Origin: an uncultured Oscillospiraceae bacterium
Lineage (GTDB): Bacteria; Bacillota; Clostridia; Oscillospirales; Oscillospiraceae
Assembly: GCA_947588955.1 (NCBI GenBank)
Contig: CANPYX010000007.1
Span: 1 to 64,000 of the forward strand
Direction of reading: 5' to 3'
Length of the DNA stretch: 64,000 nucleotides
The notes below the pieces were generated by a model. That model was not told the origin of the DNA. It did no database searches and saw only the letters and a program-made list of their open reading frames with translations. Position 1 is the first letter of the stretch. Every line of letters starts with the position of its first letter. Made by a program: the position numbers and the translations under genes. Below are positions 1 to 64,000 of the stretch, one piece after another.

Positions 1-438
1 TACCGCAAGGACGAGGTGGACGCCACCCACTCCCCCATGTTCCACCAGGTGGAGGGCATGGTCATCGACAAGGGCGTGACCATGGCCGACCTCAAGGGCA
101 CGCTCAACGCCGTGGTCCGGGGGCTCTACGGGGAGGGCACCAAGACCCGCTTCCGCCCCCACCACTTCCCCTTCACCGAGCCCTCCTGCGAGATGGACGT
201 CCAGTGCCACAAGTGCGGCGGCGTTGGCTGCCCCACCTGCAAGGGCGAGGGCTGGATCGAGCTCCTGGGCGCCGGGATGATACACCCCCGCGTCCTTGAA
301 ATGGCCGGCATCGACCCCGACGTCTGGTCCGGCTGGGCCTTCGGATTCGGGCTGGAGCGCACCGCCATGCGCCGGTTCAGGATAGACGATCTGCGCCTCA
401 TATTTGAAAATGACGTGCGGTTTTTGGAACAGTTTTAA
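1..438 (+). CDS. pheS: Phenylalanyl-tRNA synthetase alpha subunit, C-terminal part (5' end outside window)
   Basis: Partial gene entering from the left edge in frame 1 and ending with TAA at 436-438. It is the C-terminal part of the class II catalytic subunit that charges tRNA-Phe as an alpha2-beta2 enzyme in the cytoplasm. The visible fragment carries the [11 protein letters not shown] motif, the [13 protein letters not shown] motif 2 region, a CxxC pair (CHKCGG, CPTCKG) commonly seen in Firmicute PheS, and the motif 3 stretch [12 protein letters not shown]. The partner gene pheT starts 12 bp downstream with its own GGAGG ribosome site, the usual pheST operon arrangement. The start codon and promoter are not in the window. 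Confidence 0.97.
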
Positions 439-450
439 GGAGGCGTTGAG

Positions 451-3132
451 ATGAATTTATCCAGAAAATGGCTCAATGAGTTTGTGAATATCGATGTCCC
501 TAACAGGGAATTTGCCGAGGCCATGACCCTCTCCGGCTCCAAGGTGGAGACCACCGAGGACCTGGGCGCGGAGATAAGCAACGTGGTCGTGGGGCGCATA
601 GTCTCCATGGAGAAGCACCCCAACTCCGACCACATGTGGGTCTGTATGCTGGACGTTGGGCGCGGCGAGCCCGTGCAGATAGTCACCGGCGCGTGGAACA
701 TCCACGCGGGCGACCTTGTGCCCGTGGCGCTCCATAAGTCCACCCTCCCCGGCGGGAAGAAGATCGAAAAGGGCAATCTCCGTGGCGTCAAATCCAACGG
801 TATGCTCTGCTCCTTAAAGGAGCTGGGGCTGGATGAGCGTGATTTTCCCTACGCCGCCATCACCGCCGCCGCGCTTTTGAACGACTACCACCCCACGGAC
901 CCGGAAAAGCCCAGCATCCCCGCGGACATCAAGCCCGGCGACAAGGTATTCGGGCCCGTTATCGCCGCCCGCGCCGCCGTCTGCGAGACAAACCCCGACG
1001 GCACATACACCGTCACCCTTGACCCCGCCGCCACGGTCACAACGCCCTGCCAGAATATCCACGAGGGCGACATGGTGGCGTACAACACCAAATCAGGCTC
1101 CATCTGCACCCTCGCCGACCTTCGCGCGGAGCAGCGGGAGTTCCCCCACTGCATCGAGGACGGCATCTTCGTCCTCCGGGAGGACTGCGCCCCCGGCGAC
1201 GACATAAAGCCCGTGATTAACGCCGACGACTCCGTTGTGGAGTTTGAGATCACCCCAAACCGCCCCGACTGCCTCTCCGTCATCGGTCTTGCCCGCGAGG
1301 CGGCGGCGACATTTGACAAACCTTTGACGCTCCACACCCCCGTCGTAAAAGGCGGCGGCCCCGGCGTCCTCACCGATCTTTTGAAGGTCGAGACCCCGGA
1401 CCCTGACCTCTGCCCCCGCTACACCGCCCGCATGGTGCGCAATGTGAAGATCGCCCCGTCCCCCAAGTGGATGCGCGAGCGCCTTCGCGCCATGGGCGTG
1501 CGCCCCATCAACAACATCGTTGACATCACAAACTACGTGATGCTTGAGTACGGCCAGCCCATGCACGCCTTCGATTACCGCTACGTCAGGGGCGGCAGGA
1601 TAATCGTCCGCCGCGCGGCGGAGGGGGAGGAGCTCACAACCCTGGACGGTCAGGTCCACACCCTCACCCACAACCATCTTGTCATCGCCGACGACACCCG
1701 CGCCGTGGGCCTTGCCGGTATCATGGGCGGCCTCAACTCCGAGATCGTCTCCGACACCGCCGACGTGGTTTTCGAGTCCGCCAACTTTGACGGCACCTGC
1801 ATACGCAAGGGCGCCCTCGCCCTGGGTATGCGCACCGAGGCCAGCGCCAAATTTGAAAAGGGCCTGGACATCATGAACACCCTCCCCGCCGTCAACCGCG
1901 CCTGTGAGCTGGTGGAGCTGCTGGGCGCCGGAGAGGTCCTTGACGGCGTCGTGGATATCCAAAACCGTATCCCGGAGCCCTACTCCATGGAGCTGGAGCC
2001 GGAGAAGATCAACGCCCTCCTCGGCACCGACATTTCCGAGGCGGAGATGGTCCGTATCCTCAAAAAGCTTGATTTCCAAGTGGACGGGCGGAGGGTCACA
2101 GTCCCCTCCTGGCGCGGCGACGTTCGGCGTATGGCGGACCTGGCCGAGGAGGTGGCGCGCTTCTACGGCTACAACAACATCCCCGTCACCCTCATGCGCG
2201 GTCAGACCACCCGCGGCGGCTACAGCGACGCCCAGAAGCTTGAGAACCGCCTGGGCGCCCTCGCCCGCACCTGCGGCTATGACGAGATAATCACCTACTC
2301 CTTCATTTCCCCCACGGCCTACGACAAAATTCTCTGGCCCGCCGACGACCCGCGCCGCCGGAGCTTCAAGATTTTGAACCCCCTGGGCGAGGACACCTCT
2401 ATCATGCGCACCACCACCCTCCCGTCAATGCTTGAGATCCTTGCCCGCAACAACAATTACCGCAACAAAAACGTGAAGCTCTACGAGCTCGGTCGCGTCT
2501 ACCTTCCCGACGACGCCCGTGAGGACGGGCTTGCCGACGAGCAGAGGGTCCTCACCCTCGGCGCCTACGGCGAAAATATGGACTTCTACGCCATGAAGGG
2601 CGCGGTGGAGGAGATACTTCGCGATCTGCGCGCGGAAAACGTGGAGTTCGTCCCCTGCGCGGACGACCCCTCCTACCACCCCGGACGCTGCGCCAAGGTC
2701 CTCGCCGGCGGGCGGCTGCTGGGAGTTTTGGGGCAGCTCCACCCCCTTTGCGCAAAAAATTACGGCCTTGACGAGGCTTACGCCGCCGAGCTCAGCTTTG
2801 CCGCCCTCTTTGAGGCGCAGGGCCCCGACCCGGTGTACAAGCCCCTGCCCAAATACCCCTCCGTCACCCGTGACCTGGCGATAATCGCGCCCCACGAGGT
2901 CACCGTGGCGCGGATAGAGAAGTGCATCCGCTCCGCCGGCGGCAAGTATCTGCGCGCCGTCGCCCTCTTTGACATCTACGAAGGCCCCGGCGTGCCCGAC
3001 GGGATGCGCTCCACCGCCTACTCCCTGACCCTCCGCTCCGACGAGGGGACCCTCAGGGACGCGGACGCCGACGAGACCGTTAAGGCAATCCTCAGCTCCC
3101 TTGAATCGGAGCTCGGAGCGGCCTTGAGGTAA
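451..3132 (+). CDS. pheT: Phenylalanyl-tRNA synthetase beta subunit with an extra inserted domain
   Basis: Beta subunit of the alpha2-beta2 Phe-tRNA synthetase, giving tRNA binding and editing. Length is 893 residues, about 90 more than the usual 790-800. Order seen: N-terminal EMAP/tRNA-binding fold (HPNSDHMWVC, IVTGAWNI, GMLCSLKELGL), a non-canonical insertion at about residues 135-233, B3/B4 editing and B5 regions (EITPNRPDCLSVIGLARE onward), catalytic-like core, and a C-terminal FDX-ACB domain (YPSVTRDLAII). The insertion splits the canonical DFP-IEDGIF joint, and its ends look like a decayed repeat of one motif (KELGLDERDFPY and ADLRAEQREFPH). ATG at 451 follows AAGGAGG. It is co-transcribed with pheS. 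Confidence 0.97.
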   Translation: MNLSRKWLNEFVNIDVPNREFAEAMTLSGSKVETTEDLGAEISNVVVGRIVSMEKHPNSDHMWVCMLDVGRGEPVQIVTGAWNIHAGDLVPVALHKSTLPGGKKIEKGNLRGVKSNGMLCSLKELGLDERDFPYAAITAAALLNDYHPTDPEKPSIPADIKPGDKVFGPVIAARAAVCETNPDGTYTVTLDPAATVTTPCQNIHEGDMVAYNTKSGSICTLADLRAEQREFPHCIEDGIFVLREDCAPGDDIKPVINADDSVVEFEITPNRPDCLSVIGLAREAAATFDKPLTLHTPVVKGGGPGVLTDLLKVETPDPDLCPRYTARMVRNVKIAPSPKWMRERLRAMGVRPINNIVDITNYVMLEYGQPMHAFDYRYVRGGRIIVRRAAEGEELTTLDGQVHTLTHNHLVIADDTRAVGLAGIMGGLNSEIVSDTADVVFESANFDGTCIRKGALALGMRTEASAKFEKGLDIMNTLPAVNRACELVELLGAGEVLDGVVDIQNRIPEPYSMELEPEKINALLGTDISEAEMVRILKKLDFQVDGRRVTVPSWRGDVRRMADLAEEVARFYGYNNIPVTLMRGQTTRGGYSDAQKLENRLGALARTCGYDEIITYSFISPTAYDKILWPADDPRRRSFKILNPLGEDTSIMRTTTLPSMLEILARNNNYRNKNVKLYELGRVYLPDDAREDGLADEQRVLTLGAYGENMDFYAMKGAVEEILRDLRAENVEFVPCADDPSYHPGRCAKVLAGGRLLGVLGQLHPLCAKNYGLDEAYAAELSFAALFEAQGPDPVYKPLPKYPSVTRDLAIIAPHEVTVARIEKCIRSAGGKYLRAVALFDIYEGPGVPDGMRSTAYSLTLRSDEGTLRDADADETVKAILSSLESELGAALR

Positions 3133-3158
3133 ATAAAAATGTAAAGGAGAAACCGCAA

Positions 3159-3449
3159 ATGACAAAGAAAACAACTGACATCGTGGCTTACATCACCCTC
3201 ATCGGCCTCATCATCGCCCTTGTTGCCGGCGACAGGGAAAATTCCAAGTTCCACATAAACCAGGCTCTTGTGATTTGGCTCGCGGGGATCATCTTCGGCA
3301 TTGTCGCCGTCATTCCCTACGTTGGTGCCATAATCGCCGCCATTGGCAGCATCCTGTGCTTCGTGTGCTGGATTCTCGGTCTCGTCGGCGCCATCCAGGG
3401 CACCGAGAAGCCCGTCCCCCTGCTGGGCAAGATTAAGCTCCTCAAGTAA
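3159..3449 (+). CDS. Small integral membrane protein, DUF4870/Tic20-like
   Basis: A 96-residue protein with a short cytoplasmic N-terminus, a first hydrophobic segment at about residues 8-24, and one or two more at about 36-81. It ends in a basic tail. The pattern of a short polar loop with an N-Q pair before the second helix (KFHINQALV) resembles the DUF4870 family of small membrane proteins of unknown function. The ATG follows AAAGGAG with good spacing. It lies 26 bp after pheT on the same strand and may be read through from pheST. A GGGGACC-GAAA-GGTCCCC hairpin follows the stop. The family call is by eye; no function is claimed. Confidence 0.75.
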   Translation: MTKKTTDIVAYITLIGLIIALVAGDRENSKFHINQALVIWLAGIIFGIVAVIPYVGAIIAAIGSILCFVCWILGLVGAIQGTEKPVPLLGKIKLLK

Positions 3450-3457
3450 TTCTACGG

Positions 3458-3475
3458 GGGGACCGAAAGGTCCCC
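3458..3475 (+). terminator. GAAA-tetraloop hairpin after the small membrane protein gene
   Basis: A perfect 7-bp GC stem closed by a GAAA tetraloop begins 8 bp after the stop codon. The downstream side is A-rich rather than T-rich, so it may act as an RNA 3' end stabiliser or a weak terminator rather than a classic intrinsic terminator. Confidence 0.4.
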
Positions 3476-3733
3476 TCAAAAAAACTACAAATTTTTTCAA
3501 AAAAACTCTTGCAAAATTTGAAAAAGCGAGTAAAATGGCGTTATGTGAACTCATAGTCGCGGGAAATTTCGGGAAATACAGGAAAATCTTAAAAATTTTT
3601 TGATATTTTTTGTAAGATTTTTCGTTAAAATTTGCGTAACATTTTTGACGCAAATCCCGAAACCGTTGCGGCGCAAGGGTTTTGACGGTCAACCCCTCCG
3701 GTTACGATGTTGTAACCAAAATGCTTTAAAATG

Positions 3734-3762
3734 TTGACATCGACAAAACTATGTGCTAAAAT
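3734..3762 (+). promoter_or_regulatory. Near-consensus sigma-A promoter upstream of the first SLH gene
   Basis: TTGACA, a 17-bp spacer and TAAAAT. It is the best promoter match in the 810-bp gap and points to the SLH gene at 4260. It lies outside the 101-bp inverted repeat, so it would stay in place if the SLH cassette inverted. Confidence 0.6.
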
Positions 3763-4045
3763 GGGTTCAATCCAAGGTGGGAACGGGAAAATTGTGCCCC
3801 GCCGAGGAGATACATATTTATCGGTTTTCACTTGACAGGGTCGACCGGAGCCGAGGGGCGCGAGCCCAACGGTGACAGTCTTCATTATGTAAGTGTACGG
3901 CGGAGGTTCACGGAACCGCCCAACCTTGTTCCTTCGCCGTACTCCTCCTTTCGGAAAAATAAGAAAAATTTTTCTTGAATAAATGAGGAACAAAACCGAT
4001 ACGCGCTTAGTCTAAAGGGTGTTCGCAAGACAAATGAAATGTCTT

Positions 4046-4156
4046 GGGGCCCCCGCGCAAGCGGAGCTTGTGTGGGGAGAGGAGGAGCGAAGCCGGCGCC
4101 TGAGCCCGACCGTCAGGGAGGGCGAGGTAAAGCGGCTTCAGCGACGACGATGATGT
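4046..4156 (-). repeat. Dispersed structured repeat R, copy 1
   Basis: On the minus strand it reads from CATCGTCGTCG through AAGCCGCTT, ACCTCGCC, GGGCTCAGGCGC and CTCCTCTCCCC to a terminal hairpin and GGGGCCCC. The same order occurs at 15830-15939 and 33141-33250. In this copy the terminal hairpin arms are changed (loop side CAAGCTCCGCTTG). It lies in the long leader of the SLH gene in antisense orientation, unlike the other two copies, which are sense to the upstream gene. Confidence 0.75.
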
Positions 4157-4232
4157 AAAAGGCCGACCGGCACCGGTCCGGCGTTTACATAAACTAAAGT
4201 CCGGTTCATGTAACGGGCGAAAATTTAATCAA

Positions 4233-4333
4233 CAATTTTTATTAAGGAGGAAACACTACATGAAGACTCTGAAGAAGACCCTGTGCTTGGTCTTGGCGGT
4301 AGTCATGGCGGTGGGCGTGCTGGTAATTCCGGC
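4233..4333 (+). repeat. 101-bp inverted repeat, left arm (RBS and signal peptide of SLH gene 1)
   Basis: Identical over 101 bp to the reverse complement of 10572-10672. It covers 27 bp upstream of the start codon, including AAGGAGG, plus the first 24 codons (the signal peptide). Identity stops abruptly on both sides while the proteins continue as diverged homologues. This suggests recombination or gene conversion rather than simple shared ancestry. Confidence 0.9.
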
Positions 4334-6653
4334 GTATGCTACCGATTTTGACGACGACGCTGATATCACGCACGACGAGGCCGTTTCGGTGCTTAATGGG
4401 CTGAGCATCGTTAGCGGCGTCGGCAACGGAAAGTTTAACCCCGAAGGAACGTTCACCCGCGGTGACGCCGCTGTCCTTCTGACCCGCGTTCTGCTCACTC
4501 CCGATGGAGCAGAGGACCTTGACGACACCAGGGCAATCTTCGACGACGTTCCTGTGACCAGCAATTACAACAAGTACATCACTTGGGCTGTTGAGCAGGG
4601 TCACATTCACGGCGTTGGCGACAACAAATTCAACCCCACCAAGAAGCTCACCGGCGTAGAGCTTGCTGCTCTTATGCTTGAGGCAATCGGCGAGGAGCTT
4701 CCCACCGACGGCAGCTGGAAGAACTTCGTTGCCCAGAAGTCCAAGGATTACAAACTCACCGATAACATCTCCGGCTACAGCGCGGGCGCTGTCATCACCC
4801 GTGACGACGCTGTTCAGATGATGTACAACGCCATGATTGCCAGCCCCTCCGGCGAGAAGATGTGGGGTCTGTATAAAAAGGACAGTGAGGGCAACGCTAC
4901 CGGTGCTCCTGTAGAGACCTTCTCCTCCATCGTTGACGCTTACGCGGCTATGGCTGTGGTTAAGGAAGATTATGTTGTTGCTGCCGCTACTGCCAGCGAT
5001 TCCATCCTTGCAGGATACGATGTTTCCACGAGCAATGCTCCCGATGACTACGGTCGTCCCCAGACCAGCATAGTCAGGACCGTTAACGGCAAGACTACCG
5101 TTCTCTATTCCGTGAAGGATGAGCCTGTTCTTACGTATCACACTGCAGTAGGCTATAAAGATATCTACAAGGATCTTGAGCTTGACGAAGCAACATCTGC
5201 CAATGTCATTCGTTTTGGTAAGTCTACAAAGATTGCTCTCGACCTTACAAGAGATAGTAAATTCAAATATACCGGAAACGGTTGCACGACCGAAGTCTAT
5301 GAGAAATCCGACGGAACATATGACATTGTTGTAATTCCCGAGGTCCTTGTAACAGCCGGTAAGGTAACTACAAAAACCGATGCTGCTACTGGGAAAAAGA
5401 CAGTTACTCAGTCTTTCAGCCATACAGGAAATGGTGACGGCATAAGCACTGATACATTTACTTCGAGCAAGTTTGTTGACTTCCCCGAGAAGACCGTCCT
5501 TATAATGACGTTTGTCAAGGATAAGAACAATGATAACGTTGTTGTCAGCCTTGAGGAGCCTGATGTGGTCACCGGCAAGCTTGATAGGACTACCCAGAAG
5601 AATAATGGCCCCAAGACATACTACATTGACGGCACTGCTTATTTGACCGCGTATGATTGCGTTGCAGATTTTAATCCTGAGGTAGGCAAAGAGATCAGTG
5701 TTTATGTTGATTCCGAAGGATATATTCTTGGAAGCGTGAACAAAGAGCAAGAAGCCGCAAAGAACAATTACATCTATGTTCTTGCCGCCTCTGGCACCAC
5801 AACCTCCAGCAACTGGATGGTCGAAACGCCTACTTACACCGGTAAGGTTTACGGAATTCTCTCCAACGGCGAGTATGGTGAGTACACTGTGGACTATGGT
5901 ACAACAAATACAGCTGCTACCAAAGATACCGTGTACACTTACACCTACAATGAGAATGGCGACCTCGTTCTGAAGACCGATAAGGTGACTGACGGTAAGA
6001 ATACCGCGCAAATTAAGAATGGCGCCGCTTCCGCTGAGGTTAAGAAAGGCCAAGGCAATGCAGTCACCGCAATCCTGAACAGCTCCACTGTGTTCTACTT
6101 CTACAATACGGATAATAGCGGCAAGGTCAGCTCGATTGTCACCAAGACTGGCAACACCAGTTCCGGCGTCATTGAAGCGAATAAGGCTACCGTTGTTTAC
6201 GAGGGCGATGCTAATGTCGCAAAGTTCGTCTTCGTTGGTGAGAATTACACCGCGGGTGCTGTTGATGTTGACAAGGCATATGTTGTTGCTTCTACTAAGT
6301 CTTCCGAGACTGTTGCGACCGGCTCTACCTCAACAACAATAGACTCCTACACCGCATATACCTCTACCGGCGAAGAGATCACACTTTACGCAGCCCACGA
6401 TACGCAAATCACTGATGGTGTTTACGCGTACAATTCCAACAGCTACATCTCCGGCACCGCCATGCAGCTTGATGTTGATGGCACGATAACCCTTATCGGT
6501 TCTGTCATCAAGGTCGGCACTGATTACTACAACTACGACGCTGATCACGTAGTGTTCATTTGCGATGCCACCGAGCTCAAGGATGGTCAGACTATCAAGG
6601 GCTTTGTCAAGGATGGCACCATCACCGAGATGTGGGTCACCGCTGCTGAGTAA
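4260..6653 (+). CDS. S-layer homology (SLH) domain surface protein 1
   Basis: A 797-residue exported protein. The N-terminus MKTLKKTLCLVLAVVMAVG is a Sec signal peptide, probably cleaved near PAYA. About residues 35-195 contain SLH repeats (DITHDEAVSVLNGLSIVSG, FTRGDAAVLL, FDDVPVTSNYNKYITWAVEQG, FNPTKKLTGVELAALML, ITRDDAVQMMYNAM). Such repeats anchor proteins to cell-wall polysaccharide. The remaining 600 residues are Thr/Asn/Asp-rich, low in Cys, and look like beta-rich exposed repeats with no recognised catalytic motif. ATG at 4260 has AAGGAGG 10 bp upstream. A homologue with identical 5' DNA lies convergently at 8051-10645 beyond a recombinase gene. Base composition is less GC-rich than the flanking housekeeping genes. 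Confidence 0.92.
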   Translation: MKTLKKTLCLVLAVVMAVGVLVIPAYATDFDDDADITHDEAVSVLNGLSIVSGVGNGKFNPEGTFTRGDAAVLLTRVLLTPDGAEDLDDTRAIFDDVPVTSNYNKYITWAVEQGHIHGVGDNKFNPTKKLTGVELAALMLEAIGEELPTDGSWKNFVAQKSKDYKLTDNISGYSAGAVITRDDAVQMMYNAMIASPSGEKMWGLYKKDSEGNATGAPVETFSSIVDAYAAMAVVKEDYVVAAATASDSILAGYDVSTSNAPDDYGRPQTSIVRTVNGKTTVLYSVKDEPVLTYHTAVGYKDIYKDLELDEATSANVIRFGKSTKIALDLTRDSKFKYTGNGCTTEVYEKSDGTYDIVVIPEVLVTAGKVTTKTDAATGKKTVTQSFSHTGNGDGISTDTFTSSKFVDFPEKTVLIMTFVKDKNNDNVVVSLEEPDVVTGKLDRTTQKNNGPKTYYIDGTAYLTAYDCVADFNPEVGKEISVYVDSEGYILGSVNKEQEAAKNNYIYVLAASGTTTSSNWMVETPTYTGKVYGILSNGEYGEYTVDYGTTNTAATKDTVYTYTYNENGDLVLKTDKVTDGKNTAQIKNGAASAEVKKGQGNAVTAILNSSTVFYFYNTDNSGKVSSIVTKTGNTSSGVIEANKATVVYEGDANVAKFVFVGENYTAGAVDVDKAYVVASTKSSETVATGSTSTTIDSYTAYTSTGEEITLYAAHDTQITDGVYAYNSNSYISGTAMQLDVDGTITLIGSVIKVGTDYYNYDADHVVFICDATELKDGQTIKGFVKDGTITEMWVTAAE

Positions 6654-6682
6654 TCCCCGCACTCCCTAACCCCCAATAGCAA

Positions 6683-6721
6683 CCCCAAGCCCCGCGGCGT
6701 TTGCCGCGGGGCTTGGTTTTT
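6683..6721 (+). terminator. Intrinsic terminator of SLH gene 1; 39-bp inverted repeat with 7995-8033
   Basis: A 13-bp GC-rich stem with GTTT loop followed by GGTTTTT, ending the SLH gene 1 transcript. The identical 39 bp occurs in inverted orientation at 7995-8033 as the terminator of SLH gene 2. The two copies bracket the recombinase gene. Confidence 0.92.
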
Positions 6722-6845
6722 GTGAAAAAACTGGGCTATTGCGATGTTATGTCGACTTGGTAACCGGTTGTGTCAAATTTGTGTGTCTTGTGGGTGTATT
6801 GTAAAAAATACCGGGTGGCGGATAATGTCGAAAAGTAAATTTTTG

Positions 6846-6874
6846 TTGCAATTGGGCGGGTTTGCCTACATAAT
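6846..6874 (+). promoter_or_regulatory. Predicted promoter of the recombinase gene
   Basis: TTGCAA, a 17-bp spacer and CATAAT, 45 bp upstream of the recombinase start. It gives the recombinase its own transcription start downstream of the SLH gene 1 terminator. Confidence 0.5.
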
Positions 6875-6919
6875 CTTCTCATTATCCCTTAAAATAGTTG
6901 AAAGAGGAGGTTATTATTC

Positions 6920-7996
6920 ATGAGAAATCCAAACGGATACGGGGGCGTATCCAGGCTGCCGGGGAATCGGAGGCGGCCGTTCAGGGCGCGGGTCACGGTG
7001 GGCTGGTCGGAGAGGGACGAGGGGCGGTCGGTGCAGAGGTACGCCACCATCGGCTATTACGCCACCCGCAACGAGGCGATGATGGCGCTGGCGGAGTACA
7101 ACCGGGACCCGTGGGACCCGGCGCTGCGGGGGATCACCTTCAAATCCGCCTTCGACCGCTGGGCGCCGGACTATTTTGAAAAATACCCCAGCACCCGCCG
7201 CGTCACCGAAAGCGCCATGGCGATGTGCCGCAGGATTTGGAACCTGCCGATACGCGATCTGCGGACGTACCACCTACAGGAGGTTATAGCCGGCATGGAC
7301 GACAAGTCCAGGGGCTACCAGTCAAAGGTCCGCTCGCTCATGCACATGGTCTACCGCTGGGCGATGAGCCGGGACATCACGCAAAAGGACTGGTCGCAGT
7401 TCGTGGAGCTCACGGCGTCGGAGCAGGATTCGGCGCGGCGGGTCTTCACCGCCGGGGAGGTGGCGCTGCTCTGGAGCGTTTGGAGGCAGGGGGGCATGGA
7501 GGAGCTGGAACCCAGGCGGCACAGGGGCGCGGGGCTGCTGGATTCGGTGCTGCTGCTCCTTTACACGGGTATGCGCGTGGGGGAGCTTTTGGGGCTGCGG
7601 CGCGAGGAGGTACACGCGGAGGAGCGTTACATCGATCTGCGCGGCACAAAGACCCGCGCCGCCCGCAGGACCGTGCCGCTGCACAGGGAAATTTTGCCGG
7701 TGGTGGACGGGCTTTTACGCCGGCCGTCGCCGGAGTTTTTGCTTTGCCGGTCCGACGGGCTCCCGCTGACCTACTCCCAGTACAAGGGCTGGTTTGACCG
7801 GGTCATGCCGGAGCTGGGAATGTCGCACACGCCCCATGACACCCGGCACACGTTCATATCCGCCCTGGACACCGCCGGCGTCCGCCGCGCCGCCACAAAA
7901 TTCATAGTCGGCCACAGCCAGCAGGACGTGACCGACCGCTACACCCACAAAGACCTCCCGGAGCTAATCCGGGAGGTCGACAAGGTTAAATACTAA
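6920..7996 (+). CDS. Tyrosine recombinase / phage-type integrase located between two SLH genes
   Basis: A 358-residue tyrosine recombinase. An N-terminal arm-type DNA-binding region (about 1-65, basic, with YATIGYYATRNEAMMAL) is followed by a SAM-like core-binding region (about 70-160) and the catalytic domain. All catalytic positions are present: Arg219 (TGMRVGELLGL), Lys244 (GTKTRAARR), His306 and Arg309 (HDTRHTF), His332 (VGHSQ) and nucleophile Tyr341 (DRYTH). The ATG at 6920 follows GAGGAGG. There is no excisionase, phage or conjugation gene nearby. It stands alone between convergent SLH genes and inside their inverted terminators, and its stop codon overlaps the right terminator repeat. 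A role in rearranging the SLH locus is inferred from position; it could instead be a relic of an integrated element. Confidence 0.93.
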   Translation: MRNPNGYGGVSRLPGNRRRPFRARVTVGWSERDEGRSVQRYATIGYYATRNEAMMALAEYNRDPWDPALRGITFKSAFDRWAPDYFEKYPSTRRVTESAMAMCRRIWNLPIRDLRTYHLQEVIAGMDDKSRGYQSKVRSLMHMVYRWAMSRDITQKDWSQFVELTASEQDSARRVFTAGEVALLWSVWRQGGMEELEPRRHRGAGLLDSVLLLLYTGMRVGELLGLRREEVHAEERYIDLRGTKTRAARRTVPLHREILPVVDGLLRRPSPEFLLCRSDGLPLTYSQYKGWFDRVMPELGMSHTPHDTRHTFISALDTAGVRRAATKFIVGHSQQDVTDRYTHKDLPELIREVDKVKY

Positions 7997-8033
7997 AAAC
8001 CAAGCCCCGCGGCAAACGCCGCGGGGCTTGGGG
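7995..8033 (-). terminator. Intrinsic terminator of SLH gene 2; 39-bp inverted repeat with 6683-6721
   Basis: Same 39-bp terminator as at 6683-6721 in opposite orientation: GC stem, GTTT loop and T tract on the minus strand. Overlaps the TAA of the recombinase gene and probably also terminates it from the plus side. Confidence 0.92.
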
Positions 8034-8050
8034 TGTGCTTGGGGGGTTAA

Positions 8051-10645
8051 TTAGCCAGCTGTAACAGGGGAATGAGTGTAGACAATGATGAATGCCTTGT
8101 TCACATCATCGCCAGACTTAAGCGTGTAAACAACAGCGTTTACATTTTCGGTGCTGGTGGAAGCGGGAACACTCGTCGCGGCAACATGATCGGTCAGGTT
8201 ATAAACCATGCAATCAGAGGTCAAATAAGTAAATGTGTCCACGCCAGTTATGATGTAACCGTCACTGACGAACGCGACCTTCGCAGAGGGAACTTTTGTC
8301 AGCTTAGTCGTATCAGGTTCAGCACTTGCAAGAATAGAAGCGTCCTGACGGCTGAAGGTAAGCTTGTAAACCTCGCCTTCAGTAACACTGAGGTTATCGT
8401 TGGAGCAGTAATAAGTTGTGGCTTTACCCTCAATAAGGAAGGTGTAAGGCGTACCGTTAAGGTCTGTGTCACCCTTGCTCATAAAGAGCGCAATGTCCTT
8501 AGTGCTTGCAGGAGTTACCTCGCCCTCGGCATTTCTAATGACATAGAGAGTATCAACAACCTTGCTGTCGTTGGAGAGAAGGAGAACCTTCACATAGTTT
8601 GTAATCTCAGCAAAATTGGTGTAACCGATGGTCTCAGCAGGAGCGGCGTAACGATAGCTGCCAAGAGCAGATCCGGTCCTGTTAACAGTCACAATCTTAG
8701 AGGTCGAGTTGGCATAATAGGTTACTCCCTCAACAACGATGTTCGCCTTCTTCTCAGCAACAGTCGCCTCGTTAGAAGTGACAACCTTACCTGTTGTAGC
8801 GGTTACAGGAGTCAGAACATAATCCCCGTCAGCGGTGAGCTCGTAAGAAGCAAAGCCAGCACCATTAACACCACCACTTTCAGTAAAGCGAACGTCATCA
8901 GCAAGAGTATAACCAGTCGCAAGACCATTCCTATCAGCAAGGCACCAAACACCGGAATCATTCTGCGCAATTGCTATGTTCTCGGTGGTAAGTTCTCCAG
9001 TGGACAGGTTGTAAAGACGAGCCTGAGCATAAGGAGCAGTGCTGGCGGAGCCAAGCGTTGTGCCAGGAGTAGCGTCTGTTGTCACATATTCAGCAACGTA
9101 CACATAATTGGGAGCGGTGATTGTAATATCGCCTGTGTCAAGAGCAATCTGAATCGCATTACCCTGGAAGTCGGTCCAGACGTTGTAAACATTGTCTTTG
9201 TTTACAGTAACAGCGCCAAAGCTATTAAACGCGCTGGAAGTAGTCAAATATGCAGCGGAGAGATACGTCTTGCTGCCCTCAACAAGGAAGTAATGATCGG
9301 TAGTGCTGGTGCTCTTACCGGTGATACGACCGTTCTTGATCTCAGCCTTCTGAGCCTTGTATACCTCATCGGCAGTGCCCTGCCAAATGACAACATCGCC
9401 AACGGCAACATTCTCGAACGTCTGGGCAGGAACATCGCCCTTCTTCGCAATCAGCTCGACAGCGCCGTTCTTGAGGTTATCAGCGGTGACAGGCTGTGTA
9501 TGTGTTGTAAGGACATAAATCTCATAGACATCGCCATTCTTATAAACGGTGGTCTCGGAGCCCTGACCGCCCATGACATAATTGCTTGCATTAGTTGAAA
9601 CATCCGCCTCAACAATATTGTTAGGATTAGTGTCAGTGCGATCAGCATGACCTGCTGACATTTCTTTTCTATCACCGTCAATGAAGAGCTTAGCCTGAAC
9701 TGACTTGGTGCCAGTAATATCAAGCTTGAGGTCAGTCACAAAGATATCTTTCAGAGTCTTTGCGGTGTAGTAAGGACCGGCAACAGGGGTGTTTTCCTCA
9801 AGATAAAGGTCTTCCTCGGTCTTCTTTCCGGCGTCCTTTGTCCAGGTGGTGGTGGGACGACCGAAAATGTCCTTATTGGCTGTATTGTGGGTCACGTTAT
9901 AGGTGTTGTTGAGAATGTTGTCGTTACCGACAGTGACGGGCGTGGGCTGACCATTAGTATCACCAAGAAGCCTCATCATAACGAGAGCCTCGGTCAGCGT
10001 GTCATAGGTGCCGTAGTCAGTATCGCCAATCTTAACCTGATAACGGGTCTCGCCGTTGGGGTCATACTTCATGGCGTTGAACATCATTTGAACAGCATCG
10101 TCACGGGAGATGACCTTGGAGGCGGAGTAAGCGGTGATGCCCTCAGAAAGCCCATATTCCTTTGTTTTCAGAGCGACAAAGTTCTTGAGGTTAGAGGAAT
10201 CAAGCTCCTCGCCCAGGACCTCAAGCATGAGAGCGGCAAGGTCAAGACCGGTGAGCTCCTTGTTGGGCTTGAAGGTCCCGTCGGTGTAGCCGTGAATGTA
10301 GCCTTCCTGAACAGCCCAAGTGACATACTTGTTGTAGTTGCTGGTCACGGGAACATCGCTGAAATCAGCCTTGGTGTCCGTAAGCAGAGCAGCGTCCTCC
10401 GGAGTCAGGACAACCTGAGCCAGAAGGATTGCGGCCTGTCCACGGGTGAAATTCCCGTCGGGATCAAAGGTCCCGTCTCCCTTGCCGTTGACGATGCTCA
10501 GCCCAGAGAGCACCGCAACAGCCTCGTCGTGCGTGATATCGGCATCGTCAGTGAACTCGGTAGCAGCGTTAGCCGGAATTACCAGCACGCCCACCGCCAT
10601 GACTACCGCCAAGACCAAGCACAGGGTCTTCTTCAGAGTCTTCAT
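8051..10645 (-). CDS. S-layer homology (SLH) domain surface protein 2
   Basis: An 864-residue exported protein homologous to SLH protein 1. The start is set at 10645 because the signal peptide MKTLKKTLCLVLAVVMAVG and the AAGGAGG ribosome site match gene 1 exactly; an in-frame upstream extension to 10744 has no ribosome site. Cleavage is probably near PANA-A. SLH-type segments follow (DITHDEAVAVLSGLSIVNG, FTRGQAAILLAQVVL, FSDVPVTSNYNKYVTWAVQEG, FKPNKELTGLDLAALML, ISRDDAVQMMFNAM) to about residue 200. The long Thr/Asn/Ala-rich remainder differs from gene 1. No strong promoter is visible just upstream, in contrast to gene 1. This would fit a silent or weakly expressed partner, but that is inference. 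Confidence 0.92.
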   Translation of the reverse strand: MKTLKKTLCLVLAVVMAVGVLVIPANAATEFTDDADITHDEAVAVLSGLSIVNGKGDGTFDPDGNFTRGQAAILLAQVVLTPEDAALLTDTKADFSDVPVTSNYNKYVTWAVQEGYIHGYTDGTFKPNKELTGLDLAALMLEVLGEELDSSNLKNFVALKTKEYGLSEGITAYSASKVISRDDAVQMMFNAMKYDPNGETRYQVKIGDTDYGTYDTLTEALVMMRLLGDTNGQPTPVTVGNDNILNNTYNVTHNTANKDIFGRPTTTWTKDAGKKTEEDLYLEENTPVAGPYYTAKTLKDIFVTDLKLDITGTKSVQAKLFIDGDRKEMSAGHADRTDTNPNNIVEADVSTNASNYVMGGQGSETTVYKNGDVYEIYVLTTHTQPVTADNLKNGAVELIAKKGDVPAQTFENVAVGDVVIWQGTADEVYKAQKAEIKNGRITGKSTSTTDHYFLVEGSKTYLSAAYLTTSSAFNSFGAVTVNKDNVYNVWTDFQGNAIQIALDTGDITITAPNYVYVAEYVTTDATPGTTLGSASTAPYAQARLYNLSTGELTTENIAIAQNDSGVWCLADRNGLATGYTLADDVRFTESGGVNGAGFASYELTADGDYVLTPVTATTGKVVTSNEATVAEKKANIVVEGVTYYANSTSKIVTVNRTGSALGSYRYAAPAETIGYTNFAEITNYVKVLLLSNDSKVVDTLYVIRNAEGEVTPASTKDIALFMSKGDTDLNGTPYTFLIEGKATTYYCSNDNLSVTEGEVYKLTFSRQDASILASAEPDTTKLTKVPSAKVAFVSDGYIITGVDTFTYLTSDCMVYNLTDHVAATSVPASTSTENVNAVVYTLKSGDDVNKAFIIVYTHSPVTAG

Positions 10646-10672
10646 GTAGTGTTTCCTCCTTAATAAAAATTG
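10572..10672 (-). repeat. 101-bp inverted repeat, right arm (RBS and signal peptide of SLH gene 2)
   Basis: Exact reverse-complement match to 4233-4333 over 101 bp. The sequence beyond each end differs immediately (upstream leader on one side, mature protein on the other). The pair encloses about 6.2 kb with both SLH genes and the recombinase. Confidence 0.9.
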
Positions 10673-10807
10673 GGATATATTTACAGTAACATTATGGAGG
10701 AAAACCCGCCTATTTGCGCAAAAACAGGCGAAAATCAAAAACATTTCGACAGAATTCGCAATTTTCCCTGTGTCTTATATGCGTATTATCCAAATTCTGG
10801 CAAAGTA

Positions 10808-10836
10808 TTGCGCGCGGGAAAAAGATGTGTTATAAT
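10808..10836 (+). promoter_or_regulatory. Predicted promoter of the M20 dipeptidase gene
   Basis: TTGCGC, a 17-bp spacer and TATAAT with an extended TGT before the -10, 40 bp upstream of the dipeptidase start. The rest of the gap (10673-10807) shows no gene. On the minus strand only weak promoter-like sequence for SLH gene 2 is seen. Confidence 0.6.
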
Positions 10837-10875
10837 AACAGTTTAGGAAACAATCACCTTTTTTGGAGGCGCCGC

Positions 10876-12168
10876 ATGGATAAACGTGTAAAGGAATATT
10901 TCGAGAGCCGTTCCGACGAAATTTTGGAGGATATTTCCGCCCTTGTCGCCGTTGACAGCGTCCGAGGCGATGCCGAGCCCGGCGCGCCCTACGGACCGGG
11001 ACCGCGCAGGGCGCTGGAGAGGGCGCTGGAGATAGTCCGCGCCCACGGGCTTGAGGGCAGTATTTTGGGCGACCGGGTCCTGGTCGCCGAGCTGGGCGAG
11101 GGCGAGCCGGAGCTGGGGATTCTGGCGCACCTGGACGTGGTGCCGCCGGCGGGGGAGTGGAAGGTCACCGAGCCCTACGTCATGCGCCGCGTCGACGGCA
11201 AGATTTACGGTCGCGGCGTCATCGACGACAAGGGGCCCGCCGTCTGCGCCCTTTACGCGCTGCTCTGCGCCCGCGATTTAGGGCTTGTGCGCCGGAAGGT
11301 GCAGCTCATCCTGGGCTCTGACGAGGAGTGCGGCTCCGGAGACATCGAGTGGTACATGGAGCATTACAAAATGCCGCCGAAGGTCTTTACCCCCGACGGC
11401 TCATTCCCGGTGGTGAACACCGAAAAGGGCCGCGCGCACCTGCTCATCACCGCCCCGCCACAGGGCGAGGGCGTGAAATATGTGTCCGGCGGCTCGGTGC
11501 CCAACGCCGTCCCCGCCGTGTGCCGCGCGGAGCTATCCGACGGGGAGAGGATCGAGGTCACCGGCCGCGCCGCCCACGCCAGCACACCCGACGAGGGCGA
11601 CAACGCCGTGACAAAAATGCTTGAGGAGCTGGCGGAACGCGAGGGCGGCGGATTTGCCCTTTTCCGTGCCCTCAGCCGGGCTTTCCCCCACGGGGATAAC
11701 GGAGGCTTCGCCCTGGGGCAGAATTGCTCTGACGAGCTCTCAGGCGCTCTCACGGTGAATCTGGGAGTGCTGGAGTACGACGCAGACAAGGGACTCACCG
11801 CCCACGTGGACTGCCGCGTGCCCGTCTGCGGCGACGGAAAGAAGATCGCCGCCGCCCTCCGGGAGACGCTGGGCGATTTGGCGAAGGTGGAAATATTGGG
11901 CGTGTCCGCCCCGCACCACACGCCGGGGGATTCGGATTTCGTCCGGGGACTTTTGAAAATCTACGAGGAGTACACCGGGGAGAGGTGTGAGCCCCAGTCC
12001 ATGGGCGGCGGGACGTATGTCCACGAGATCGAGGGCGGCGTCGCCTTCGGCGCCGAGTTCCCCGGAAGCGATGTCCACATGCACGAGCCCGACGAGAGGG
12101 TGGACGTCGCGGAGCTTCTCCTGGGCGGAGAGATGTACGCCGAGGTTGTCGCCGCCTTCTGCGGCTGA
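10876..12168 (+). CDS. pepV: M20 family dipeptidase, PepV-like
   Basis: A 430-residue cytosolic zinc dipeptidase. M20 motifs are in order: LAHLDVVPPAGEW (metal His/Asp) near residue 90, IYGRGVIDDKGP (bridging Asp) near 115, and DEECGSGD (catalytic and metal Glu) near 150. A dimerisation/lid domain is followed by a C-terminal GGGTYVHEIEGGVAFG stretch with a late metal-binding His. The start is the ATG at 10876 behind TTTGGAGG; an in-frame upstream extension to 10714 is Lys/Arg-rich and crosses the promoter. It probably cleaves small peptides for amino-acid use. It is a single-gene unit followed by the YihY gene 64 bp later. Confidence 0.9.
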   Translation: MDKRVKEYFESRSDEILEDISALVAVDSVRGDAEPGAPYGPGPRRALERALEIVRAHGLEGSILGDRVLVAELGEGEPELGILAHLDVVPPAGEWKVTEPYVMRRVDGKIYGRGVIDDKGPAVCALYALLCARDLGLVRRKVQLILGSDEECGSGDIEWYMEHYKMPPKVFTPDGSFPVVNTEKGRAHLLITAPPQGEGVKYVSGGSVPNAVPAVCRAELSDGERIEVTGRAAHASTPDEGDNAVTKMLEELAEREGGGFALFRALSRAFPHGDNGGFALGQNCSDELSGALTVNLGVLEYDADKGLTAHVDCRVPVCGDGKKIAAALRETLGDLAKVEILGVSAPHHTPGDSDFVRGLLKIYEEYTGERCEPQSMGGGTYVHEIEGGVAFGAEFPGSDVHMHEPDERVDVAELLLGGEMYAEVVAAFCG

Positions 12169-12232
12169 GCCGCGGCATTCACAAAGGATGTGATCCAAGC
12201 TGAAAAGATTAAAACGCGCCGTCGCCGTCACG

Positions 12233-13147
12233 GTGGACTTTTTTGACGGCATAGGGGCGAGGAAGATATGGACCTTTGCAGCGGCGGCGGCCTTCTACCT
12301 CTTTTTGTCCCTGGTGCCGATACTCGGCCTTGTCTGCTCCGTGCTGCCGTATACGCCCCTGACCGAGGCCACATTCCTGGCGTTCCTGCAACGCTTCGCC
12401 CCGGAGGAGCTTTATTCCGTCCTCTCCGGCATCATCGTCAGCATCTACGACAGCTCCACCACCACGCTCTCCGTCACCGCCGTGGCGTCAATTTGGACGG
12501 CGAGCTTGGCTACGCTCTCCCTCATGCGCGGCATGGACGCGGCGCACGACATTAGCCGGAAGGAAAACTTCATCGTTTTCCGGCTGCGCGCCTGCTTCTT
12601 CATGGTGATAGCCCTCGCCGCCGTACTTATGACCCTGTGCGGTATCGTCTACGGCGGGCGGATACTTGACATCGTGAGCCGTCACCTGACAGGCTCCTGG
12701 GCGGAGGACGTGCTTCTGGCGATAATCAGGATAGGCCGCTACCCCGTGATGATGCTGTTTTTGTTTTTGGTGTTCCTCATAATGTACAAGTGGATGCCCG
12801 CGGGAAAGCGCAGGCTCATGAGGCAGTGGCCCGGCGCGCTGTTCACCACCGTGGCGTGGCTGGTGTTCTCCTGGGGCTTCTCCCTCTACGTGAGCTATTC
12901 AGACCGCTACGGCGTTTACGGGATACTGGGCACCGTCATCGTGGCGCTTTTGTGGATATATTACTGCCTCTTTATCCTCCTCGTGGGCGCCTATATCAAC
13001 CGCTTCGTTCGCGAGGAGCCCGAACGCCTCCGCACCCGCCACCCCGAGCTCCAACCCGCCAATGCCCCCACCCTCCCCGACCCTCCCGCCCCCGCAAATG
13101 AGGAGGCAAAACCCGCCCCAACAGACCAAAACAAAGCGGACGCGTAA
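12233..13147 (+). CDS. YihY/BrkB family (UPF0761) membrane protein
   Basis: A polytopic inner-membrane protein with about six hydrophobic segments and family hallmarks: FAAAAAFYLFLSLVPIL near the N-terminus and GTVIVALLWIYYCLFILLVGAYIN near the end. The family was once annotated as ribonuclease BN; its true role is unsettled. The C-terminus is a Pro/Ala-rich polar tail of about 40 residues. The GTG at 12233 lacks a ribosome site. An in-frame CTG at 12200 preceded by AAAGGA would add MKRLKRAVAVT and may be the true start. The stop codon sits in the loop of a long terminator palindrome. Confidence 0.85.
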   Translation: MDFFDGIGARKIWTFAAAAAFYLFLSLVPILGLVCSVLPYTPLTEATFLAFLQRFAPEELYSVLSGIIVSIYDSSTTTLSVTAVASIWTASLATLSLMRGMDAAHDISRKENFIVFRLRACFFMVIALAAVLMTLCGIVYGGRILDIVSRHLTGSWAEDVLLAIIRIGRYPVMMLFLFLVFLIMYKWMPAGKRRLMRQWPGALFTTVAWLVFSWGFSLYVSYSDRYGVYGILGTVIVALLWIYYCLFILLVGAYINRFVREEPERLRTRHPELQPANAPTLPDPPAPANEEAKPAPTDQNKADA

Positions 13148-13164
13148 CGCGTCCGCTTTGTTTT
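13128..13164. terminator. Bidirectional terminator with the yihY stop codon in its loop
   Basis: A perfect 17-bp stem (AAAACAAAGCGGACGCG and its complement) with the TAA of the upstream gene as the 3-nt loop. T tracts on both sides let it serve the plus-strand yihY-like gene and the minus-strand aminopeptidase gene that converge here. Confidence 0.88.
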
Positions 13165-13185
13165 GTTGAAAATCTTTGTCAATTA

Positions 13186-14418
13186 TTAAAATGCAAAGTT
13201 ACCATCAATAAACACCGGCACCTCCCGCCCGTCGTGGGTGGTGCCCACTATGGACAGGTCCTCGGAGCCCACCATGAAGTCCTCATGGGTGATTGACTGG
13301 TTGAGGCCGGCGGCCTTTCGCTGGTCCTCCGTCATGTCCGCCCCGCCTTTGACGGTGGGGTAGCTTGCGCCGAAGGCCAGGTGGCAGCTGGCGTTCTCGT
13401 CGTAGAGTGTGCTGTAAAAGAGAATGCCCATTTTGCTTATGGGCGAGTCGTAGGGCACCAGCGCCGCCTCGCCAAGATAGCACGCGCCCTCGTCCACGCT
13501 TATCTCGTCCTCAAGTATCTTTTTGTGCTTTGGGTCCTCCGTCTCCACCTTGACTATTTTCCCGTTCTCAAAGGTGAAGGCGAACCTGTCGATTATCTCC
13601 CCGCCCGCCCGGAAGGGCTTTGTGGAGACGACACGCCCGTTCACCCCGTCCCTCTTTGGAGCGGTGAATATCTCCTCCGTTGGCATATTCGCGTTGAACG
13701 CCACGCCGTGCGCGGAAACCGAGTTGCCCCCGTCCCAGTAGTGCCCCTGCGGGAGCTCCACCGTCAGGTCCGTGCCCAGCGAGTTTGTGTAGCGCAGGGA
13801 CTTGAAATTGTAAGCCGTCAGCTTCTTTTTCCTCTCGTTGAGCTCCGCGTTGTGGCGCCTCCACTCCTCCACCGGGTCGCCGTCGGCGGTTATCCTCATG
13901 GTGGCGTATATGGCGTCCCAAAGCCTGTCCACAGCCTCGTCCTCCGCCAAATCGGGGAAAACCTTCTTCGCCCAGGCGGGATTGGGCACGCACGCCAGGC
14001 ACCACTGTATCTTGTCGGACATCTGGAGCCCGTCAAACTCCGCCATCGCCTTGCCAGAGGCGCGGCTCCACCGCACCATGCGGGAATGGTCCACCCCCCG
14101 CATGGCGTTGGGGTCGGAGCTCCCCACGGAGAGGAACGCCGCGTTTTCCCTTGCCAGCGTGTTCATCTCCTCCGCCTGCCAGGGGCGCACAATGTCAAAG
14201 ACCTCATCAGCCGCGTGCAGATATTTTTCCCGCGTCACAAAGTCGTCATGCCACCGCATGACCACCTCGCGGACGCCCAGCTTGTAAGCCTCGCTCACGC
14301 ACAGCCGGGCGAAATCCGCCGCGCTCACGGGGGCCGACAGCACCAACGTCTGCCCCGGCTGGGCGTTAATGCCCACATTCACCAAAAGCCTTGCGTACTT
14401 TTCAAATCTTGGGTCCAT
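13186..14418 (-). CDS. M29 family aminopeptidase (AmpS/PepS/thermophilic type)
   Basis: A 410-residue metallo-aminopeptidase that removes N-terminal residues from peptides in the cytosol. M29 hallmarks include the N-terminal YARLLVNVGINAQPGQTLVLSAP, the metal-site region FNANMPTEEIFTAPKRDGVNG, the Glu-rich stretch SVDEGACYLGEAALV, and HLAFG followed by the C-terminal NQSITHEDFMVGSEDLSI with late metal ligands. ATG at 14418 follows AAAGGAGG lying in the end of trmD, 4 bp away. It is therefore probably the last gene of the ylxM-ffh-rpsP operon, in the place where rplS is often found. Confidence 0.93.
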   Translation of the reverse strand: MDPRFEKYARLLVNVGINAQPGQTLVLSAPVSAADFARLCVSEAYKLGVREVVMRWHDDFVTREKYLHAADEVFDIVRPWQAEEMNTLARENAAFLSVGSSDPNAMRGVDHSRMVRWSRASGKAMAEFDGLQMSDKIQWCLACVPNPAWAKKVFPDLAEDEAVDRLWDAIYATMRITADGDPVEEWRRHNAELNERKKKLTAYNFKSLRYTNSLGTDLTVELPQGHYWDGGNSVSAHGVAFNANMPTEEIFTAPKRDGVNGRVVSTKPFRAGGEIIDRFAFTFENGKIVKVETEDPKHKKILEDEISVDEGACYLGEAALVPYDSPISKMGILFYSTLYDENASCHLAFGASYPTVKGGADMTEDQRKAAGLNQSITHEDFMVGSEDLSIVGTTHDGREVPVFIDGNFAF

Positions 14419-14422
14419 AGGT

Positions 14423-15211
14423 TTATCCTCCTTTGTCTTCTCCGCCCTCTCCGGAGCGGTCTTTCAGTTCTTCCTCTATCTCCGCCAGAAGCCTTCGCTC
14501 CTGCTTCGTGTTCTCAAAGGTGAGCCTTTCGTACATATCCGGCCTTCTCAGCCTTGTGCGGATTATCGACTCCTTCCGCCGCCACCGGGCGATCTTGGCG
14601 TGGTCCCCGCTGAGCAGTACGGGAGGCACCCGCCGCCCGCGCCACTCCTCCGGGCGGGAGTACTGCGGATACTCCAAAAGCCCGTCCCAGTGGGATTCGT
14701 TTTCAAAGCACTCCGGGTCCGGCAGAACGCCGGGGACGAGCCGGCACACCGCGTCCGCCACCGCCATGGCGGGTATCTCCCCGCCGGTGAGCACAAAGTC
14801 CCCCAGGCTTATCTCCTCGTCCACGCACTCGTCGATGAACCTCTGGTCCACGCCCTCGTAATGCCCGCAGACGAGTATCAGCTTGTCGTACTCCGACGCC
14901 AGCCTCTTAGCGTCCGCCTGGGTGAAGGTCCTGCCGCAGGGCGAGAGGAACACGGTGTGAACCCGCTCCCCGTGGGCCTTCTGCAAAAAACGCCAGCAGT
15001 CGTAAAGGGGCTGCGCCTGCATGACGCACCCCCGCCCGCCCCCGTATGGGTAGTCGTCCACCTGGCACTGCTTGTTTTTCGTGTAGTCCCTTATCTGGTG
15101 CGTCTCGATCCGTATGATGCCCCTGTCCTGGGCGCGCCCCAAAATGCTCTCATTCATCAGATCCCCCACGGTGTCGGGGAAAAGGGTCATGATGTCTATC
15201 CAGTACCTCAT
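14423..15211 (-). CDS. trmD: tRNA (guanine-N1-)-methyltransferase TrmD
   Basis: SPOUT-class enzyme that methylates G37 of tRNAs with S-adenosylmethionine and prevents frameshifting. Length is 262 residues from MRYWIDIMTLFP; the ATG at 15211 overlaps the rimM stop as TGATG. The family motifs are clear: TLFPDTVGDLMNESILGRA, YPYGGGRGCVMQAQPL, LSPCGRTFTQADAKRLA, LVCGHYEGVDQRFIDECVDEE, and the trefoil-knot loop SLGDFVLTGGEIPAMAVADAV. An earlier in-frame ATG at 15232 lies inside rimM and lacks a good ribosome site. It belongs to the conserved rpsP-rimM-trmD operon. Confidence 0.97.
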   Translation of the reverse strand: MRYWIDIMTLFPDTVGDLMNESILGRAQDRGIIRIETHQIRDYTKNKQCQVDDYPYGGGRGCVMQAQPLYDCWRFLQKAHGERVHTVFLSPCGRTFTQADAKRLASEYDKLILVCGHYEGVDQRFIDECVDEEISLGDFVLTGGEIPAMAVADAVCRLVPGVLPDPECFENESHWDGLLEYPQYSRPEEWRGRRVPPVLLSGDHAKIARWRRKESIIRTRLRRPDMYERLTFENTKQERRLLAEIEEELKDRSGEGGEDKGG

Positions 15212-15690
15212 CACATTCCCTCTATAACGCACACGGTGATGACCCCCAGCTCCGGCGCGGCGTCAATCAAAAACTCCTTCACCAGCGGCACAAGTATCTC
15301 CCGCTCCCCGCGTATCTCCAAAACCTCGCCGCGGGGAAGGCTTATTACGTCCGTGACGCGCCCCAGCACGTTCCCGTGCTGGTCCCGCGCCTCACAGCCC
15401 ACAAGGTCGGAGACGAGAAAGCCCCCCTCCTCCAAGGGTATGTCCTCCCGCGGCACATAGACAATACGGTTTTTAACCCTTTCCGCCTCGTCGATGGAAT
15501 CTATCCCCGCAAGCTTTGCTATGACGAAGCCCTTCTGCGCCCTGGCGCGCTCTGTCCTGTGCTCCGCGCCGTCGATGTACAGCCTCTCAAAGGCGCAAAA
15601 CGCCTCCGCCGAGTCCGCCCACGGCTCGATCTTAACCTCGCCCCTCAGCCCATGCGTATTAACGATCTTCCCAGTCTCAACAAGCTCCAT
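15211..15690 (-). CDS. rimM: Ribosome maturation factor RimM
   Basis: A 159-residue factor that binds ribosomal protein uS19 and helps 16S rRNA processing in 30S assembly. The N-terminal RimM barrel (VETGKIVNTHGLRGEVKI) and the C-terminal PRC-barrel (LVGCEARDQHGNVLGRVTDV, EILVPLVKEFLIDAAPE) are both visible. The start is placed at ATG 15690, preceded by AAAGGG. The open frame continues further upstream, but that part is the intergenic repeat element. Its stop overlaps the trmD start by one base. Separation from khpA by a 340-bp structured repeat is unusual for this operon. Confidence 0.95.
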   Translation of the reverse strand: MELVETGKIVNTHGLRGEVKIEPWADSAEAFCAFERLYIDGAEHRTERARAQKGFVIAKLAGIDSIDEAERVKNRIVYVPREDIPLEEGGFLVSDLVGCEARDQHGNVLGRVTDVISLPRGEVLEIRGEREILVPLVKEFLIDAAPELGVITVCVIEGM

Positions 15691-15744
15691 ACCCATACCC
15701 TTTTTTCCAAAAAAGCGGGCCCCAGCCCGCCAAAAAAATCCCAA

Positions 15745-16028
15745 AATTAAACATTTTTCCGACGGCATGTACGTCGGAAAAATCACCTCATGTCGCGCAA
15801 GTGTGCCGCCTCCGGCGGCGCGAATAATTGGGGTCCCCAACGGGCAAAAGCCCGTTGGGGAGAGGACGAGCCGAGCCTGCGCCTGAGCCCTGCGCTTGCG
15901 CGGGGCGAGGTGAAGCGGCTCGTGCGAGGACGACGACAGCAGGAACAAATTTTTGAATTCCGCAGAATTCAAAAATTTGTTCCGCACGTTCCCCTTTCAC
16001 AAAAGGGGCGCAGCCCCTTTTGTGAAGT
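15745..16028 (-). repeat. Mosaic hairpin element, copy a (3' of khpA), carrying repeat R inside it
   Basis: Fills most of the khpA-rimM gap. Read on the minus strand from the khpA stop: hairpin H1 (ACAAAAGGGGC arms), conserved linker AAGGGGAACGTGCGGAA, hairpin H2 (CAAATTTTTGAATTC arms, TGCG loop), TTCCTGCTGTCG, then a full copy of repeat R (15830-15939), the rest of H3 (GCCGCCGGAGGCGGC with CACACTTGCGCGACA), and H4 (ATTTTTCCGACG arms). The same modules recur at 34944, 56114 and 63533. No gene is present. Confidence 0.85.
15830..15939 (-). repeat. Dispersed structured repeat R, copy 2
   Basis: Minus-strand order TGTCGTCGTC, GAGCCGCTTCACCTCGCC, CGCAAGCG hairpin, AGGGCTCAGGCGCAGGCT, CGTCCTCTCCCC, then a terminal hairpin with AACGGGC/GCCCGTT arms. 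It is embedded in the H3 module of mosaic element copy a. Confidence 0.8.
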
Positions 16029-16030
16029 TT

Positions 16031-16261
16031 TTAGTCGACTATGTCCACGGAGATATGCCGCCCCTGCCTCTGCGCAACGGAGCGCATCAGGGTGCGGATC
16101 TCCTTGGCGATTTTCCCGTGGCGGCCTATGACCTTGCCCATGTCGTCGGGCGCCACCCTCAGCTCAAAGACGGTCTTGTCCCCGTCCTCGCGCTCGGTGA
16201 CAGTCACCTGGTCCGGGCTGTCCACGAGATTTCGCGCGATATAGATCAGCAGCTCCTTCAT
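16031..16261 (-). CDS. khpA: KH-domain RNA-binding protein (KhpA/YlqC)
   Basis: A 76-residue single KH-domain protein. The GxxG-type RNA-binding loop is seen in DDMGKVIGRHGKIAKEIRTLM. The family binds RNA, often with KhpB/Jag, and in several Firmicutes affects cell elongation and ribosome-linked processes. It lies 13 bp after rpsP in the conserved ffh-rpsP-khpA-rimM-trmD order. The stop codon directly abuts the first hairpin of the mosaic element, which could act as its 3' end. Confidence 0.95.
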   Translation of the reverse strand: MKELLIYIARNLVDSPDQVTVTEREDGDKTVFELRVAPDDMGKVIGRHGKIAKEIRTLMRSVAQRQGRHISVDIVD

Positions 16262-16274
16262 CGCGGATCACCGA

Positions 16275-16514
16275 TCAAAGGACGTTGGCGCTCTTGAGAA
16301 GCTTCTTGACGGTGTCGGTGGGCTGAGCGCCATTCTTTATCCACTCCTTTGCCTTCTCGCCGTCAACCTTCACGGTGTTGGGCTCGGTGCGGGGATCGTA
16401 TGTGCCGATCTCCTCAATGAACCTTCCGTCGCGGGGGAAACGGGAATCCGCCACCACTATGCGATAAAAGGGGGCCTTCTTGGCGCCCATTCTGCGAAGT
16501 CTGATCTTGACCAT
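16275..16514 (-). CDS. rpsP: Small ribosomal subunit protein bS16
   Basis: A 79-residue bS16, an assembly protein of the 30S subunit. The N-terminus [25 protein letters not shown] is characteristic, followed by [13 protein letters not shown] and [16 protein letters not shown]. The ATG follows TTTGGAGG. It sits 75 bp downstream of ffh and 13 bp upstream of khpA in one operon. Confidence 0.98.
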
Positions 16515-16589
16515 TTTTGTTTTACCTCCAAAGTTTTGTAGAATTTATATCAATTTAACATTGATTACTCAGTGTATTTTTGGCGGGCC

Positions 16590-17936
16590 TCAGAAGGGGA
16601 ACCCTCCCCGCCGTCTTCCGCCGCCCAGGAACCCCGGCAGCTTCCCCTTGGACATCTGCCGCGTAAGGTCCCTCATCATCTCGTACTGCTTCAAAAGCCT
16701 GTTCACGTCCACCACCTCTGTGCCGGAGCCGGCGGCGATACGCTTTTTCCGCGAGGAATTTATTATGGACGGGTCGTTGCGCTCCCTTTGCGTCATGGAG
16801 AGGATGATCGCCTCGGTCCGCGCCATCTGCTTTTCGTCTATCTTCGCCCCCGCCACGGCCTTGCCCATGCTCCCTGGGAGCATACCGGCGATGTCGCCCA
16901 GACCTCCCATGGTCTTGAGCTGTTGGAGCTGGTCGTAGTAGTCCTGGAGCGTGAAGGCGTTTTTGCGCATCTTTTCCGCAAGCTCCCGCGCCTTCTTCTC
17001 GTCAAAGCTCTGCTCCGCCTTCTCGATGAGCGTCAGCACGTCGCCCATGCCCAAAATGCGGCTTGCCATCCTGTCCGGGTGGAAGGGCTCTATGGCGTCC
17101 AGCTTCTCGCCCACGCCGCAGAACTTGATGGGCTTGCCCGTCACCGCCCTCACCGACAGCGCCGCGCCGCCTCTGGCGTCGCCGTCAAGCTTTGTGAGCA
17201 TAACGCCGGTTATCCCCAGCGCCTCGTCAAACGCCGCCGCCGCGTTCACCGCGTCCTGCCCTGTCATGGCGTCCACCACCAGCAGTATCTCGTCCGGCTG
17301 AACCTCGGCCTTTATGGCCTTGAGCTCGTCCATCAGCTGCTCGTCGATGTGCAGCCGCCCGGCGGTGTCCAAAAACACAATGTCGTTCCCGTTCTTTTTC
17401 GCGTGGGCGACGGCGGCCTTGGCGATGTTCACCGGATTCTCCGTCCCCATCTGAAATACGGGTATATTGAGCTGCGCCCCCACCGTCTCCAGCTGCTTTA
17501 TGGCGGCGGGCCTATAAATATCGCACGCCACCAGCAGCGGCCGCTTGCCGTTTTGCTTGCGCATGAGCGCCGCGAGCTTTGCCCCGTTCGTGGTCTTGCC
17601 AGCGCCCTGGAGCCCCACCAGCATCACCACCGTGAGCCCCCTGGAGCTCATGTTGAGCTTGGCGTTGGTGGAGCCCATGAGCTTCACCAGCTCCTCGTTG
17701 ACTATCTTTATAACCATCTGCGCGGGAGTGAGCGACTCCAGCACATCCGTCCCCACGGCGCGCTCGGATACCTGCTTTACGAAGTCGCGGACCACCTTGT
17801 AGCTCACGTCCGCCTCCAAAAGCGCCATCCGCACCTCCCGCATGGCCTCCTTGATGTCGGCCTCGGAAAGGCGCCCCTTGCCCCGGAGCTTCTTGAAAAC
17901 GTTGCTTAACTTGTCGGAAAGAGATTCAAATGCCAT
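16590..17936 (-). CDS. ffh: Signal recognition particle protein Ffh (SRP54)
   Basis: The 448-residue SRP GTPase that binds signal sequences together with SRP RNA and docks on FtsY. N domain about 1-85; G domain about 90-295 with GLQGAGKTTNGAKLA (G1), DTAGR (G3), TKLDGDARGGAALS (G4 and following); Met-rich M domain about 300-448 with RNA-binding residues around SSRKKRIAAGSGTEV and a GKLPGFLGGG tail. ATG at 17936 is 3 bp after the ylxM stop, as in other Firmicutes. The SRP RNA gene itself was not found in this window. Confidence 0.98.
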   Translation of the reverse strand: MAFESLSDKLSNVFKKLRGKGRLSEADIKEAMREVRMALLEADVSYKVVRDFVKQVSERAVGTDVLESLTPAQMVIKIVNEELVKLMGSTNAKLNMSSRGLTVVMLVGLQGAGKTTNGAKLAALMRKQNGKRPLLVACDIYRPAAIKQLETVGAQLNIPVFQMGTENPVNIAKAAVAHAKKNGNDIVFLDTAGRLHIDEQLMDELKAIKAEVQPDEILLVVDAMTGQDAVNAAAAFDEALGITGVMLTKLDGDARGGAALSVRAVTGKPIKFCGVGEKLDAIEPFHPDRMASRILGMGDVLTLIEKAEQSFDEKKARELAEKMRKNAFTLQDYYDQLQQLKTMGGLGDIAGMLPGSMGKAVAGAKIDEKQMARTEAIILSMTQRERNDPSIINSSRKKRIAAGSGTEVVDVNRLLKQYEMMRDLTRQMSKGKLPGFLGGGRRRGGFPF

Positions 17937-17939
17937 AGC

Positions 17940-18293
17940 TCAACCCTTCAATTCGCCAAGTCCCGAATAAATCCTGCCGGCAAGCTCCCGCGCCTGCCCC
18001 TGGGTCATCTCCGCAAGCCTCTCCGCGTCCTTACGCAGAGCGTCGATGTCGCGGGACATCTGCCGGAACCTTGCCACCACGCCCGTCTTCTCCTCGTACT
18101 CCCTCAAAAGCGCCTCGGCGCGCTGGAGCACCGCCCGCACGCCCTGACGGGACACCCCCGCCAGCTCCCCGATCTCGGAAAGCGACAGGTCGTCGGAGTA
18201 GTAATACTCAAAATACTCCCGCTGGGTGGGGGTCAAAAGCTCCCCGAAGAAGTCATAGAGCAGCGTCAATTCGTATGTCTTATCCTGCATCAT
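17940..18293 (-). CDS. ylxM: YlxM/p13-like helix-turn-helix protein, SRP operon
   Basis: A 117-residue DNA-binding-like protein of the UPF0122 family, always paired with ffh in Firmicutes. The sigma-70 region 4-like HTH is seen in LTPTQREYFEYYYSDDLSLSEIGELAGVSRQGVRAVLQRAE. A coiled-coil-like C-terminus follows. In streptococci the homologue modulates SRP. The start is at ATG 18293 (or the adjacent ATG 18290) after AGGTGA; the longer open frame to 18410 runs through the promoter. First gene of the operon. Confidence 0.93.
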   Translation of the reverse strand: MMQDKTYELTLLYDFFGELLTPTQREYFEYYYSDDLSLSEIGELAGVSRQGVRAVLQRAEALLREYEEKTGVVARFRQMSRDIDALRKDAERLAEMTQGQARELAGRIYSGLGELKG

Positions 18294-18332
18294 ATCACCT
18301 GTAAAGCGTTTCAACTTTACACTCACCGGCTC

Positions 18333-18361
18333 ATTATACCCTCCCCCCAACCCTTTGTCAA
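18333..18361 (-). promoter_or_regulatory. Consensus sigma-A promoter of the ylxM-ffh-rpsP-trmD operon
   Basis: On the minus strand TTGACA, 17-bp spacer, TATAAT: a perfect match to the consensus, 40 bp upstream of ylxM. It fits strong constitutive expression of translation and SRP genes. Confidence 0.88.
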
Positions 18362-18454
18362 GGAATATTTTCATATTTTTAAACAAATAATAGCATAACG
18401 CATTTGCCAAAAAAGGAAATATACCCTTTTCGGCACAGCTTTGGAGGGATAGCT

Positions 18455-21400
18455 ATGAACGACGCCGACACCGGCATCTACATGGAAAACGAGACGCTGG
18501 GCAACTTTGCCCGCAACACCGCCGCGGCCCTGGAGCCGGAGGGGAGCATACGCGCCTCCGCCGTCGCCGCCGACATAATGTCGGTCCTGCGCTCTCTGCG
18601 GGGACGCCTGCGCAATCTCCCACGGGGCGGGCGGAGCGAGGCGGAGGAGTGGTTTTCGGACAACTGGTATCTTGCCGAGAGAGAGGGCAAGGACGCCGCC
18701 GCCTGCTTCCACGGCTCATACCCCAAATGCGCAAAACGCGCCTGTGTCTCGGAGGCGGCCGCCGCCCTGGTGCGCTCCGGCAGGGGAGAGGTGACGGGCG
18801 AGCGTATCCGCCTCTTTCTCTCTGAATACAGCCAGACCCGCCCGCTTACTGAGCGGGAGCTTTCCGTGTTCGTCCCCGCTCTCAAGGCGGAGCTTTGCGC
18901 CTTCCTCTCCGCCGCCTTCCAAAGCCCCGACGCCGCCCTGCTCATGAAAAACGTCTTCACCTCCCTGCGCGCCCTCTCCATAATCGACGTCTCGGACATA
19001 CTTGAGGAGGTGAACCCCGTGGAGGCGGAGCTTCGCGCCGACCCCTCCGGTGTCTACCCCAAAATGGACGAGGACACCCGCCGAAGCTACCGGGACAGGC
19101 TGGCGCGGGAGGCGAAAAGGGCGGGGATGTCCGAGCACGAGGCGGCAAAGCTCGTCATAAAGCTTTCCCGCGAGGAGAAAAACGGGCACGTGGGGACCTA
19201 TATCTTCACCCGCCCGTTGGGGAAGGAGCGCCGTGAGCCAGAGGGCGGGTGGTATATCTCCACCGTAGTATTGACCTCCCTCTTTCTGGGCGTCCTCACA
19301 GGTATACTCACAGGCTCGATCCCCGCCGCCCTCCTCTCGCTCGTGCCAATATCCGAGGCTGTGAAAAACCTCCTGGACTTTTTCGCCCTCCGCCTTGTCC
19401 GCCCGAAGCGCCTTCCCAGGCTTGAGCTCTCCGGCGGCATACCCCCAAAGGGCAAGACCGTCTGCGTCATCTCCGCCCTTTTGACAGGAGAGAAGGACGG
19501 CCCGAAATTCGCCAACCTCCTGGAGGAGTACCGCCTTTTGAACCGGGACGCCGGTGAAAACCTGCTTTTCGGCATCCTCGCCGACCTCAAGGAGGCGCCC
19601 ACCCAAAGGGTGAAGGAGGACGGACCCATTCTGGAATCAGCAAGGGCGGCGGTGGAGGCGCTGAACAAAAAATATTCCGGCGGCTTTTACCTCTTCTGCC
19701 GCGAGCGCGAGCTCAACAAGGCGGACAACATCTGGATGGGGCGCGAGCGGAAGCGCGGCGCCATCGAGGACCTGGTGGAGCTGCTCAGCGGCTCAAAAAG
19801 CGCCCTGCGGGTGGCGGAGGGCGACGAAAAGCGTCTCTCCGGCACAGGCTTTATCCTCACCCTTGACGCCGACACCCGCCTCACGGCAGGCGCCGCGAGG
19901 GAGCTGGTGGGGGCGGCGCTCCACCCCCTGAACGTGCCCACGGTGGACGAAAGGGAGCGCCGCGTCGTCTCCGGCTACGGCATCTTTGAGCCGCGCGTCT
20001 CGGTGGACCTGAGAGCCGCCGGACGAAGCGATTTTTCCCGCATCTTTGCCGGCGAGGGCGGCACGGACCCATACAGCTCCGTGGTCTCCGACCTCTATCA
20101 GGACCTCTTTTCCGAGGGCACCTTCATGGGCAAGGGGCTCATAAACGTCCCCGTCTACAAAAAGCTCCTTTCCGGCGCCCTCCCCGACAACCGCGTCCTC
20201 TCCCACGACATCCTTGAGGGGGCGTATATGCGCTGTGCCTACGTCTCCGACGTGGAGCTTACGGACGGCTGGCCCTATAAGGTCACCTCCTTCCTCTCCC
20301 GCCAGGAGCGATGGACCCGCGGGGATTGGCAAAATCTGCGCTGGTGTACCCGCCGGGTCAAAAACCGCGACGGCGCGCTTGTCGTCAACACCCTCCCGTC
20401 CCTTGACCGCTGGAAGCTCTTTGACAACCTTCGCCGGAGCCTCCTGCCCGTCACCGTGCTTTTGTCCCTGCTTTTGGCTCTTGTGACGGCCTCTCCCGCT
20501 ATGGCGGCGGCGGGGCTCATTGCCCTGGCGGGAAAGCTCAGCGGGCTTCTCATCTCCGCCGCCGCGTCCTTCCTCCGCCACGACGGGACAAATCGGGCGA
20601 GGTACCACTCCGCCATCGTCTCAGGCTTCGGCGGGGCTGTCATGCGCTCCCTCATAGGCCTCGCCCTGTTGCCGGCGGAGGGCTGGATGTCGCTGAAGGC
20701 AATTATCACAGCCGTTTACCGCATGACCGTCACCCGACGGGGCCTCCTCGCCTGGGTCACCAGCTCCGAGGCGGAGCGAAGGGCGGGGAACACCCTGAAG
20801 GCAAACTATCTCTCCCTCATCGCCTGCCCCCTGGCGGGACTTTTCACCGTTTTAGCCGCCCCCTCCCCCTCAGCGGCGGCTGTGGGCGTCGTCTGGCTGC
20901 TCACACCTGCTTACGCCTGCGTCCTCTCACGGGAGATAAGCCGCGAGAAGCGCGTCTCCCCCTCGGACAGGTCCTACCTCCTGGCCCGCGCGGGCGAGAT
21001 CTGGCGCTTTTTTGCCGACAACCTGACGGAGAACGATAACTTCCTCCCGCCGGACAACCTTCAGGAGGAGCCGAACCTGGGACCCGCCCACCGCACCTCG
21101 CCCACGAATATTGGCCTTGCCATGCTCTCCTGCGCCGCCGCGTCGGATCTGGGGCTCGTGGGGGAGCGGGAGGCGTCGGAGCTGGTGAAAAGGACCCTGA
21201 CGACCGTGGAAAAGCTGGAAAAATGGAACGGACAGCTTTTCAACTGGTACGACACCCGCTCCCTTCTGCCCCTGGAGCCCAGATACGTCTCCACGGTGGA
21301 TTCGGGCAACCTCATGGGCGCGCTCATAGCCCTGGAGAGCTGGTTTACGGAGCTCAACGACGCCCAATCCGCCGAGCGGTGCCGCCTGCTCCTTGAGGCG

Positions 21401-24400
21401 ACGGACCTGAGGCCCCTTTTCGACACGCGCCGAAAGCTCTTTCGCATCGGCTGGGACCTTACGAAAAACGCCCCCTCGGAGGGGTGGTACGACCTTCTTG
21501 CAAGCGAGGCGCGGCAGACGAGCTACATCGCCGCCGCCCTGGGACAGGTGCCAAGAAAGCACTGGCGGCGGCTGGGAAGGGCGCTTGTCTCCATGGACGG
21601 CTTTTCCGGCATGGCGAGCTGGACCGGCACCATGTTCGAGTACCTCATGCCAAACCTGCTCCTGCCCTGCCCGGAGGACAGCCTCATCTACGAAAGCTCC
21701 CGCTTTTGCCTCTACGCCCAGAAAAGGGCGGGCTCCGGCGTCCCCTGGGGCATATCCGAAAGCGCCTATTACGCCTTCGACCCCGGACTTTCCTACCGCT
21801 ACAAGGCCCACGGCGTCCAGCGCCTCGCCCTCAAGCGCGGCATGGACTCAGAGCGCGTCGTCTCCCCATACTCCTCCTACCTCGCCCTACCCCTGGACCC
21901 CGCCGGAGCCGTCAAAAACCTGCGCCGGCTGGACGCTCTGGGGGTCACGGGGACCTACGGCCACTTTGAGGCGGCGGATTTCACCCCGTCGAGGGCCGAG
22001 CCGCCAAAGCCCCGCATAGTCAGGAGCTTTATGGCGCACCACCTGGGCATGAGTTTGGTGGCGGTGGCAAACACCCTCTGCGGCGGCATATTCCAGAAAA
22101 GATTTATGGCTGACCGCCGTATGGCGGCGTACCGGGAGCTTTTGGAGGAGCGGGTCCCACTGGGACAAATCGTCCTCCGCCAGCCCCCAAGGGACGTGCC
22201 GGAAAAACCGAGAAGGCAGGAAAGCTCCGAGATCTGCCGGAGTATCGAGGGGGTGGACGCCATTACCCCCGCCTGCCTGCCCCTGTCCAACGGGCAGTAT
22301 TCCGTGCTCTTCACCGAGGCGGGCTCCTCCCGCTCCCTCTGGCGCGGCTTGGATGTTACCGCCTTTAGCCCCGACCCGCTGGGGGACACGGGAATGGAAT
22401 TTTATGTAAAAATAGGCGAGGAGCTGCTGCCCATTACGGCATCGCCCGATTACCCCCGTGACGTGCGCTATTCCTCCCAGCTTTCCGACGTTTCGGGCAA
22501 GATAAGGGCAAAGTGCGGCGGCGTATCCGCCTGCCTTTCCGTCACCGTCCCGCCCTCTGGAGCGGGAGAGGTGCGGACGGTGGAGGTGGAAGGCCCCGCG
22601 GATGTCTCCGAGGCGGCGGTCATATGCCGCTTTAAACCCGTGCTGCAAAGGAGGGAGGACTACCTCTCCCACCCGGCGTTCTCCCTTCTCTCGCTGGAGG
22701 CGGAGCTCTCCGGCGGGATACTGACGGTCCGCCGCCGTCCGAGACCGGGGGAGCGGGAGGTGTACCTGGCTGTGGCGGCGGACACCCGCTTCACCGCCGC
22801 CACCCACCGCAGGAGGGGCGACGGCGTTGAGCGCGGGGAGCTTTTGACCTCCTGCCCGGACTTCTCCGTGACGCTCACCCTCCCCGTAAGGCTCACCGGC
22901 GGCAGGGGACGGGCGGCGGTCGCCTTCTCAACGTCCTTTGACCGGGAGGAGGCGCGCGGCTGCGCTAAAAGGGCGGCGGAGCGTCGGGAGGTCCAGTCCG
23001 TCAGCCGCATGGCGGCGGCAGCCCTCATGCTGGGTATGTCCTCGAGCCGCGTTCGGGCGGCGCTGGGGCTTTTGCCGGCGCTCATTTACGGCACCGCCCC
23101 CTCGGAGGAGCGGCGCGGGCTTTTGAAAAGCGGCGGCATACCCCGCGAGGAGCTTTGGAGCCTGGGCGTCTCCGGGACGGTACCGATTCTTGCCGCCAGG
23201 CCCGAGACGGCGGAGGACCTGGAGGGCGTGAGGGCGCTCATACGCGAGCACGCCTTCTTGTCGGAGAACGGGGTGGAGTCGGACCTTCTGCTCATACTCA
23301 CCGACGGCGGGGACTACCGGAAAAGCCAGCGCGCGGCGGTGACTGAGGAGCTTCGCGCCATAGGCAGGGAGGGCACTCTCGACGCCCCCGGCGGGGTGAG
23401 GCTCATAGACGCCGGCGGCAGGGCGGCGAGGGTGGCGGAGGCCCACGCCGACGTGTGGGTGAGGCTTGACGCCATACCCGCCGTCCCCGCCCACCGGGAG
23501 CGTATGCCGGAGCCGCCGCCAAAATATGTCCGAGGCTCCGGGGAGCCCGCCGTTCGCCTTGAGGAAAACGGCGCGTTCCGCTTCGCCGTGACCGACGCCC
23601 TCCCGGAGACCGCCTGGAGCCATATTTTGACAAACGACAGCTTCGGCTTCATCGCCACGGACTGCGGCACGGGGCATATGTGGTACAAAAATTCCCGCCT
23701 CGGCAAGATAAACAGGTGGCTCAACGACCCCTACGCGACCGTCGGGTGCGAGAGGCTGACGCTCACGGCGGAGGGGAAAAAATACTCCCTCTTTGCCGAC
23801 GGCACCGGCGCTCCTACTCTGGTGGAGTACGGCTTCGGCTGGGCGTCCTGGTCCAGGGAGCTGGGGAGGGTGAGGACGCGCCTCACCGCCTTTGTCCCGC
23901 CGAAGGTCCCCGCGCGGGTGCTTTTGCTGGAGGCAGAGGGCGACCTTGCCGGGGCGGAGCTCGGCTATTACACCGGCCTTATCCTCGGAGAGACCGGCGG
24001 CGGGGCAAGGGCCATAGTCACCGCCTTTGACGGCAGGGCGTTCACGGCGAGGCCCGCGCGCGGCGAGACCTTCACTCTGATCCCATCTGTCGCCCCCGCC
24101 GCCTGGACCATGAGGCGGGCGAGCGCCATAACGGGGGAGCTTGACGGGAGCGTGGGACCCGGTGAGGAGCCCTGTATCGCCTTCACCGCGCCGGTCTCAC
24201 AAAGGACCGTAATAGTCTGCGGCTGCGCCCAAAACGGCGCGCTGGAGGGGATTTTGCGTGACGCGGAGGGGCTTCTGGACAGGACAAAATCCCACTGGGG
24301 AGCCCTGGCGGGGGCGCTGACGCTAAAAACGCCGGAGCAGAGGATAGACAGCTTTTTAAACGGCTGGGCGCTTTACCAGACCGTCGCCTGCCGGCTCCTC

Positions 24401-25756
24401 GCCAGGACCGGCGTATACCAGAACGGCGGCGCCACGGGCTTCCGGGACCAGCTCCAGGACGCATCCTGTATAATGCTCGTAAGGCCCGATCTGACCCGCA
24501 GGCAGCTCAAAGCCGCCGCCTCCCGGCAGTACGCCGAGGGTGACGTTATGCACTGGTGGCACGACACCCCGGAGGGGCCCGTGGGCGTGCGGACACACTG
24601 CTCCGACGACCTTCTCTGGCTGCCCTGGGCGCTGTGCGGCTATGTGGAGCGCACGGGGGATATGTCGGTGTGCCGCGAGAGGGTCCCGTACCTCGCCTCC
24701 GAGCCCCTTGGAGAGGGGGAGAGGGACAGGTACGAGCGCCCCGGAGTAAGCTCCGAGGACGACACCGTATTCGGTCACGCCAAGCGCGCGGCGTGGGAGT
24801 TCATGCGCCGGGGAACGGGGGAGCACTCCCTCGCCCTTATGCTGGGCGGCGACTGGAACGACGGCATGGACGGCGTGGGACGTGAGGGAAGGGGCGAGAG
24901 CGTGTGGCTCACCTTCTTCGGCGCAATGACCCTCCGCTCCCTGGCGGAGCTGTGCCGCAGACAGGGTGACAGTGAGTTTGAGGGCCGGTGCGAGAGGTAC
25001 TCCCGTGACCTTATGAGGGCCGCCGAGGGCGCCTGGGCGGGGGACAGATACCTGCGCGGGTACTACGACGACGGCACCCCGCTGGGAGCACCGGGGACGG
25101 GGGAGTGCGAGATAGACAGCATCTCCCAGTCCTTCGCCCTCTTCGCCGGAGCGGACAGGGCGAGGGCGAAAACCGCCCTGAGCTCTGCCGTCTCCCACCT
25201 GCGAGACGGGAAAAACAGGCTCACAAAGCTCTTTGACCCGCCATTTGACAGGGGGAAGACCGACCCCGGATATATCCGCTCCTACGCGCCGGGCTTTCGT
25301 GAAAACGGCGGGCAGTACACCCACGCGGCTGTCTGGCTCGCCGGGGCGCTTCTGGAGAGCGGGCAGACGGAGCTGGGGGCGGAGCTCCTGGCGGAGCTCT
25401 CCCCCTGGGGTAGGGACGCCAAAACCTACTGCGCCGAGCCCTACGTCATCGCCGCCGACGTCTCCTCGGCGCCGGGGCTTGAGGGCAGGGCGGGGTGGAG
25501 CTGGTACACCGGCTCCGCCGGGTGGTATTTCAAAACCGTGACAGAGACGCTTCTGGGGCTGAAAATGCGCGGCGGCAGGCTCTTTGTTGAGCCGAAAATG
25601 CCCGAACGGATGTACCCTGCCAGGGTGAAATATACGCTTAACGGCGAGACGCTGGATATTGAGCTCTACCCCGAGGGCGTCCTGATCAACGGCGCTCCCG
25701 TTCCGAAGGACGGCATCAAGCTCCGCCTGCCCGGAACCGAGCCCGCGCAGACTTGA
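18455..25756 (+). CDS. Cyclic beta-glucan synthase-like protein (GT84-type transferase plus GH94-type phosphorylase domain)
   Basis: A very large protein (2433 residues) resembling NdvB/Cgs/ChvB, which make cyclic beta-1,2-glucan. Order: N-terminal region with a membrane segment near residues 263-300; a glycosyltransferase domain with DAD at about 471-473 and the QERWTRGDW (QxxRW-like) motif near 615; several membrane segments at about 660-840; a glucoamylase-like helical domain (FNWYDTRSLLPLEPRYVSTVDSGN); two beta-rich domains; and a C-terminal GH94 domain with GGDWNDGMDGVG near residue 2131 carrying the acid Asp. ATG at 18455 follows TGGAGGG; a 17-codon upstream extension lacks a site. Length and domains match the Gram-negative enzymes, but it stands alone with no exporter (ndvA-like) beside it. 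Substrate linkage cannot be read from sequence. Confidence 0.9.
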   Translation: MNDADTGIYMENETLGNFARNTAAALEPEGSIRASAVAADIMSVLRSLRGRLRNLPRGGRSEAEEWFSDNWYLAEREGKDAAACFHGSYPKCAKRACVSEAAAALVRSGRGEVTGERIRLFLSEYSQTRPLTERELSVFVPALKAELCAFLSAAFQSPDAALLMKNVFTSLRALSIIDVSDILEEVNPVEAELRADPSGVYPKMDEDTRRSYRDRLAREAKRAGMSEHEAAKLVIKLSREEKNGHVGTYIFTRPLGKERREPEGGWYISTVVLTSLFLGVLTGILTGSIPAALLSLVPISEAVKNLLDFFALRLVRPKRLPRLELSGGIPPKGKTVCVISALLTGEKDGPKFANLLEEYRLLNRDAGENLLFGILADLKEAPTQRVKEDGPILESARAAVEALNKKYSGGFYLFCRERELNKADNIWMGRERKRGAIEDLVELLSGSKSALRVAEGDEKRLSGTGFILTLDADTRLTAGAARELVGAALHPLNVPTVDERERRVVSGYGIFEPRVSVDLRAAGRSDFSRIFAGEGGTDPYSSVVSDLYQDLFSEGTFMGKGLINVPVYKKLLSGALPDNRVLSHDILEGAYMRCAYVSDVELTDGWPYKVTSFLSRQERWTRGDWQNLRWCTRRVKNRDGALVVNTLPSLDRWKLFDNLRRSLLPVTVLLSLLLALVTASPAMAAAGLIALAGKLSGLLISAAASFLRHDGTNRARYHSAIVSGFGGAVMRSLIGLALLPAEGWMSLKAIITAVYRMTVTRRGLLAWVTSSEAERRAGNTLKANYLSLIACPLAGLFTVLAAPSPSAAAVGVVWLLTPAYACVLSREISREKRVSPSDRSYLLARAGEIWRFFADNLTENDNFLPPDNLQEEPNLGPAHRTSPTNIGLAMLSCAAASDLGLVGEREASELVKRTLTTVEKLEKWNGQLFNWYDTRSLLPLEPRYVSTVDSGNLMGALIALESWFTELNDAQSAERCRLLLEATDLRPLFDTRRKLFRIGWDLTKNAPSEGWYDLLASEARQTSYIAAALGQVPRKHWRRLGRALVSMDGFSGMASWTGTMFEYLMPNLLLPCPEDSLIYESSRFCLYAQKRAGSGVPWGISESAYYAFDPGLSYRYKAHGVQRLALKRGMDSERVVSPYSSYLALPLDPAGAVKNLRRLDALGVTGTYGHFEAADFTPSRAEPPKPRIVRSFMAHHLGMSLVAVANTLCGGIFQKRFMADRRMAAYRELLEERVPLGQIVLRQPPRDVPEKPRRQESSEICRSIEGVDAITPACLPLSNGQYSVLFTEAGSSRSLWRGLDVTAFSPDPLGDTGMEFYVKIGEELLPITASPDYPRDVRYSSQLSDVSGKIRAKCGGVSACLSVTVPPSGAGEVRTVEVEGPADVSEAAVICRFKPVLQRREDYLSHPAFSLLSLEAELSGGILTVRRRPRPGEREVYLAVAADTRFTAATHRRRGDGVERGELLTSCPDFSVTLTLPVRLTGGRGRAAVAFSTSFDREEARGCAKRAAERREVQSVSRMAAAALMLGMSSSRVRAALGLLPALIYGTAPSEERRGLLKSGGIPREELWSLGVSGTVPILAARPETAEDLEGVRALIREHAFLSENGVESDLLLILTDGGDYRKSQRAAVTEELRAIGREGTLDAPGGVRLIDAGGRAARVAEAHADVWVRLDAIPAVPAHRERMPEPPPKYVRGSGEPAVRLEENGAFRFAVTDALPETAWSHILTNDSFGFIATDCGTGHMWYKNSRLGKINRWLNDPYATVGCERLTLTAEGKKYSLFADGTGAPTLVEYGFGWASWSRELGRVRTRLTAFVPPKVPARVLLLEAEGDLAGAELGYYTGLILGETGGGARAIVTAFDGRAFTARPARGETFTLIPSVAPAAWTMRRASAITGELDGSVGPGEEPCIAFTAPVSQRTVIVCGCAQNGALEGILRDAEGLLDRTKSHWGALAGALTLKTPEQRIDSFLNGWALYQTVACRLLARTGVYQNGGATGFRDQLQDASCIMLVRPDLTRRQLKAAASRQYAEGDVMHWWHDTPEGPVGVRTHCSDDLLWLPWALCGYVERTGDMSVCRERVPYLASEPLGEGERDRYERPGVSSEDDTVFGHAKRAAWEFMRRGTGEHSLALMLGGDWNDGMDGVGREGRGESVWLTFFGAMTLRSLAELCRRQGDSEFEGRCERYSRDLMRAAEGAWAGDRYLRGYYDDGTPLGAPGTGECEIDSISQSFALFAGADRARAKTALSSAVSHLRDGKNRLTKLFDPPFDRGKTDPGYIRSYAPGFRENGGQYTHAAVWLAGALLESGQTELGAELLAELSPWGRDAKTYCAEPYVIAADVSSAPGLEGRAGWSWYTGSAGWYFKTVTETLLGLKMRGGRLFVEPKMPERMYPARVKYTLNGETLDIELYPEGVLINGAPVPKDGIKLRLPGTEPAQT

Positions 25757-26043
25757 TCCGCGCTGGCGGTGCTGGCGCGGGCGGGGTTGGGGCGGGCGGC
25801 GGTGCGCTCCGGGGGTAAAATGGGTGCGTTTACCAACACCCCCTCCTTTCTCTTTTTTCGGAGCGCGTGTGAATGACCTATTTCGCTTATAGGGGCATTA
25901 TACCACGGAGGCAACGTAAAGTCAAGTAAAAGTTAAGCAAAAATAATTAATTTTTTGTGAACACGCCAATTTAAATCTTGCAACCGCCGAATCAATGTGC
26001 TATACTGCACTGTGTATAAATGTAAAGAAGGCGGTGGAGAGGC
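25757..26043. other. Intergenic region between the glucan synthase and M16 genes
   Basis: 287 bp without a gene. The left half is G-rich with a possible CCGCGC/GCGCGG hairpin after the glucan synthase stop. The right half turns AT-rich and carries the M16 promoter (25978-26006). Confidence 0.5.
25978..26006 (+). promoter_or_regulatory. Predicted promoter of the M16-lgt gene cluster
   Basis: TTGCAA, 17-bp spacer and TATACT with an extended TGC before the -10. It lies 38 bp upstream of the first M16 gene. Confidence 0.7.
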
Positions 26044-27333
26044 TTGGCGGACAGGGTTGTGGAGACGGAGCTCACCCGTGGGGTACGGCTGACGTCGGTG
26101 AAGGCGGAGCGGTTCAAGACCGGCTGTCTCTCCGTGACGCTGCTCGTCCCGCACACGAAAAAAACGGCGTCGCTCAACGCCGTACTGCCATACGTTCTGC
26201 GCCGGGGCACCGCCAGACTTACGGACATGGAGGCGCTTGCCGCCGCCATGGACGACATGTACGGGGCGAGGATAGAGCCCGCCATAAGGAAGAAGGGCGA
26301 GGTGTCCGCCGTCGGCTTCTGCGCCGACTTCCCGGACGGAAGCTTTTTGCCGGGGAGACACGACATCCTCTCGGACGTGGCGTACCTCACGGGCGAGCTT
26401 CTGCTCACCCCAGCCACAAGGGGAGGCAGGCTCAGGGGCGATTTTGTGGCGTCCGAGAGGCAGAACCTTTTGGACGACATCGCCGCCGAGATAAACGACA
26501 AACGCTCATACGCGGGGCTCCGGCTTTGCGAGAACATGTTCCGGGGCGAGAGCTACGGGGTCAGCAAGCTGGGGACCGCGGCGGGTGCGTCGGCGGTCAC
26601 CGCTCAGACGCTTACGGCGCACTACAGAAATGTCCTGTCCACCGCGCCCATCGAGGTATTCTACTGCGGGGCGGAGGAGCCGGAGAGGGTCGCCGGGGTG
26701 CTCCGCGAGGCGCTGGCGGCGCTTCCCAGGACGGGGAGCTTCACCATGCCGTCAACGTCCGTGAGGACGGCTTTCCGCGGCGGGGAAAAGATTTACCGGG
26801 AGACCGTGGACGTGACACAGGGCAGGCTCATAATGGGCTTCCGCCTGCAAAGGACCATGGAGGACCCGAACTACGCGGCGATGGCGGTGATGAACGCCCT
26901 TTTGGGGGGCTCGCCCACATCAAGGCTCTTTTTGAACGTGAGGGAGCGGCTGGCGCTGTGCTACTACGCAAGCTCCGCCCTTGACAGGCACAAGGGGGCG
27001 CTCTTTGTCTCCGCCGGGATAGACTTTGACAAATTCGACGAGGTACACGGCGAGGTGCTCCGGGAGCTTGAGGCGATAGCCGGCGCCGCCTTTGAGCCCT
27101 GGGAGCTGGAGGCGGCAAAGCGCGCCGTTGTGAGCTCCCTGCTTGCCTCCCTGGACGACCCCATGGGGCTGGAGGAGCTCTACCTTGACAGGGCGATACT
27201 GGGATACCGCAGCCGTCCGGAGGAGCTGGCGGCGATGTGCGAGCTTGTTACGGCGGAGGACGTGGCGAAAATAGCCGCCGACGCCCGCCTTACGCACACA
27301 TATTTTTTGACCGCGGAGGGAGAGGGATGCTGA
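26044..27333 (+). CDS. M16 family peptidase-like protein, YmfF-type (zinc motif absent)
   Basis: A 429-residue M16-fold protein. The N-terminal half is where an HxxEH motif would normally lie, but the corresponding stretch reads LRRGTARLTDMEALAAAMDDMYGARI with no zinc site. It is therefore likely the non-catalytic partner, as with YmfF in B. subtilis or the alpha subunit of mitochondrial processing peptidase. The C-terminal half keeps the M16 fold pattern (VTQGRLIMGFRLQ, MAVMNALLGGSPTSRLFLNVRERLALCYY). It starts with TTG at 26044 behind GGAGAGG. Its end overlaps the start of the catalytic partner by 7 bp (ATGCTGA), implying coupled translation and a heterodimer. Confidence 0.88.
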   Translation: MADRVVETELTRGVRLTSVKAERFKTGCLSVTLLVPHTKKTASLNAVLPYVLRRGTARLTDMEALAAAMDDMYGARIEPAIRKKGEVSAVGFCADFPDGSFLPGRHDILSDVAYLTGELLLTPATRGGRLRGDFVASERQNLLDDIAAEINDKRSYAGLRLCENMFRGESYGVSKLGTAAGASAVTAQTLTAHYRNVLSTAPIEVFYCGAEEPERVAGVLREALAALPRTGSFTMPSTSVRTAFRGGEKIYRETVDVTQGRLIMGFRLQRTMEDPNYAAMAVMNALLGGSPTSRLFLNVRERLALCYYASSALDRHKGALFVSAGIDFDKFDEVHGEVLRELEAIAGAAFEPWELEAAKRAVVSSLLASLDDPMGLEELYLDRAILGYRSRPEELAAMCELVTAEDVAKIAADARLTHTYFLTAEGEGC

Positions 27334-28607
27334 AAAAGCGCGAATACGCCCGCATAGGCGAGACCGCCTACACCGGCAGCACGGAGAGCGGACTTCGCCT
27401 CACCGTGGTTCCGAAGCCTGAGTTTAAAAGGTCCATGGCGTTCCTGGCGGTGAATTACGGGAGCGTGGACAGGGATTTCCGCCTGGGCGGGAGGCTTTAC
27501 AGCACACCCTCGGGCACGGCGCACTTTTTGGAGCACAGGCTCTTTGAGGTGGAGGGCGAGGACAACGCCCTGACGACGATGTCAAAAAGGGGGGCGGACG
27601 CCAACGCCTTTACCTCAGCCGACATGACGGCCTACCACTTCCAGTGTACGGACTCGTTTTTTGAAAATCTGGAGCTGCTTTTGAAATTTGTCTCAACGCC
27701 CTACTTCACCGCCGAGGGGGTGGAGCGGGAGAGGTCCATAATCACCCGTGAGATAAAAATGCTGGAGGACGACCCGGAGGACGTGATGTATTACGCCCTT
27801 ATGCGGTGCCTATATGAGCGCTCGCCATTGAGGGAGTCCGCCGCGGGGACGGTGGAGAGCATAGGGGACATAACAGCCGAGACGCTTTTTGACGTACACA
27901 GGGCCTTTTACATACCGGAGAATATGTATCTGACGGTAGTGGGACCACAGGACCCGAAAAGGGTGCTGGAGACGGCGGAGAGGCTCACAGACAGCGCCTA
28001 CCGGGAGCTTCCCAAGAGGGAGTACGGACCGGCGGAGGGACCCTTGCCGGTGGAGGTGTCCACAAGCTCGCAGATGGACGTGGGCGCGCCCATGTTTCTG
28101 GCGGGAGCCAAGGGCAGGGCGGGGCTCTCCGGCAGGGAGAGCGTGAAATTTGAGCTCACCGCAACGCTCGCGTTGAGCTCGCTTTTGGGCTCGGCAACGC
28201 CCCTTTACCGGGAGCTTTACGACGCGGGGCACATAAACGAGACGTTCGGGTACGACCTGGAGAACGCCGGAGGGTACTCCACACTGAGCTTCGGCGGGGA
28301 GACGCAAAAGCCGGAGTACGTGTGCATGAGGGTGCTGGAGACGGCGGCGGACCTTGCTGCCGGGGGGATAGACCCGGCGTTTTTCGCCCGCCGCAAGCGC
28401 ACCGCCTGGGGTTCGGCGCTCAGGGCGCTGGGGTCGTTTGAGAATGTGTGCTACAACATAGCCGCCGGGGGCTTTTCGGGCTATGACTACCTGGACACCG
28501 TGGACGTCATCGACTCGGTGACGGAGGAGGACGTGAGGGCGTTTTTGGCGGAATACCTGACGCTGGACAGGTGCGCCATATCCGTTGTCACTCCGGCGAA
28601 CAAATAA
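27327..28607 (+). CDS. M16 family zinc peptidase, YmfH-type (catalytic partner)
   Basis: A 426-residue M16 peptidase with the inverted zinc motif HFLEH at residues 66-70 (GTAHFLEHRLFEVEGED) and the downstream Glu in the ERSIITREIKMLEDDPED helix. The family cleaves small peptides; the ymfF-ymfH pair is conserved in Firmicutes and has been linked to processing of peptide precursors. The ATG at 27327 overlaps the upstream gene; an in-frame extension to 27237 lies wholly inside that gene. Lgt follows 22 bp later. Confidence 0.92.
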   Translation: MLKKREYARIGETAYTGSTESGLRLTVVPKPEFKRSMAFLAVNYGSVDRDFRLGGRLYSTPSGTAHFLEHRLFEVEGEDNALTTMSKRGADANAFTSADMTAYHFQCTDSFFENLELLLKFVSTPYFTAEGVERERSIITREIKMLEDDPEDVMYYALMRCLYERSPLRESAAGTVESIGDITAETLFDVHRAFYIPENMYLTVVGPQDPKRVLETAERLTDSAYRELPKREYGPAEGPLPVEVSTSSQMDVGAPMFLAGAKGRAGLSGRESVKFELTATLALSSLLGSATPLYRELYDAGHINETFGYDLENAGGYSTLSFGGETQKPEYVCMRVLETAADLAAGGIDPAFFARRKRTAWGSALRALGSFENVCYNIAAGGFSGYDYLDTVDVIDSVTEEDVRAFLAEYLTLDRCAISVVTPANK

Positions 28608-28629
28608 GGACAGGAAAGGTAAATGAATC

Positions 28630-29604
28630 ATGCCTCAAAGTATGCCAAACGCGTCCATATCCTTCCCCATGCTGGGGGATTGGTCAATAAACCCCGCGCC
28701 GTATTTTAAGGTCGGCCCGCTGACCATACACTGGTACGGGGTGATAATCGCCACGGGCTTTCTGCTGGCGGTGCTGTACTGCGCCCACCGGGCGGAGGAG
28801 TTCGGGCTCACCTCGGACAATGTTTTTGACGTGATACTCCTGGGAGTTCCCCTGGGGATAATCTGCGCGAGAATATATTTCTGCGCCTTCCACTGGGACC
28901 TTTTCAGGGACGACCCCATCTCCGTCCTCTACATATGGGAGGGGGGACTTGGAATGTACGGCGTGATATTCGGCGCGGTGCTGGCGACGGTCATATACTG
29001 CCGGTGGAAGAAGCTCTCCATACTCGCCTTTTTGGACATGGTGGTGTTCGGCTTTATCATCGGGCAGACCATGGGGCGCTGGGGGAATTTCATGAACCGC
29101 GAGGCCTTCGGGTACGAGACGGACATATTCTGCAAGATGGGGCTCACCCAAAACGGCGTAACCTACTACGTACACCCCACGTTCCTCTATGAGTCGCTTT
29201 GGAACCTGGTGGGCTTCACCTTCATGCACTTCTGGTCAAAAAAGCACCGCCGGTACGACGGGCAGGTGCTCCTTGTGTACCTTGCCTGGTACGGCTGCGG
29301 GCGTATGCTCATCGAGGGACTGCGCACCGACAGCCTGTATCTGTGGGGGACGGACATAAGGGTGAGCCAGCTGGTGTCCTTCATTCTTTTGCTTGCGTCT
29401 GCGGCGATTTTGGTGTACAATGGAATAAAAAGGCGGCGGGACCCCATGGACCTTTTTGTGAACAGGAAAAAGGCGGCGCTGGCGGTGGAGATAGCCGCCC
29501 CGGAGGACGCCGGAGAGGACCCGGAGCAGCCGACACAGCCGGATGAGCCGGCGGAGGCCGAGGAGCCCGCGCCGGAGGAGGACCGGGAGAGGGACGATGG
29601 ATGA
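28630..29604 (+). CDS. lgt: Phosphatidylglycerol:prolipoprotein diacylglyceryl transferase
   Basis: A 324-residue membrane enzyme that attaches diacylglyceryl to the lipobox Cys of prolipoproteins, the first step of lipoprotein maturation. Seven hydrophobic segments are visible. Lgt signatures: LTIHWYGVIIATGFLLA, WEGGLGMYGVIFGAVLA, GQTMGRWGNFMNREAFG (essential Arg/Asn region) and HPTFLYESLWNLVGF. The C-terminus carries an acidic, Pro/Glu-rich cytoplasmic tail of about 40 residues beyond the usual end. ATG at 28630 with AGGAAAGG upstream. A likely client, the DUF4349 lipoprotein, is encoded at 41593. Confidence 0.96.
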   Translation: MPQSMPNASISFPMLGDWSINPAPYFKVGPLTIHWYGVIIATGFLLAVLYCAHRAEEFGLTSDNVFDVILLGVPLGIICARIYFCAFHWDLFRDDPISVLYIWEGGLGMYGVIFGAVLATVIYCRWKKLSILAFLDMVVFGFIIGQTMGRWGNFMNREAFGYETDIFCKMGLTQNGVTYYVHPTFLYESLWNLVGFTFMHFWSKKHRRYDGQVLLVYLAWYGCGRMLIEGLRTDSLYLWGTDIRVSQLVSFILLLASAAILVYNGIKRRRDPMDLFVNRKKAALAVEIAAPEDAGEDPEQPTQPDEPAEAEEPAPEEDRERDDG

Positions 29605-29725
29605 GAGGGAGCTTGACGGCGCCCTGGAGCCGCTGAGGAGGCTTTTGGGCGAGCGGGGCACATTTGTTTTCGGAAGGCAATTCAACTTTTCAACAAAAAA
29701 TAAAAATCAAACGGAGGTACATATT

Positions 29726-30208
29726 ATGGCAAGCATTGATTTTGAAAACCTGAAGCAGAAGCTCACCGAAGCGGCAAAGACCGTCGCCGAGAAGACAACG
29801 GCGTTTGCAAAGGACGTGGCGGATAAGTCCTCGGACGCCGCCAGGAGCGTGGCGGAGCAGACGAAGACCGCCGCGAAGAAGACGAAGCTCAACATGGAGA
29901 TCTCCGCCCAGCGCGGGGCGCTGAAGGAGAAATACACCGAGCTCGGCAAGCTCTACTACGAGAAGTACGCCGGCAGCACCGACCCCGACTTCTCCGACAC
30001 CGTCGCCGCCATCGAGGCGTCCTTGGAGGCCATAGAGACTGCCCAAGCGCAGATTGACGCACTGGGCGAGCACGAGGACGAGGAGCCCGACGCCACCGTG
30101 ACGGAGGAGCCCGCCGAGGAAAAGGAGGAGCCCGCCGAGGACACCGCCGTGGAGGTCACGGTGGAGGAGACTGTTGAGGATACCGCTGAGGACAAAAAAG
30201 AAGAATAA
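29726..30208 (+). CDS. Small acidic helical protein of unknown function
   Basis: A 160-residue soluble protein with no signal peptide. Residues 1-60 are an Ala/Lys/Thr-rich amphipathic helix (KTVAEKTTAFAKDVADKSSDAARSV), reminiscent of apolipoprotein or late-embryogenesis-type repeats. Residues 60-115 form a second helical region with a conserved-looking YTELGKLYYEKYAG motif. The last 45 residues are Glu/Val/Thr repeats. The ATG at 29726 follows ACGGAGG. The frame is open back to 29543, overlapping the lgt end, but that part lacks a site. Function unknown; the YYEKY region resembles small DUF proteins of Clostridia. Confidence 0.75.
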   Translation: MASIDFENLKQKLTEAAKTVAEKTTAFAKDVADKSSDAARSVAEQTKTAAKKTKLNMEISAQRGALKEKYTELGKLYYEKYAGSTDPDFSDTVAAIEASLEAIETAQAQIDALGEHEDEEPDATVTEEPAEEKEEPAEDTAVEVTVEETVEDTAEDKKEE

Positions 30209-30235
30209 AATCCCAAAAAATCCGTATTGGCTATC

Positions 30236-30263
30236 CCGCTCCCCAATTGGGGGGCGGTTTTTT
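30236..30263 (+). terminator. Intrinsic terminator after the acidic helical protein gene
   Basis: Stem CCGCTCCCC with GGGGGGCGG, AATT loop, followed by six T. It ends the M16-lgt unit. Confidence 0.9.
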
Positions 30264-30377
30264 GAGTTAAATTTGTCAAAACTAACAAATCGTAAAAACT
30301 TTGGGATTTTTTTAACGATTTATATTGAAAAGCGAAGCGGGAAGTTATAAAATATATGGCGCTGAGGAGTGAGGAGA

Positions 30378-30860
30378 TTGGTCAATATCGTGCTGGTGGA
30401 GCCGGAAATACCCATGAACACGGGAAACATCGCCCGGACCTGCGCCGCCACGCGCTCACGCCTCCATCTGGTCCGCCCGCTGGGGTTCGACATATCCGAC
30501 AGGGCGGTTAAAAGGGCGGGGCTGGATTACTGGTACATGGTGGACATCACCGTGTATGAAAATCTCGGCGAGTTTCTGGATAAGCACGGGGACGAGGACC
30601 TGTGGCTCGCCACCACCAAGGCGCCCAGGAGCTACGACAGGGGCGAGTACCGGGACGGGTGCTGGCTTGTCTTTGGCAAGGAAACGGCGGGACTGCCGGA
30701 GTTTTTTCGGGAGAGGTATTTTGATAAATGCGTCCGTATCCCCATGAGGGAGGACGCCAGGAGCCTGAATTTGGCGAATTCCGTGGCGGTACTCACCTAC
30801 GAGGCGCTGCGACAGCAGGGGTTTCCGGGGCTCTCCGGGACGGGGAGCATGGCGAGGTAA
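30378..30860 (+). CDS. trmL: tRNA 2'-O-methyltransferase, TrmL-like (SPOUT)
   Basis: A 160-residue SPOUT methyltransferase that modifies the wobble ribose of tRNA-Leu species. The motifs match Trm[62 protein letters not shown], and the C-terminal knot [26 protein letters not shown]. The TTG at 30378 aligns with the family start and has GAGGAG 8 bp upstream; an upstream in-frame GTG at 30369 is too close to that site. Followed by pgk 85 bp later. Confidence 0.92.
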
Positions 30861-30945
30861 AATATTTAAAACGGGGTCTCCGCTAAATAAGTGGTTTTTC
30901 CCTTTTGGGTTTATCAATAAATTTTTTAAGGATTGGAGTATTGAC

Positions 30946-32226
30946 ATGAACTACAACAAGAAATCAGTCCGTGACATTGACCTTGCAGGCAAGAAGGTCC
31001 TGCTGCGCTGTGATTTCAACGTCCCCTTGAAGGCGGGCGTGATTACCAGCGACAAGCGCATCGTGGCGGCGGTCCCCACCATCAAGTATCTGCTTGATCA
31101 GGGCTGCGCCGTCATCGCCTGCTCGCACCTGGGCAAGCCTGAGCCCAGCTTCGAGAAGTGGTCCAAGAAGCAGGCCGAGAAGGGCAAGGCCCCTGAGGAT
31201 ATCACCGAGGCCAAGTGGCAGAAGTCCCTTGAGGCGCTGTGCATGGAGCCCGTGGCAAAGCGCCTTTCCGAGCTGCTGGGCAAGCCGGTCCAGCTGGCCG
31301 GTGACATCAACGTGGTGAATGACGACGTTAAGGCCAAGGCCGCGGCGTTGAAGCCCGGTGAGATCATGCTTCTCCAGAACACACGTTTCAATAAGGGCGA
31401 GACAAAGAACGATCCCGCGTTTGCCAAGGAGCTGGCGAGCCTTGCCGACGTCTACGTGTCCGACGCGTTCGGCGCTGTGCACCGCGCCCACGCCTCCACC
31501 GCCGGCGTTGCCGAGTACCTGCCCGCCGTCTCCGGCTTCCTTATAGAGAAGGAGCTGGGCGTCATGGGCAAGGCCCTTGCCAACCCCGACCGTCCCTTCG
31601 TCGCCATTCTGGGCGGCGCCAAGGTCTCCGACAAGCTCAATGTCATCTCCAATCTTCTTGAGAAGGTGGACACCCTCATCATCGGCGGCGGCATGGCATA
31701 CACCTTCATGGCCGCCAAGGGGTACACCGTTGGCACCTCGCTTCTTGACTCTGAGAAGCTTGACTACTGCAAGGAAATGATGGCCAAGGCCGAGAAGAAC
31801 GGCGTAAAGCTCCTTCTGCCCGTGGACACCGTTGTTGCCGCCTCCTTCCCCGACCCCATCGACGGGCCCGTGAGCGTGGAGACCGTTGCCTCCGACGCAA
31901 TCCCCGCGGACAAGATGGGCCTGGACATCGGCGAGAAGACCCGCGAAATCTTCGCCGACGCCGTGAAGAACGCCAAGACCGTCGTTTGGAACGGGCCTAT
32001 GGGCGTATTTGAGAATCCCACCCTTGCCGCCGGTACCATCGCCGTCGCCAAGGCCCTGGCGGAATCCGACTGCATCTCCATCGTGGGCGGCGGGGACAGC
32101 GCGGCGGCCTGCGAGCAGCTGGGCTTCGCGGACAAGATCACCCACATCTCCACCGGCGGCGGCGCGTCCCTTGAGTTCCTTGAGGGCAAGGAGCTGCCCG
32201 GCGTTGCCTGCTTACTCGACAAATAA
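30946..32226 (+). CDS. pgk: Phosphoglycerate kinase
   Basis: A 426-residue glycolytic enzyme making ATP and 3-phosphoglycerate from 1,3-bisphosphoglycerate. Hallmarks: [75 protein letters not shown] and the C-terminal [13 protein letters not shown] with [18 protein letters not shown]. It is about 30 residues longer than the common 395 because of an insertion after SHLGKP (near 68-100, [21 protein letters not shown]), an extension seen in some Clostridia. ATG preceded by AAGGATTGGAG. tpiA follows 15 bp later. Confidence 0.98.
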
Positions 32227-32241
32227 GGAGAGGGCAGACCG

Positions 32242-33021
32242 ATGAACAGAAAATACCGTAAGACTATCATTGCCGGAAACTTTAAGATGAACATGCTCCC
32301 CGGTGAGCTGAAGGCCTATGCCGAGTCCATGAAGGCGCTGGTGAACCGCCCCCGCTGGTGCGAGACGGTGATTTGCGCGCCGTTTGTGGACCTGCCGGCG
32401 GCTATAAAGTACCTCAACAAGGAGGCAAGGATCTCCATCGGCGCCCAGAATTTGAGCGAGCACGAAAAGGGCGCTTACACCGGCGAGGTCTCCGGGCAGA
32501 TGCTCCGGGACATGGGCGGCGTAAAGTACGTCATCATCGGGCACTCCGAGAGGCGCCAGTATTTCGGCGAGACGGATCTTACTGTCAACGAAAAGGTCAA
32601 GGCGGCACTGGCGTGCGGGCTCCAGCCCATAATCTGCGTGGGTGAGAGCGCCCGGCAGAGGGAGATGGACCTGACCGCGCCGCTGATAAACTACCAGGTG
32701 CGCGCGGCCCTGGCGGGGGTGGACGAGAAGCAGATCAAGTCCGTGGTCATAGCCTACGAGCCCATTTGGGCAATCGGCACCGGCAACACCGCCACAGCCG
32801 AGCAGGCTAACGAGGTAAACCGCTATATCCGCTCCATCATCCGCGACATTTACGGCGCACGCACCGCCCGCGCCACCACCATACTCTACGGCGGCTCCAT
32901 GAACGACGCCAACGCCTTTGAGCTCCTTGCCCAGCCGGATATCGACGGCGGGCTCATCGGGGGAGCGAGCTTAGTGCCGGAGAAGTTTGCCAAAATTATA
33001 TTTGCGGCAAACCAAGAATAA
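32242..33021 (+). CDS. tpiA: Triose-phosphate isomerase
   Basis: A 259-residue TIM-barrel enzyme interconverting dihydroxyacetone phosphate and glyceraldehyde 3-phosphate. Seen: AGNFKMN (substrate Asn and Lys), YVIIGHSERRQYF (electrophile His), AYEPIWAIGTGNTAT (catalytic Glu) and the phosphate-binding LYGGSMND and GLIGGASL. It follows pgk closely with GGAGAGG upstream, as one operon. A hairpin terminator lies 18 bp after the stop. Confidence 0.98.
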   Translation: MNRKYRKTIIAGNFKMNMLPGELKAYAESMKALVNRPRWCETVICAPFVDLPAAIKYLNKEARISIGAQNLSEHEKGAYTGEVSGQMLRDMGGVKYVIIGHSERRQYFGETDLTVNEKVKAALACGLQPIICVGESARQREMDLTAPLINYQVRAALAGVDEKQIKSVVIAYEPIWAIGTGNTATAEQANEVNRYIRSIIRDIYGARTARATTILYGGSMNDANAFELLAQPDIDGGLIGGASLVPEKFAKIIFAANQE

Positions 33022-33038
33022 AAGCCGGTTTAAAAGGT

Positions 33039-33059
33039 GTCCGCCCTTAATGGGCGGAC
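33039..33059 (+). terminator. Hairpin after tpiA
   Basis: GTCCGCCC paired with GGGCGGAC, loop TTAAT. No T tract follows, so it may be an imperfect terminator or part of the structured block that follows. Confidence 0.55.
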
Positions 33060-33069
33060 GGGGACTTAC

Positions 33070-33112
33070 TTTCTTTCCTCTCTTTTGGTTTCGCCAAAAG
33101 AGAGGAAAGAAA
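33070..33112. repeat. Perfect 19-bp stem palindrome between tpiA and gpmI
   Basis: TTTCTTTCCTCTCTTTTGG and its exact complement around a TTTCG loop. It directly precedes repeat R copy 3 and could act as a transcript end in either direction. Confidence 0.8.
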
Positions 33113-33140
33113 CAAAGGAGAGAAAAGCGACCAGCGTGGG

Positions 33141-33250
33141 ATGTCGTCGTCGCGGAAGCCGCTTAACCTCGCCCCGCCGCAAGCGGCAGGGCTCAGGCGC
33201 AGGCTTCGCTCCTCCTCTCCCCACGCAATCATGATTGCGTGGGGGCCCCA
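33141..33250 (+). repeat. Dispersed structured repeat R, copy 3
   Basis: Plus-strand order ATGTCGTCGTCGCGG, AAGCCGCTTAACCTCGCC, CCGCAAGCGG hairpin, AGGGCTCAGGCGCAGGCTT, CTCCTCTCCCC and a terminal hairpin with ACGCAATC/GATTGCGT arms, then GGGGCCCC. Sense relative to the upstream tpiA. The rest of the 395-bp gap (33251-33416) holds another hairpin (CCACACAGGGGGC region, 33286-33316) but no gene. Confidence 0.8.
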
Positions 33251-33416
33251 ATTTTCCCCCGCTGGACACCCCTTTTAAAAACGACCACACAGGGGGCTGA
33301 GGCCCCCTATGTGGAGAACCCCGGAGAGCGGGTCGGAACGGAGCAGAAGTGGGGTTCCGGCGCAAAGCTTTGGGGATGTTTGTGATGATGCGAACAACTA
33401 TGAATGGAGGTTTTTT

Positions 33417-34943
33417 ATGAAACGTCCTGTGACACTTATTATTATGGACGGGTTTGGGATCGATACGCCGGACCCGAAGATCAATGCTATTGCGGCGGCG
33501 AGGCATCCGAATCTGGACAGGCTGATCGCCGCGAGCCCTATATGCAAGCTCCAGGCGTCCGGGGAGGACGTGGGGCTTCCTGACGGGCAGATGGGCAACT
33601 CCGAGGTGGGGCACACCAACATCGGAGCGGGAAGGATTGTGTACCAGAGCCTTTTGCGCATCACCGTCGCCGTCCGTGACGGCAGCTTTTTTGAAAATCC
33701 AGAGTATATCGCCGCCATGGACGCGGCAAAGGCCTCCGGCGGCGCGCTGCACCTGATGGGACTCATGTCCCCCGGCGGCGTCCACAGCCACAACACTCAC
33801 ACCTGGGCGTTTTTGGAGATGGCGAAGCGGCGCGGGCTCGACAAGGTCTATATTCACTGCTTCATGGACGGACGCGACGTGCCGCCCAGCTCCGGCAAGG
33901 AGTATATCGAGGAGTGTGTTGCAAAGTGCGCCGAGATAGGCGTGGGCAAGATAGCCACCATCGCCGGGCGCTTTTATGCCATGGACCGGGACAACAGGTG
34001 GGAGCGCGTTGAGAAGGCTTACAGCGCCATGGTTTACGGCGAGGGGAACATTGACCCCGACCCTGTCCATGTGATGCAGGCGAGCTACGACGCCGGCGTC
34101 ACCGACGAGTTTGTGGTGCCCTCCGTGGTGGACCCTGAGGGGACGGTCAAACCCGGAGACTCCGTTATCTTCACCAACTTCCGCCCGGACCGCGCCAGGG
34201 AGATCACCCGCACCTTCGTTGACCCGGATTTCACGGGCTTCGAGAGGAAAAAGGGATTTTTCCCGGTGAAATACGTCTGCACCACCCAGTACGACGCAAC
34301 CATGCCCAACGTCACGGTCGCCTTCCCGCCTGAGGAGCTGAGGAACACCTTTGGCGAGATTTTGGCTCAGCGTGGCATGAAGCAGCTGCGCATCGCGGAG
34401 ACGGAGAAGTACGCCCATGTCACCTTCTTCTTCAACGGCGGCACCGAGCAGGTCTACGACGGGGAGGACCGGGCGCTTATACCCTCGCCCAAGGAGTTCC
34501 CCACCTACGACCTCATTCCTGAGATGAGCGCCCGCAAGGTCGCCGACGAGTGCGTCAGGCGCATTGAGAGCGGAAAGTACGACGCCATAATCCTCAACTT
34601 CGCAAACTGCGACATGGTGGGCCACACGGGAGTTTTTGACGCGGCTGTCAAGGCTGTGGAGACCGTGGACGAGTGCGTGGGGAAGATCGTGGACGCCGTC
34701 ATGAAGGCGGGGGGCGTATGCCTCATCACCGCCGACCACGGCAACGCGGATAAGATGATCGCCGAGGACGGCACGCCCCACACGGCCCACACCACCAACC
34801 CCGTGCCCTTCTTTATCGTGGGCGCGCCGGAGGTGAAGAAGCTCCGGGACGGGCGGCTGGCTGATATATGCCCCACGATGCTTGAGCTCATGGGGATCGA
34901 TAAGCCCGCCGAGATGTCGGGCAGCAGCCTTATAATTGATTAG
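33417..34943 (+). CDS. gpmI: 2,3-bisphosphoglycerate-independent phosphoglycerate mutase
   Basis: A 508-residue Mn-dependent mutase of the alkaline phosphatase superfamily, converting 3- to 2-phosphoglycerate. Metal and phosphoserine motifs are present: LIIMDGFG, DGQMGNSEVGHTNIGAGR (nucleophile Ser), HCFMDGRDVPP, NFRPDRARE, NFANCDMVGHTG and TADHGNADKM with HTAHTTNPVP. Start at ATG 33417 with TGGAGG upstream; the frame is open to 33309 without a ribosome site. It completes, with pgk, tpiA and eno (40245), the lower glycolytic set in this region. A mosaic hairpin element begins directly at its stop codon. Confidence 0.98.
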   Translation: MKRPVTLIIMDGFGIDTPDPKINAIAAARHPNLDRLIAASPICKLQASGEDVGLPDGQMGNSEVGHTNIGAGRIVYQSLLRITVAVRDGSFFENPEYIAAMDAAKASGGALHLMGLMSPGGVHSHNTHTWAFLEMAKRRGLDKVYIHCFMDGRDVPPSSGKEYIEECVAKCAEIGVGKIATIAGRFYAMDRDNRWERVEKAYSAMVYGEGNIDPDPVHVMQASYDAGVTDEFVVPSVVDPEGTVKPGDSVIFTNFRPDRAREITRTFVDPDFTGFERKKGFFPVKYVCTTQYDATMPNVTVAFPPEELRNTFGEILAQRGMKQLRIAETEKYAHVTFFFNGGTEQVYDGEDRALIPSPKEFPTYDLIPEMSARKVADECVRRIESGKYDAIILNFANCDMVGHTGVFDAAVKAVETVDECVGKIVDAVMKAGGVCLITADHGNADKMIAEDGTPHTAHTTNPVPFFIVGAPEVKKLRDGRLADICPTMLELMGIDKPAEMSGSSLIID

Positions 34944-35124
34944 TCGCAAAAGGGCTGCGCCCTTTTGTGACTAAGGGGAACGTGCGGAAGACCTCCGGGA
35001 AAAGCCTGTGGGCTTTTTTCGGAGGTCTTCCTGCTGTCACGGCTTGCGCACTCGCATCGCTCGCACACTCACCGTGACAAGATGTGATTTTTCCGACGTA
35101 CATGCCGCCGGAAAAATATTTGAT
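34944..35124 (+). repeat. Mosaic hairpin element, copy b (3' of gpmI)
   Basis: Modules in order after the gpmI stop: H1 (CAAAAGGGC/GCCCTTTTG), linker AAGGGGAACGTGCGGAA, H2 (GACCTCCG/CGGAGGTC), TTCCTGCTGT, H3 with outer CACGG/CCGTG and inner GCGCACTCGCATCGCTCGCAC, then H4 (TTTTTCCG...CGGAAAAA). Remaining 35125-35222 shows no gene. This is the cleanest complete copy. Confidence 0.88.
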
Positions 35125-35222
35125 TTGAAGTTTTTCGACGGACTGTCAGATTATCCCTTAATGGACACTGATTGGAATTCGGTGGGGGAGCGCCCGCGGG
35201 TGGCGCTGTTGGGCGGTGGGGG

Positions 35223-36488
35223 TTAGTAGTTGATTTTGGGGATTTCCCAATCGGAGGGGAAGAGGTCGTAGAACCAGGGGAGGGGGGCTAACAATGTGAT
35301 CTCGTGGGTCTCCGGGTCGATCCGGCACTTACTGCACATACCTTTTTCGGCGCTCCAGCCCTTGACGGACAGGATTATTTTGTTGCGGGCGGCGACGACG
35401 GCGTCGCGCTGCTTTTGGGTTTCGCTGCCGGTGAGCTTTGAATATGCCAGGGCAACGTCATCGTCGGTGATGGTCCAGGGGGTGTCGGTCGCTATGTCCA
35501 AATCCTCAAATAACGGCTCGACGTCGGATTCGGCGTAGACTGCTGTGGTGGCGGTAGCGCCGGCGATGAGAAGCATCGTCAGGACCACGGCTGAGAGCCG
35601 GCTGAAAATTGAACGCTTTTTGAACCTCATGATCGATTCGATCCTTTCTGAAAAAATATTTTTGGAAAAGCTTGATGTCGCGGCGGAGAAGCGGCGCTTT
35701 TGGTCCTCCATTGTCAGGAGAGTGAGGGCGTAGGGTTGGCGGTGGGTGGCGCCGTAGTGGTGGAGGACCTGTTCGTCACAGGCGTGCTCCAGGTCGCGGT
35801 TCAGGAGCGCGAACATCACCCATATGAGGGGGTTGAACCAGTGGAGACACAGCGCGACGGCCGCAGAGAGCTTGCGGAGGGCGTCGAAGCGGCGGATGTG
35901 GGTGTACTCGTGGTAAAGGGCGTAGCGGACGGACCGCTCGTCCTGCCAGTTCGTGGCCTTGGGGAGGAGTATCACCGGTTTTAAAATGCCGAAGGTCAGA
36001 GGTCCCGGCAGACCGTCAAGCTCGCGTATCTCCAGCCGCCGCTTGAGGGGATGAGTCACGCGCCAGAAGGAGACGAAATCATTCTCCACGGGGGTGGAGG
36101 CGGCAAACTCCCGACGGCAGCGAAGCCAGGAGATGAGGAAGTACGCCGCCAGCGCCAGCGCCACCGCCGCCCAGATGACGGGGAGGAGCGGGATTTTTGC
36201 CGCTGCCGGAGCCGCTGCCGCCGCTTCGCCGGAGATGTCCGGCGAAGGGACGTTCTCCGCGTGGGGAACGGGTATGACGATGCAAGAGACGGCGGAAAAA
36301 GCCTCCTCCACGCGTTCATAGACCGGCAGATGAACGGGAATCCGCACCGGCAGCAGGAGACGCGCGACGACTACCGCCCACAGCGCGGGAAAGAGGCGCT
36401 TGGGGAGCCTGTCGAGGAACAGGGAGCGCAGGACCAAAACCGCCAGGACCAGCGCCCCACCCGACAGGCTCATTCTCAAAAGGGTCAT
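35223..36488 (-). CDS. M56 (BlaR1/MecR1-like) sensor peptidase, copy 1, short ectodomain
   Basis: A 421-residue membrane metallopeptidase. The N-terminal 290 residues contain three hydrophobic segments and the zinc motif HEYTH (residues 193-197) with a downstream EHACDE. This part is almost identical in DNA to the copy at 38053-39672. A fourth hydrophobic segment (about 298-318) leads to a short outside domain of about 100 residues ending FYDLFPSDWEIP, which matches only the first part of the other copy's ectodomain. In BlaR1/MecR1 proteins outside ligand binding activates the zinc protease to cleave the BlaI repressor. ATG at 36488 overlaps the stop of the orphan sensor fragment (ATGA). No repressor gene lies directly upstream of this copy. 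Confidence 0.9.
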   Translation of the reverse strand: MTLLRMSLSGGALVLAVLVLRSLFLDRLPKRLFPALWAVVVARLLLPVRIPVHLPVYERVEEAFSAVSCIVIPVPHAENVPSPDISGEAAAAAPAAAKIPLLPVIWAAVALALAAYFLISWLRCRREFAASTPVENDFVSFWRVTHPLKRRLEIRELDGLPGPLTFGILKPVILLPKATNWQDERSVRYALYHEYTHIRRFDALRKLSAAVALCLHWFNPLIWVMFALLNRDLEHACDEQVLHHYGATHRQPYALTLLTMEDQKRRFSAATSSFSKNIFSERIESIMRFKKRSIFSRLSAVVLTMLLIAGATATTAVYAESDVEPLFEDLDIATDTPWTITDDDVALAYSKLTGSETQKQRDAVVAARNKIILSVKGWSAEKGMCSKCRIDPETHEITLLAPLPWFYDLFPSDWEIPKINY

Positions 36489-36502
36489 TTGTCCCACCCC
36501 TC
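35625..36502 (-). repeat. Direct repeat, left copy: M56 N-terminal module (matches 38809-39686)
   Basis: About 880 bp repeated with an offset of 3184 bp. By eye, 35780-36502 looks identical to 38964-39686, and the first 155 bp differ at a handful of positions. The repeat ends at GAGGGG just upstream of the start codon, so it also carries the last codons and stop of the preceding gene. Confidence 0.9.
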
Positions 36503-37056
36503 GTCAGGGTGGAAGAAGCTCCACAGGGTTTCGTCAAAATCCGCCGCCTTGGTTCCGTCGTCGTTCAAGACGTAATAGTTTTCCGTTCCTACCGTGAGCA
36601 AAGAGCCGGACGCGCTGAAGTGGACGTGGTTCCCGTCCCGATACGATACCTCAAAGCCCTGGTTGCCGCCGAAACGCACATCCTGCCGCGCGTCGGAAGG
36701 GTCCGCAGTCTCCGCCGGCTCCAGCCGGAGACCCTTCAGATAACGTATCAGGTCTTCCGCGGAGTCTCCGCTCAAAACGGCATCAGAATTCATAAACGGC
36801 GCAATAATCAGGACTTCCTCAAAGAAGCCGTCTGTGAAAACGTCGTTGGAGCCGGCGTGCTCCCGGTCGGGGGCGGCGAGAACGAAGGTTGAGGAGACCG
36901 CGCCGATGGACACAGCGAGCAAGAGCGCCGCGGCAGCGTACCTGGTTGCCCTCGATACCTTTTTGCACTTCATAATTGAATTGATCCTTTCCAAAATGGC
37001 ATTTTTCATGAAATTCGCGGTAAATGCGGCGGAGAAGCGGTTTGGGTGAGGACGAG
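36485..37056 (-). pseudogene. Orphan 3' fragment of a third M56 sensor gene
   Basis: Reading on the minus strand directly after the GDPD stop, the translation begins NRFSAAFTANFMKNAILERINSIMKCKKV, matching the position RRFSAITSSFSKNIFSERIESIMRFK of the complete M56 genes. It continues into a hydrophobic segment (AAALLLAVSIGAVSSTFVLA) and a distinct outside domain of about 125 residues. The peptidase half is missing. Its last five codons (EGWDK) match those of the BlaI gene, as if pasted from it. A separate short exported protein could start at ATG 36973 behind GGAAAGGA, so the fragment may still be expressed. Confidence 0.7.
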
Positions 37057-37058
37057 AG

Positions 37059-38051
37059 TTAAGCAGCCGCAGCAACGGCGAGAGGGGTGAGAGTGTTTGT
37101 ATAGATACCCGTAACGCCCTGGGAGAGGATTGTTTTTGCCTCTGATATGTCGTCGACGGTGTGAGTCCAGGAGAGAAGTGAGCGTGAGGTAAGAATACCG
37201 CTGTATTCGGGCTTCCACCAGTAGTTCCACATGGTTATTCCCTCGATGTTGTTGTCACAGCAGAAATCGGCAAAGTCCTCAAATTGCGCTTTGCTGCCGT
37301 CAAAGCCGGAGGCGTAAAGGGTGAGAATGTAATGGGGAAAGTGGTTTATTCGCTCAAGAGTGGTGTACATCTCCTTGCTGTAAAGCTGTATGTACATTCT
37401 GTCCAGGAGGTACAGAAGCCCCGCGTCCTTTACCTCGGAATAGAGCTCGGTGAACTGGACGGAGACAGTTTCGTTGTCTGTGTGCTTCGTGTCGGTGATC
37501 ACCACTATGTCGGGATATTCCTCCATCAGGCGGAGAAGGTCACGGAATGTGAGTTGGGTGTACTTGTCCATTATTGGACCCAGGGTGACAAATTCGGAGA
37601 AGGAGGGTACGGTGCCATTCTCCAGTTCCTCCCAAGGGCTCACGTTCCAGTCGTGGCGCAGGACAAGTTTGCCGTCTGAGGTGAAAACAATGTCGGCTTC
37701 AAAGACTCTGATTCCCGAACCGTATGCCTTTTGAAAGGCCTCAAGGCAATTCCTGCCCAGCCAGTCATCGCAGGGACCAAGGGCGTGAGCCACGACACTG
37801 CTGCCCTCAAGTATTTCTCTTCCGGAAAGTGACCCCTTGGGGGCGGACTCCTGTTCTAAAACCGGTTCACTCATAAGCTCATCAAGGGCGCGGATTTGGC
37901 TGTACGCCCGTTCAAGGTCCGAGCTCAGATTGGAGACCGCAAGGTGCAACTTCGCTAAAAGCAGAGCCTCTGCCACGACTGTCAGCGCCAGAATGACGGC
38001 TGCCAATATGCCGATTCCTGAAAGCCGACGAGCTTTTTTTACAGCAGCCAA
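37059..38051 (-). CDS. Glycerophosphodiester phosphodiesterase-family protein, membrane anchored
   Basis: A 330-residue protein with one N-terminal membrane anchor (about 11-35) and an outside GDPD-type TIM barrel. GDPD motifs: VVAHALG with following NCLEAFQKAY, FEADIVFTSDGKLVLRHDW (Glu, Asp, His), DLLRLMEEYPDIVVITDTKH, and a C-terminal WTVDDISEAKTIL-like end (HTVDDISEAKTILSQGVTGIYTN). Such enzymes hydrolyse glycerophosphodiesters, from lipid or teichoic acid turnover. It starts with TTG at 38051, 1 bp after the TGA of the M56 gene, so translation is probably coupled. It is an unusual passenger in a BlaI/BlaR1-type operon. Confidence 0.85.
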   Translation of the reverse strand: MAAVKKARRLSGIGILAAVILALTVVAEALLLAKLHLAVSNLSSDLERAYSQIRALDELMSEPVLEQESAPKGSLSGREILEGSSVVAHALGPCDDWLGRNCLEAFQKAYGSGIRVFEADIVFTSDGKLVLRHDWNVSPWEELENGTVPSFSEFVTLGPIMDKYTQLTFRDLLRLMEEYPDIVVITDTKHTDNETVSVQFTELYSEVKDAGLLYLLDRMYIQLYSKEMYTTLERINHFPHYILTLYASGFDGSKAQFEDFADFCCDNNIEGITMWNYWWKPEYSGILTSRSLLSWTHTVDDISEAKTILSQGVTGIYTNTLTPLAVAAAA

Positions 38052-38052
38052 A

Positions 38053-39672
38053 TCAGTCGGAGACCTCTACAACCATACGTGCCCAGCCAGGGTCGGAGTA
38101 TACGCTGGCGGCAAATCCATACCGGGTTCCGGCGATGGTATTGGGAAATGACAGGGGATAAAACGTTCCAACGTTAGCTATCCAGTCCTCAAGCTTGCCG
38201 GTATCTTCATTAAAAATGCCAATGTTGCATTTGTCACCGGGGAGAGTGGCGGCGTAACATTCGACAGTGCGTCCGTCGGAAGTGAAGTTGTAGAAGGGAG
38301 AGGTGGAGGTCTCGTCGTCAGTTATATGAAGATAAACATTTCCGTTGAAAAGGACGTCAATTTCTCCTGCCTCAATTTTATCCATGTAATCGTCAAAGTT
38401 GCCGCCACGGAAGTCGCCGAAGGTCGATGCGAAAACGGAAGTGGGACCCAAGTGAGATACCCAGGTTTTTGCGCTTCCCGAATAACTTGCCGCAGGTAGG
38501 TCCCAATCTTCGGGGAAAAGTGAATAGAAATCAGGAATGTCCTGGACAGTTCCGTCAGGATTTGTGACAGTTGCGCCGTGTGTGGTCCAACTTTTTGAGA
38601 AAATTACCTTGTTTCTGGCGGCGATTATTGCCTCACGCTCGGCGTCGGTCTCGGCGGCGTCAAGGTCGCTGTAAGCAAGGGCGATTTCTTCGTCGGAAAT
38701 TTCGGGCTCGTCGGCAGCGAGGGCAACCGTTGAAGAGACGGCGGCAACGATCATAACAAGGGTGAGCATGACGGAGATAAGTCTGCTCAATTTTGTTGAT
38801 GTTTTGAACCTCATGATTGATTCGATCCTTTCTGAAAAAATATTTTTGGAAAAGCTTGATGTTATGGCGGAGAAGCGGCGTTTTTGGTCCTCCATGGTCA
38901 GGAGGGCGAGGGCGTAGGGGCGGCGGTGGGTGGCGCCGTAGTGGTGGAGGACCTGCTCGTCGCAGGCGTGCTCCAGGTCGCGGTTCAGGAGCGCGAACAT
39001 CACCCATATGAGGGGGTTGAACCAGTGGAGACACAGCGCGACGGCCGCAGAGAGCTTGCGGAGGGCGTCGAAGCGGCGGATGTGGGTGTACTCGTGGTAA
39101 AGGGCGTAGCGGACGGACCGCTCGTCCTGCCAGTTCGTGGCCTTGGGGAGGAGTATCACCGGTTTTAAAATGCCGAAGGTCAGAGGTCCCGGCAGACCGT
39201 CAAGCTCGCGTATCTCCAGCCGCCGCTTGAGGGGATGAGTCACGCGCCAGAAGGAGACGAAATCATTCTCCACGGGGGTGGAGGCGGCAAACTCCCGACG
39301 GCAGCGAAGCCAGGAGATGAGGAAGTACGCCGCCAGCGCCAGCGCCACCGCCGCCCAGATGACGGGGAGGAGCGGGATTTTTGCCGCTGCCGGAGCCGCT
39401 GCCGCCGCTTCGCCGGAGATGTCCGGCGAAGGGACGTTCTCCGCGTGGGGAACGGGTATGACGATGCAAGAGACGGCGGAAAAAGCCTCCTCCACGCGTT
39501 CATAGACCGGCAGATGAACGGGAATCCGCACCGGCAGCAGGAGACGCGCGACGACTACCGCCCACAGCGCGGGAAAGAGGCGCTTGGGGAGCCTGTCGAG
39601 GAACAGGGAGCGCAGGACCAAAACCGCCAGGACCAGCGCCCCACCCGACAGGCTCATTCTCAAAAGGGTCAT
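38053..39672 (-). CDS. M56 (BlaR1/MecR1-like) sensor peptidase, copy 2, long ectodomain
   Basis: A 539-residue membrane zinc peptidase. Membrane segments at about 8-25, 33-50 and 102-122, HEYTH at 193-197, EHACDEQ at 234-240, fourth segment at 298-318, then an outside domain of about 220 residues. Its first part (DEEIALAYSDLDAAETDAER, FYSLFPEDWDLP) is related to the short ectodomain of the other copy; the rest (YMDKIEAGEIDVLFNGNVYLH onward) is unique here. No penicillin-binding SxxK-SxN-KTG set is apparent, so the ligand is unknown. ATG at 39672 overlaps the blaI stop (ATGA), the standard repressor-sensor coupling. The GDPD gene follows directly. Confidence 0.93.
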   Translation of the reverse strand: MTLLRMSLSGGALVLAVLVLRSLFLDRLPKRLFPALWAVVVARLLLPVRIPVHLPVYERVEEAFSAVSCIVIPVPHAENVPSPDISGEAAAAAPAAAKIPLLPVIWAAVALALAAYFLISWLRCRREFAASTPVENDFVSFWRVTHPLKRRLEIRELDGLPGPLTFGILKPVILLPKATNWQDERSVRYALYHEYTHIRRFDALRKLSAAVALCLHWFNPLIWVMFALLNRDLEHACDEQVLHHYGATHRRPYALALLTMEDQKRRFSAITSSFSKNIFSERIESIMRFKTSTKLSRLISVMLTLVMIVAAVSSTVALAADEPEISDEEIALAYSDLDAAETDAEREAIIAARNKVIFSKSWTTHGATVTNPDGTVQDIPDFYSLFPEDWDLPAASYSGSAKTWVSHLGPTSVFASTFGDFRGGNFDDYMDKIEAGEIDVLFNGNVYLHITDDETSTSPFYNFTSDGRTVECYAATLPGDKCNIGIFNEDTGKLEDWIANVGTFYPLSFPNTIAGTRYGFAASVYSDPGWARMVVEVSD

Positions 39673-39686
39673 TTGTCCCACCCCTC
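38809..39686 (-). repeat. Direct repeat, right copy: M56 N-terminal module (matches 35625-36502)
   Basis: Counterpart of the repeat at 35625-36502. It lies within the complete blaI-blaR1 arrangement and so is the likely donor copy. Confidence 0.9.
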
Positions 39687-40031
39687 CACAACGCGGCGAA
39701 GCTCCGAAAGCTGCTCCTCGGTGAGCGTCTCGCGCCCCAGAAGCGCGGCGAAGAGACTGCCGGCGTTGCCGTCGTAGAGCTTGCCGATGAGCTCGTTTGT
39801 CTGCGCTTCACGTATCTCGGCGCGGGAGACGAGGGCACGGCACTGAAAGCCGGGCTCGCGCCGCTCAATGGCGCCCTTGGCGATACAACGCTTTATCAGG
39901 GTGTAGGTGGTGTTCACGTTCCAGCCAACCTCACTGCCCAGCACCTCCGCGATGTGCTTGGCGGTGGAGTCGCCCTCGCGCCACAGCACGTTCATCACCT
40001 TCAGCTCGGAATCGTAAAGCTTCGCGTCCAT
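39669..40031 (-). CDS. blaI: BlaI/MecI/CopY-family transcriptional repressor
   Basis: A 120-residue winged-helix repressor. The N-terminal wHTH reads YDSELKVMNVLWREGDSTAKHIAEVLGSEVGWNVNTTYTLIKRCIAKGAIERRE and is followed by a C-terminal dimerisation helix pair. Family members dimerise on TACTAC-type palindromes and are cleaved by the partner M56 protease. Such operators are visible upstream (40055-40129). Its stop overlaps the start of the M56 gene. The gene is divergent from enolase. It is named for the family only; no beta-lactamase gene is in the window. Confidence 0.93.
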   Translation of the reverse strand: MDAKLYDSELKVMNVLWREGDSTAKHIAEVLGSEVGWNVNTTYTLIKRCIAKGAIERREPGFQCRALVSRAEIREAQTNELIGKLYDGNAGSLFAALLGRETLTEEQLSELRRVVEGWDK

Positions 40032-40054
40032 ATGTTAAAGTCCTCCCTATTTCT

Positions 40055-40129
40055 TATTACAGCTGTAGTATGGGTCCAAGATGTATACTACCACAGTCGT
40101 ATGCAGTTGTCAATACTACTGGAGTAGTA
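40055..40129. promoter_or_regulatory. Three BlaI-type operators (40055-40070, 40086-40101, 40114-40129)
   Basis: Three 16-bp dyads of the pattern TACTAC-N4-GTAGTA: TATTAC-AGCT-GTAGTA, TACTAC-CACA-GTCGTA and TACTAC-TGGA-GTAGTA. Their centres are 31 and 28 bp apart, about three helical turns. They flank and cover the blaI promoter, indicating autorepression. The pattern matches the known TACA-N2-TGTA core of BlaI/CopY-family sites. Confidence 0.85.
40085..40113 (-). promoter_or_regulatory. Promoter of the blaI-M56-GDPD operon
   Basis: On the minus strand TTGACA, 17-bp spacer, TAGTAT. Overlapped by the middle operator and close to the upstream one. Confidence 0.8.
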
Positions 40130-40244
40130 TTTTGAAAACAATTTGTGAACGAAGGGAGCGCATGATTTGAGGGGGAGGCGCGCATAATGATAAAAGTCCG
40201 TAAACGGACGGAAAAAGCGCGGCTGCGCGGTATGGAGGTACATT

Positions 40245-41492
40245 ATGCGGGAATGTGTGGAAATTTGCACAGTCTCCGGACGGGAGATACTCGATTCGCG
40301 GGGAAACCCCACAGTGGAGGCGGAGGTTACTCTGGCGGACGGAAGCGTGGGGGTGGCGGCGGTGCCGTCGGGCGCCTCCACGGGGGCGTTTGAGGCGCAT
40401 GAGAGGCGTGACGGGGACGGGCGTTACGGCGGAAAGGGCGTGCTGGGCGCGGCGGGGAGCGTGTCGGGGGAGATATTCCTTGCCCTGAGGGGCTTCAACG
40501 CCCTGGACCAGCGGGGGCTGGACAGGAGGCTCCGGGAGCTGGACGGGACGGAAAATCTGTCGCGGCTGGGCGCCAACGCGGTGCTTTCCGTGTCCGTGGC
40601 GGCGGCAAAGGCGGCGGCGGTGAGCCGGGGACTGCCGCTCTGGTCGTATCTCGGCGGCATTGGGGCGGCGAGGCTGCCGATGCCCATGATGAACGTTTTG
40701 AACGGCGGCGCACACGCGGGAAACTGCGTGGACATACAGGAGTTCATGCTGGTGCCGGTGGGGGCGGAGAGCTTCCGCGAGGCGGTGCGCTGGTGCGCCG
40801 AGGTGTTCCACACGCTGAAAAAGGTGGTGCGGTCCGCCGGAGTTGGGGACGAGGGCGGATACGCGCCGGAGCTGGAGTCCGACGAGGCGGCGCTGAGGGT
40901 GCTTGTGGAGGGGGTCCGGGCGGCGGGCTTCGAGCCAGGGCGGGACTTCAGATTCTCCATTGACGCGGCGGCGTCGGAGTGGAGGACGGAGGAGGGGTAT
41001 TTCCTCCCGAAGCGCAGGGAAAAGCTCAGCGCGGAGCAGCTAATTGACAGGTGGCGGGGCTTTTGCGAAAAATACCCCATCCTCTCCATCGAGGACGGCC
41101 TTGGGGAGGAGGATTGGGACGGCTGGCAAAAAATGACGCGGGAGCTTGGCGGTAAGGTCAGGCTCGTGGGCGACGACCTGTTCGTCACAAGCTCCGCCAG
41201 AATCAGGGAGGGCGCGTCGCTGGGCGCGGGCAACGCGGTGCTTGTAAAGATGAACCAGATCGGGACGCTGACGGACACCCTCGACGCTGTGGAGACGGCG
41301 AAGCTTTCGGGGTACGTGCCCGTGATCTCCCACCGCTCCGGGGAGACGGAGGACACGACCATAGCTGATCTGGCGGTGGCGGTGAACGCGCCGTATATAA
41401 AAACAGGCGCACCCAGCCGCACCGACAGGACGGCAAAATACAACCGGCTCATGAAAATCGAGGACGAGCTGGGAAAATCCGCGATTTTTTGA
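40245..41492 (+). CDS. eno: Enolase
   Basis: A 415-residue enzyme converting 2-phosphoglycerate to phosphoenolpyruvate. Motifs: REILDSRGNPTVEAEV, GASTGAFEAHERRDGD, MPMMNVLNGGAHAGN, GVGDEGGYAPEL, SIEDGLGEEDWDGW (metal ligands), GDDLFVTS, VLVKMNQIGTLTDT (catalytic Lys) and SHRSGETEDTTIADLAVA. It is slightly shorter and more divergent than the usual 430, with substitutions such as HAGNCVD for HADNSVD and FSIDAAASEW for LAxDVASSEF, but active-site residues remain. ATG at 40245 follows TGGAGG. It shares a short divergent region with blaI, so BlaI-type binding could affect it. Confidence 0.94.
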   Translation: MRECVEICTVSGREILDSRGNPTVEAEVTLADGSVGVAAVPSGASTGAFEAHERRDGDGRYGGKGVLGAAGSVSGEIFLALRGFNALDQRGLDRRLRELDGTENLSRLGANAVLSVSVAAAKAAAVSRGLPLWSYLGGIGAARLPMPMMNVLNGGAHAGNCVDIQEFMLVPVGAESFREAVRWCAEVFHTLKKVVRSAGVGDEGGYAPELESDEAALRVLVEGVRAAGFEPGRDFRFSIDAAASEWRTEEGYFLPKRREKLSAEQLIDRWRGFCEKYPILSIEDGLGEEDWDGWQKMTRELGGKVRLVGDDLFVTSSARIREGASLGAGNAVLVKMNQIGTLTDTLDAVETAKLSGYVPVISHRSGETEDTTIADLAVAVNAPYIKTGAPSRTDRTAKYNRLMKIEDELGKSAIF

Positions 41493-41592
41493 TTTTTTAG
41501 TGAAACATTCCGCCGTTTTTTGCGTCTTAATAGGTGAGAGGGTAAAAGCTTCCGCTTATACGGAAACAAAAAACGGTAAAGGAGTGTATAAA

Positions 41593-42609
41593 ATGAAAAG
41601 GAAGATCGCGGCTATACTCGCGCTGGCTTTGGCTTTGGTCCTGGCACTGGCGTCCTGCTCCAAGGTATCGATGGCGACGGATACGGAGCAGAACGGGGCA
41701 TATTGGGGCGGGGACAAAGACATGAGCGCCTCGGCCCCTGAGTCCTCCGGTACGGGGGGAGATTGGAGCGAGGACAGCTGGAACGACGTCGTGGGCGCCA
41801 CGGGGGATGCCATCAACCCCACGCCCAGCATGACGGAGAAGATGATCTACACCGCCGACGTGGACGTGGAGACCGTGGATTTTGACGCGGCGGTGGACTC
41901 GGTTGAGGCCATGCTGGAGAGGTTCGGGGCGTTTCTGGAGTCCTCCAGCGTCTCCGGCAGGAGCTATTCGGACTCCTACTACGGGTACCAGACCTACCGG
42001 CGGGCGTATTTCACCATACGGGTACCGGTAAGCTCCTTCGTCCAGCTGCGCGACGGCCTTGAGGACGTGGGCAACGTGGTCAGCAAGAATACCTACGCCG
42101 AGAACATCACGGTGCAGTATTACGACACCGAGTCCCGGGCACAGTCCTACCGCATAGAGCAGGAGCGGCTCATGGCCATGCTGGAAAAGTGCGAGACCGT
42201 GACGGAGATGATAGAGATCGAGTCCAGGCTTTCCGAGGTGCGCTATCAGCTGGAGTCGTTGGAGTCAACCCTGCGCAACTGGCAGAACCAGGTGGATTAC
42301 AGCACCGTCAACGTCACTATCCGCGAGGTGGAGGAGTACACACGGCCCGTGGAGATCCACCGCACCTACTGGCAGCAGATAGGCGACGGGCTCCAAAACA
42401 CCTTTGAGAGCATCGGGGACTTCTTCAAGTCGCTCTTCAAGTGGCTGGTGGTGAACCTGCCGGTGATACTTGTGGCTGCCGTGTTCATCGGAGCGGCGCT
42501 GGTGGCGCTGATCGCCATAATTCGCGGCGGCCGCAGAAGATCCGCCCGCAAAAACAGCGCCGTGGAGGCGGAATATACCGAGACGGATAATACAGACAAA
42601 AAGGAATAA
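41593..42609 (+). CDS. DUF4349 domain lipoprotein
   Basis: A 338-residue surface lipoprotein. A lipoprotein signal peptide (MKRKIAAILALALALVLALASC) with lipobox LASC is followed by a Ser/Gly-rich linker. The DUF4349 domain (about 85-290) has the typical MIYTADVDVETVDFDAAVDSVEAMLERFGAFLESSS start, a coiled coil (RAQSYRIEQERLMAMLEKCETVTEMIEIESRLSEVRYQLESLES), and YSTVNVTIREV. One C-terminal membrane segment (about 294-318) and a basic tail follow. Function unknown. ATG 41593 with GGAG upstream; the longer frame to 41500 has no signal peptide. Expected substrate of Lgt encoded at 28630. Confidence 0.9.
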   Translation: MKRKIAAILALALALVLALASCSKVSMATDTEQNGAYWGGDKDMSASAPESSGTGGDWSEDSWNDVVGATGDAINPTPSMTEKMIYTADVDVETVDFDAAVDSVEAMLERFGAFLESSSVSGRSYSDSYYGYQTYRRAYFTIRVPVSSFVQLRDGLEDVGNVVSKNTYAENITVQYYDTESRAQSYRIEQERLMAMLEKCETVTEMIEIESRLSEVRYQLESLESTLRNWQNQVDYSTVNVTIREVEEYTRPVEIHRTYWQQIGDGLQNTFESIGDFFKSLFKWLVVNLPVILVAAVFIGAALVALIAIIRGGRRRSARKNSAVEAEYTETDNTDKKE

Positions 42610-42624
42610 GCAGTATTAAAAATT

Positions 42625-42650
42625 CCCTCCCCGCCAATTGGCGGGGAGGG
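42625..42650. terminator. Bidirectional terminator between the DUF4349 gene and aroQ
   Basis: 11-bp GC stem CCCTCCCCGCC with AATT loop and A/T flanks on both sides; serves the converging DUF4349 gene and aromatic operon. Confidence 0.92.
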
Positions 42651-42659
42651 AAAAGATTT

Positions 42660-43094
42660 TTATTTGCCGTAGTTTTCCTTTAAGAACCGGATGGCCTCAA
42701 GGTAGCCGTCGAAGCCCTTGCCCTTGACAGTTTTGACGCAGGCGGCGCGGATGTAGCTTATCTTACGGAACTCGTCGCGGGCGTCCGGGTCGGAGATGTG
42801 GACCTCGACTGTGGGTATTGAGACGGCCTTTACGGCGTCCAAAAGGGCGACGCTGGTGTGGGTGTAGGCGCCGGGGTTTATTACGATCCCGTCTATCCTG
42901 CCGTATGCCCCCTGAATGGCGTCCACCAGGGCGCCCTCGTGGTTGGACTGGTAAAATTCCGCCTCAACGCCCAGCCTCTCAGCCTCGGCGCGGATCAGTG
43001 AGACGAGGTCGGCGTAGGTGCTTTTGCCGTAAATATCCGGCTCGCGAAGCCCCAGCATATTGAGGTTGGGACCGTTAATAACGAGTATTTTCAC
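42660..43094 (-). CDS. aroQ: 3-dehydroquinate dehydratase, type II
   Basis: A 144-residue type II dehydroquinase, third step of the shikimate pathway. Seen: KILVINGPNLNMLGLREPDIYG (lid Arg and catalytic Tyr), FYQSNHEGALVDAIQ (Asn/His), GIVINPGAYTHTSVALLDA and VEVHISDPDARDEFR. The GTG at 43094 is chosen since GGAG lies 8 bp upstream and the length fits the family; a GTG at 43103 is also in frame. It overlaps the end of aroEK by 20 bp and is the last gene of the operon. Confidence 0.96.
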   Translation of the reverse strand: MKILVINGPNLNMLGLREPDIYGKSTYADLVSLIRAEAERLGVEAEFYQSNHEGALVDAIQGAYGRIDGIVINPGAYTHTSVALLDAVKAVSIPTVEVHISDPDARDEFRKISYIRAACVKTVKGKGFDGYLEAIRFLKENYGK

Positions 43095-44319
43095 AAAAAT
43101 CACTCCAAATTTTGTCGGCGGCGTCCTGAAGGGTGCCGTCGTTTTTTACCGTCACGTCGGCGAAGCGGGCGTAGAGCGGGTCGCGCGTTTCAAAGAGAGC
43201 CCGAAGCCCCTCTATACCGCCGGCGGAGAGGGGGCGTCCGCGGGTGGCGAGCATATCAAGCTGCCGGTCCACGCGGTAAATTCTGCCGGACTGGTGGAGT
43301 ATGGGGTAGTTTTCCGGCACCGTGACACAGCCGCCGCCGGTGGTGACGATCTTGCCGGTGCACGCCATCACCTCCCGCAGAAGCTCCGTTTCAAGCCGGC
43401 GAAACTCCGCCTCGCCCCTTTCGGTTATCAGGTCGCCGGGGCGTGTGCCGGTGCGGGAGGTGACAAGCTTGTCGATGTCCACCAGTTCCCTGCCGGACAT
43501 ACGCGCTAAGAATTTGCCCACGGTGGTCTTGCCGCAGCCTGGCATACCGATGAGGACGACGTTTGTCACGTTACGGGTAAGGGCGGAGGTTATCTCCTCA
43601 ATTTTGGAGTCGTCGATTTCTTTGTGGAAGAACAGCTCCTCCGCCGCCTTTGCCTGGGCGACCAGCATGGCAAGACCGCCGGCGTGGGGTATTCCCAGCT
43701 CCTCCGCCTGCATTATAAGCCCCGTACGAATGGGGTTGTATACCACGTCCATAACGCCCAGGAGACGCGGGAAGGCCCGCAGGTCCACGGGCGACGCGGG
43801 ACAGTTGGGGCTCATGCCCACGGGGGTGGTGTTGATGAGTATGTCCGCGTCGGCGTTTTTCTCCAGGTTGCCGTAGTTATTTTCGCCGGAGCGGGAGATT
43901 ATCACCGTCTCACGCGCGCCCAAGGACTTCGCGGCGGCTGTGGCTGTGCGGGAGGTACCGCCGGAGCCGAGAATGACCGTCTTTTTGCCGCAAAGGTCTA
44001 TCCCGCCACGCCGCAGGGCGTATTTCAGGCCGTCTATGTCGGTGTTGAAGCCTGTGAGCTCGCCGTTCCGGTTGACGATGGTGTTGACAGCGCCTATCTC
44101 CATAGCCGCGCTGTCCACGAGGTCCACGTGGTCGAATACGTCTCGCTTGTAGGGTATGGTGACGTTCACCGCCCCCAGATCCGGGCGGCGCAGGAAGCCG
44201 CCCAGCTCCTCGGGCTCGACCTCATAGAGCTTATAGCCACGGCAGCCCAGCATGGCGTGGATGGCGGGGGAGTGGCTGTGCCCCAGCTTCCTCCCCACAA
44301 GCCCGAAAACCCGCCGCAT
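43075..44319 (-). CDS. aroEK: Bifunctional shikimate dehydrogenase-shikimate kinase fusion
   Basis: A 414-residue two-domain enzyme. AroE domain about 1-250: FGLVGRKLGHSHSPAIHAMLG, VNVTIPYKRDV (catalytic Lys58), TGFNTDIDG (Asp94), nucleotide-binding VILGSGGTSRT and the C-terminal AGGLAMLVAQAKAAEELF. AroK domain about 252-414: P-loop IGMPGCGKTTVGK (about 257-269), LVDIDKLVTSRTG, RGEAEFRRLETELL and the GGGCV turn. Together they convert dehydroshikimate to shikimate 3-phosphate. Similar fusions are known from a few lineages but the two are usually separate genes. Start at ATG 44319, 2 bp after pheA. Confidence 0.95.
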   Translation of the reverse strand: MRRVFGLVGRKLGHSHSPAIHAMLGCRGYKLYEVEPEELGGFLRRPDLGAVNVTIPYKRDVFDHVDLVDSAAMEIGAVNTIVNRNGELTGFNTDIDGLKYALRRGGIDLCGKKTVILGSGGTSRTATAAAKSLGARETVIISRSGENNYGNLEKNADADILINTTPVGMSPNCPASPVDLRAFPRLLGVMDVVYNPIRTGLIMQAEELGIPHAGGLAMLVAQAKAAEELFFHKEIDDSKIEEITSALTRNVTNVVLIGMPGCGKTTVGKFLARMSGRELVDIDKLVTSRTGTRPGDLITERGEAEFRRLETELLREVMACTGKIVTTGGGCVTVPENYPILHQSGRIYRVDRQLDMLATRGRPLSAGGIEGLRALFETRDPLYARFADVTVKNDGTLQDAADKIWSDFCENTRY

Positions 44320-44321
44320 GG

Positions 44322-45464
44322 TCAGACCTCCTGGTAGTTGCCCAGGTACTTCAGGGAGCGGCAGGAGTGCTCAAGGCTCTCCAGCATATCCACCACCTTG
44401 GGGTCCCGGACGGACGCCTCGATCTCAAAGAAGAAGAGGAACTCAAAGTCGTGGCCCACCATGGGGCAGGACTCAAGCTTTATAAGGTTCAGCTCCAGGG
44501 CGGAGATGTGGCTCAGCACGTCGTAAAGCGCGCCGGGGCGGTGCTCACAGGACAGCACCAGGGTTATGCGGTTGGCGCCGGGGTATACCACGGGGGACTT
44601 GGTTATGCAGATGAAGCGGGTGTAGTTGTTGTCGGAATTTTGTATGCGCCCGCAGGGGAGCGCCTCCAGGCCGTAGAGCTCCGCGCAGTTGGAGCTGGAT
44701 ATGGCGGCGACGGAGCGATCGGGGGACTCCGCCACGTACTTTGCCGCCATAGCGGTGTTGTCACAGCGCTCCACCTCCACCCTGTCGCCCAGGGATTTGA
44801 GGAACTCACTGCACTGTCCCAGCGCCTGCTCGTGGGAGATCACGCGCCGGACCTCGGAAAGCTTCACCCCCGGCTTTACCAGGAGCTCGTGGGAGATGCA
44901 CAGCCGCTCGCTGCGGACGATGGACACCTCCTTCGTCTGGAGGAGGTCATAGACCGCCCTCACGGAGCCGTTGGAGCTGTTTTCGATGGGGAGGATACCG
45001 AAGCGGCAGAAGCCGTTTTTCACCGCGTCAAATACAGCCTCAAAGGTCTTGAAGTAGATGAGCTTGCCGCGGGGGAACATTCTGTCCGCCGCCATCTGGG
45101 AGTAGGCGCCCTCCACACCCTGACAGGCGATGAGCCCGTCCTCGGGAAAGAGCTGGGGGACGTTTTCCATGGATTTTTCGATGAAGGAGCGCACCGCTGA
45201 GCCGGTTTTGACGATGCCCCTCTGGTAGGTGCGGCTCAGCTCAAGGACGGTGGAAAAGAGCCTGTGGGAATACAGGTCAAACTCGCCGGAGCTGTCCGAC
45301 ACGTTTTTCAGTATCTCCCGTTCCCGCTCCTTGTTGAGAATGGGCAGGTTGTCCCGTGCCTTTACACGTGCGATCTCCCCGGCAAGCTCCATGCGCTCAA
45401 GAAAGAGCTTGAGGAATTTACCGTCGATCTCGTCTATCCTCTTACGTATCTCAGTCATTTCCAT
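44322..45464 (-). CDS. pheA: Bifunctional chorismate mutase / prephenate dehydratase (P-protein)
   Basis: A 380-residue enzyme of phenylalanine synthesis. AroQ-type chorismate mutase at about 1-90 (EIRKRIDEIDGKFLKLFLERMELAGEIARVKA), prephenate dehydratase at about 110-290 (CQGVEGAYSQMAADRMFP, FGILPIENSSNGSVRAVYDLL, ISHEQALGQC, NYTRFICI) and C-terminal ACT domain at about 300-375 (ITLVLSCEHRPGALYDVLSHISALELNLIKLESCP), which binds phenylalanine for feedback inhibition. It overlaps the end of aroC by 14 bp. Confidence 0.97.
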   Translation of the reverse strand: MEMTEIRKRIDEIDGKFLKLFLERMELAGEIARVKARDNLPILNKEREREILKNVSDSSGEFDLYSHRLFSTVLELSRTYQRGIVKTGSAVRSFIEKSMENVPQLFPEDGLIACQGVEGAYSQMAADRMFPRGKLIYFKTFEAVFDAVKNGFCRFGILPIENSSNGSVRAVYDLLQTKEVSIVRSERLCISHELLVKPGVKLSEVRRVISHEQALGQCSEFLKSLGDRVEVERCDNTAMAAKYVAESPDRSVAAISSSNCAELYGLEALPCGRIQNSDNNYTRFICITKSPVVYPGANRITLVLSCEHRPGALYDVLSHISALELNLIKLESCPMVGHDFEFLFFFEIEASVRDPKVVDMLESLEHSCRSLKYLGNYQEV

Positions 45465-46545
45465 GGCCCTGTTCCTCCAGTAATATGTCCAGTATTGTAA
45501 AAGCGGTGACCGCCTCTATGACGGGGACGGCGCGGATGGCGACGCACGGGTCGTGTCGGCCCTTTATCTCCAGCTCCGCCGGTTCCATTTTGGAGACGCT
45601 GACGGTTTTCTGCGGTCGCCCAATGGAGGGCGTGGGCTTCATGGCGCATTTTACCACCAGGGGCATACCCGTGGTTATGCCGCCGATTATCCCGCCGGCG
45701 TCGTTTTTCGCCGTTTTTATCTCTCCGTTTTCGATGATGTATGGGTCGTTGTGGACGGAGCCACGCATTTTCGCCGCCGCGAACCCGGCGCCGAACTCCA
45801 CGCCTTTAACAGCGGGGACGCCAAAGAGGGCGGCGGCAAGGCGGTTCTCTATCCCGTCGAACATGGGGGAGCCCAGCCCCGCCGGGAGCCCGACGGCGGC
45901 GCACTCGATGACGCCGCCCACGCTGTCCGCCTCCGCCCGGGCGCGCTCCACCGCCCGCGCCATTCGCTCGCCCGCGCCGTCGGAGACGACTGGAAGGGGC
46001 TTTGCGGCGACGGCGGCGAAAAGCTCCGGTGTGGGCTCGGGAGGGAACGGATCGTCTGCCTCTTTTTCAACGCTGAGAAGGTGCGCGCCTATAAATATGC
46101 CTTTCCGGGCTAAAAGCTGCTTCGCTATGCCCCCTGCTATGCACAGGGGGGCGGTGAGACGCCCAGAGAAGTGACCGGAGCCGCGCATATCCACCGCCTT
46201 GCCGTACCGCGCCCTGGCGGTGAGGTCCGCGTGGGAGGGGCGGGGGAGGTCGGTGAGGGCGGCGTAGTCGCCGGAGCGGGTGTCGGTGTTCTCGATGACG
46301 GCGCACAGGGGCGAGCCGGCGGTGACGCCGTTTACAAGCCCTGAGATGATCTCCGGCCTGTCGGCTTCGCTTCTCTGGGTGGAGAGACGGGAGGTCCCCG
46401 GCCTCCTACGGGACATGAAGGCGTAAAGCTCCTCCTCGTCCACCGGCTCGCCGGCGGGAAGACCATCGATGACAACGCCTATCGCCCTCCCGTGGGACTG
46501 GCCGAATACCGAGATTTTCAAAGCTTTTCCGATCTCAGAGGACAT
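45451..46545 (-). CDS. aroC: Chorismate synthase
   Basis: A 364-residue FMN-dependent enzyme, last step to chorismate. Motifs: FGQSHGRAIGVVIDGLPAG, RRRPGTSRLSTQRSEADRPEI, SGDYAALTDLPRPSHADLTARARYG, RGSGHFSGRLTAPL, GSPMFDGIENRLAAALFGVPAVKGVEFG and GGITTGMPLVVKCAMKPTPS. The start at ATG 46545 (MSSEIGKALKIS) has GGGAGGG upstream and overlaps aroA by 11 bp; a longer in-frame start at 46578 lies within aroA. Confidence 0.97.
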   Translation of the reverse strand: MSSEIGKALKISVFGQSHGRAIGVVIDGLPAGEPVDEEELYAFMSRRRPGTSRLSTQRSEADRPEIISGLVNGVTAGSPLCAVIENTDTRSGDYAALTDLPRPSHADLTARARYGKAVDMRGSGHFSGRLTAPLCIAGGIAKQLLARKGIFIGAHLLSVEKEADDPFPPEPTPELFAAVAAKPLPVVSDGAGERMARAVERARAEADSVGGVIECAAVGLPAGLGSPMFDGIENRLAAALFGVPAVKGVEFGAGFAAAKMRGSVHNDPYIIENGEIKTAKNDAGGIIGGITTGMPLVVKCAMKPTPSIGRPQKTVSVSKMEPAELEIKGRHDPCVAIRAVPVIEAVTAFTILDILLEEQGHGND

Positions 46546-47734
46546 CCGCGATCCCTCCCAGCCGTCTGAATTCGTCAAAAAAGGTGGGGTAGGACTTGTT
46601 CACTGCCTCCGCACCCAAGATGGTCACGGGTCCGTCGGCGACGGTGGCCAGAATGGCCGCGGCCATGACGATCCGGTGGTCATTTGCCCCGTCCACGGTG
46701 CAGGAGCGGATAGAGTCCGTGCTGAGGACCTGCAGGTGGTCCAGCTCATCCCAGCACTTGACGCCGAAGGCCCGGAGCATCGCCGAGGTGGAGGCTATGC
46801 GGTCCGACTCCTTTGTTCGGAGCCTCGCGATGTTCACAAACCGGGTGACCTGCCCGTATCGGTTGAAGTGTCCCTCGTGCCGCGTCGCGGCCATGACGGC
46901 CATGGGAGGGAGAAGGTCTGGAATCTGGGAGACATCCACCTCCATCTCACCGCCTGTCCACATGAGCATCCGCGACCAGCCCAATATCTCGCTGTCGCCC
47001 TGGGGGGACAGAATGCCCGCGGTGTGGACATTGAGGTGCGAGCCCACGAAGGCGCAGGCGTACCAGAACGCCGCCTGGGACCAGTCGGGCTCGATGTCGT
47101 AATCGCAGGGGGTGAAGCGTTGGCCGCCGGGGACGGTGAAGTACCGGGGGTCATGCTCGTCGTATTCAAGGGCGATGCCGTACGCCTTCAGCACCTTTGC
47201 CGTCATCACGGCGTAGGGGCGGCTCTGGAGCGGGGAGGTGATGATGATGTTGCTCTCCTCCGGCAGCAGCGGCAGGGCGTAGAGAAGACCCGTGACGAAC
47301 TGGCTGGACACGTCGCCGGGAAGCTTGTAGACGCCGGGGGTGAGCTGACCTATAACGGTGAGCACACCGCCGGATTTTTCAAAGTGGATGTTTTTCTTTC
47401 GGAAGATGTCAAAATACGGCTCCATGGGCCGCTCCATGAGCCGTCCGTGGCCCACGAATTTCGCCCCGCCCCGCAGGACCAGCGCCAGGGGGATGAGAAA
47501 CCGCAGGGTGGAGCCGGATTCGCCGCAGTCCAGGACGGGGAAGCCGTCCGAGGGGGTCAGCAGCGCCTCCAGGCACCGGCGGGTGGCGGTGATGTCCTGG
47601 GACTCAGCCAGATTGGTGATCCGCTCCACGGACCCGGCCAGCGTCGCCGCGATCAGCGCCCGGTGGCTGAGGGATTTGGAGGGGGGAGGGGTCACGTCGC
47701 CGTGAAGCGGGTGAGGGGTGATGCGTATGTCCAT
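46535..47734 (-). CDS. aroA: 3-phosphoshikimate 1-carboxyvinyltransferase (EPSP synthase)
   Basis: A 399-residue EPSP synthase, sixth step of the shikimate pathway. Motifs: PPPSKSLSHRALIAATLA, CGESGSTLRFLIPLAL, GHGRLMERPMEPYFDIF, KLPGDVSSQFVTGLLYALPLL, EPDWSQAAFWYACAF, RLRTKESDRIAST and DGANDHRIVMAAAILAT. It is slightly shorter than the usual 420-430. The region GESGSTLRFLIPLAL replaces the classical GNAGTAMRPL of sensitive enzymes, a class II-like pattern; herbicide behaviour is not inferred. Placed between aroB and aroC with 2-bp gap to aroB. Confidence 0.96.
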   Translation of the reverse strand: MDIRITPHPLHGDVTPPPSKSLSHRALIAATLAGSVERITNLAESQDITATRRCLEALLTPSDGFPVLDCGESGSTLRFLIPLALVLRGGAKFVGHGRLMERPMEPYFDIFRKKNIHFEKSGGVLTVIGQLTPGVYKLPGDVSSQFVTGLLYALPLLPEESNIIITSPLQSRPYAVMTAKVLKAYGIALEYDEHDPRYFTVPGGQRFTPCDYDIEPDWSQAAFWYACAFVGSHLNVHTAGILSPQGDSEILGWSRMLMWTGGEMEVDVSQIPDLLPPMAVMAATRHEGHFNRYGQVTRFVNIARLRTKESDRIASTSAMLRAFGVKCWDELDHLQVLSTDSIRSCTVDGANDHRIVMAAAILATVADGPVTILGAEAVNKSYPTFFDEFRRLGGIADVL

Positions 47735-47736
47735 GG

Positions 47737-48822
47737 TTACCTCCTGTACATCCCGGCGAGGACGTCCAAAACCTCCGCCTTCGGGAGCTTCATGGGCCGG
47801 ACCGCGCCGATTCTTTCAAGCAGGATGAGGGTCACGTCGTCCCCGGCGCTCTTCTTGTCGATGCCCACGGCCCTTTCGAGGTCGCTGAAGTCGCAGTCAA
47901 TGGCGACAGGCAGGCCCAGGGGGGACAAAATCGCCTCGATTTGCCCCGGCACGTCCGGGCCTGTGACGCCCAGCGCCACGCCCAGCTTCGCCGCCGTGAC
48001 CATGCCGGCGGCCACCGCCTCGCCGTGGGTCCAGCGGGCGTAGCCTCCCGAAAGCTCGTAGGCGTGGCCCAGGGTGTGACCGAAGTTCAGGATCATCCGA
48101 AGGCCGGTGTCGTGCTCGTCCGTCTCCACCACCTGGCGCTTGATGTCACAGCAGGTGTGGAGAATGTGGGCGATATCGGCCATCAGCGCCTCCCGACCGG
48201 GACGGGCCTTCAAAAAGCCAAAAAACCCGGCGTCCCAAATACAGCCGTACTTGACGACCTCCGCCATGCCGGCGGCAAATTCCCGGTCCGGCAGGGTGCG
48301 CAGCGTTTCCGGGTCCATGAGGACCAGGTCCGGCTGGTAGAAGGTGCCCGCCAGGTTCTTGCCGGTGGAAAGGTCGATGGCGGTCTTGCCGCCCACGGAG
48401 GAGTCCACCTGTGAGAGGAGCGTGGTGGGGATCTGCACCAGCCCCACGCCCCGCAAAACCGTGCTCGCGGCGAAGCCCGCCAGATCCCCCACGACACCGC
48501 CGCCCAGCGCGACTACGGCGTCGGTGCGGGTGATGGCGTGGGCGGTCATCCACTCCCAGAGGGATATGAGGTTCTCCGCGCTTTTTGAGGTCTCCCCCGC
48601 CGGGACGACGTGGGTGTGTACCTCAAAGCTCTCGATCTCCAGGGACGCCACAAGGCGCGCGCCGTAGAGGGGAGAGACGTTGGAATCGGTCACCACGAAA
48701 AGCCGCTTCGCCTTTGGGAGGGCGGAGCTTATATATTTTCCGGCGCTGTCTATAAGCCCGGAGCCGATGATAATATCGTAGCCGGAGCCCGCGTCAACGT
48801 GAAGTGTCATTACTTCCATCAT
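47737..48822 (-). CDS. aroB: 3-dehydroquinate synthase
   Basis: A 361-residue NAD- and zinc-dependent enzyme, second step of the pathway. Motifs: YDIIIGSGLIDSAGKYI, VVPAGETSKSAENL, DAVVALGGGVVGDLAGFAASTVLRGVGLVQIPTTLLSQVDSSVGGKTAID, MAEVVKYG, LNFGHTLGHAYE and WTHGEAVAAGM (zinc His residues). ATG at 48822, overlapping the tyrA TGA (ATGA); the adjacent ATG 48819 is also possible with GGGAGG. The open frame upstream to 49101 lies inside tyrA and is a shadow. Confidence 0.96.
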   Translation of the reverse strand: MMEVMTLHVDAGSGYDIIIGSGLIDSAGKYISSALPKAKRLFVVTDSNVSPLYGARLVASLEIESFEVHTHVVPAGETSKSAENLISLWEWMTAHAITRTDAVVALGGGVVGDLAGFAASTVLRGVGLVQIPTTLLSQVDSSVGGKTAIDLSTGKNLAGTFYQPDLVLMDPETLRTLPDREFAAGMAEVVKYGCIWDAGFFGFLKARPGREALMADIAHILHTCCDIKRQVVETDEHDTGLRMILNFGHTLGHAYELSGGYARWTHGEAVAAGMVTAAKLGVALGVTGPDVPGQIEAILSPLGLPVAIDCDFSDLERAVGIDKKSAGDDVTLILLERIGAVRPMKLPKAEVLDVLAGMYRR

Positions 48823-49658
48823 GTACCTCCCGCCGTCATTTTCAGCTCCCGCCCCTCGCGCAGAAGCTCGCAAAGCCTGTCCTCGTCGCCGGAGCCCAGG
48901 GCGTCCCGGTACTCGCAAAGGTGATTGATGAGGGTGTCGAGCTCCGCCGTGAGGTAGTCCCGGTCGGCCATGAAGAGCTGCGTCCACATGCCCTCGTCCA
49001 GGTAGGCCACTCTCGTCATGTCCCGGAAGGAGCCGGCGGAGAAGCCCATGTGGGTCTGCGCCGTGGGGGACTTGACAAATGCGGAGGAGGTGATGTGGCA
49101 CAGCTGCGAGGTGTAGGAGATTATCCTGTCGTGCTCGGCGGGGGTGGAGTAGGTGATGGAGCCGAAGCCCAGGGACAGGAAGAATTTTTTAAGCTCTTCC
49201 AGAAGCGGCGCGTCCGCCCGCTCGTCGGGGGTGAGTATCATGGACGCGCCCGAAAAGAGGAGGGCGGTGGAGTTTTTGAAGCCCCCGTGCTCCTTTCCCG
49301 CCATGGGGTGCCCGCCCACGTAGGAAAAGCCGTACTCCTCCGATAGCGGGCGCAGTGCGTCAACTATGAGCCGCTTTACGCCGCACAGGTCCACCACGCA
49401 GGCGGAGGGTGAGACGCGGGGGGCGTTCTCCCTTGCCCAGTCTATGAGCGCACGAGGGGGAAGGGCGGCAAGGATCAGGGAGCAGTCCCCGATGGAGCCC
49501 ACGTCCAGCACGTTGTCAATTGCCCCAGAGGCGAAGGCAAGGGACATGGTGTCCCGGTTCAGGTCCGCGCCGTAGACGGCGTGGTCGGTGTGAAATTTGA
49601 TCGCCTTGGCCATGGAGCCACCGATGAGCCCCAGACCGACGATACCGACGGTTGACAT
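48819..49658 (-). CDS. tyrA: Prephenate dehydrogenase
   Basis: A 279-residue NAD-dependent enzyme converting prephenate to 4-hydroxyphenylpyruvate for tyrosine synthesis. Rossmann motif VGIVGLGLIGGSMAKAI, ADLNR, VDLCGVKRLIVDAL, VGGHPMAGKEHGGF (catalytic His region) and the helical C-terminal dimerisation part (HDRIISYTSQLCHITSSAFV). There is no ACT domain, so feedback control by tyrosine through such a domain is not expected. Located 14 bp after aroF with AAGGGAGG upstream. Confidence 0.95.
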   Translation of the reverse strand: MSTVGIVGLGLIGGSMAKAIKFHTDHAVYGADLNRDTMSLAFASGAIDNVLDVGSIGDCSLILAALPPRALIDWARENAPRVSPSACVVDLCGVKRLIVDALRPLSEEYGFSYVGGHPMAGKEHGGFKNSTALLFSGASMILTPDERADAPLLEELKKFFLSLGFGSITYSTPAEHDRIISYTSQLCHITSSAFVKSPTAQTHMGFSAGSFRDMTRVAYLDEGMWTQLFMADRDYLTAELDTLINHLCEYRDALGSGDEDRLCELLREGRELKMTAGGT

Positions 49659-49672
49659 AATATAAGCCTCCC

Positions 49673-50683
49673 TTATTTCTGGGCGGAAACCACCTTATGG
49701 ATCGCTCTTAGCTTGTTCGCCAGGGCGTCAAAGACCTCCGGCTTTAAGGACTGGGGGCCGTCGCACATGGCGTGGGCGGGGTCGTTGTGTACCTCGATGA
49801 TGAGCCCGTCAGCTCCCGCGGCGACGGCGGCGCAGCTCAGGGGGTCCACCAGCTCCCACTTTCCGGCGGAGTGGCTGGGGTCGATGATCACGGGAAGGTG
49901 GGAGAGCTTTTTGAGCACGGGAACGGCGGAGACGTCCAGGGTGTTGCGGGTGTAGGTCTCAAAGGTGCGTATGCCCCGCTCGCAGAGTATGACCTTGTGG
50001 TTGCCGCCCGCCATGATGTACTCGGCGGACATCAAAAGTTCCTCATATGTGTTGGCAAGGCCGCGCTTTAAGAGGATGGGCTTATCAACGGTGCCCAGCA
50101 TCTTCAAAAGCTCGAAGTTCTGCATGTTCCGGGCGCCCACCTGGATGATGTCCACATCCTCGAAAAGCGGCAGGTGCGAGGCGTCCATGAGCTCCGTGAC
50201 AATGGGGAGCCCCGTGACCTCACGGGCGAGCTTTAAAAGACGTATCCCCTCGCCGTGGAGCCCCTGGAAAGAGTAGGGGGAGGTGCGGGGTTTGAAGGCG
50301 CCGCCGCGCAAAATTGTGGCGCCGCTGGCCTTCACGGCCTGGGCGACCTCGATTATCTGCGCCTCGTTCTCCACCGAGCAGGGTCCGGCGATGAGGGTGA
50401 GGTTCCCCCCGCCGATTTTGGTGTTCCCCACCTCAATGACCGTGTCCTCCGGGTGGAATTTGCGGTTGGCGTTCTTGTAGGGCTCCTGTATGCGCTTTAC
50501 GTCCTCCACGATGTCCAGAGCCAGGAGAAGGTCCATGTCCAGCTGGGACGTGTCGCCCACAAGACCCAGGACCGTCTGATGCTCGCCGATGGAGGTGTGT
50601 ATCTCGATGTTCTTGCTGCGAAGCCAGGTCATCAAAGAATCAACCTGGAGCTGATTGGGGTTTTCCTTGAGAATGACTATCAT
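49673..50683 (-). CDS. aroF: 3-deoxy-7-phosphoheptulonate (DAHP) synthase, type I beta
   Basis: A 336-residue DAHP synthase, committing step from PEP and erythrose 4-phosphate. An N-terminal ferredoxin-like/ACT-like regulatory domain (about 1-70, MIVILKENPNQLQVDSLMTWLRSKNI) precedes the barrel (LTLIAGPCSVENEAQIIEVAQAVKASGATILRGGAFKPRTSPYSFQG, QVGARNMQNFELLK, LLKRGLANTYEELL, ILCERGIRTFE, IIDPSHSAGK). Start at ATG 50683 with GGAGAG upstream; the longer frame to 50773 runs through the terminator of the attenuator. First enzyme gene of the operon. Confidence 0.97.
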   Translation of the reverse strand: MIVILKENPNQLQVDSLMTWLRSKNIEIHTSIGEHQTVLGLVGDTSQLDMDLLLALDIVEDVKRIQEPYKNANRKFHPEDTVIEVGNTKIGGGNLTLIAGPCSVENEAQIIEVAQAVKASGATILRGGAFKPRTSPYSFQGLHGEGIRLLKLAREVTGLPIVTELMDASHLPLFEDVDIIQVGARNMQNFELLKMLGTVDKPILLKRGLANTYEELLMSAEYIMAGGNHKVILCERGIRTFETYTRNTLDVSAVPVLKKLSHLPVIIDPSHSAGKWELVDPLSCAAVAAGADGLIIEVHNDPAHAMCDGPQSLKPEVFDALANKLRAIHKVVSAQK

Positions 50684-50710
50684 GGTAACGCTCTCCTTTT
50701 TTTGTGCCGT

Positions 50711-50746
50711 AAAAAAACCCTCGCAGTCGGTCTGACTGCGAGGGTC
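50711..50746 (-). terminator. Attenuator terminator before aroF
   Basis: CCCTCGCAGTC with its complement GACTGCGAGGG followed on the minus strand by seven T. It lies between the leader peptide stop and the aroF ribosome site. A leader-peptide 3' half hairpin (GCTTTACC with GGTAAGGC) and a possible competing pairing (GGGT and AAAGG with CCTTTGACCC) precede it. Confidence 0.88.
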
Positions 50747-50792
50747 AAAGGCGTTTTTATGTGTGCCCGTCAACCTTTTTCAGCCAAACCCA

Positions 50793-50867
50793 TTAAGCCT
50801 TACCGTAAAAGAAGGTAAAGCCAAAATAATAGCTGAAAAAAGTGTTTGCGGATACGGTATTTTTCAT
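50793..50867 (-). CDS. Aromatic operon leader peptide (Phe/Tyr-rich, 24 residues)
   Basis: A short open frame on the minus strand with GAGGTG 8 bp upstream of ATG 50867. It encodes MKNTVSANT followed by FFSYYFGFTFFY and GKA, then TAA: six Phe and three Tyr among 12 consecutive residues. It lies between the promoter at 50898-50926 and an intrinsic terminator at 50711-50746, just before aroF. This is the classic arrangement of ribosome-mediated attenuation: scarcity of charged tRNA-Phe/Tyr stalls the ribosome and prevents the terminator. The remaining gap to carB (50927-50975) shows nothing further. Confidence 0.85.
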   Translation of the reverse strand: MKNTVSANTFFSYYFGFTFFYGKA

Positions 50868-50897
50868 ACAGCACCTCACGGGCCATTTGTTACGTAG

Positions 50898-50926
50898 ATA
50901 ATAACACTTTATTATCCAAAAGACAA
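50898..50926 (-). promoter_or_regulatory. Predicted promoter of the aromatic amino-acid operon
   Basis: On the minus strand TTGTCT, 17-bp spacer, TATTAT. It would start a leader of about 205 nt containing the leader peptide and terminator. Confidence 0.6.
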
Positions 50927-50975
50927 GATGGCATTTTGCACAAATATAATGAATTTCACCGTTTTTTCGCGGCGA

Positions 50976-53900
50976 TCAATACTCGTAAACGCCCTCGAAT
51001 ACCATCACGGCGTCGCCGGTGAGGGTGACGAACTCGTCGGAGTAGTTGACGGTTACATCGCCGCCGGGGAGCTTGACGGTGATGTCGCGGGCCTTTTTGA
51101 GGCTGCCGCGCTCGGTGGCGGCTATAACGGCGGCGCAGGCGGCGGTGCCGTTGGCGCGGGTCTCGCCCTCGTCGGGGGCGTAGACGCGTATGCGCAGGGT
51201 GTCGTCATTTACCACCTTCACGAACTCCACAAAGGCGCCCTCCGGCAGTATGCCGGAGCCCACCAGGGCGGAGCCGACGCCCTCCACGTCCACGCCGCCC
51301 AGGTCGTCGGTGAACACTGTGCAGTGGGGAACGCCAAGGGTGGAGAGGGTTATGCGGTACTCCTGCCCGCCCACGGTGACAGGCTCGTCCACAACGCGGG
51401 ATTTGCCGATGAGATTCACCTGCATCCTGCGGGCGTCCAGGAAGGCGGTGCCCATGTGGACGCTGACGGTGCTGACGCGCCCGTTGCGGGTGTAGAGCTG
51501 GAGGGAGCGGATGCCGGTGTCGGTCTGTATGGTCATGTGCTCATGGCGGACTATACCCTTGTCAAAGAGGTACTTGCCCACACAGCGGATTGAGTTGGCG
51601 GCCATGCGCCCCTCGGTGCCGTCCCGGTTGAATATCCGCATTTTTGCGTCCGCCCCGGCGGAATTTTCAATGAGCACCAGCGCCCCGCCGCCTATGCCGG
51701 TGACCCGGTCGCAGAGGGTGACGGAGAGGGATTCGGGGCTCGTGATGCGCCCGTCCCGGTTGTCGAAGAAGATGTAGTCGCTGCCGCAGGTGTGCATCTT
51801 GGCGAAGTGTATGAGCTCGCGGGTCCTGCGCATACCGTTCAGGTTCACAAGCTCCGTGTTCTCATTTGTAAAGCGGCTTGCCAAAGTGTCGGTCACGGCG
51901 TCGGCGGTGTCGAGGCTGGTTATGCACGGGATGCGCAGCCGCACGGCTCTGGCGTGAAGGTCGATGAAGTCGCCCATGGTGTCGTCATAGAGGGCGCCGG
52001 TGTAGACAATGAAGCTTATGGCGCCCTCGTCCATCAGGGAGTAGGCGTCGTGGACGTGCTTGACGGGCGTAACTTCAATGCCCAGGGCCTCAACGACCCC
52101 GGCGGTATCGGGCGTGGCGTAGAGCTTCATGTGCAGGTCGTTTACCTTCTTGGCAAGCTTCACCACTTCGGGAAGCTCGTGGTTCTCGATGGAGAGCAGA
52201 ACCCCGTTCCTGCCGGGTGTGAAGGCGCCGGAGAGGTTATAGCCGGCGGCGCGCAGACCCTTGAAAAGCGCCTCGGAGAAGGTGCGTCCGAGCCCTAAGA
52301 CCTCGCCGGTGGACTTCATCTCGGGCCCCAACATGGAGTTGGCGTCGGTAATCTTTTCAAAGGAGAACACCGGCACCTTTACGGCGTAATATGGGGGCGT
52401 GTCGCACAAGACCTGCTCATATCCCAGCCCCTTAAGGGTTGCGCCCATCATGACGCGGCTCGCCACGTCCACCATGGGTATGCCGGTGACCTTGGAGAGG
52501 TAGGGCACGGTGCGGGAGGCGCGGGGGTTCACCTCGATGACGTAGAGCTCCTTTTTGTAGATGAGGTACTGGATGTTCACAAGCCCACGGGTCCCCAGCT
52601 CAAGGGCGAGGCGCGTGGAGCACTCCACCACCCGGTCCATCATCTTGTCCGTCAGGTTGTAGGGGGGATAGACGGCTATGGAGTCGCCGGAGTGGACGCC
52701 CGCCCGCTCGATGTGCTCCATGATACCGGGCATGAGCACGTCGGTGCCGTCGGATATGACGTCCACCTCTAGCTCGGTGCCGGGCATGTACTTGTCCACG
52801 AGGACTGAGTTGTCGTCCCGCTCGGTGCTTGCCACGATCAGAGCCATGTAGCTGCGAACGTCGTTTTCGTCGTGGGCGATGACCATGTTCTGCCCGCCTA
52901 TAACGTAGGAGGGGCGAAGCAGCACGGGGTAGCCCAGAGTCTCGGCGGCATTCAGCGCCTCCTCTAAGGTGTGGGTGCCGAAGCCGCGGGGACGCTTTAT
53001 GCCCATCTTTTCCAAAAGCGCGTCAAATCGCTCCCGGTCCTCCGCCAGGTCTATGCCCTCGGCGGAGGTGCCAAGTATGCGTATGCCCTGCTTATCAAGG
53101 TACTCCGTGAGCTTTATCGCCGTCTGCCCGCCGAATGCCACCACAACGCCCACGGGCTTTTCGACCTTTATTACGCCCATCACGTCCTCAGGCGTCAGCG
53201 GCTCGAAGTAGAGCCTGTCCGCCGTGTCGTAGTCGGTGGAGACGGTCTCAGGGTTGTTGTTTATTATCACCACGTCGTAGCCCAGCTTCTTGAGGGTTAC
53301 GGCGCAGTGGACGGAGCTGTAGTCGAACTCTATGCCCTGACCTATGCGGATGGGGCCGGAGCCAATCACGATGACGCTCATGCGGCGGCGGGGGAGGGGG
53401 CGGGAGTCGCACTTGTCGTTGTACGCGGAGTAGTAGTAGGGCGTCTCGGCCTCGAATTCGGCGGCGCAGGTGTCCACCATCTTGTACACGGGATCAAGGT
53501 GCGGTATCTCCGCCTGACCGGAGATGGCGCGGAGCGCGGCGTCGGTGTACCCGTAGCGTTTTCCGCGAAGGTAAGTCTCGCCGTCAATGCCGTTTTTCGC
53601 GATGTACGCCTCAAAATCCACCAGGTTTTGGAGCTTGGAGAGGAACCACCTGTCTATCATGGTGACCTCATGGATGTGCTCGTGGCTGACGCCGGCCTTG
53701 AGGGCCTCAAAGACCGTAAATATGCGAAGGTCGTCCATTGCGGCCAGCCGCTCTTCCAGGGACTTTCCGGGGACAGGGGCGCGGTTCAGCGTTTGCTGCC
53801 CAATCTCCGCGCCGCGTATGGCCTTCATGAGGGCGGATTCAAAGTTGGGAGCTATGGACATGACCTCGCCGGTGGCCTTCATCTGCGTGCCCAGCTTGCG

Positions 53901-55007
53901 CTGGGCGCCGTGGAACTTGTCAAAGGGCCACTTGGGGAACTTGACCACGCAGTAGTCCACGGTGGGCTCAAAGCAGGCGTAGGTCTTGCCGGTGATGTCA
54001 TTTTTAATCTCGTCAAGGGTGTAGCCCAGGGCGATCTTCACCGCTACCTTGGCTATGGGGTAGCCAGTCGCCTTGGAGGCGAGGGCGGAGGAGCGGGAGA
54101 CGCGGGGGTTAACCTCGATGACCGCGTACTCGAAGCTGTCGGGGTTCAGGGCGAACTGGCAGTTGCACCCGCCCTCGATGCCAAGCTCCGTTATTATGTC
54201 CAGAGCGGCGGAGCGGAGCATCTGGTACTCCTGGTCCATGAGCGTCAGCGCCGGAGCCACGACGATGGAGTCGCCGGTGTGTATGCCCACGGGGTCGAAG
54301 TTTTCCATGGAGCATACGGTTATCACGTTCCCCGCGCCGTCACGGATGACCTCGAACTCTATCTCCTTCCAGCCGAAGATGTATCTCTCGATGAGCACCT
54401 GATGTATGGGGGAGGTCTCCAGCCCCACGAACGCCACGCGCCTGAGCTCGTCGGCGGAATATGCCACTCCGCCGCCTCCGCCGCCCAGGGTGAAGGCGGG
54501 GCGGACGATGACGGGGTAGCCGATGCGGTCCGCTATCTCGACGCAGGTCTCCACGTCGTTGGCGATGTCCGAGGGGATACAGGGCTGGCCTATCTTCTCC
54601 ATAGTCTCCTTGAAGAGCTCCCGGTCCTCCGCCTTGTCTATGGCCTCGGCGTTGGTGCCGATGAGGCGCACGCCGTGCTTTGCCAGGAAGCCCTCATGGG
54701 TGAGCTGCATGGCTATGGTGAGCCCCGTCTGCCCTCCCAGTCCCGCGAGGAGGCAGTCGGGCTTCTCCTTGAGGATTATGCGTTTGACAGTGTCGGCGTT
54801 CAGTGGCTCTAAGTACACGCTGTCCGCCATATCCCCGTCGGTCATGACTGTGGCGGGGTTGGAGTTTACGAGGACGGACTTGACGCCCTCCTGCTTGAGT
54901 ATCCGGCAGGCCTGTGTGCCGGCGTAGTCAAACTCCGCCGCCTGTCCGATGACGATGGGGCCGGAGCCGATGACCATTACTTTTTTTATCGAAGTGTCTA
55001 AAGGCAT
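50976..55007 (-). CDS. carB: Carbamoyl-phosphate synthase large subunit fused to diaminopimelate epimerase (CarB-DapF)
   Basis: A 1343-residue fusion. Residues 1 to about 1058 are a full CarB with two ATP-grasp halves (MVIGSGPIVIGQAAEFDYAG, LTLMDQEYQMLRS, second half VIVIGSGPIRIGQGIEFDY) and an MGS-like allosteric end. Residues about 1059-1343 form a complete DapF (HFAKMHTCGSDYIFFD, RIFNRDGTEGRMAANSIRC, GETRANGTAAC), with both catalytic Cys (about 1142 and 1291) present. Met1059 (51833) has no ribosome site, so a separate DapF start is unlikely. DapL, which supplies LL-diaminopimelate, is encoded two genes upstream at 56183. ATG at 55007 overlaps the carA stop by one base. The DapF part has its own clear fold, so this is not a mis-called overlap. 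Confidence 0.95.
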   Translation of the reverse strand: MPLDTSIKKVMVIGSGPIVIGQAAEFDYAGTQACRILKQEGVKSVLVNSNPATVMTDGDMADSVYLEPLNADTVKRIILKEKPDCLLAGLGGQTGLTIAMQLTHEGFLAKHGVRLIGTNAEAIDKAEDRELFKETMEKIGQPCIPSDIANDVETCVEIADRIGYPVIVRPAFTLGGGGGGVAYSADELRRVAFVGLETSPIHQVLIERYIFGWKEIEFEVIRDGAGNVITVCSMENFDPVGIHTGDSIVVAPALTLMDQEYQMLRSAALDIITELGIEGGCNCQFALNPDSFEYAVIEVNPRVSRSSALASKATGYPIAKVAVKIALGYTLDEIKNDITGKTYACFEPTVDYCVVKFPKWPFDKFHGAQRKLGTQMKATGEVMSIAPNFESALMKAIRGAEIGQQTLNRAPVPGKSLEERLAAMDDLRIFTVFEALKAGVSHEHIHEVTMIDRWFLSKLQNLVDFEAYIAKNGIDGETYLRGKRYGYTDAALRAISGQAEIPHLDPVYKMVDTCAAEFEAETPYYYSAYNDKCDSRPLPRRRMSVIVIGSGPIRIGQGIEFDYSSVHCAVTLKKLGYDVVIINNNPETVSTDYDTADRLYFEPLTPEDVMGVIKVEKPVGVVVAFGGQTAIKLTEYLDKQGIRILGTSAEGIDLAEDRERFDALLEKMGIKRPRGFGTHTLEEALNAAETLGYPVLLRPSYVIGGQNMVIAHDENDVRSYMALIVASTERDDNSVLVDKYMPGTELEVDVISDGTDVLMPGIMEHIERAGVHSGDSIAVYPPYNLTDKMMDRVVECSTRLALELGTRGLVNIQYLIYKKELYVIEVNPRASRTVPYLSKVTGIPMVDVASRVMMGATLKGLGYEQVLCDTPPYYAVKVPVFSFEKITDANSMLGPEMKSTGEVLGLGRTFSEALFKGLRAAGYNLSGAFTPGRNGVLLSIENHELPEVVKLAKKVNDLHMKLYATPDTAGVVEALGIEVTPVKHVHDAYSLMDEGAISFIVYTGALYDDTMGDFIDLHARAVRLRIPCITSLDTADAVTDTLASRFTNENTELVNLNGMRRTRELIHFAKMHTCGSDYIFFDNRDGRITSPESLSVTLCDRVTGIGGGALVLIENSAGADAKMRIFNRDGTEGRMAANSIRCVGKYLFDKGIVRHEHMTIQTDTGIRSLQLYTRNGRVSTVSVHMGTAFLDARRMQVNLIGKSRVVDEPVTVGGQEYRITLSTLGVPHCTVFTDDLGGVDVEGVGSALVGSGILPEGAFVEFVKVVNDDTLRIRVYAPDEGETRANGTAACAAVIAATERGSLKKARDITVKLPGGDVTVNYSDEFVTLTGDAVMVFEGVYEY

Positions 55008-56074
55008 TACCGCACCTCCATCATGTCCATAAATCTGTCAAACGCCCACTCGGTATCCCTGGGCCCCCCGTGGGCCTCCGGGTGGAACTGCATGGAGAAG
55101 GCGTTTTTCCCCGGATAGTCCACACCCTCGCAGGTGCCGTCGTTCACATTCACAAAGCGCATTTTGCCGCCGACTTTTTCAATGTCCGAGACGCTTACGG
55201 CGTAGCCGTGGTTCTGGCAGGTGATATATACCCTCCCCGTCTCCAGGTCCTTCACCGGCTGGTTGGCGCCCCGGTGACCGAACTTCAGCTTTTCCGTTTT
55301 GCCGCCGGCGGCAATGGCCATCATCTGGTGCCCCAGGCATATGCCGAACATGGGCTTTTTGCCGAAAAGCGACTTGATCACCTCTATGCACCCCACGTTG
55401 TCCTTGGGGTCGCCGGGACCGTTGGAGAGCATGATCCCGTCCGGGTCATAGCTCATAATGGTCTCCACGCTTGAATCGTAGGGGAGCACCACCACCCGGC
55501 AGCCGCGCTTTAAAAGGTTCTCCGTGATGGAGCCCTTGGCGCCGTAATCCATGAGTACCACGGTGCGCTTTGCCTCGCCTTTCGGAAGGAGTATCTCCGG
55601 CTTTTTCGTGCTTGTCGCCTCAACGGAGCCCTCGACGCGAAAATCACGGAGCCCGCACCAGTCGTAGTCCGGGTCGTCGGTTATCACCGCGTTCATTACG
55701 CCGCCGTCACGGATCATCTGCGTCAGCTCCCTGGTGTCCACGCCGGAGATGCCAACTATGCCCATTCGCTCCATGAATTGCTGTATCGTCTCCTGACAGC
55801 GGAAGTTGGAGGGCTCGGTGCAAACCTCCCTGACTATAGCTCCGCGGACATGGATAGATGAGCTTTCCATGTCCGCGTCGGCAACACCGTAATTACAAAA
55901 CATCGGGAACGTAAAAATTACCAGCTGCCCGAAATAGCTGGGGTCCGTAAGAGATTCAACACAGCCCGTCATGCCCGTGGTGAAAACAAGCTCTCCAACG
56001 CTTGTCCCCGCCCTGCCAAAGGACTCCCCCTCGTATTTTTTCCCGTTTTCCAGAATCAAATATGCCTTTCCCAT
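55007..56074 (-). CDS. carA: Carbamoyl-phosphate synthase small subunit
   Basis: A 355-residue glutaminase subunit that feeds ammonia to CarB for arginine and pyrimidine synthesis. N-terminal CPSase domain (AYLILENGKKYEGESFG, VGELVFTTGMTGCVESLTDPSYFGQLVIFTFPM, ISGVDTRELTQMIRDGG). C-terminal class I amidotransferase with GPGDPKD, the nucleophile elbow MFGICLGHQMMA (Cys), NHGYAV and FHPEAHGGPRDT (His-Glu). Its stop overlaps the carB start. A mosaic hairpin element separates it from dapL. Confidence 0.97.
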   Translation of the reverse strand: MGKAYLILENGKKYEGESFGRAGTSVGELVFTTGMTGCVESLTDPSYFGQLVIFTFPMFCNYGVADADMESSSIHVRGAIVREVCTEPSNFRCQETIQQFMERMGIVGISGVDTRELTQMIRDGGVMNAVITDDPDYDWCGLRDFRVEGSVEATSTKKPEILLPKGEAKRTVVLMDYGAKGSITENLLKRGCRVVVLPYDSSVETIMSYDPDGIMLSNGPGDPKDNVGCIEVIKSLFGKKPMFGICLGHQMMAIAAGGKTEKLKFGHRGANQPVKDLETGRVYITCQNHGYAVSVSDIEKVGGKMRFVNVNDGTCEGVDYPGKNAFSMQFHPEAHGGPRDTEWAFDRFMDMMEVR

Positions 56075-56113
56075 ATACCCTCCATACAGTCGTATTCATC
56101 AAGCATCGCAGAT

Positions 56114-56270
56114 TTCGCGTCCGCAGACGCGAATAAATTCAAATCATTTTTGCGGCGACATGCGCGTCGCAAAAATGCCCTTTTAGGTTTGCTGAGTGTG
56201 CGAGCGGAGCGAGTGCGCGAAGCAAACCGGCAAATCCTCTAAAAAATGTTGTCTTGACAACATTTTTTTA
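56114..56270 (-). repeat. Mosaic hairpin element, copy c (3' of and inside dapL)
   Basis: Minus-strand order: a hairpin AAAAAATGTTGTC/GACAACATTTTTT (56241-56268) in place of H1/H2, then GAGGATTTGCCGG, H3 with outer GGTTTGC/GCAAACC and inner GCGCACTCGCTCCGCTCGCAC (56186-56228), H4 variant (CATTTTTGCGRCG-type arms, about 56144-56177), and an extra hairpin TTCGCGTC/GACGCGAA (56114-56133). The part 56186-56270 is translated as the dapL C-terminus. Confidence 0.8.
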
Positions 56271-57469
56271 ATTCTTTCCATTGCCTCGCAGGTGTTCTCG
56301 TAGGTCCCGAAGGCTGTGAGGCGAACGTAGCCCTCGCCGGAGGGACCGAAGCCCGCGCCGGGGGTGGTGACCACGCACGCCTCGCGCAGGAGCCTGTCAA
56401 AGAACTCCCAAGAGCCCATGCCGTTGGGCGTGCCGCACCAGATGTAGGGCGCGTTTACGCCGCCGTACACCGTAAGCCCCGCGCCGGAAAGCGCCTCGCG
56501 TATGACCTTCGCGTTGTTTAAATAATACCTGACGCTCTCCATGGACTGCTCCCGCCCCTCCGGGGAGAGAGCGGCTTCGGCGGCGCGCTGAATGACGTAG
56601 GGCACGCCGTTGAACTTTGTGCCCATGCGCCTGTTCCACATATCCCGCAGGCTCACGCCGTCCCTTATGAGCGCCTTCGGTATGACCGTGTAGGCGCAGC
56701 GGTTGCCGGTGAAGCCGGAGGACTTGGAGAAGGAGCGGAACTCAATGGCGCAGGTCTTTGCGCCCTCCACCTCAAATATGCTGTGGGGGATGCCGGGCTC
56801 GGTGATAAACGCCTCGTAGGCGGAGTCAAAGAGTATCACGCTGCCGTGCTCGTTTGCGTAGTCAACCCACACCTTCAGCTGCTCCTTTGTCGCCGCGGCG
56901 CCTGTGGGGTTGTTGGGGGAGCAGATATATATCATGTCCGGCACCCTCTCCGGCAGCGCCGGGAAGAAGCCGTTTTCCGCTGTGCAGGGCAGATAGACAA
57001 GGTTCGTCCACCTCTCCCCGTCGTAGTCTCCGGCCCTGCCAGCCATGGCGTTGGTGTCCACATATACGGGGTAGACCGGGTCGCACACCGCCACCACGTT
57101 GTCCCGGTCAAAGATGTCCCCGATGTTCCCGCAGTCGGATTTCGCGCCGTCGGAGACGAATATCTCGTCGTCTGCTATCTCCACGCCCCGCTCCCTGTAG
57201 GAGTCGCGTATGGCGAAGCGGAGGAAATCGTAAGCGCCGCAGGTCTCCTCGCAGTAGCCCCTGAAGGTCTCCTGCTTCCCCATCTCCCGGCTCGCCTTAA
57301 CCATCGCCTCAACGACCGCGGGGGCGAGGGGGCGCGTCACGTCGCCGATGCCCATGCGTATGATGGACTTCGGTGGATTTTCCGCCTGGAACGCCCTGGT
57401 CCGCCGCCCGATTTCGGGAAAGAGGTAGCCGCCGGGGAGCTTTTGGAAGTTATTGTTTACCTTGACCAT
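56183..57469 (-). CDS. dapL: LL-diaminopimelate aminotransferase
   Basis: A 428-residue PLP enzyme turning tetrahydrodipicolinate directly into LL-diaminopimelate, used by Clostridia lacking the acyl route. Family marks: MVKVNNNFQKLPGGYLFPEIGRR, RMGIGDVTRPLAPAVVEAM, GYCEETCGAYDFLRFAI, YICSPNNPTGAAATKEQL, and FRSFSKSSGFTGNRCAYTV with the PLP Lys. Homologues normally end near EAMERIKK; here 25 or so further residues (MLSRQHFLEDLPVCFAHSLRSHTQQT) are encoded by the hairpins of a mosaic repeat. Product is epimerised by the DapF part of the CarB fusion. A consensus promoter lies upstream at 57502-57530. Confidence 0.95.
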   Translation of the reverse strand: MVKVNNNFQKLPGGYLFPEIGRRTRAFQAENPPKSIIRMGIGDVTRPLAPAVVEAMVKASREMGKQETFRGYCEETCGAYDFLRFAIRDSYRERGVEIADDEIFVSDGAKSDCGNIGDIFDRDNVVAVCDPVYPVYVDTNAMAGRAGDYDGERWTNLVYLPCTAENGFFPALPERVPDMIYICSPNNPTGAAATKEQLKVWVDYANEHGSVILFDSAYEAFITEPGIPHSIFEVEGAKTCAIEFRSFSKSSGFTGNRCAYTVIPKALIRDGVSLRDMWNRRMGTKFNGVPYVIQRAAEAALSPEGREQSMESVRYYLNNAKVIREALSGAGLTVYGGVNAPYIWCGTPNGMGSWEFFDRLLREACVVTTPGAGFGPSGEGYVRLTAFGTYENTCEAMERIKKMLSRQHFLEDLPVCFAHSLRSHTQQT

Positions 57470-57501
57470 GGAAACAGCCCCTTTTTATCCATTTTAATAA
57501 G

Positions 57502-57530
57502 ATTATAGGCGCTAAAGCCCGAATTGTCAA
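57502..57530 (-). promoter_or_regulatory. Consensus sigma-A promoter of dapL-carA-carB
   Basis: On the minus strand TTGACA, 17-bp spacer, TATAAT, a perfect consensus, 33 bp upstream of the dapL start. Confidence 0.9.
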
Positions 57531-57624
57531 CGCTATGTAAAGCCCAAAAACCCCATGTTTCCGCCCGCCGATTTGTTCACCCCTCCAAAATGAATTTTCC
57601 AAATTCAAATCCTGCAAAAATCAC

Positions 57625-57653
57625 TTGACAACAGCCGCCTTTTCATGTAAAAT
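57625..57653 (+). promoter_or_regulatory. Near-consensus sigma-A promoter of asnB
   Basis: TTGACA, 17-bp spacer, TAAAAT, 95 bp upstream of the asnB start; gives a leader of about 88 nt. Confidence 0.85.
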
Positions 57654-57669
57654 CCAATCGTATTTTGTT

Positions 57670-57731
57670 TTCGTTGAATCTGCAAGGGTGCGGATTCCGC
57701 CTTCCAACGAAGGGCGGGTCCGCGCCTTTTT
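57670..57731 (+). promoter_or_regulatory. Attenuator-like leader of asnB
   Basis: A stem GGTGCGGATTCCGCC (57687-57701) with GGCGGGTCCGCGCC (57713-57726) followed by TTTTT resembles an intrinsic terminator placed just before the asnB ribosome site. An alternative pairing TTCGTTG (57670-57676) with CAACGAA (57705-57711) overlaps its loop and 3' flank. No T-box consensus (AGGGTGGNACCGCG) is seen. The controlling factor is unknown. Confidence 0.6.
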
Positions 57732-57747
57732 GTCAGGAGGCTTTTTT

Positions 57748-59328
57748 ATGTGCTCTATAATCGGCTTTACAAAGCGGTCCATACCGCTGGAGCTTGCCAT
57801 GCGCGGCTTTGAGGAGACGGTCTCACGCGGCCCCGATATGTCCCGCTTCGTGGAGGCGGGGGAGGGCTGGCTTGGCTTCCACCGCCTTGCCATCATGGGC
57901 CTGACGCCAGAGGGGATGCAGCCCTTTGAGCTGGACGGGAACATGGTGGTTTGCAACGGCGAGCTCTACGGCTTTCGTCCGGTGCGCCGCCGCATCGCGA
58001 AAAAGTATCAATTCAAGTCCGACTCTGACTGCGAGATAATCCTTCCCCTTTACAGGGAGCTGGGGCTTGGAATGTTCGCAAGGCTCGACGCGGAGTTTGC
58101 CATGATCATCTATGACGCGAAGCTGGGCCTTGTCGCCGCCCGCGACCCCATCGGCATAAGGCCCCTTTACTACGGATATCTCCCCGACGGCTCCGCCGCC
58201 TTCGCCAGCGAGCCAAAAAACCTGACGCCCTTCTGCGAGCGTGTGCTTCCTTTCCCGCCGGGGCACTACTGGGTTGGCGGCAAATTCGTCCGCTACCGGG
58301 ATATTTCCAGCGTTGACGGCGAGTACATCTCCGGCTCCGTCTACCGGGTCTGCGCCGGCATCCGGGGAAGGCTAATAGCCGCCGTGGAAAAGCGCCTGGA
58401 CTCCGACGCCCCCATCGGCTTTCTGCTGTCCGGAGGGCTGGACTCCAGCCTCGTCTGCGCCATCGCCGCCAAAATACTGGGCAGGAGTATACGCACCTTC
58501 GCCATCGGCATGGACAAGGACGCCATCGACCTTAAATACGCAAGGCAGGCGGCGGAGTACATCGGCGCCGACCACACTGAGGTTTTCATGACCCGCGACG
58601 AGGTAATAGAGAACCTTGAGACGGTGATAAGAACCCTTGGCACCTGGGATATAACCACCATCCGCGCCAGCATGGGAATGTACCTCGTCTGCAAGGCGAT
58701 TCATGAGACAACGGACATCCGCGTACTGCTTACAGGCGAAATATCCGACGAGCTCTTTGGCTACAAGTACACCGACTTCGCCCCCGACGCCGCCCAGTTC
58801 CAGCTTGAGAGCCAAAAGCGTGTGCGTGAGCTTCATATGTACGACGTCCTGCGCGCCGACAGGTGCATATCCGTAAACTCCCTGGAGGCGCGAGTGCCCT
58901 TCGGCGATTTGGACTTTGTGGAATACGTGATGAAGATAGACCCGGAGCTGAAGATGAACAAATACAACATGGGCAAATACCTTCTCCGCCACGCCTTCGA
59001 GGCTGACGACATCCTCCCCGGGCAGATACTCTGGCGCCAGAAGGCCGCATTCTCCGACGCCGTGGGTCACTCCATGGTGGACGACCTGAAGGAGTACGCC
59101 GACGGGCTCTACACCGACGCTGAATTTGAGGAAAAGCGCAAAAAATACGCCTATTGCGCCCCGTTCACCAAGGAGAGCCTGCTTTACCGGGAGATCTTCG
59201 AAAAATATTACCCCGGACAGGCGGAGATGATCGCCGGCTTCTGGATGCCCAACAGCTCCTGGCCCAACTGCGCCGTCACCGACCCCAGCGCCCGCGTCCT
59301 ATCCAATTATGGCGCGTCGGGGATATAA
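57748..59328 (+). CDS. asnB: Asparagine synthetase (glutamine-hydrolysing), AsnB-like
   Basis: A 526-residue enzyme converting aspartate, ATP and glutamine to asparagine. An N-terminal class II amidotransferase domain starts with the processed Cys (MCSIIGF) and contains LGFHRLAIMGL, CNGELYGF and ARDPIGIRPLYYG. The C-terminal synthetase domain has the PP-loop FLLSGGLDSSLVCAIAA, LLTGEISDELFGYKY, and SLEARVPFGDLDFVEYVMKI. Start at ATG 57748 with CAGGAGG; the frame upstream runs through the leader hairpins. A single-gene unit. Confidence 0.96.
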   Translation: MCSIIGFTKRSIPLELAMRGFEETVSRGPDMSRFVEAGEGWLGFHRLAIMGLTPEGMQPFELDGNMVVCNGELYGFRPVRRRIAKKYQFKSDSDCEIILPLYRELGLGMFARLDAEFAMIIYDAKLGLVAARDPIGIRPLYYGYLPDGSAAFASEPKNLTPFCERVLPFPPGHYWVGGKFVRYRDISSVDGEYISGSVYRVCAGIRGRLIAAVEKRLDSDAPIGFLLSGGLDSSLVCAIAAKILGRSIRTFAIGMDKDAIDLKYARQAAEYIGADHTEVFMTRDEVIENLETVIRTLGTWDITTIRASMGMYLVCKAIHETTDIRVLLTGEISDELFGYKYTDFAPDAAQFQLESQKRVRELHMYDVLRADRCISVNSLEARVPFGDLDFVEYVMKIDPELKMNKYNMGKYLLRHAFEADDILPGQILWRQKAAFSDAVGHSMVDDLKEYADGLYTDAEFEEKRKKYAYCAPFTKESLLYREIFEKYYPGQAEMIAGFWMPNSSWPNCAVTDPSARVLSNYGASGI

Positions 59329-59384
59329 AACAAACAGTCCCCCAGTCCCCGAATTTTCGGAAAAGGGCGGAAAAATAAAAACCC

Positions 59385-59414
59385 TTGACAAGGAAGGGTC
59401 ATGAGAGTTATAAT
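59385..59414 (+). promoter_or_regulatory. Promoter of a candidate small RNA gene
   Basis: TTGACA, 18-bp spacer, TATAAT: both boxes perfect, in a gap that contains no coding sequence. Confidence 0.8.
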
Positions 59415-59420
59415 ATGAGC

Positions 59421-59556
59421 AGAAAAGGGTCGCCGCGGGCGTTTGGCCTTAAACAAGCGGCCTGGTCCTGAGTATTACCGGATGTTCAGGCTACAACAAA
59501 TGTCATAGCGCAGACAAGACCGTCACTCTTTCCCAGTGGCGGTCTTGTCTTTTATT
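59421..59556 (+). ncRNA. Candidate stand-alone small RNA, about 135 nt, unidentified
   Basis: Begins 7 bp after a perfect -10 box and ends in a strong terminator (GACAAGACCG...CGGTCTTGTC stem, then TCTTTTATT, 59513-59556). There is no open frame with a ribosome site inside. Internal pairing includes a CGCC/GGGCG hairpin and CCTGA/TCAGG around a 14-nt loop. No SRP domain IV, tmRNA, T-box or common riboswitch core was recognised, and no gene follows on this strand, so a cis-acting leader is unlikely. Could be 6S-like or a new regulatory RNA. The rest of the gap (59557-59763) shows no gene, only a hairpin serving the converging operon. Confidence 0.6.
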
Positions 59557-59731
59557 ATCCTGAGCGAGAACCGTAGTCCGCGCCAGTGAAATGTAAAAGA
59601 CAATGGAAGAATATGTTTGAACATCTTCACATTCCTCCTTTCTTTCAAGGAGGACCAGACCGCACCGTAGTATCCGACCGCGTCACCGCGGCTTCCCATC
59701 GCGTATTATACGACCCTTTTCTGATTATGTC

Positions 59732-59759
59732 AACAGCCTCCGAAAAATCGGGGGCTGTT
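59732..59759 (-). terminator. Hairpin terminator of the GntR-ABC operon
   Basis: AACAGCC-CCGA stem with TCGG-GGCTGTT around an A/T loop, directly after the permease stop on the minus strand. Confidence 0.65.
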
Positions 59760-59763
59760 TGCT

Positions 59764-60384
59764 TTATTTTTCTGCCCTTCTTCTGAATCCCGCCACGGAA
59801 ATTGGTATCGTCGCGGCGCAGAGGGCGGCGGCGAGGACGGTGTAGACGGGGCCGGGGATGCTTGAGGTGACCTTGATGAGAGTGTAAAAGCCGTCACCCT
59901 CGCCCATGGTCGCGCCGACGAGGGCGCCGATGAAGGCGACTACCACTATTGTGGCGATCCTTCCCTTGGCGATGCCAAAGCAGAAATTCACCGGCAGCGT
60001 CACCGCCTGCACCACAAGCGCGAGGGCGGAGAAAACGAAAAGCTGCGCCGCGAAGCCGTCGGGCAGGGGAACGCTGCCCAGTGCCGCCCAAAGGCACTGA
60101 CATACCGCCGAGAGCACCAGCGCCACCGCCAGGGCAAGCCAGCCCATTATATACTTCACTGTGACAAGCTGACCGCGCGAGTAGGGGAGCATCAGCGCCA
60201 GGCTGTCCCACTTGCTCTGCTCGTCGATGCTCATGATGGAAACGCCGGAGAGCATGGTGGAGTATATAAAGGTGAAGGGCACGAACAGCCCGCCGGGTAT
60301 AACGCTGAATATGATCATCACCAGGAAGAGAAGCTTGAACTGTGTGAGGATCACATAAATATCCTTCCTTAAAAGCGCCTTCAT
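59764..60384 (-). CDS. ABC-2 type transporter permease
   Basis: A 206-residue membrane protein with six hydrophobic segments (for example FKLLFLVMIIFSVIPGGLFVPFTFIY, LALAVALVLSAVCQCLWAAL, IATIVVVAFIGALVGATMG). It has the ABC-2 style found next to YtrA-type GntR regulators. It forms the membrane part of the exporter with the ATPase whose gene overlaps it by 4 bp. Substrate unknown; related systems respond to cell-envelope-active peptides. Confidence 0.88.
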   Translation of the reverse strand: MKALLRKDIYVILTQFKLLFLVMIIFSVIPGGLFVPFTFIYSTMLSGVSIMSIDEQSKWDSLALMLPYSRGQLVTVKYIMGWLALAVALVLSAVCQCLWAALGSVPLPDGFAAQLFVFSALALVVQAVTLPVNFCFGIAKGRIATIVVVAFIGALVGATMGEGDGFYTLIKVTSSIPGPVYTVLAAALCAATIPISVAGFRRRAEK

Positions 60385-61226
60385 TCCCGATCCCCCCTCG
60401 CGAAAAATATAATCACGTCCTCAAGAGTGGGCTTTTCCGCCCGAACTGAGCCGGCGATCGACTTGTCCACCAGCGCCTCCACGCCGTATTTCCCCCGGCG
60501 CGCGCCCTTTACCGCGGCCTTTGGAACGGCTTCAAAATCAGCCTCGGAGAGCTTGACGACGCCGTACTCCTCCAAAAGCCGGTCCTTCTCCTCAAAAAGC
60601 AGAAGCTCGCCCTTGTGGAGAAAGGCGATGTAGTCGCAAAGCTTCTCCAAATCCGAGACTATGTGGGAGGATATGAGCACCGACCTGTCCTCCCGGCGGG
60701 TGAAGTCCTCCAGTATGTCAAGTATCTCGTCCCGCACCATTGGGTCAAGCCCGCCTGTGGGCTCGTCCAGCACCAGGAGCCTCGCGTCGTGGCTCAGCGC
60801 CGTGGCAAGGGCCAGCTTCATGGTCATGCCGCGTGAAAAATTCTTTATGGGCTTCTTCTCCGGCAGGTCCAGCCTTTGCAGGAGCCGCGCGTATTCGACC
60901 GGGTCCCAGCGGGAGTAGGTGTCCTCCATGATATGCCCTATTTGGGCGGCGTTGAGGCTCACGGGAAAGTGCGCCTCGTCCAGCACAACTCCTATGTCGT
61001 CCTTTGCCTTGATAAATTTCGGGCTCCCGGTCTGCGTCCCCAGCACCGTCACCTGCCCCGAGTCCGCGGCGGCGGCTCCCATAATAAGGCGTATGAGCGT
61101 GGACTTGCCCGCCCCGTTTTCGCCCACGAGCCCCATTATCGACCCCTCCGGCAGGGTGAAGCTCACGTCCCGCAGTTGGAACCCGGAATATTTTTTTGAA
61201 AGTCCGCGCGCTTCTATGGCGTTCAT
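60381..61226 (-). CDS. ABC transporter ATP-binding protein
   Basis: A 281-residue ATPase of the ABC-2 exporter class. Walker A GLVGENGAGKSTLIRLI, Q-loop region, signature FSRGMTMKLALATAL (in place of LSGGQ), Walker B LLVLDEPTGGLDP and switch His (ISSHIVSDLEKLCD). The C-terminal 70 residues form the domain common in drug and peptide exporters. Overlaps the gntR gene by 4 bp at its start and the permease by 4 bp at its end. Confidence 0.95.
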   Translation of the reverse strand: MNAIEARGLSKKYSGFQLRDVSFTLPEGSIMGLVGENGAGKSTLIRLIMGAAAADSGQVTVLGTQTGSPKFIKAKDDIGVVLDEAHFPVSLNAAQIGHIMEDTYSRWDPVEYARLLQRLDLPEKKPIKNFSRGMTMKLALATALSHDARLLVLDEPTGGLDPMVRDEILDILEDFTRREDRSVLISSHIVSDLEKLCDYIAFLHKGELLLFEEKDRLLEEYGVVKLSEADFEAVPKAAVKGARRGKYGVEALVDKSIAGSVRAEKPTLEDVIIFFARGDRE

Positions 61227-61600
61227 AATTCCTCCTCGCTCAGAACCCTGAGCATTTCAGTAAGCTCCTCCGTCCCAAGTCCCGCCGAGCGCCCCAGCAG
61301 CAGCGCCCGTCGAAGGCTTTCCTCGATCTCCGAAAGCCTCCGCTCCCGCAAAAGCCCGGTTCCGGAGGCGGCGACAAAGGAGCCCTTTCCCGGAACAGTC
61401 TCAATGTACCCGTCCCGCTCCAGCTCCTCAAACGCCCGCTTCGTGGTTATCACCGAGATCCGCAGGTCCTTTGAAAGCCCCCGTATCGACGGCAGTGCCT
61501 CGCCCGCCTCCAGCTCACCGCGAACAATGGCGCTCCGTATCGCCTCCCCCACCTGCTCATAAATTGGCCTTGGGTCGGAATTTGATATTATAATGTTCAT
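61223..61600 (-). CDS. GntR family regulator, YtrA subfamily
   Basis: A 125-residue repressor. The winged-helix domain (PIYEQVGEAIRSAIVRGELEAGEALPSIRGLSKDLRISVITTKRAFEELERDGYIETVPGKGSFVA) is followed by a short helical tail typical of the YtrA group, which lacks a large ligand-binding domain. Start at ATG 61600; the frame to 61732 crosses the promoter. It likely represses its own operon through the site at 61624-61648. Confidence 0.94.
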   Translation of the reverse strand: MNIIISNSDPRPIYEQVGEAIRSAIVRGELEAGEALPSIRGLSKDLRISVITTKRAFEELERDGYIETVPGKGSFVAASGTGLLRERRLSEIEESLRRALLLGRSAGLGTEELTEMLRVLSEEEL

Positions 61601-61623
61601 TCTATCCCTCACAGTCGACTGTA

Positions 61624-61659
61624 TATATACACTATACACAGTATACACGCGCTTGTCAA
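61624..61659 (-). promoter_or_regulatory. Promoter and probable GntR operator of the gntR-ABC operon
   Basis: On the minus strand TTGACA (61659-61654), 17-bp spacer, TATAGT (61636-61631). The spacer and -10 are covered by overlapping GTATA/TATAC dyads (GTATACTGTGTATAGTGTAT), the half-site pattern expected for YtrA-type regulators. Confidence 0.75.
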
Positions 61660-61717
61660 TAGTAAAATATAAAAAATCGGGAAATTTTTCCCGCGCGTCT
61701 ACACGGACGGCTTTTCC

Positions 61718-61746
61718 TTGACCTTCCGGCAAAACAGAGCTATAAT
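61718..61746 (+). promoter_or_regulatory. Predicted promoter of the M3 oligopeptidase gene
   Basis: TTGACC, 17-bp spacer, TATAAT, 30 bp upstream of the start codon. Confidence 0.8.
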
Positions 61747-61776
61747 ATTACAAAATCAAATTCAGGAGGTCAGAAG

Positions 61777-63495
61777 ATGCCCGACACAAACATCAAATTC
61801 CCCGATATGCCCTACAAGCGCCCGGATCTGGAGGAGATGAAGGCCGCATGCGCCGACCATATCCGCCGGCTCAGGGAGGCAAAGACATATGAGGAGGCAA
61901 GGGAGATATTCCTCTCCTATGAACGTGAGGATATGCGCGTCGGCGCCCAATCGGTGCTCGCCATGATCCGCCACGACATCGACACCAGGGACGAATTTTA
62001 CGACGGTGAGGTGAGCTTCTGGGACGCGGCTGAACCGGAGCTCTCCGAGTACGGGCAGGAGTGGAACAAGGCCATGCTTGAAAGCCCGTTCCGCAAGGAT
62101 TTTGAGGCGGAGTACGGCTCCCTCATGTTCACCGACACCGAGATCTCCCTCAGGACCTTCTCGCCCAAAAATATCCCCCTTATGCAGAGGGAAAACGAGC
62201 TGACCACCACCTACTCAAAGCTCATCGCCTCGGCACAGATAGAGTTTGAGGGGAAGACCTACACGCATTCCCAGCTCGGTCCCATGAAGACCGACCCCGA
62301 CGACGCGCGGCGTCTGGCGGCGTGGAGGGCGCAGGGCGAATGGTTCAGGGACAACCGCCCGGAGCTGGACCGCATCTACGACGAGCTTGTTCACCTCAGG
62401 GACCAAATGGGCAAAAACCTGGGGTATGAAAATTACATCCCCCTGGGCTACGACCGAATGGGGCGCAACTGCTACGGGAAGGCGGACGTGGAGAAATTCC
62501 GCGAGGCCGTCCAAAAATACCTGGTCCCCGTGGCGGACGCCATATACCGCCGTCAGGCTGAGAGGCTTGGCGTTGAGTACCCCCTGAGCTTCGCCGACGA
62601 GGCGCTGTCCTTCCGCTCCGGCAACCCCAGGCCCAAGGGGACGGCGGAGGACGTGCTCAACGCCGGCAGGAAGTTCTACTCCGAGCTCTCACCCGAGACA
62701 AAGGAATTTTTTGACATGATGCTGGACCGTCAGCTCATGGACGTGCTCTCCACCGAGGGCAAGGCGGGCGGCGGCTACTGCACCGGCATGGGCGAGTACC
62801 GCGTCCCCTTCATCTTCGCCAACTTCAACGGCACCGAGGGCGACGTCACCGTCGTCACCCACGAGGCCGGCCACGCCTTCGCCTATTGGATGAACCGTGA
62901 CCGCGTCCCCTCAAGCTACTGCTGGCCCGGTATGGAGGCCTGCGAGGTCCACTCCATGTCCATGGAGTTTATGGCGTGGCCCTGGGCGGAGGACTTCTTC
63001 GGCGAGGACGCCCGCAAATTCCGCTACAGCCACCTGGCGGCGGCTATCACCTTCATTCCCTACGGCACCCTGGTGGACCACTTCCAGCACGAGGTCTACG
63101 AGCACCCGGAGATGACCCCGGAGCAGCGCCACGAGACCTGGAAGCGGCTTCTCGGCGTCTATCAGCCCTGGCTCAGGCTGGACGGCGGCATACCCTTCTT
63201 TGCCGACGGCGAGGGTTGGCAGAGGCAGGGACACATCTACCAGAGCCCCTTCTATTACATCGACTACTGCCTCGCCCAGACCGTTAGCCTGGAATTCTGG
63301 GCGCTGCTCCAGGACGATCCCCGCGCCGCCTGGGAAAAATATATGGCCTACACCCGTCAGGGTGGCAGCCGTCCCTTTACGGAGCTTCTGAAAAACGCCG
63401 CCCTCGAAAGCCCCTTCTCCCCCGACACCCTCCGCACCGTCTGCGAAAAAGCCGCAAAATGGCTTGAGGGCTATGACCTTTCCGGCATAGAATAA
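61777..63495 (+). CDS. M3 family oligoendopeptidase (PepF-like)
   Basis: A 572-residue cytosolic zinc endopeptidase acting on short peptides. The zinc motif THEAGHAFAYW has His362, Glu363 and His366, with the third ligand in the ACEVHSMSMEFMAWPW helix. The helical N-terminal prolyl-oligopeptidase-F-like region spans about 1-250, and QSPFYYIDYCLAQTVSLEFW is typical of the C-terminal part. ATG 61777 has a perfect AGGAGG. Convergent with spo0A, with a mosaic hairpin element between. Confidence 0.95.
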   Translation: MPDTNIKFPDMPYKRPDLEEMKAACADHIRRLREAKTYEEAREIFLSYEREDMRVGAQSVLAMIRHDIDTRDEFYDGEVSFWDAAEPELSEYGQEWNKAMLESPFRKDFEAEYGSLMFTDTEISLRTFSPKNIPLMQRENELTTTYSKLIASAQIEFEGKTYTHSQLGPMKTDPDDARRLAAWRAQGEWFRDNRPELDRIYDELVHLRDQMGKNLGYENYIPLGYDRMGRNCYGKADVEKFREAVQKYLVPVADAIYRRQAERLGVEYPLSFADEALSFRSGNPRPKGTAEDVLNAGRKFYSELSPETKEFFDMMLDRQLMDVLSTEGKAGGGYCTGMGEYRVPFIFANFNGTEGDVTVVTHEAGHAFAYWMNRDRVPSSYCWPGMEACEVHSMSMEFMAWPWAEDFFGEDARKFRYSHLAAAITFIPYGTLVDHFQHEVYEHPEMTPEQRHETWKRLLGVYQPWLRLDGGIPFFADGEGWQRQGHIYQSPFYYIDYCLAQTVSLEFWALLQDDPRAAWEKYMAYTRQGGSRPFTELLKNAALESPFSPDTLRTVCEKAAKWLEGYDLSGIE

Positions 63496-63532
63496 AGCCC
63501 GACTTCTCAAACTGCCAAAAACCCCCAATCAA

Positions 63533-63749
63533 ATATTTTTCCGACGGCATGTACGTCGGAAAAATCACCTTTTGTTTTGCAAGTGTGCGCCCCTACGGGG
63601 CGTGCGCGCAGCAAAACGGCAGGAAAAAAGCCGTGAATTCCGCAGAATTCACGGCTTTTTTCTGAACGTTCCCCTTGTCAGAAAAAGCCCGTCAGGGCTT
63701 TTTCTGGCAGTCTCAAAAAAGGGCAGTAGCCCTTTTTTGACTGTTTTCC
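63533..63749 (-). repeat. Mosaic hairpin element, copy d (3' of spo0A)
   Basis: Minus-strand order: hairpin AAAAAAGGGC/GCCCTTTTTT spanning the spo0A stop, H1 (CAGAAAAAGCCC/GGGCTTTTTCTG), linker AAGGGGAACGTTCAGAA, H2 (AAAAAAGCCGTGAATTC arms, TGCG loop), TTCCTGCCG, H3 with outer GTTTTGC/GCAAAAC and inner GCGCACGCCCCGTAGGGGCGCA, and H4 (ATTTTTCCGACG arms). Confidence 0.85.
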
Positions 63750-64000
63750 CCCTTCTTCTGAAGGTACAGCCTGTCCGCTATCATCGCGATGAACTCGGAG
63801 TTCGTGGGCTTGCCCTTTATCCCCGACACGGTGTAGCCGAAAAAGCGTTGGAGCGTCTCCACGTCGCCCCTGTCCCACGCCACCTCGATGGCGTGGCGTA
63901 TTGCGCGCTCCACCCGCGAGGGCGTGGTGCCGAATTTCTCCGCCACCTCCGGGTATAGCACCTTGGTCACGGCGTTTATCACGTCCATGTCCTCCACCGT
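63713..64000 (-). CDS. spo0A: Sporulation response regulator Spo0A, C-terminal effector domain (partial)
   Basis: The gene enters from the right edge and ends at TGA 63713-63715. The visible 95 residues are the DNA-binding sigma-A-contacting domain: [67 protein letters not shown]. This is the near-invariant Spo0A signature and marks an endospore-forming lineage. Homologues end soon after this; here the tail [14 protein letters not shown] continues into a hairpin of the adjacent repeat element. The receiver domain is outside the window. Confidence 0.96.

Follow-up and report, generated by a model that had tools for sequence, protein, structure and literature searches.

Why should two S-layer-type genes that face each other on a bacterial chromosome begin with the very same stretch of DNA, in inverted orientation, and enclose a gene for a tyrosine recombinase? 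The question is raised by a window of 64,000 nucleotides, which is positions 1–64,000 of contig C7 in the bin of an Oscillospiraceae bacterium (G000; 2.56 Mb, 58 contigs). The reading argued for here is a multi-site switching of the S-layer, with one expression site, dispersed silent genes, exchange at the leaders that these genes have in common, and the recombinase as its most likely catalyst. Taken as a whole, and on the strength of genome comparison, this reading is probable; its parts differ in strength and are graded below where the evidence for each of them is given.

The locus, its leaders and their promoter

The two convergent SLH genes and the tyrosine recombinase between them lie exactly where the initial annotation had placed them (Table 1). 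Its claim of inverted, identical leaders also holds, since 101 nt are the same on opposite strands, while slightly longer arms (4233–4340 and 10565–10672) are 97% complementary over 108 nt. Each leader is made of 27 nt carrying the RBS and of the first 74 nt of the coding sequence, and the identity does end sharply, the SLH genes beyond it being 74%, then 72% alike. PF00395 (SLH) is found in both proteins A and B, whose role in an S-layer is predicted, and a common signal-peptide-like N-terminus can be recognized by eye. At gathering thresholds, Rfam gave no match in the window or in the G000 contigs C41 and C51.

Table 1. Features of the S-layer locus, with positions in the window
Feature	Position	Strand	Basis or remark
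pheT (with pheS at 16–438)	451..3132	+	P-flank marker; the P flank has the promoter-type leader genus-wide
Putative expression-site promoter, TTGACA-N17-TAAAAT	3734..3762	+	11/12 consensus bases
5′ UTR hairpin-like motif, GTCCG-GTTCATGTAA-CGGGC	4199..4218	+	Marks P-type leaders
Left leader (RBS and signal peptide), proposed recombination site	4233..4333	+	Genus-wide constrained core at about 4244–4307
SLH protein A, gene in the proposed expression site	4260..6653	+	ORF; Pfam SLH
Terminator-like hairpin after SLH A	6685..6716	+	Inverted repeat copy at 8000–8031
18-bp direct-repeat element, GTGTCTTGTGGGTGTATT	6783..6800	+	Genome pattern search
Likely recombinase promoter, TTGCAA-N17-CATAAT	6846..6874	+	Read from the sequence
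Tyrosine recombinase (INT), 358 aa	6920..7996	+	Pfam Phage_integrase
Terminator-like hairpin after SLH B	8000..8031	-	Repeat comparison within the window
SLH protein B, proposed silent gene	8051..10645	-	ORF; Pfam SLH x2
Right leader, identical inverted copy of the left	10572..10672	-	Sequence comparison
18-bp element, GTGTCTTATATGCGTATT	10770..10787	+	108 nt upstream of the right leader's AAGGAGG, antisense to SLH B
M20 peptidase, M-flank marker	10873..12168	+	ORF; flank comparison across the genus

The same leader is found elsewhere in G000, at C41:32–132 (+) and, with 98% identity, at C41:18677–18777 (−), this pair starting convergent SLH genes that enclose the pur operon; 46 nt of a fifth, partial copy lie at the end of C51. 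In a sample of the genus made of 34 genomes, one per species, a leader query matched 33 genomes, against none of 26 others, and 22 of the matched genomes have two to six copies each. A 28-mer core is perfect in all these 22 as well as in G015 and G017, and has one mismatch in six single-leader genomes. The initial annotation had considered the case of one leader conserved at many unlinked SLH genes without any recombination: unlinked genes do carry it, but recombination is present too, as the next section describes.

The leader core is under constraint at the level of DNA, as judged from synonymous identity given the same amino acid. Between genomes that hold the recombinase (45 genes from 18 genomes), this identity is 0.87 over codons 2–16, compared with 0.43 over codons 17–25, 0.52–0.60 over codons 30–195 and 0.62 for the recombinase gene itself. 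For nine genes from genomes lacking the recombinase, a group that includes the multi-leader genomes G014 and G030, it is 0.60 over codons 2–16 and again 0.52–0.60 over codons 30–195. Because the two groups are alike over codons 30–195, the difference at codons 2–16 is local to the leader, and this constraint in recombinase-bearing genomes is a first reason for reading the leaders as sites of switching. Could the leader simply be kept for translation and secretion in a static S-layer family, whose rearrangements would be rare evolutionary events or assembly artefacts? The RBS and the signal peptide are indeed functional sequence, single-leader relatives retain much of the leader, and the named genome records are those of metagenome bins; against this, the constraint is strong where the recombinase is present, not so where it is missing, and stops near codon 16.

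The promoter that had been annotated upstream of the left leader was verified, and relatives across the genus have it at this flank too. Leaders were classed by their upstream DNA as P-type, with the pheS-pheT flank and the GTTCATGTAA motif, or as N-type, and these classes rest on short motifs picked after the data had been seen. At P-type leaders the hairpin-like motif is kept, and relatives show, by eye, changes on both sides of its stem. A sequence of the form TTGACA-N17-TA[AG]AAT lies 368–524 nt before the P-type leader in 17 of the 17 genomes of a listing in which leaders with identical 60-nt upstream tails were merged, and in G014 besides. Among 20 genomes scanned, 19 have one P-type leader, the two of G019 being one junction and counted once, and that of G005 resting on 23 nt of flank, with its promoter off the contig; in G016 the P end is absent. 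Promoter scores at N-type leaders reach at most 10 in the approximately 300 nt searched upstream. One of these leaders, G012:C103, scores 11.5 in a looser 600-nt search, which counts against a single-promoter reading. By these counts, nearly every genome has one leader with a strong conserved promoter, and the switching reading is favored because this promoter-bearing P-type leader occurs once per genome.

Nine genomes lack the recombinase and have only one leader; pheS or pheT is nearby in eight of them. The promoter is present in the seven of these nine that are scannable, with a score of 11 in G020, G025, G026, and G028 and of 10.5 in G003, G007, and G029. We take the P site to be ancestral and the other leader sites to be later additions. 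In the mechanism proposed, the pheT flank would be one fixed expression site, whose strong promoter and 5′ UTR of about 370–520 nt would drive whichever SLH gene joins it at the leader; other SLH genes, which have the same leader at other chromosomal sites without that promoter, would be silent.

Exchange at the leaders

G000 and its nearest relative, G019, can be compared junction by junction. The former is arranged as P-[A INT B]-M and Y-[C pur D]-K, the latter as P-[pur box]-M and Y-[INT box]-K. Up to the leader, flank identity between them is 95.6% for P (with a length difference), 91.5% for M, 92.9% for K, and 93.5% for Y, where just 31 nt could be compared. Proteins encoded at corresponding junctions share 40–45% identity, and the two recombinases 97%. 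Four junctions out of eight (P-A and M-B in G000, M-11R and Y-36R in G019) run through without a break. Two others have short flanks, namely Y-C in G000 (31 nt) and P-11L in G019 (23 nt, with the pheT contig overlapping by 77 nt), and the last two, K-D in G000 and K-36L in G019 (77-nt overlap), are deduced from contig ends. A search for the Y-flank contig of G000 yielded only these 31 nt on C41, plus a 68% match elsewhere on C4.

The genes themselves tell where they have been. D of G000 and 11L of G019 are orthologues (92% identity; 97% in the C-terminal part and 79% in the N-terminal 200 residues), and A is 80% identical to 11R, so that gene A belongs to the recombinase box of one species and to the pur box of its relative. 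Over the first 500 nt past the leader, orthologues are only 81% alike vs. 70–77% for exchanged pairs, which weighs against the switching reading. Across the genus, leaders of the recombinase box and of the pur side join the P, M, K, and other flanks in varying combinations. Judged from these junctions, recombination at leaders has happened between species and is bounded by the leader; the switching reading draws on it because flanks are kept while the boxes, and the genes behind the leaders, change between G000 and G019.

The initial annotation had advised looking for the opposite orientation in related genomes; there the recombinase faces either way relative to the same flanks, and sister species differ. 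In 13 genomes scored by hand, it points toward M in eight, and away from M or toward P in five. These orientations imply five changes on the recombinase tree, the maximum possible for five minority genomes, and G002/G011 and G005/G009 are sisters of opposite orientation. Such variation among sisters is another reason to prefer switching. An attempt to tell inversion of the whole box from inversion of the recombinase only, by means of SLH orthology, was dropped, head and tail genes often being mutual best matches within a genome; SLH genes diverge too fast, and the two kinds of flip are therefore indistinguishable from these data.

Where the initial annotation saw an inversion between the two arms that would swap the gene behind the strong promoter, part of its reading stands: the single strong promoter, the recombination from leader to leader, and the recombinase in both orientations across species. 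As a whole it was too narrow, the box being one part of a genome-wide set in which whole boxes change flanks. Recombination between leaders would invert either the box that two convergent genes delimit or, with leaders far apart, the stretch of chromosome separating them, and the exchange would change the gene behind the promoter, leave the RBS and signal peptide intact, and be reversible within a clone. That exchange takes place at the leaders is very probable, given the junctions described above. The window's own box, whose two arms are contiguous on C7, is seen in a single orientation, which counts against switching; its arms being identical and free of SNPs, an inversion of the box in G000 would leave no visible trace.

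Contig ends add a view of the samples themselves. Contigs overlap by exactly 77 nt, which points to an assembly k of 77, and ends were scored where the terminal 77-mer contains flank-specific DNA. Of nine such ends, chosen by hand, six break off immediately before a position at which that genome's leaders disagree: C51 and C41L of G000 at leader position 47, one end each in G019 and G001 at 55, one in G005 at 66, and C72 of G018 at 58. The three others (G031 C52, G018 C112, and G011 C19) have no known SNP stop. Left out of the nine were G027:C4:9310 (shifted by one base), the start of C41R (leader position 0), and G003:C3 (one leader, ending at position 58, hence unscorable), and the branch common to C71 and C11 of G019 was counted once. 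Under a uniform null, the chance of at least six such stops is about 5e-7, a figure that overstates the strength of the result because two of the G000 ends share one SNP. These stops at leader SNPs suggest mixed junctions in the samples and for this reason speak for switching. In G000 the pattern fits a sample in which the pur box occurs both ways round, although mixed strains would look alike. It is silent on the box in the window, the two arms there being identical. Taken literally, it puts the G000 junctions to the left of leader position 47.

The static family met with above fares no better here: the orientation changes reach the maximum count on the recombinase tree, flanks stay intact with changed genes behind them and junctions are contiguous in many contigs, and contig ends stop at leader SNPs. 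It is very improbable.

The recombinase and the direct-repeat element

The recombinase matches PF00589 (Phage_integrase) with an E-value of 2.3e-21, and its catalytic R-K-H-R-H-Y set is complete. The intact residues named by the initial annotation (R219, K244, H306, R309, H332, and Y341) are correct, and they are invariant in 18 of 18 orthologues. With dN/dS values of 0.09–0.35 in eight pairs, the gene is, by this measure, under purifying selection. Invariant catalytic residues and low dN/dS both count in favor of the switching reading. CATAAT occurs within 100 nt upstream of the gene in 16 of the 18 orthologues. A match to the integrase family phrog_1 spans residues 17–355, while the PDB matches, with “Int protein” (6en0, 6emy, 6emz) at the top, cover the catalytic domain only. 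No Pfam arm domain was detected at the N-terminus up to an E-value of 1, the sole cover there being phrog_1 from residue 17. Outside the genus, matches to the recombinase are distant, at 36–38% in one genome and 28% in another search.

Present in 18 of the 34 genomes of the genus, the recombinase occurs in 18 of the 22 with at least two leader matches vs. 0 of the 12 with fewer (Fisher p 3e-6), and this co-occurrence with multiple leaders is yet another argument for switching. Four multi-leader bins lack it (G013, G014, G023, and G030), two of which are 97–99% complete. On the available contigs, it lies between two leader-bearing genes in 12 of its 18 genomes; in the other six, one or both genes are cut by contig ends (G002, G012, and G018), the arrangement is one-sided (G033), or it is ambiguous (G010 and G016).

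A convincing core dyad for the recombinase was sought in the leader and none was found. The best candidate, AAGACC-N8-GGTCTT at leader positions 43–62, was rejected: it is equalled by 19 of 200 shuffles, and the branch of the G000 contigs at leader position 47 places the junction left of the dyad's spacer, which argues against it.

Is the recombinase then needed at all? The expression site and the leader exchange might both be real and be due to RecA-mediated homologous recombination between repeats of about 100 bp, the recombinase being a bystander or flipping only itself. Such a mechanism would suit leaders that are identical over 101 bp and have no clear core dyad, as well as SLH coding sequence that is homogenized within genomes past the core too (synonymous identity of 0.71–0.83, vs. 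0.43–0.60 between genomes); moreover, the bins of G014 and G030 contain three leaders each without a recombinase, and inverted terminators flank the recombinase gene. It would, however, leave aside the restriction of the recombinase to multi-leader genomes, its place between two leader-bearing genes in most of them, the purifying selection on it, and the fixed spacing of the element described below, and a homology-driven exchange has no need of synonymous constraint on the core between species. The RecA explanation is on balance unlikely. That the resident recombinase catalyzes the leader exchange, with the leader core as crossover region, remains the likely reading of its distribution, position, and conservation.

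The 18-bp element consists of two GTGTCTT-like 7-mers 11 bp apart. It was first spotted by eye and then counted, in a search that was not blind. Among leaders with at least 220 nt upstream and distinct upstream DNA (43 N-type and 27 P-type, some being near copies of each other, such as four in G001), it is found antisense upstream of 42 N-type and 0 P-type leaders at a score of at least 11 of 14. The exception is G009:C19:15932, and the best antisense score at P-type leaders is 9; 24 of 3000 random windows from the same loci reach 11. Its distance to the AAGGAGG is 107–114 nt in 40 of the 43 N-type leaders, and 77 nt in two of G031. Allowing at most one mismatch, the whole G000 genome has three matches, all in the SLH system, against one for the reversed pattern, and the genus has 78 against 24. 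All 35 perfect matches are in genomes with two or more leaders; copies with one mismatch are found outside these as well, including four from genomes that have a single leader or lack it altogether. A partly independent check is offered by two G018 contigs found through the element alone, each with a perfect match that predicted a leader: C112 breaks off within one, and on C41 the element is too close to the contig start to show one. The element also follows SLH genes that adjoin the recombinase or purE. Its presence at N-type leaders and absence from P-type ones is a last reason for the switching reading.

Integrases of the lambda and Tn916 kind bind their arm sites, which are direct repeats close to the core, through a domain at the N-terminus. 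By analogy, the element is read as an arm-type site of the recombinase, to which it would bind as an accessory to the exchange. A site for a regulator of the outward promoters (M20, purE, and the recombinase), with no part in recombination, is the competing explanation, and promoter-like hexamers seen by eye after the element at the M, K, purE, and recombinase sites agree with it. A regulatory role fits less well with copies that follow the recombinase gene in six genomes and point into its 3′ end, with one that faces the 3′ end of PstS in G000, with the confinement of the three G000 copies to SLH borders, or with the near-constant spacing to the leader. We give it a low probability, and the arm-type site remains the preferred reading.

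Known systems and what the switch would mean

S-layer switching is known from a few cultured species. The sap S-layer genes of Campylobacter fetus have conserved 5′ ends, a single promoter, and an inversion that is homologous and RecA-linked. Systems of this RecA-dependent type have long homology and no dedicated recombinase, unlike the box described here, in which a tyrosine recombinase is resident. In Clostridioides difficile, RecV acts on a small invertible switch before one gene, cwpV. What the available text of PMC2784873 describes is a phase variation of this cell-wall protein by DNA inversion. Both cases would be cell-wall protein switching in Clostridia, with the difference that whole genes would be exchanged here. 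The slp genes of Lactobacillus acidophilus are convergent on about 6 kb and have a common 5′ region. A dominant and a silent S-layer gene, slpA and slpB, are exchanged there by inversion of a chromosomal slp segment, according to the accessible part of PMC7858073 (citing Boot et al., 1996). An exchange of S-layer genes by inversion is likewise proposed here. The slp locus was compared by its description rather than its sequence; what sets the present system apart is its SLH-type proteins, the recombinase inside the segment, leader sites across the chromosome, a box with the pur operon, and the element at the sites taken to be non-expressed.

The vpma, vsp, and vsa systems of Mycoplasma join silent surface genes to a unique promoter by site-specific inversion, by means of 5′-end sites that the genes have in common and of a tyrosine recombinase (Xer1, Mbr, or HvsR) encoded near the locus, as the consulted portion of PMC2268961 relates. 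The likeness lies in one expression site with several promoterless homologues, G012:C103 being the exception here, and in a common 5′ sequence as the proposed crossover region, with flanks intact up to the leader and genes that differ after it. The Mycoplasma genes encode lipoproteins and form one multigene locus, and in the same portion of that source the vpma and vsp sites lie in 5′ untranslated regions; the Oscillospiraceae S-layer genes, in contrast, are dispersed, their constrained core covers the RBS and signal peptide, and the direct-repeat element stands apart from it. A literature search, which covered few subscription papers, yielded, among the titles and abstract openings listed, no SLH system in which the silent sites are dispersed, a box carries an operon, and such an element is present. 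S-layer inversion and recombinase-driven surface switching are already known; the dispersed layout and the element appear to be new.

A more far-reaching version is conceivable, though we hold it to be somewhat doubtful: a directional, chromosome-wide coat-switching machine, in which a single arm-less leader at the expression site (attB-like) and several silent leaders with the direct-repeat arm element at a fixed distance (attP-like) would be recombined by an integrase of phage type that had been captured between a pair of S-layer genes. Its switches may invert large chromosomal arcs, or carry whole operons, such as that for purine biosynthesis, as passengers, and its origin, within one gut genus, would lie in a single ancestral S-layer gene with the leader.

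If the switching reading is true, a genus-wide system has come to light in metagenome bins from the gut, and the recombinase, the expression site, the repertoire of silent genes, and the sites can all be read from the sequence. The likely ancestral single-gene state would be visible as well, so that both evolution and mechanism could be tested. The switch would explain why, in two species, coat genes at corresponding sites are so unlike one another despite nearly identical recombinases, and it would be a surface-variation system that reshapes gene order.

A candidate promoter switch elsewhere in the genome

In the source genome (G000), a 188-bp segment carrying a promoter-like sequence is present on contigs C1 and C37, is bounded at both ends by the perfect 19-bp inverted repeat ACAAAATAATCATTTTGCC, and lies in company with a tyrosine recombinase gene (PF00589) and an SLH gene. 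Since the two copies stand in opposed orientations within one genome, the segment is apparently an invertible promoter switch.

Features and their positions (C, contigs of G000; L, loci)
Feature	Position	Detail
188-bp segment, copy 1	C1:188621-188808	L195 11622-11809
188-bp segment, copy 2	C37:1750-1937	L199
SLH-domain repeats	C1:180.5k, C1:241.9k, C29:14.5k, C43:10k, C2:1	254-1378 bp
D	L006 18750-16330	G000, C41
11L	L108 from 51 onward	G019
5′ UTR hairpin-like motif	window 4199-4218; P flanks of relatives	loop GTTCATGTAA
TTATGT[CA]AAC-type 3′ sites beside SLH genes (examples)	window 6747-6756; L107, L111, L119	window variant TTATGTCGAC
Purine biosynthesis operon	C41 (L006) 3046-15923	

Repeated and mosaic SLH genes

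Five loci of the same genome share repeated stretches (93-98% identity), each overlapping SLH domains within large genes. The contig of the C2 copy breaks off there, and the C29, C43 and C2 copies have PF00589 matches close by. The SLH gene D and its orthologue 11L in the nearest relative, G019, are 97% identical in their C-terminal part and 79% in the N-terminal 200 residues. As judged from these sequences the pair is mosaic, as though gene conversion had overwritten the SLH part.

Motifs around leaders and SLH genes

On the P flanks (the pheS-pheT side, with the strong promoter), both stem sides of the hairpin-like motif vary across species, and an Rfam search of the window returned no match. 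By eye, TTATGT[CA]AAC is another recurrent motif, found at many SLH 3′ ends some 30-40 nt ahead of the 18-bp direct-repeat element, and GTTTACATAA, which precedes P-type leaders, resembles it. Separately, window 6841-6877, ahead of the recombinase, has 78% inverted similarity to 10688-10724, ahead of the right leader.

A purine operon between leaders

On C41, convergent leader-bearing SLH genes enclose a purine operon, whose genes we take to be purE, F, M, an N-fusion, H, D and L, accompanied by MATE and DUF975-like genes. The operon is carried along as a passenger of this leader-bounded box.
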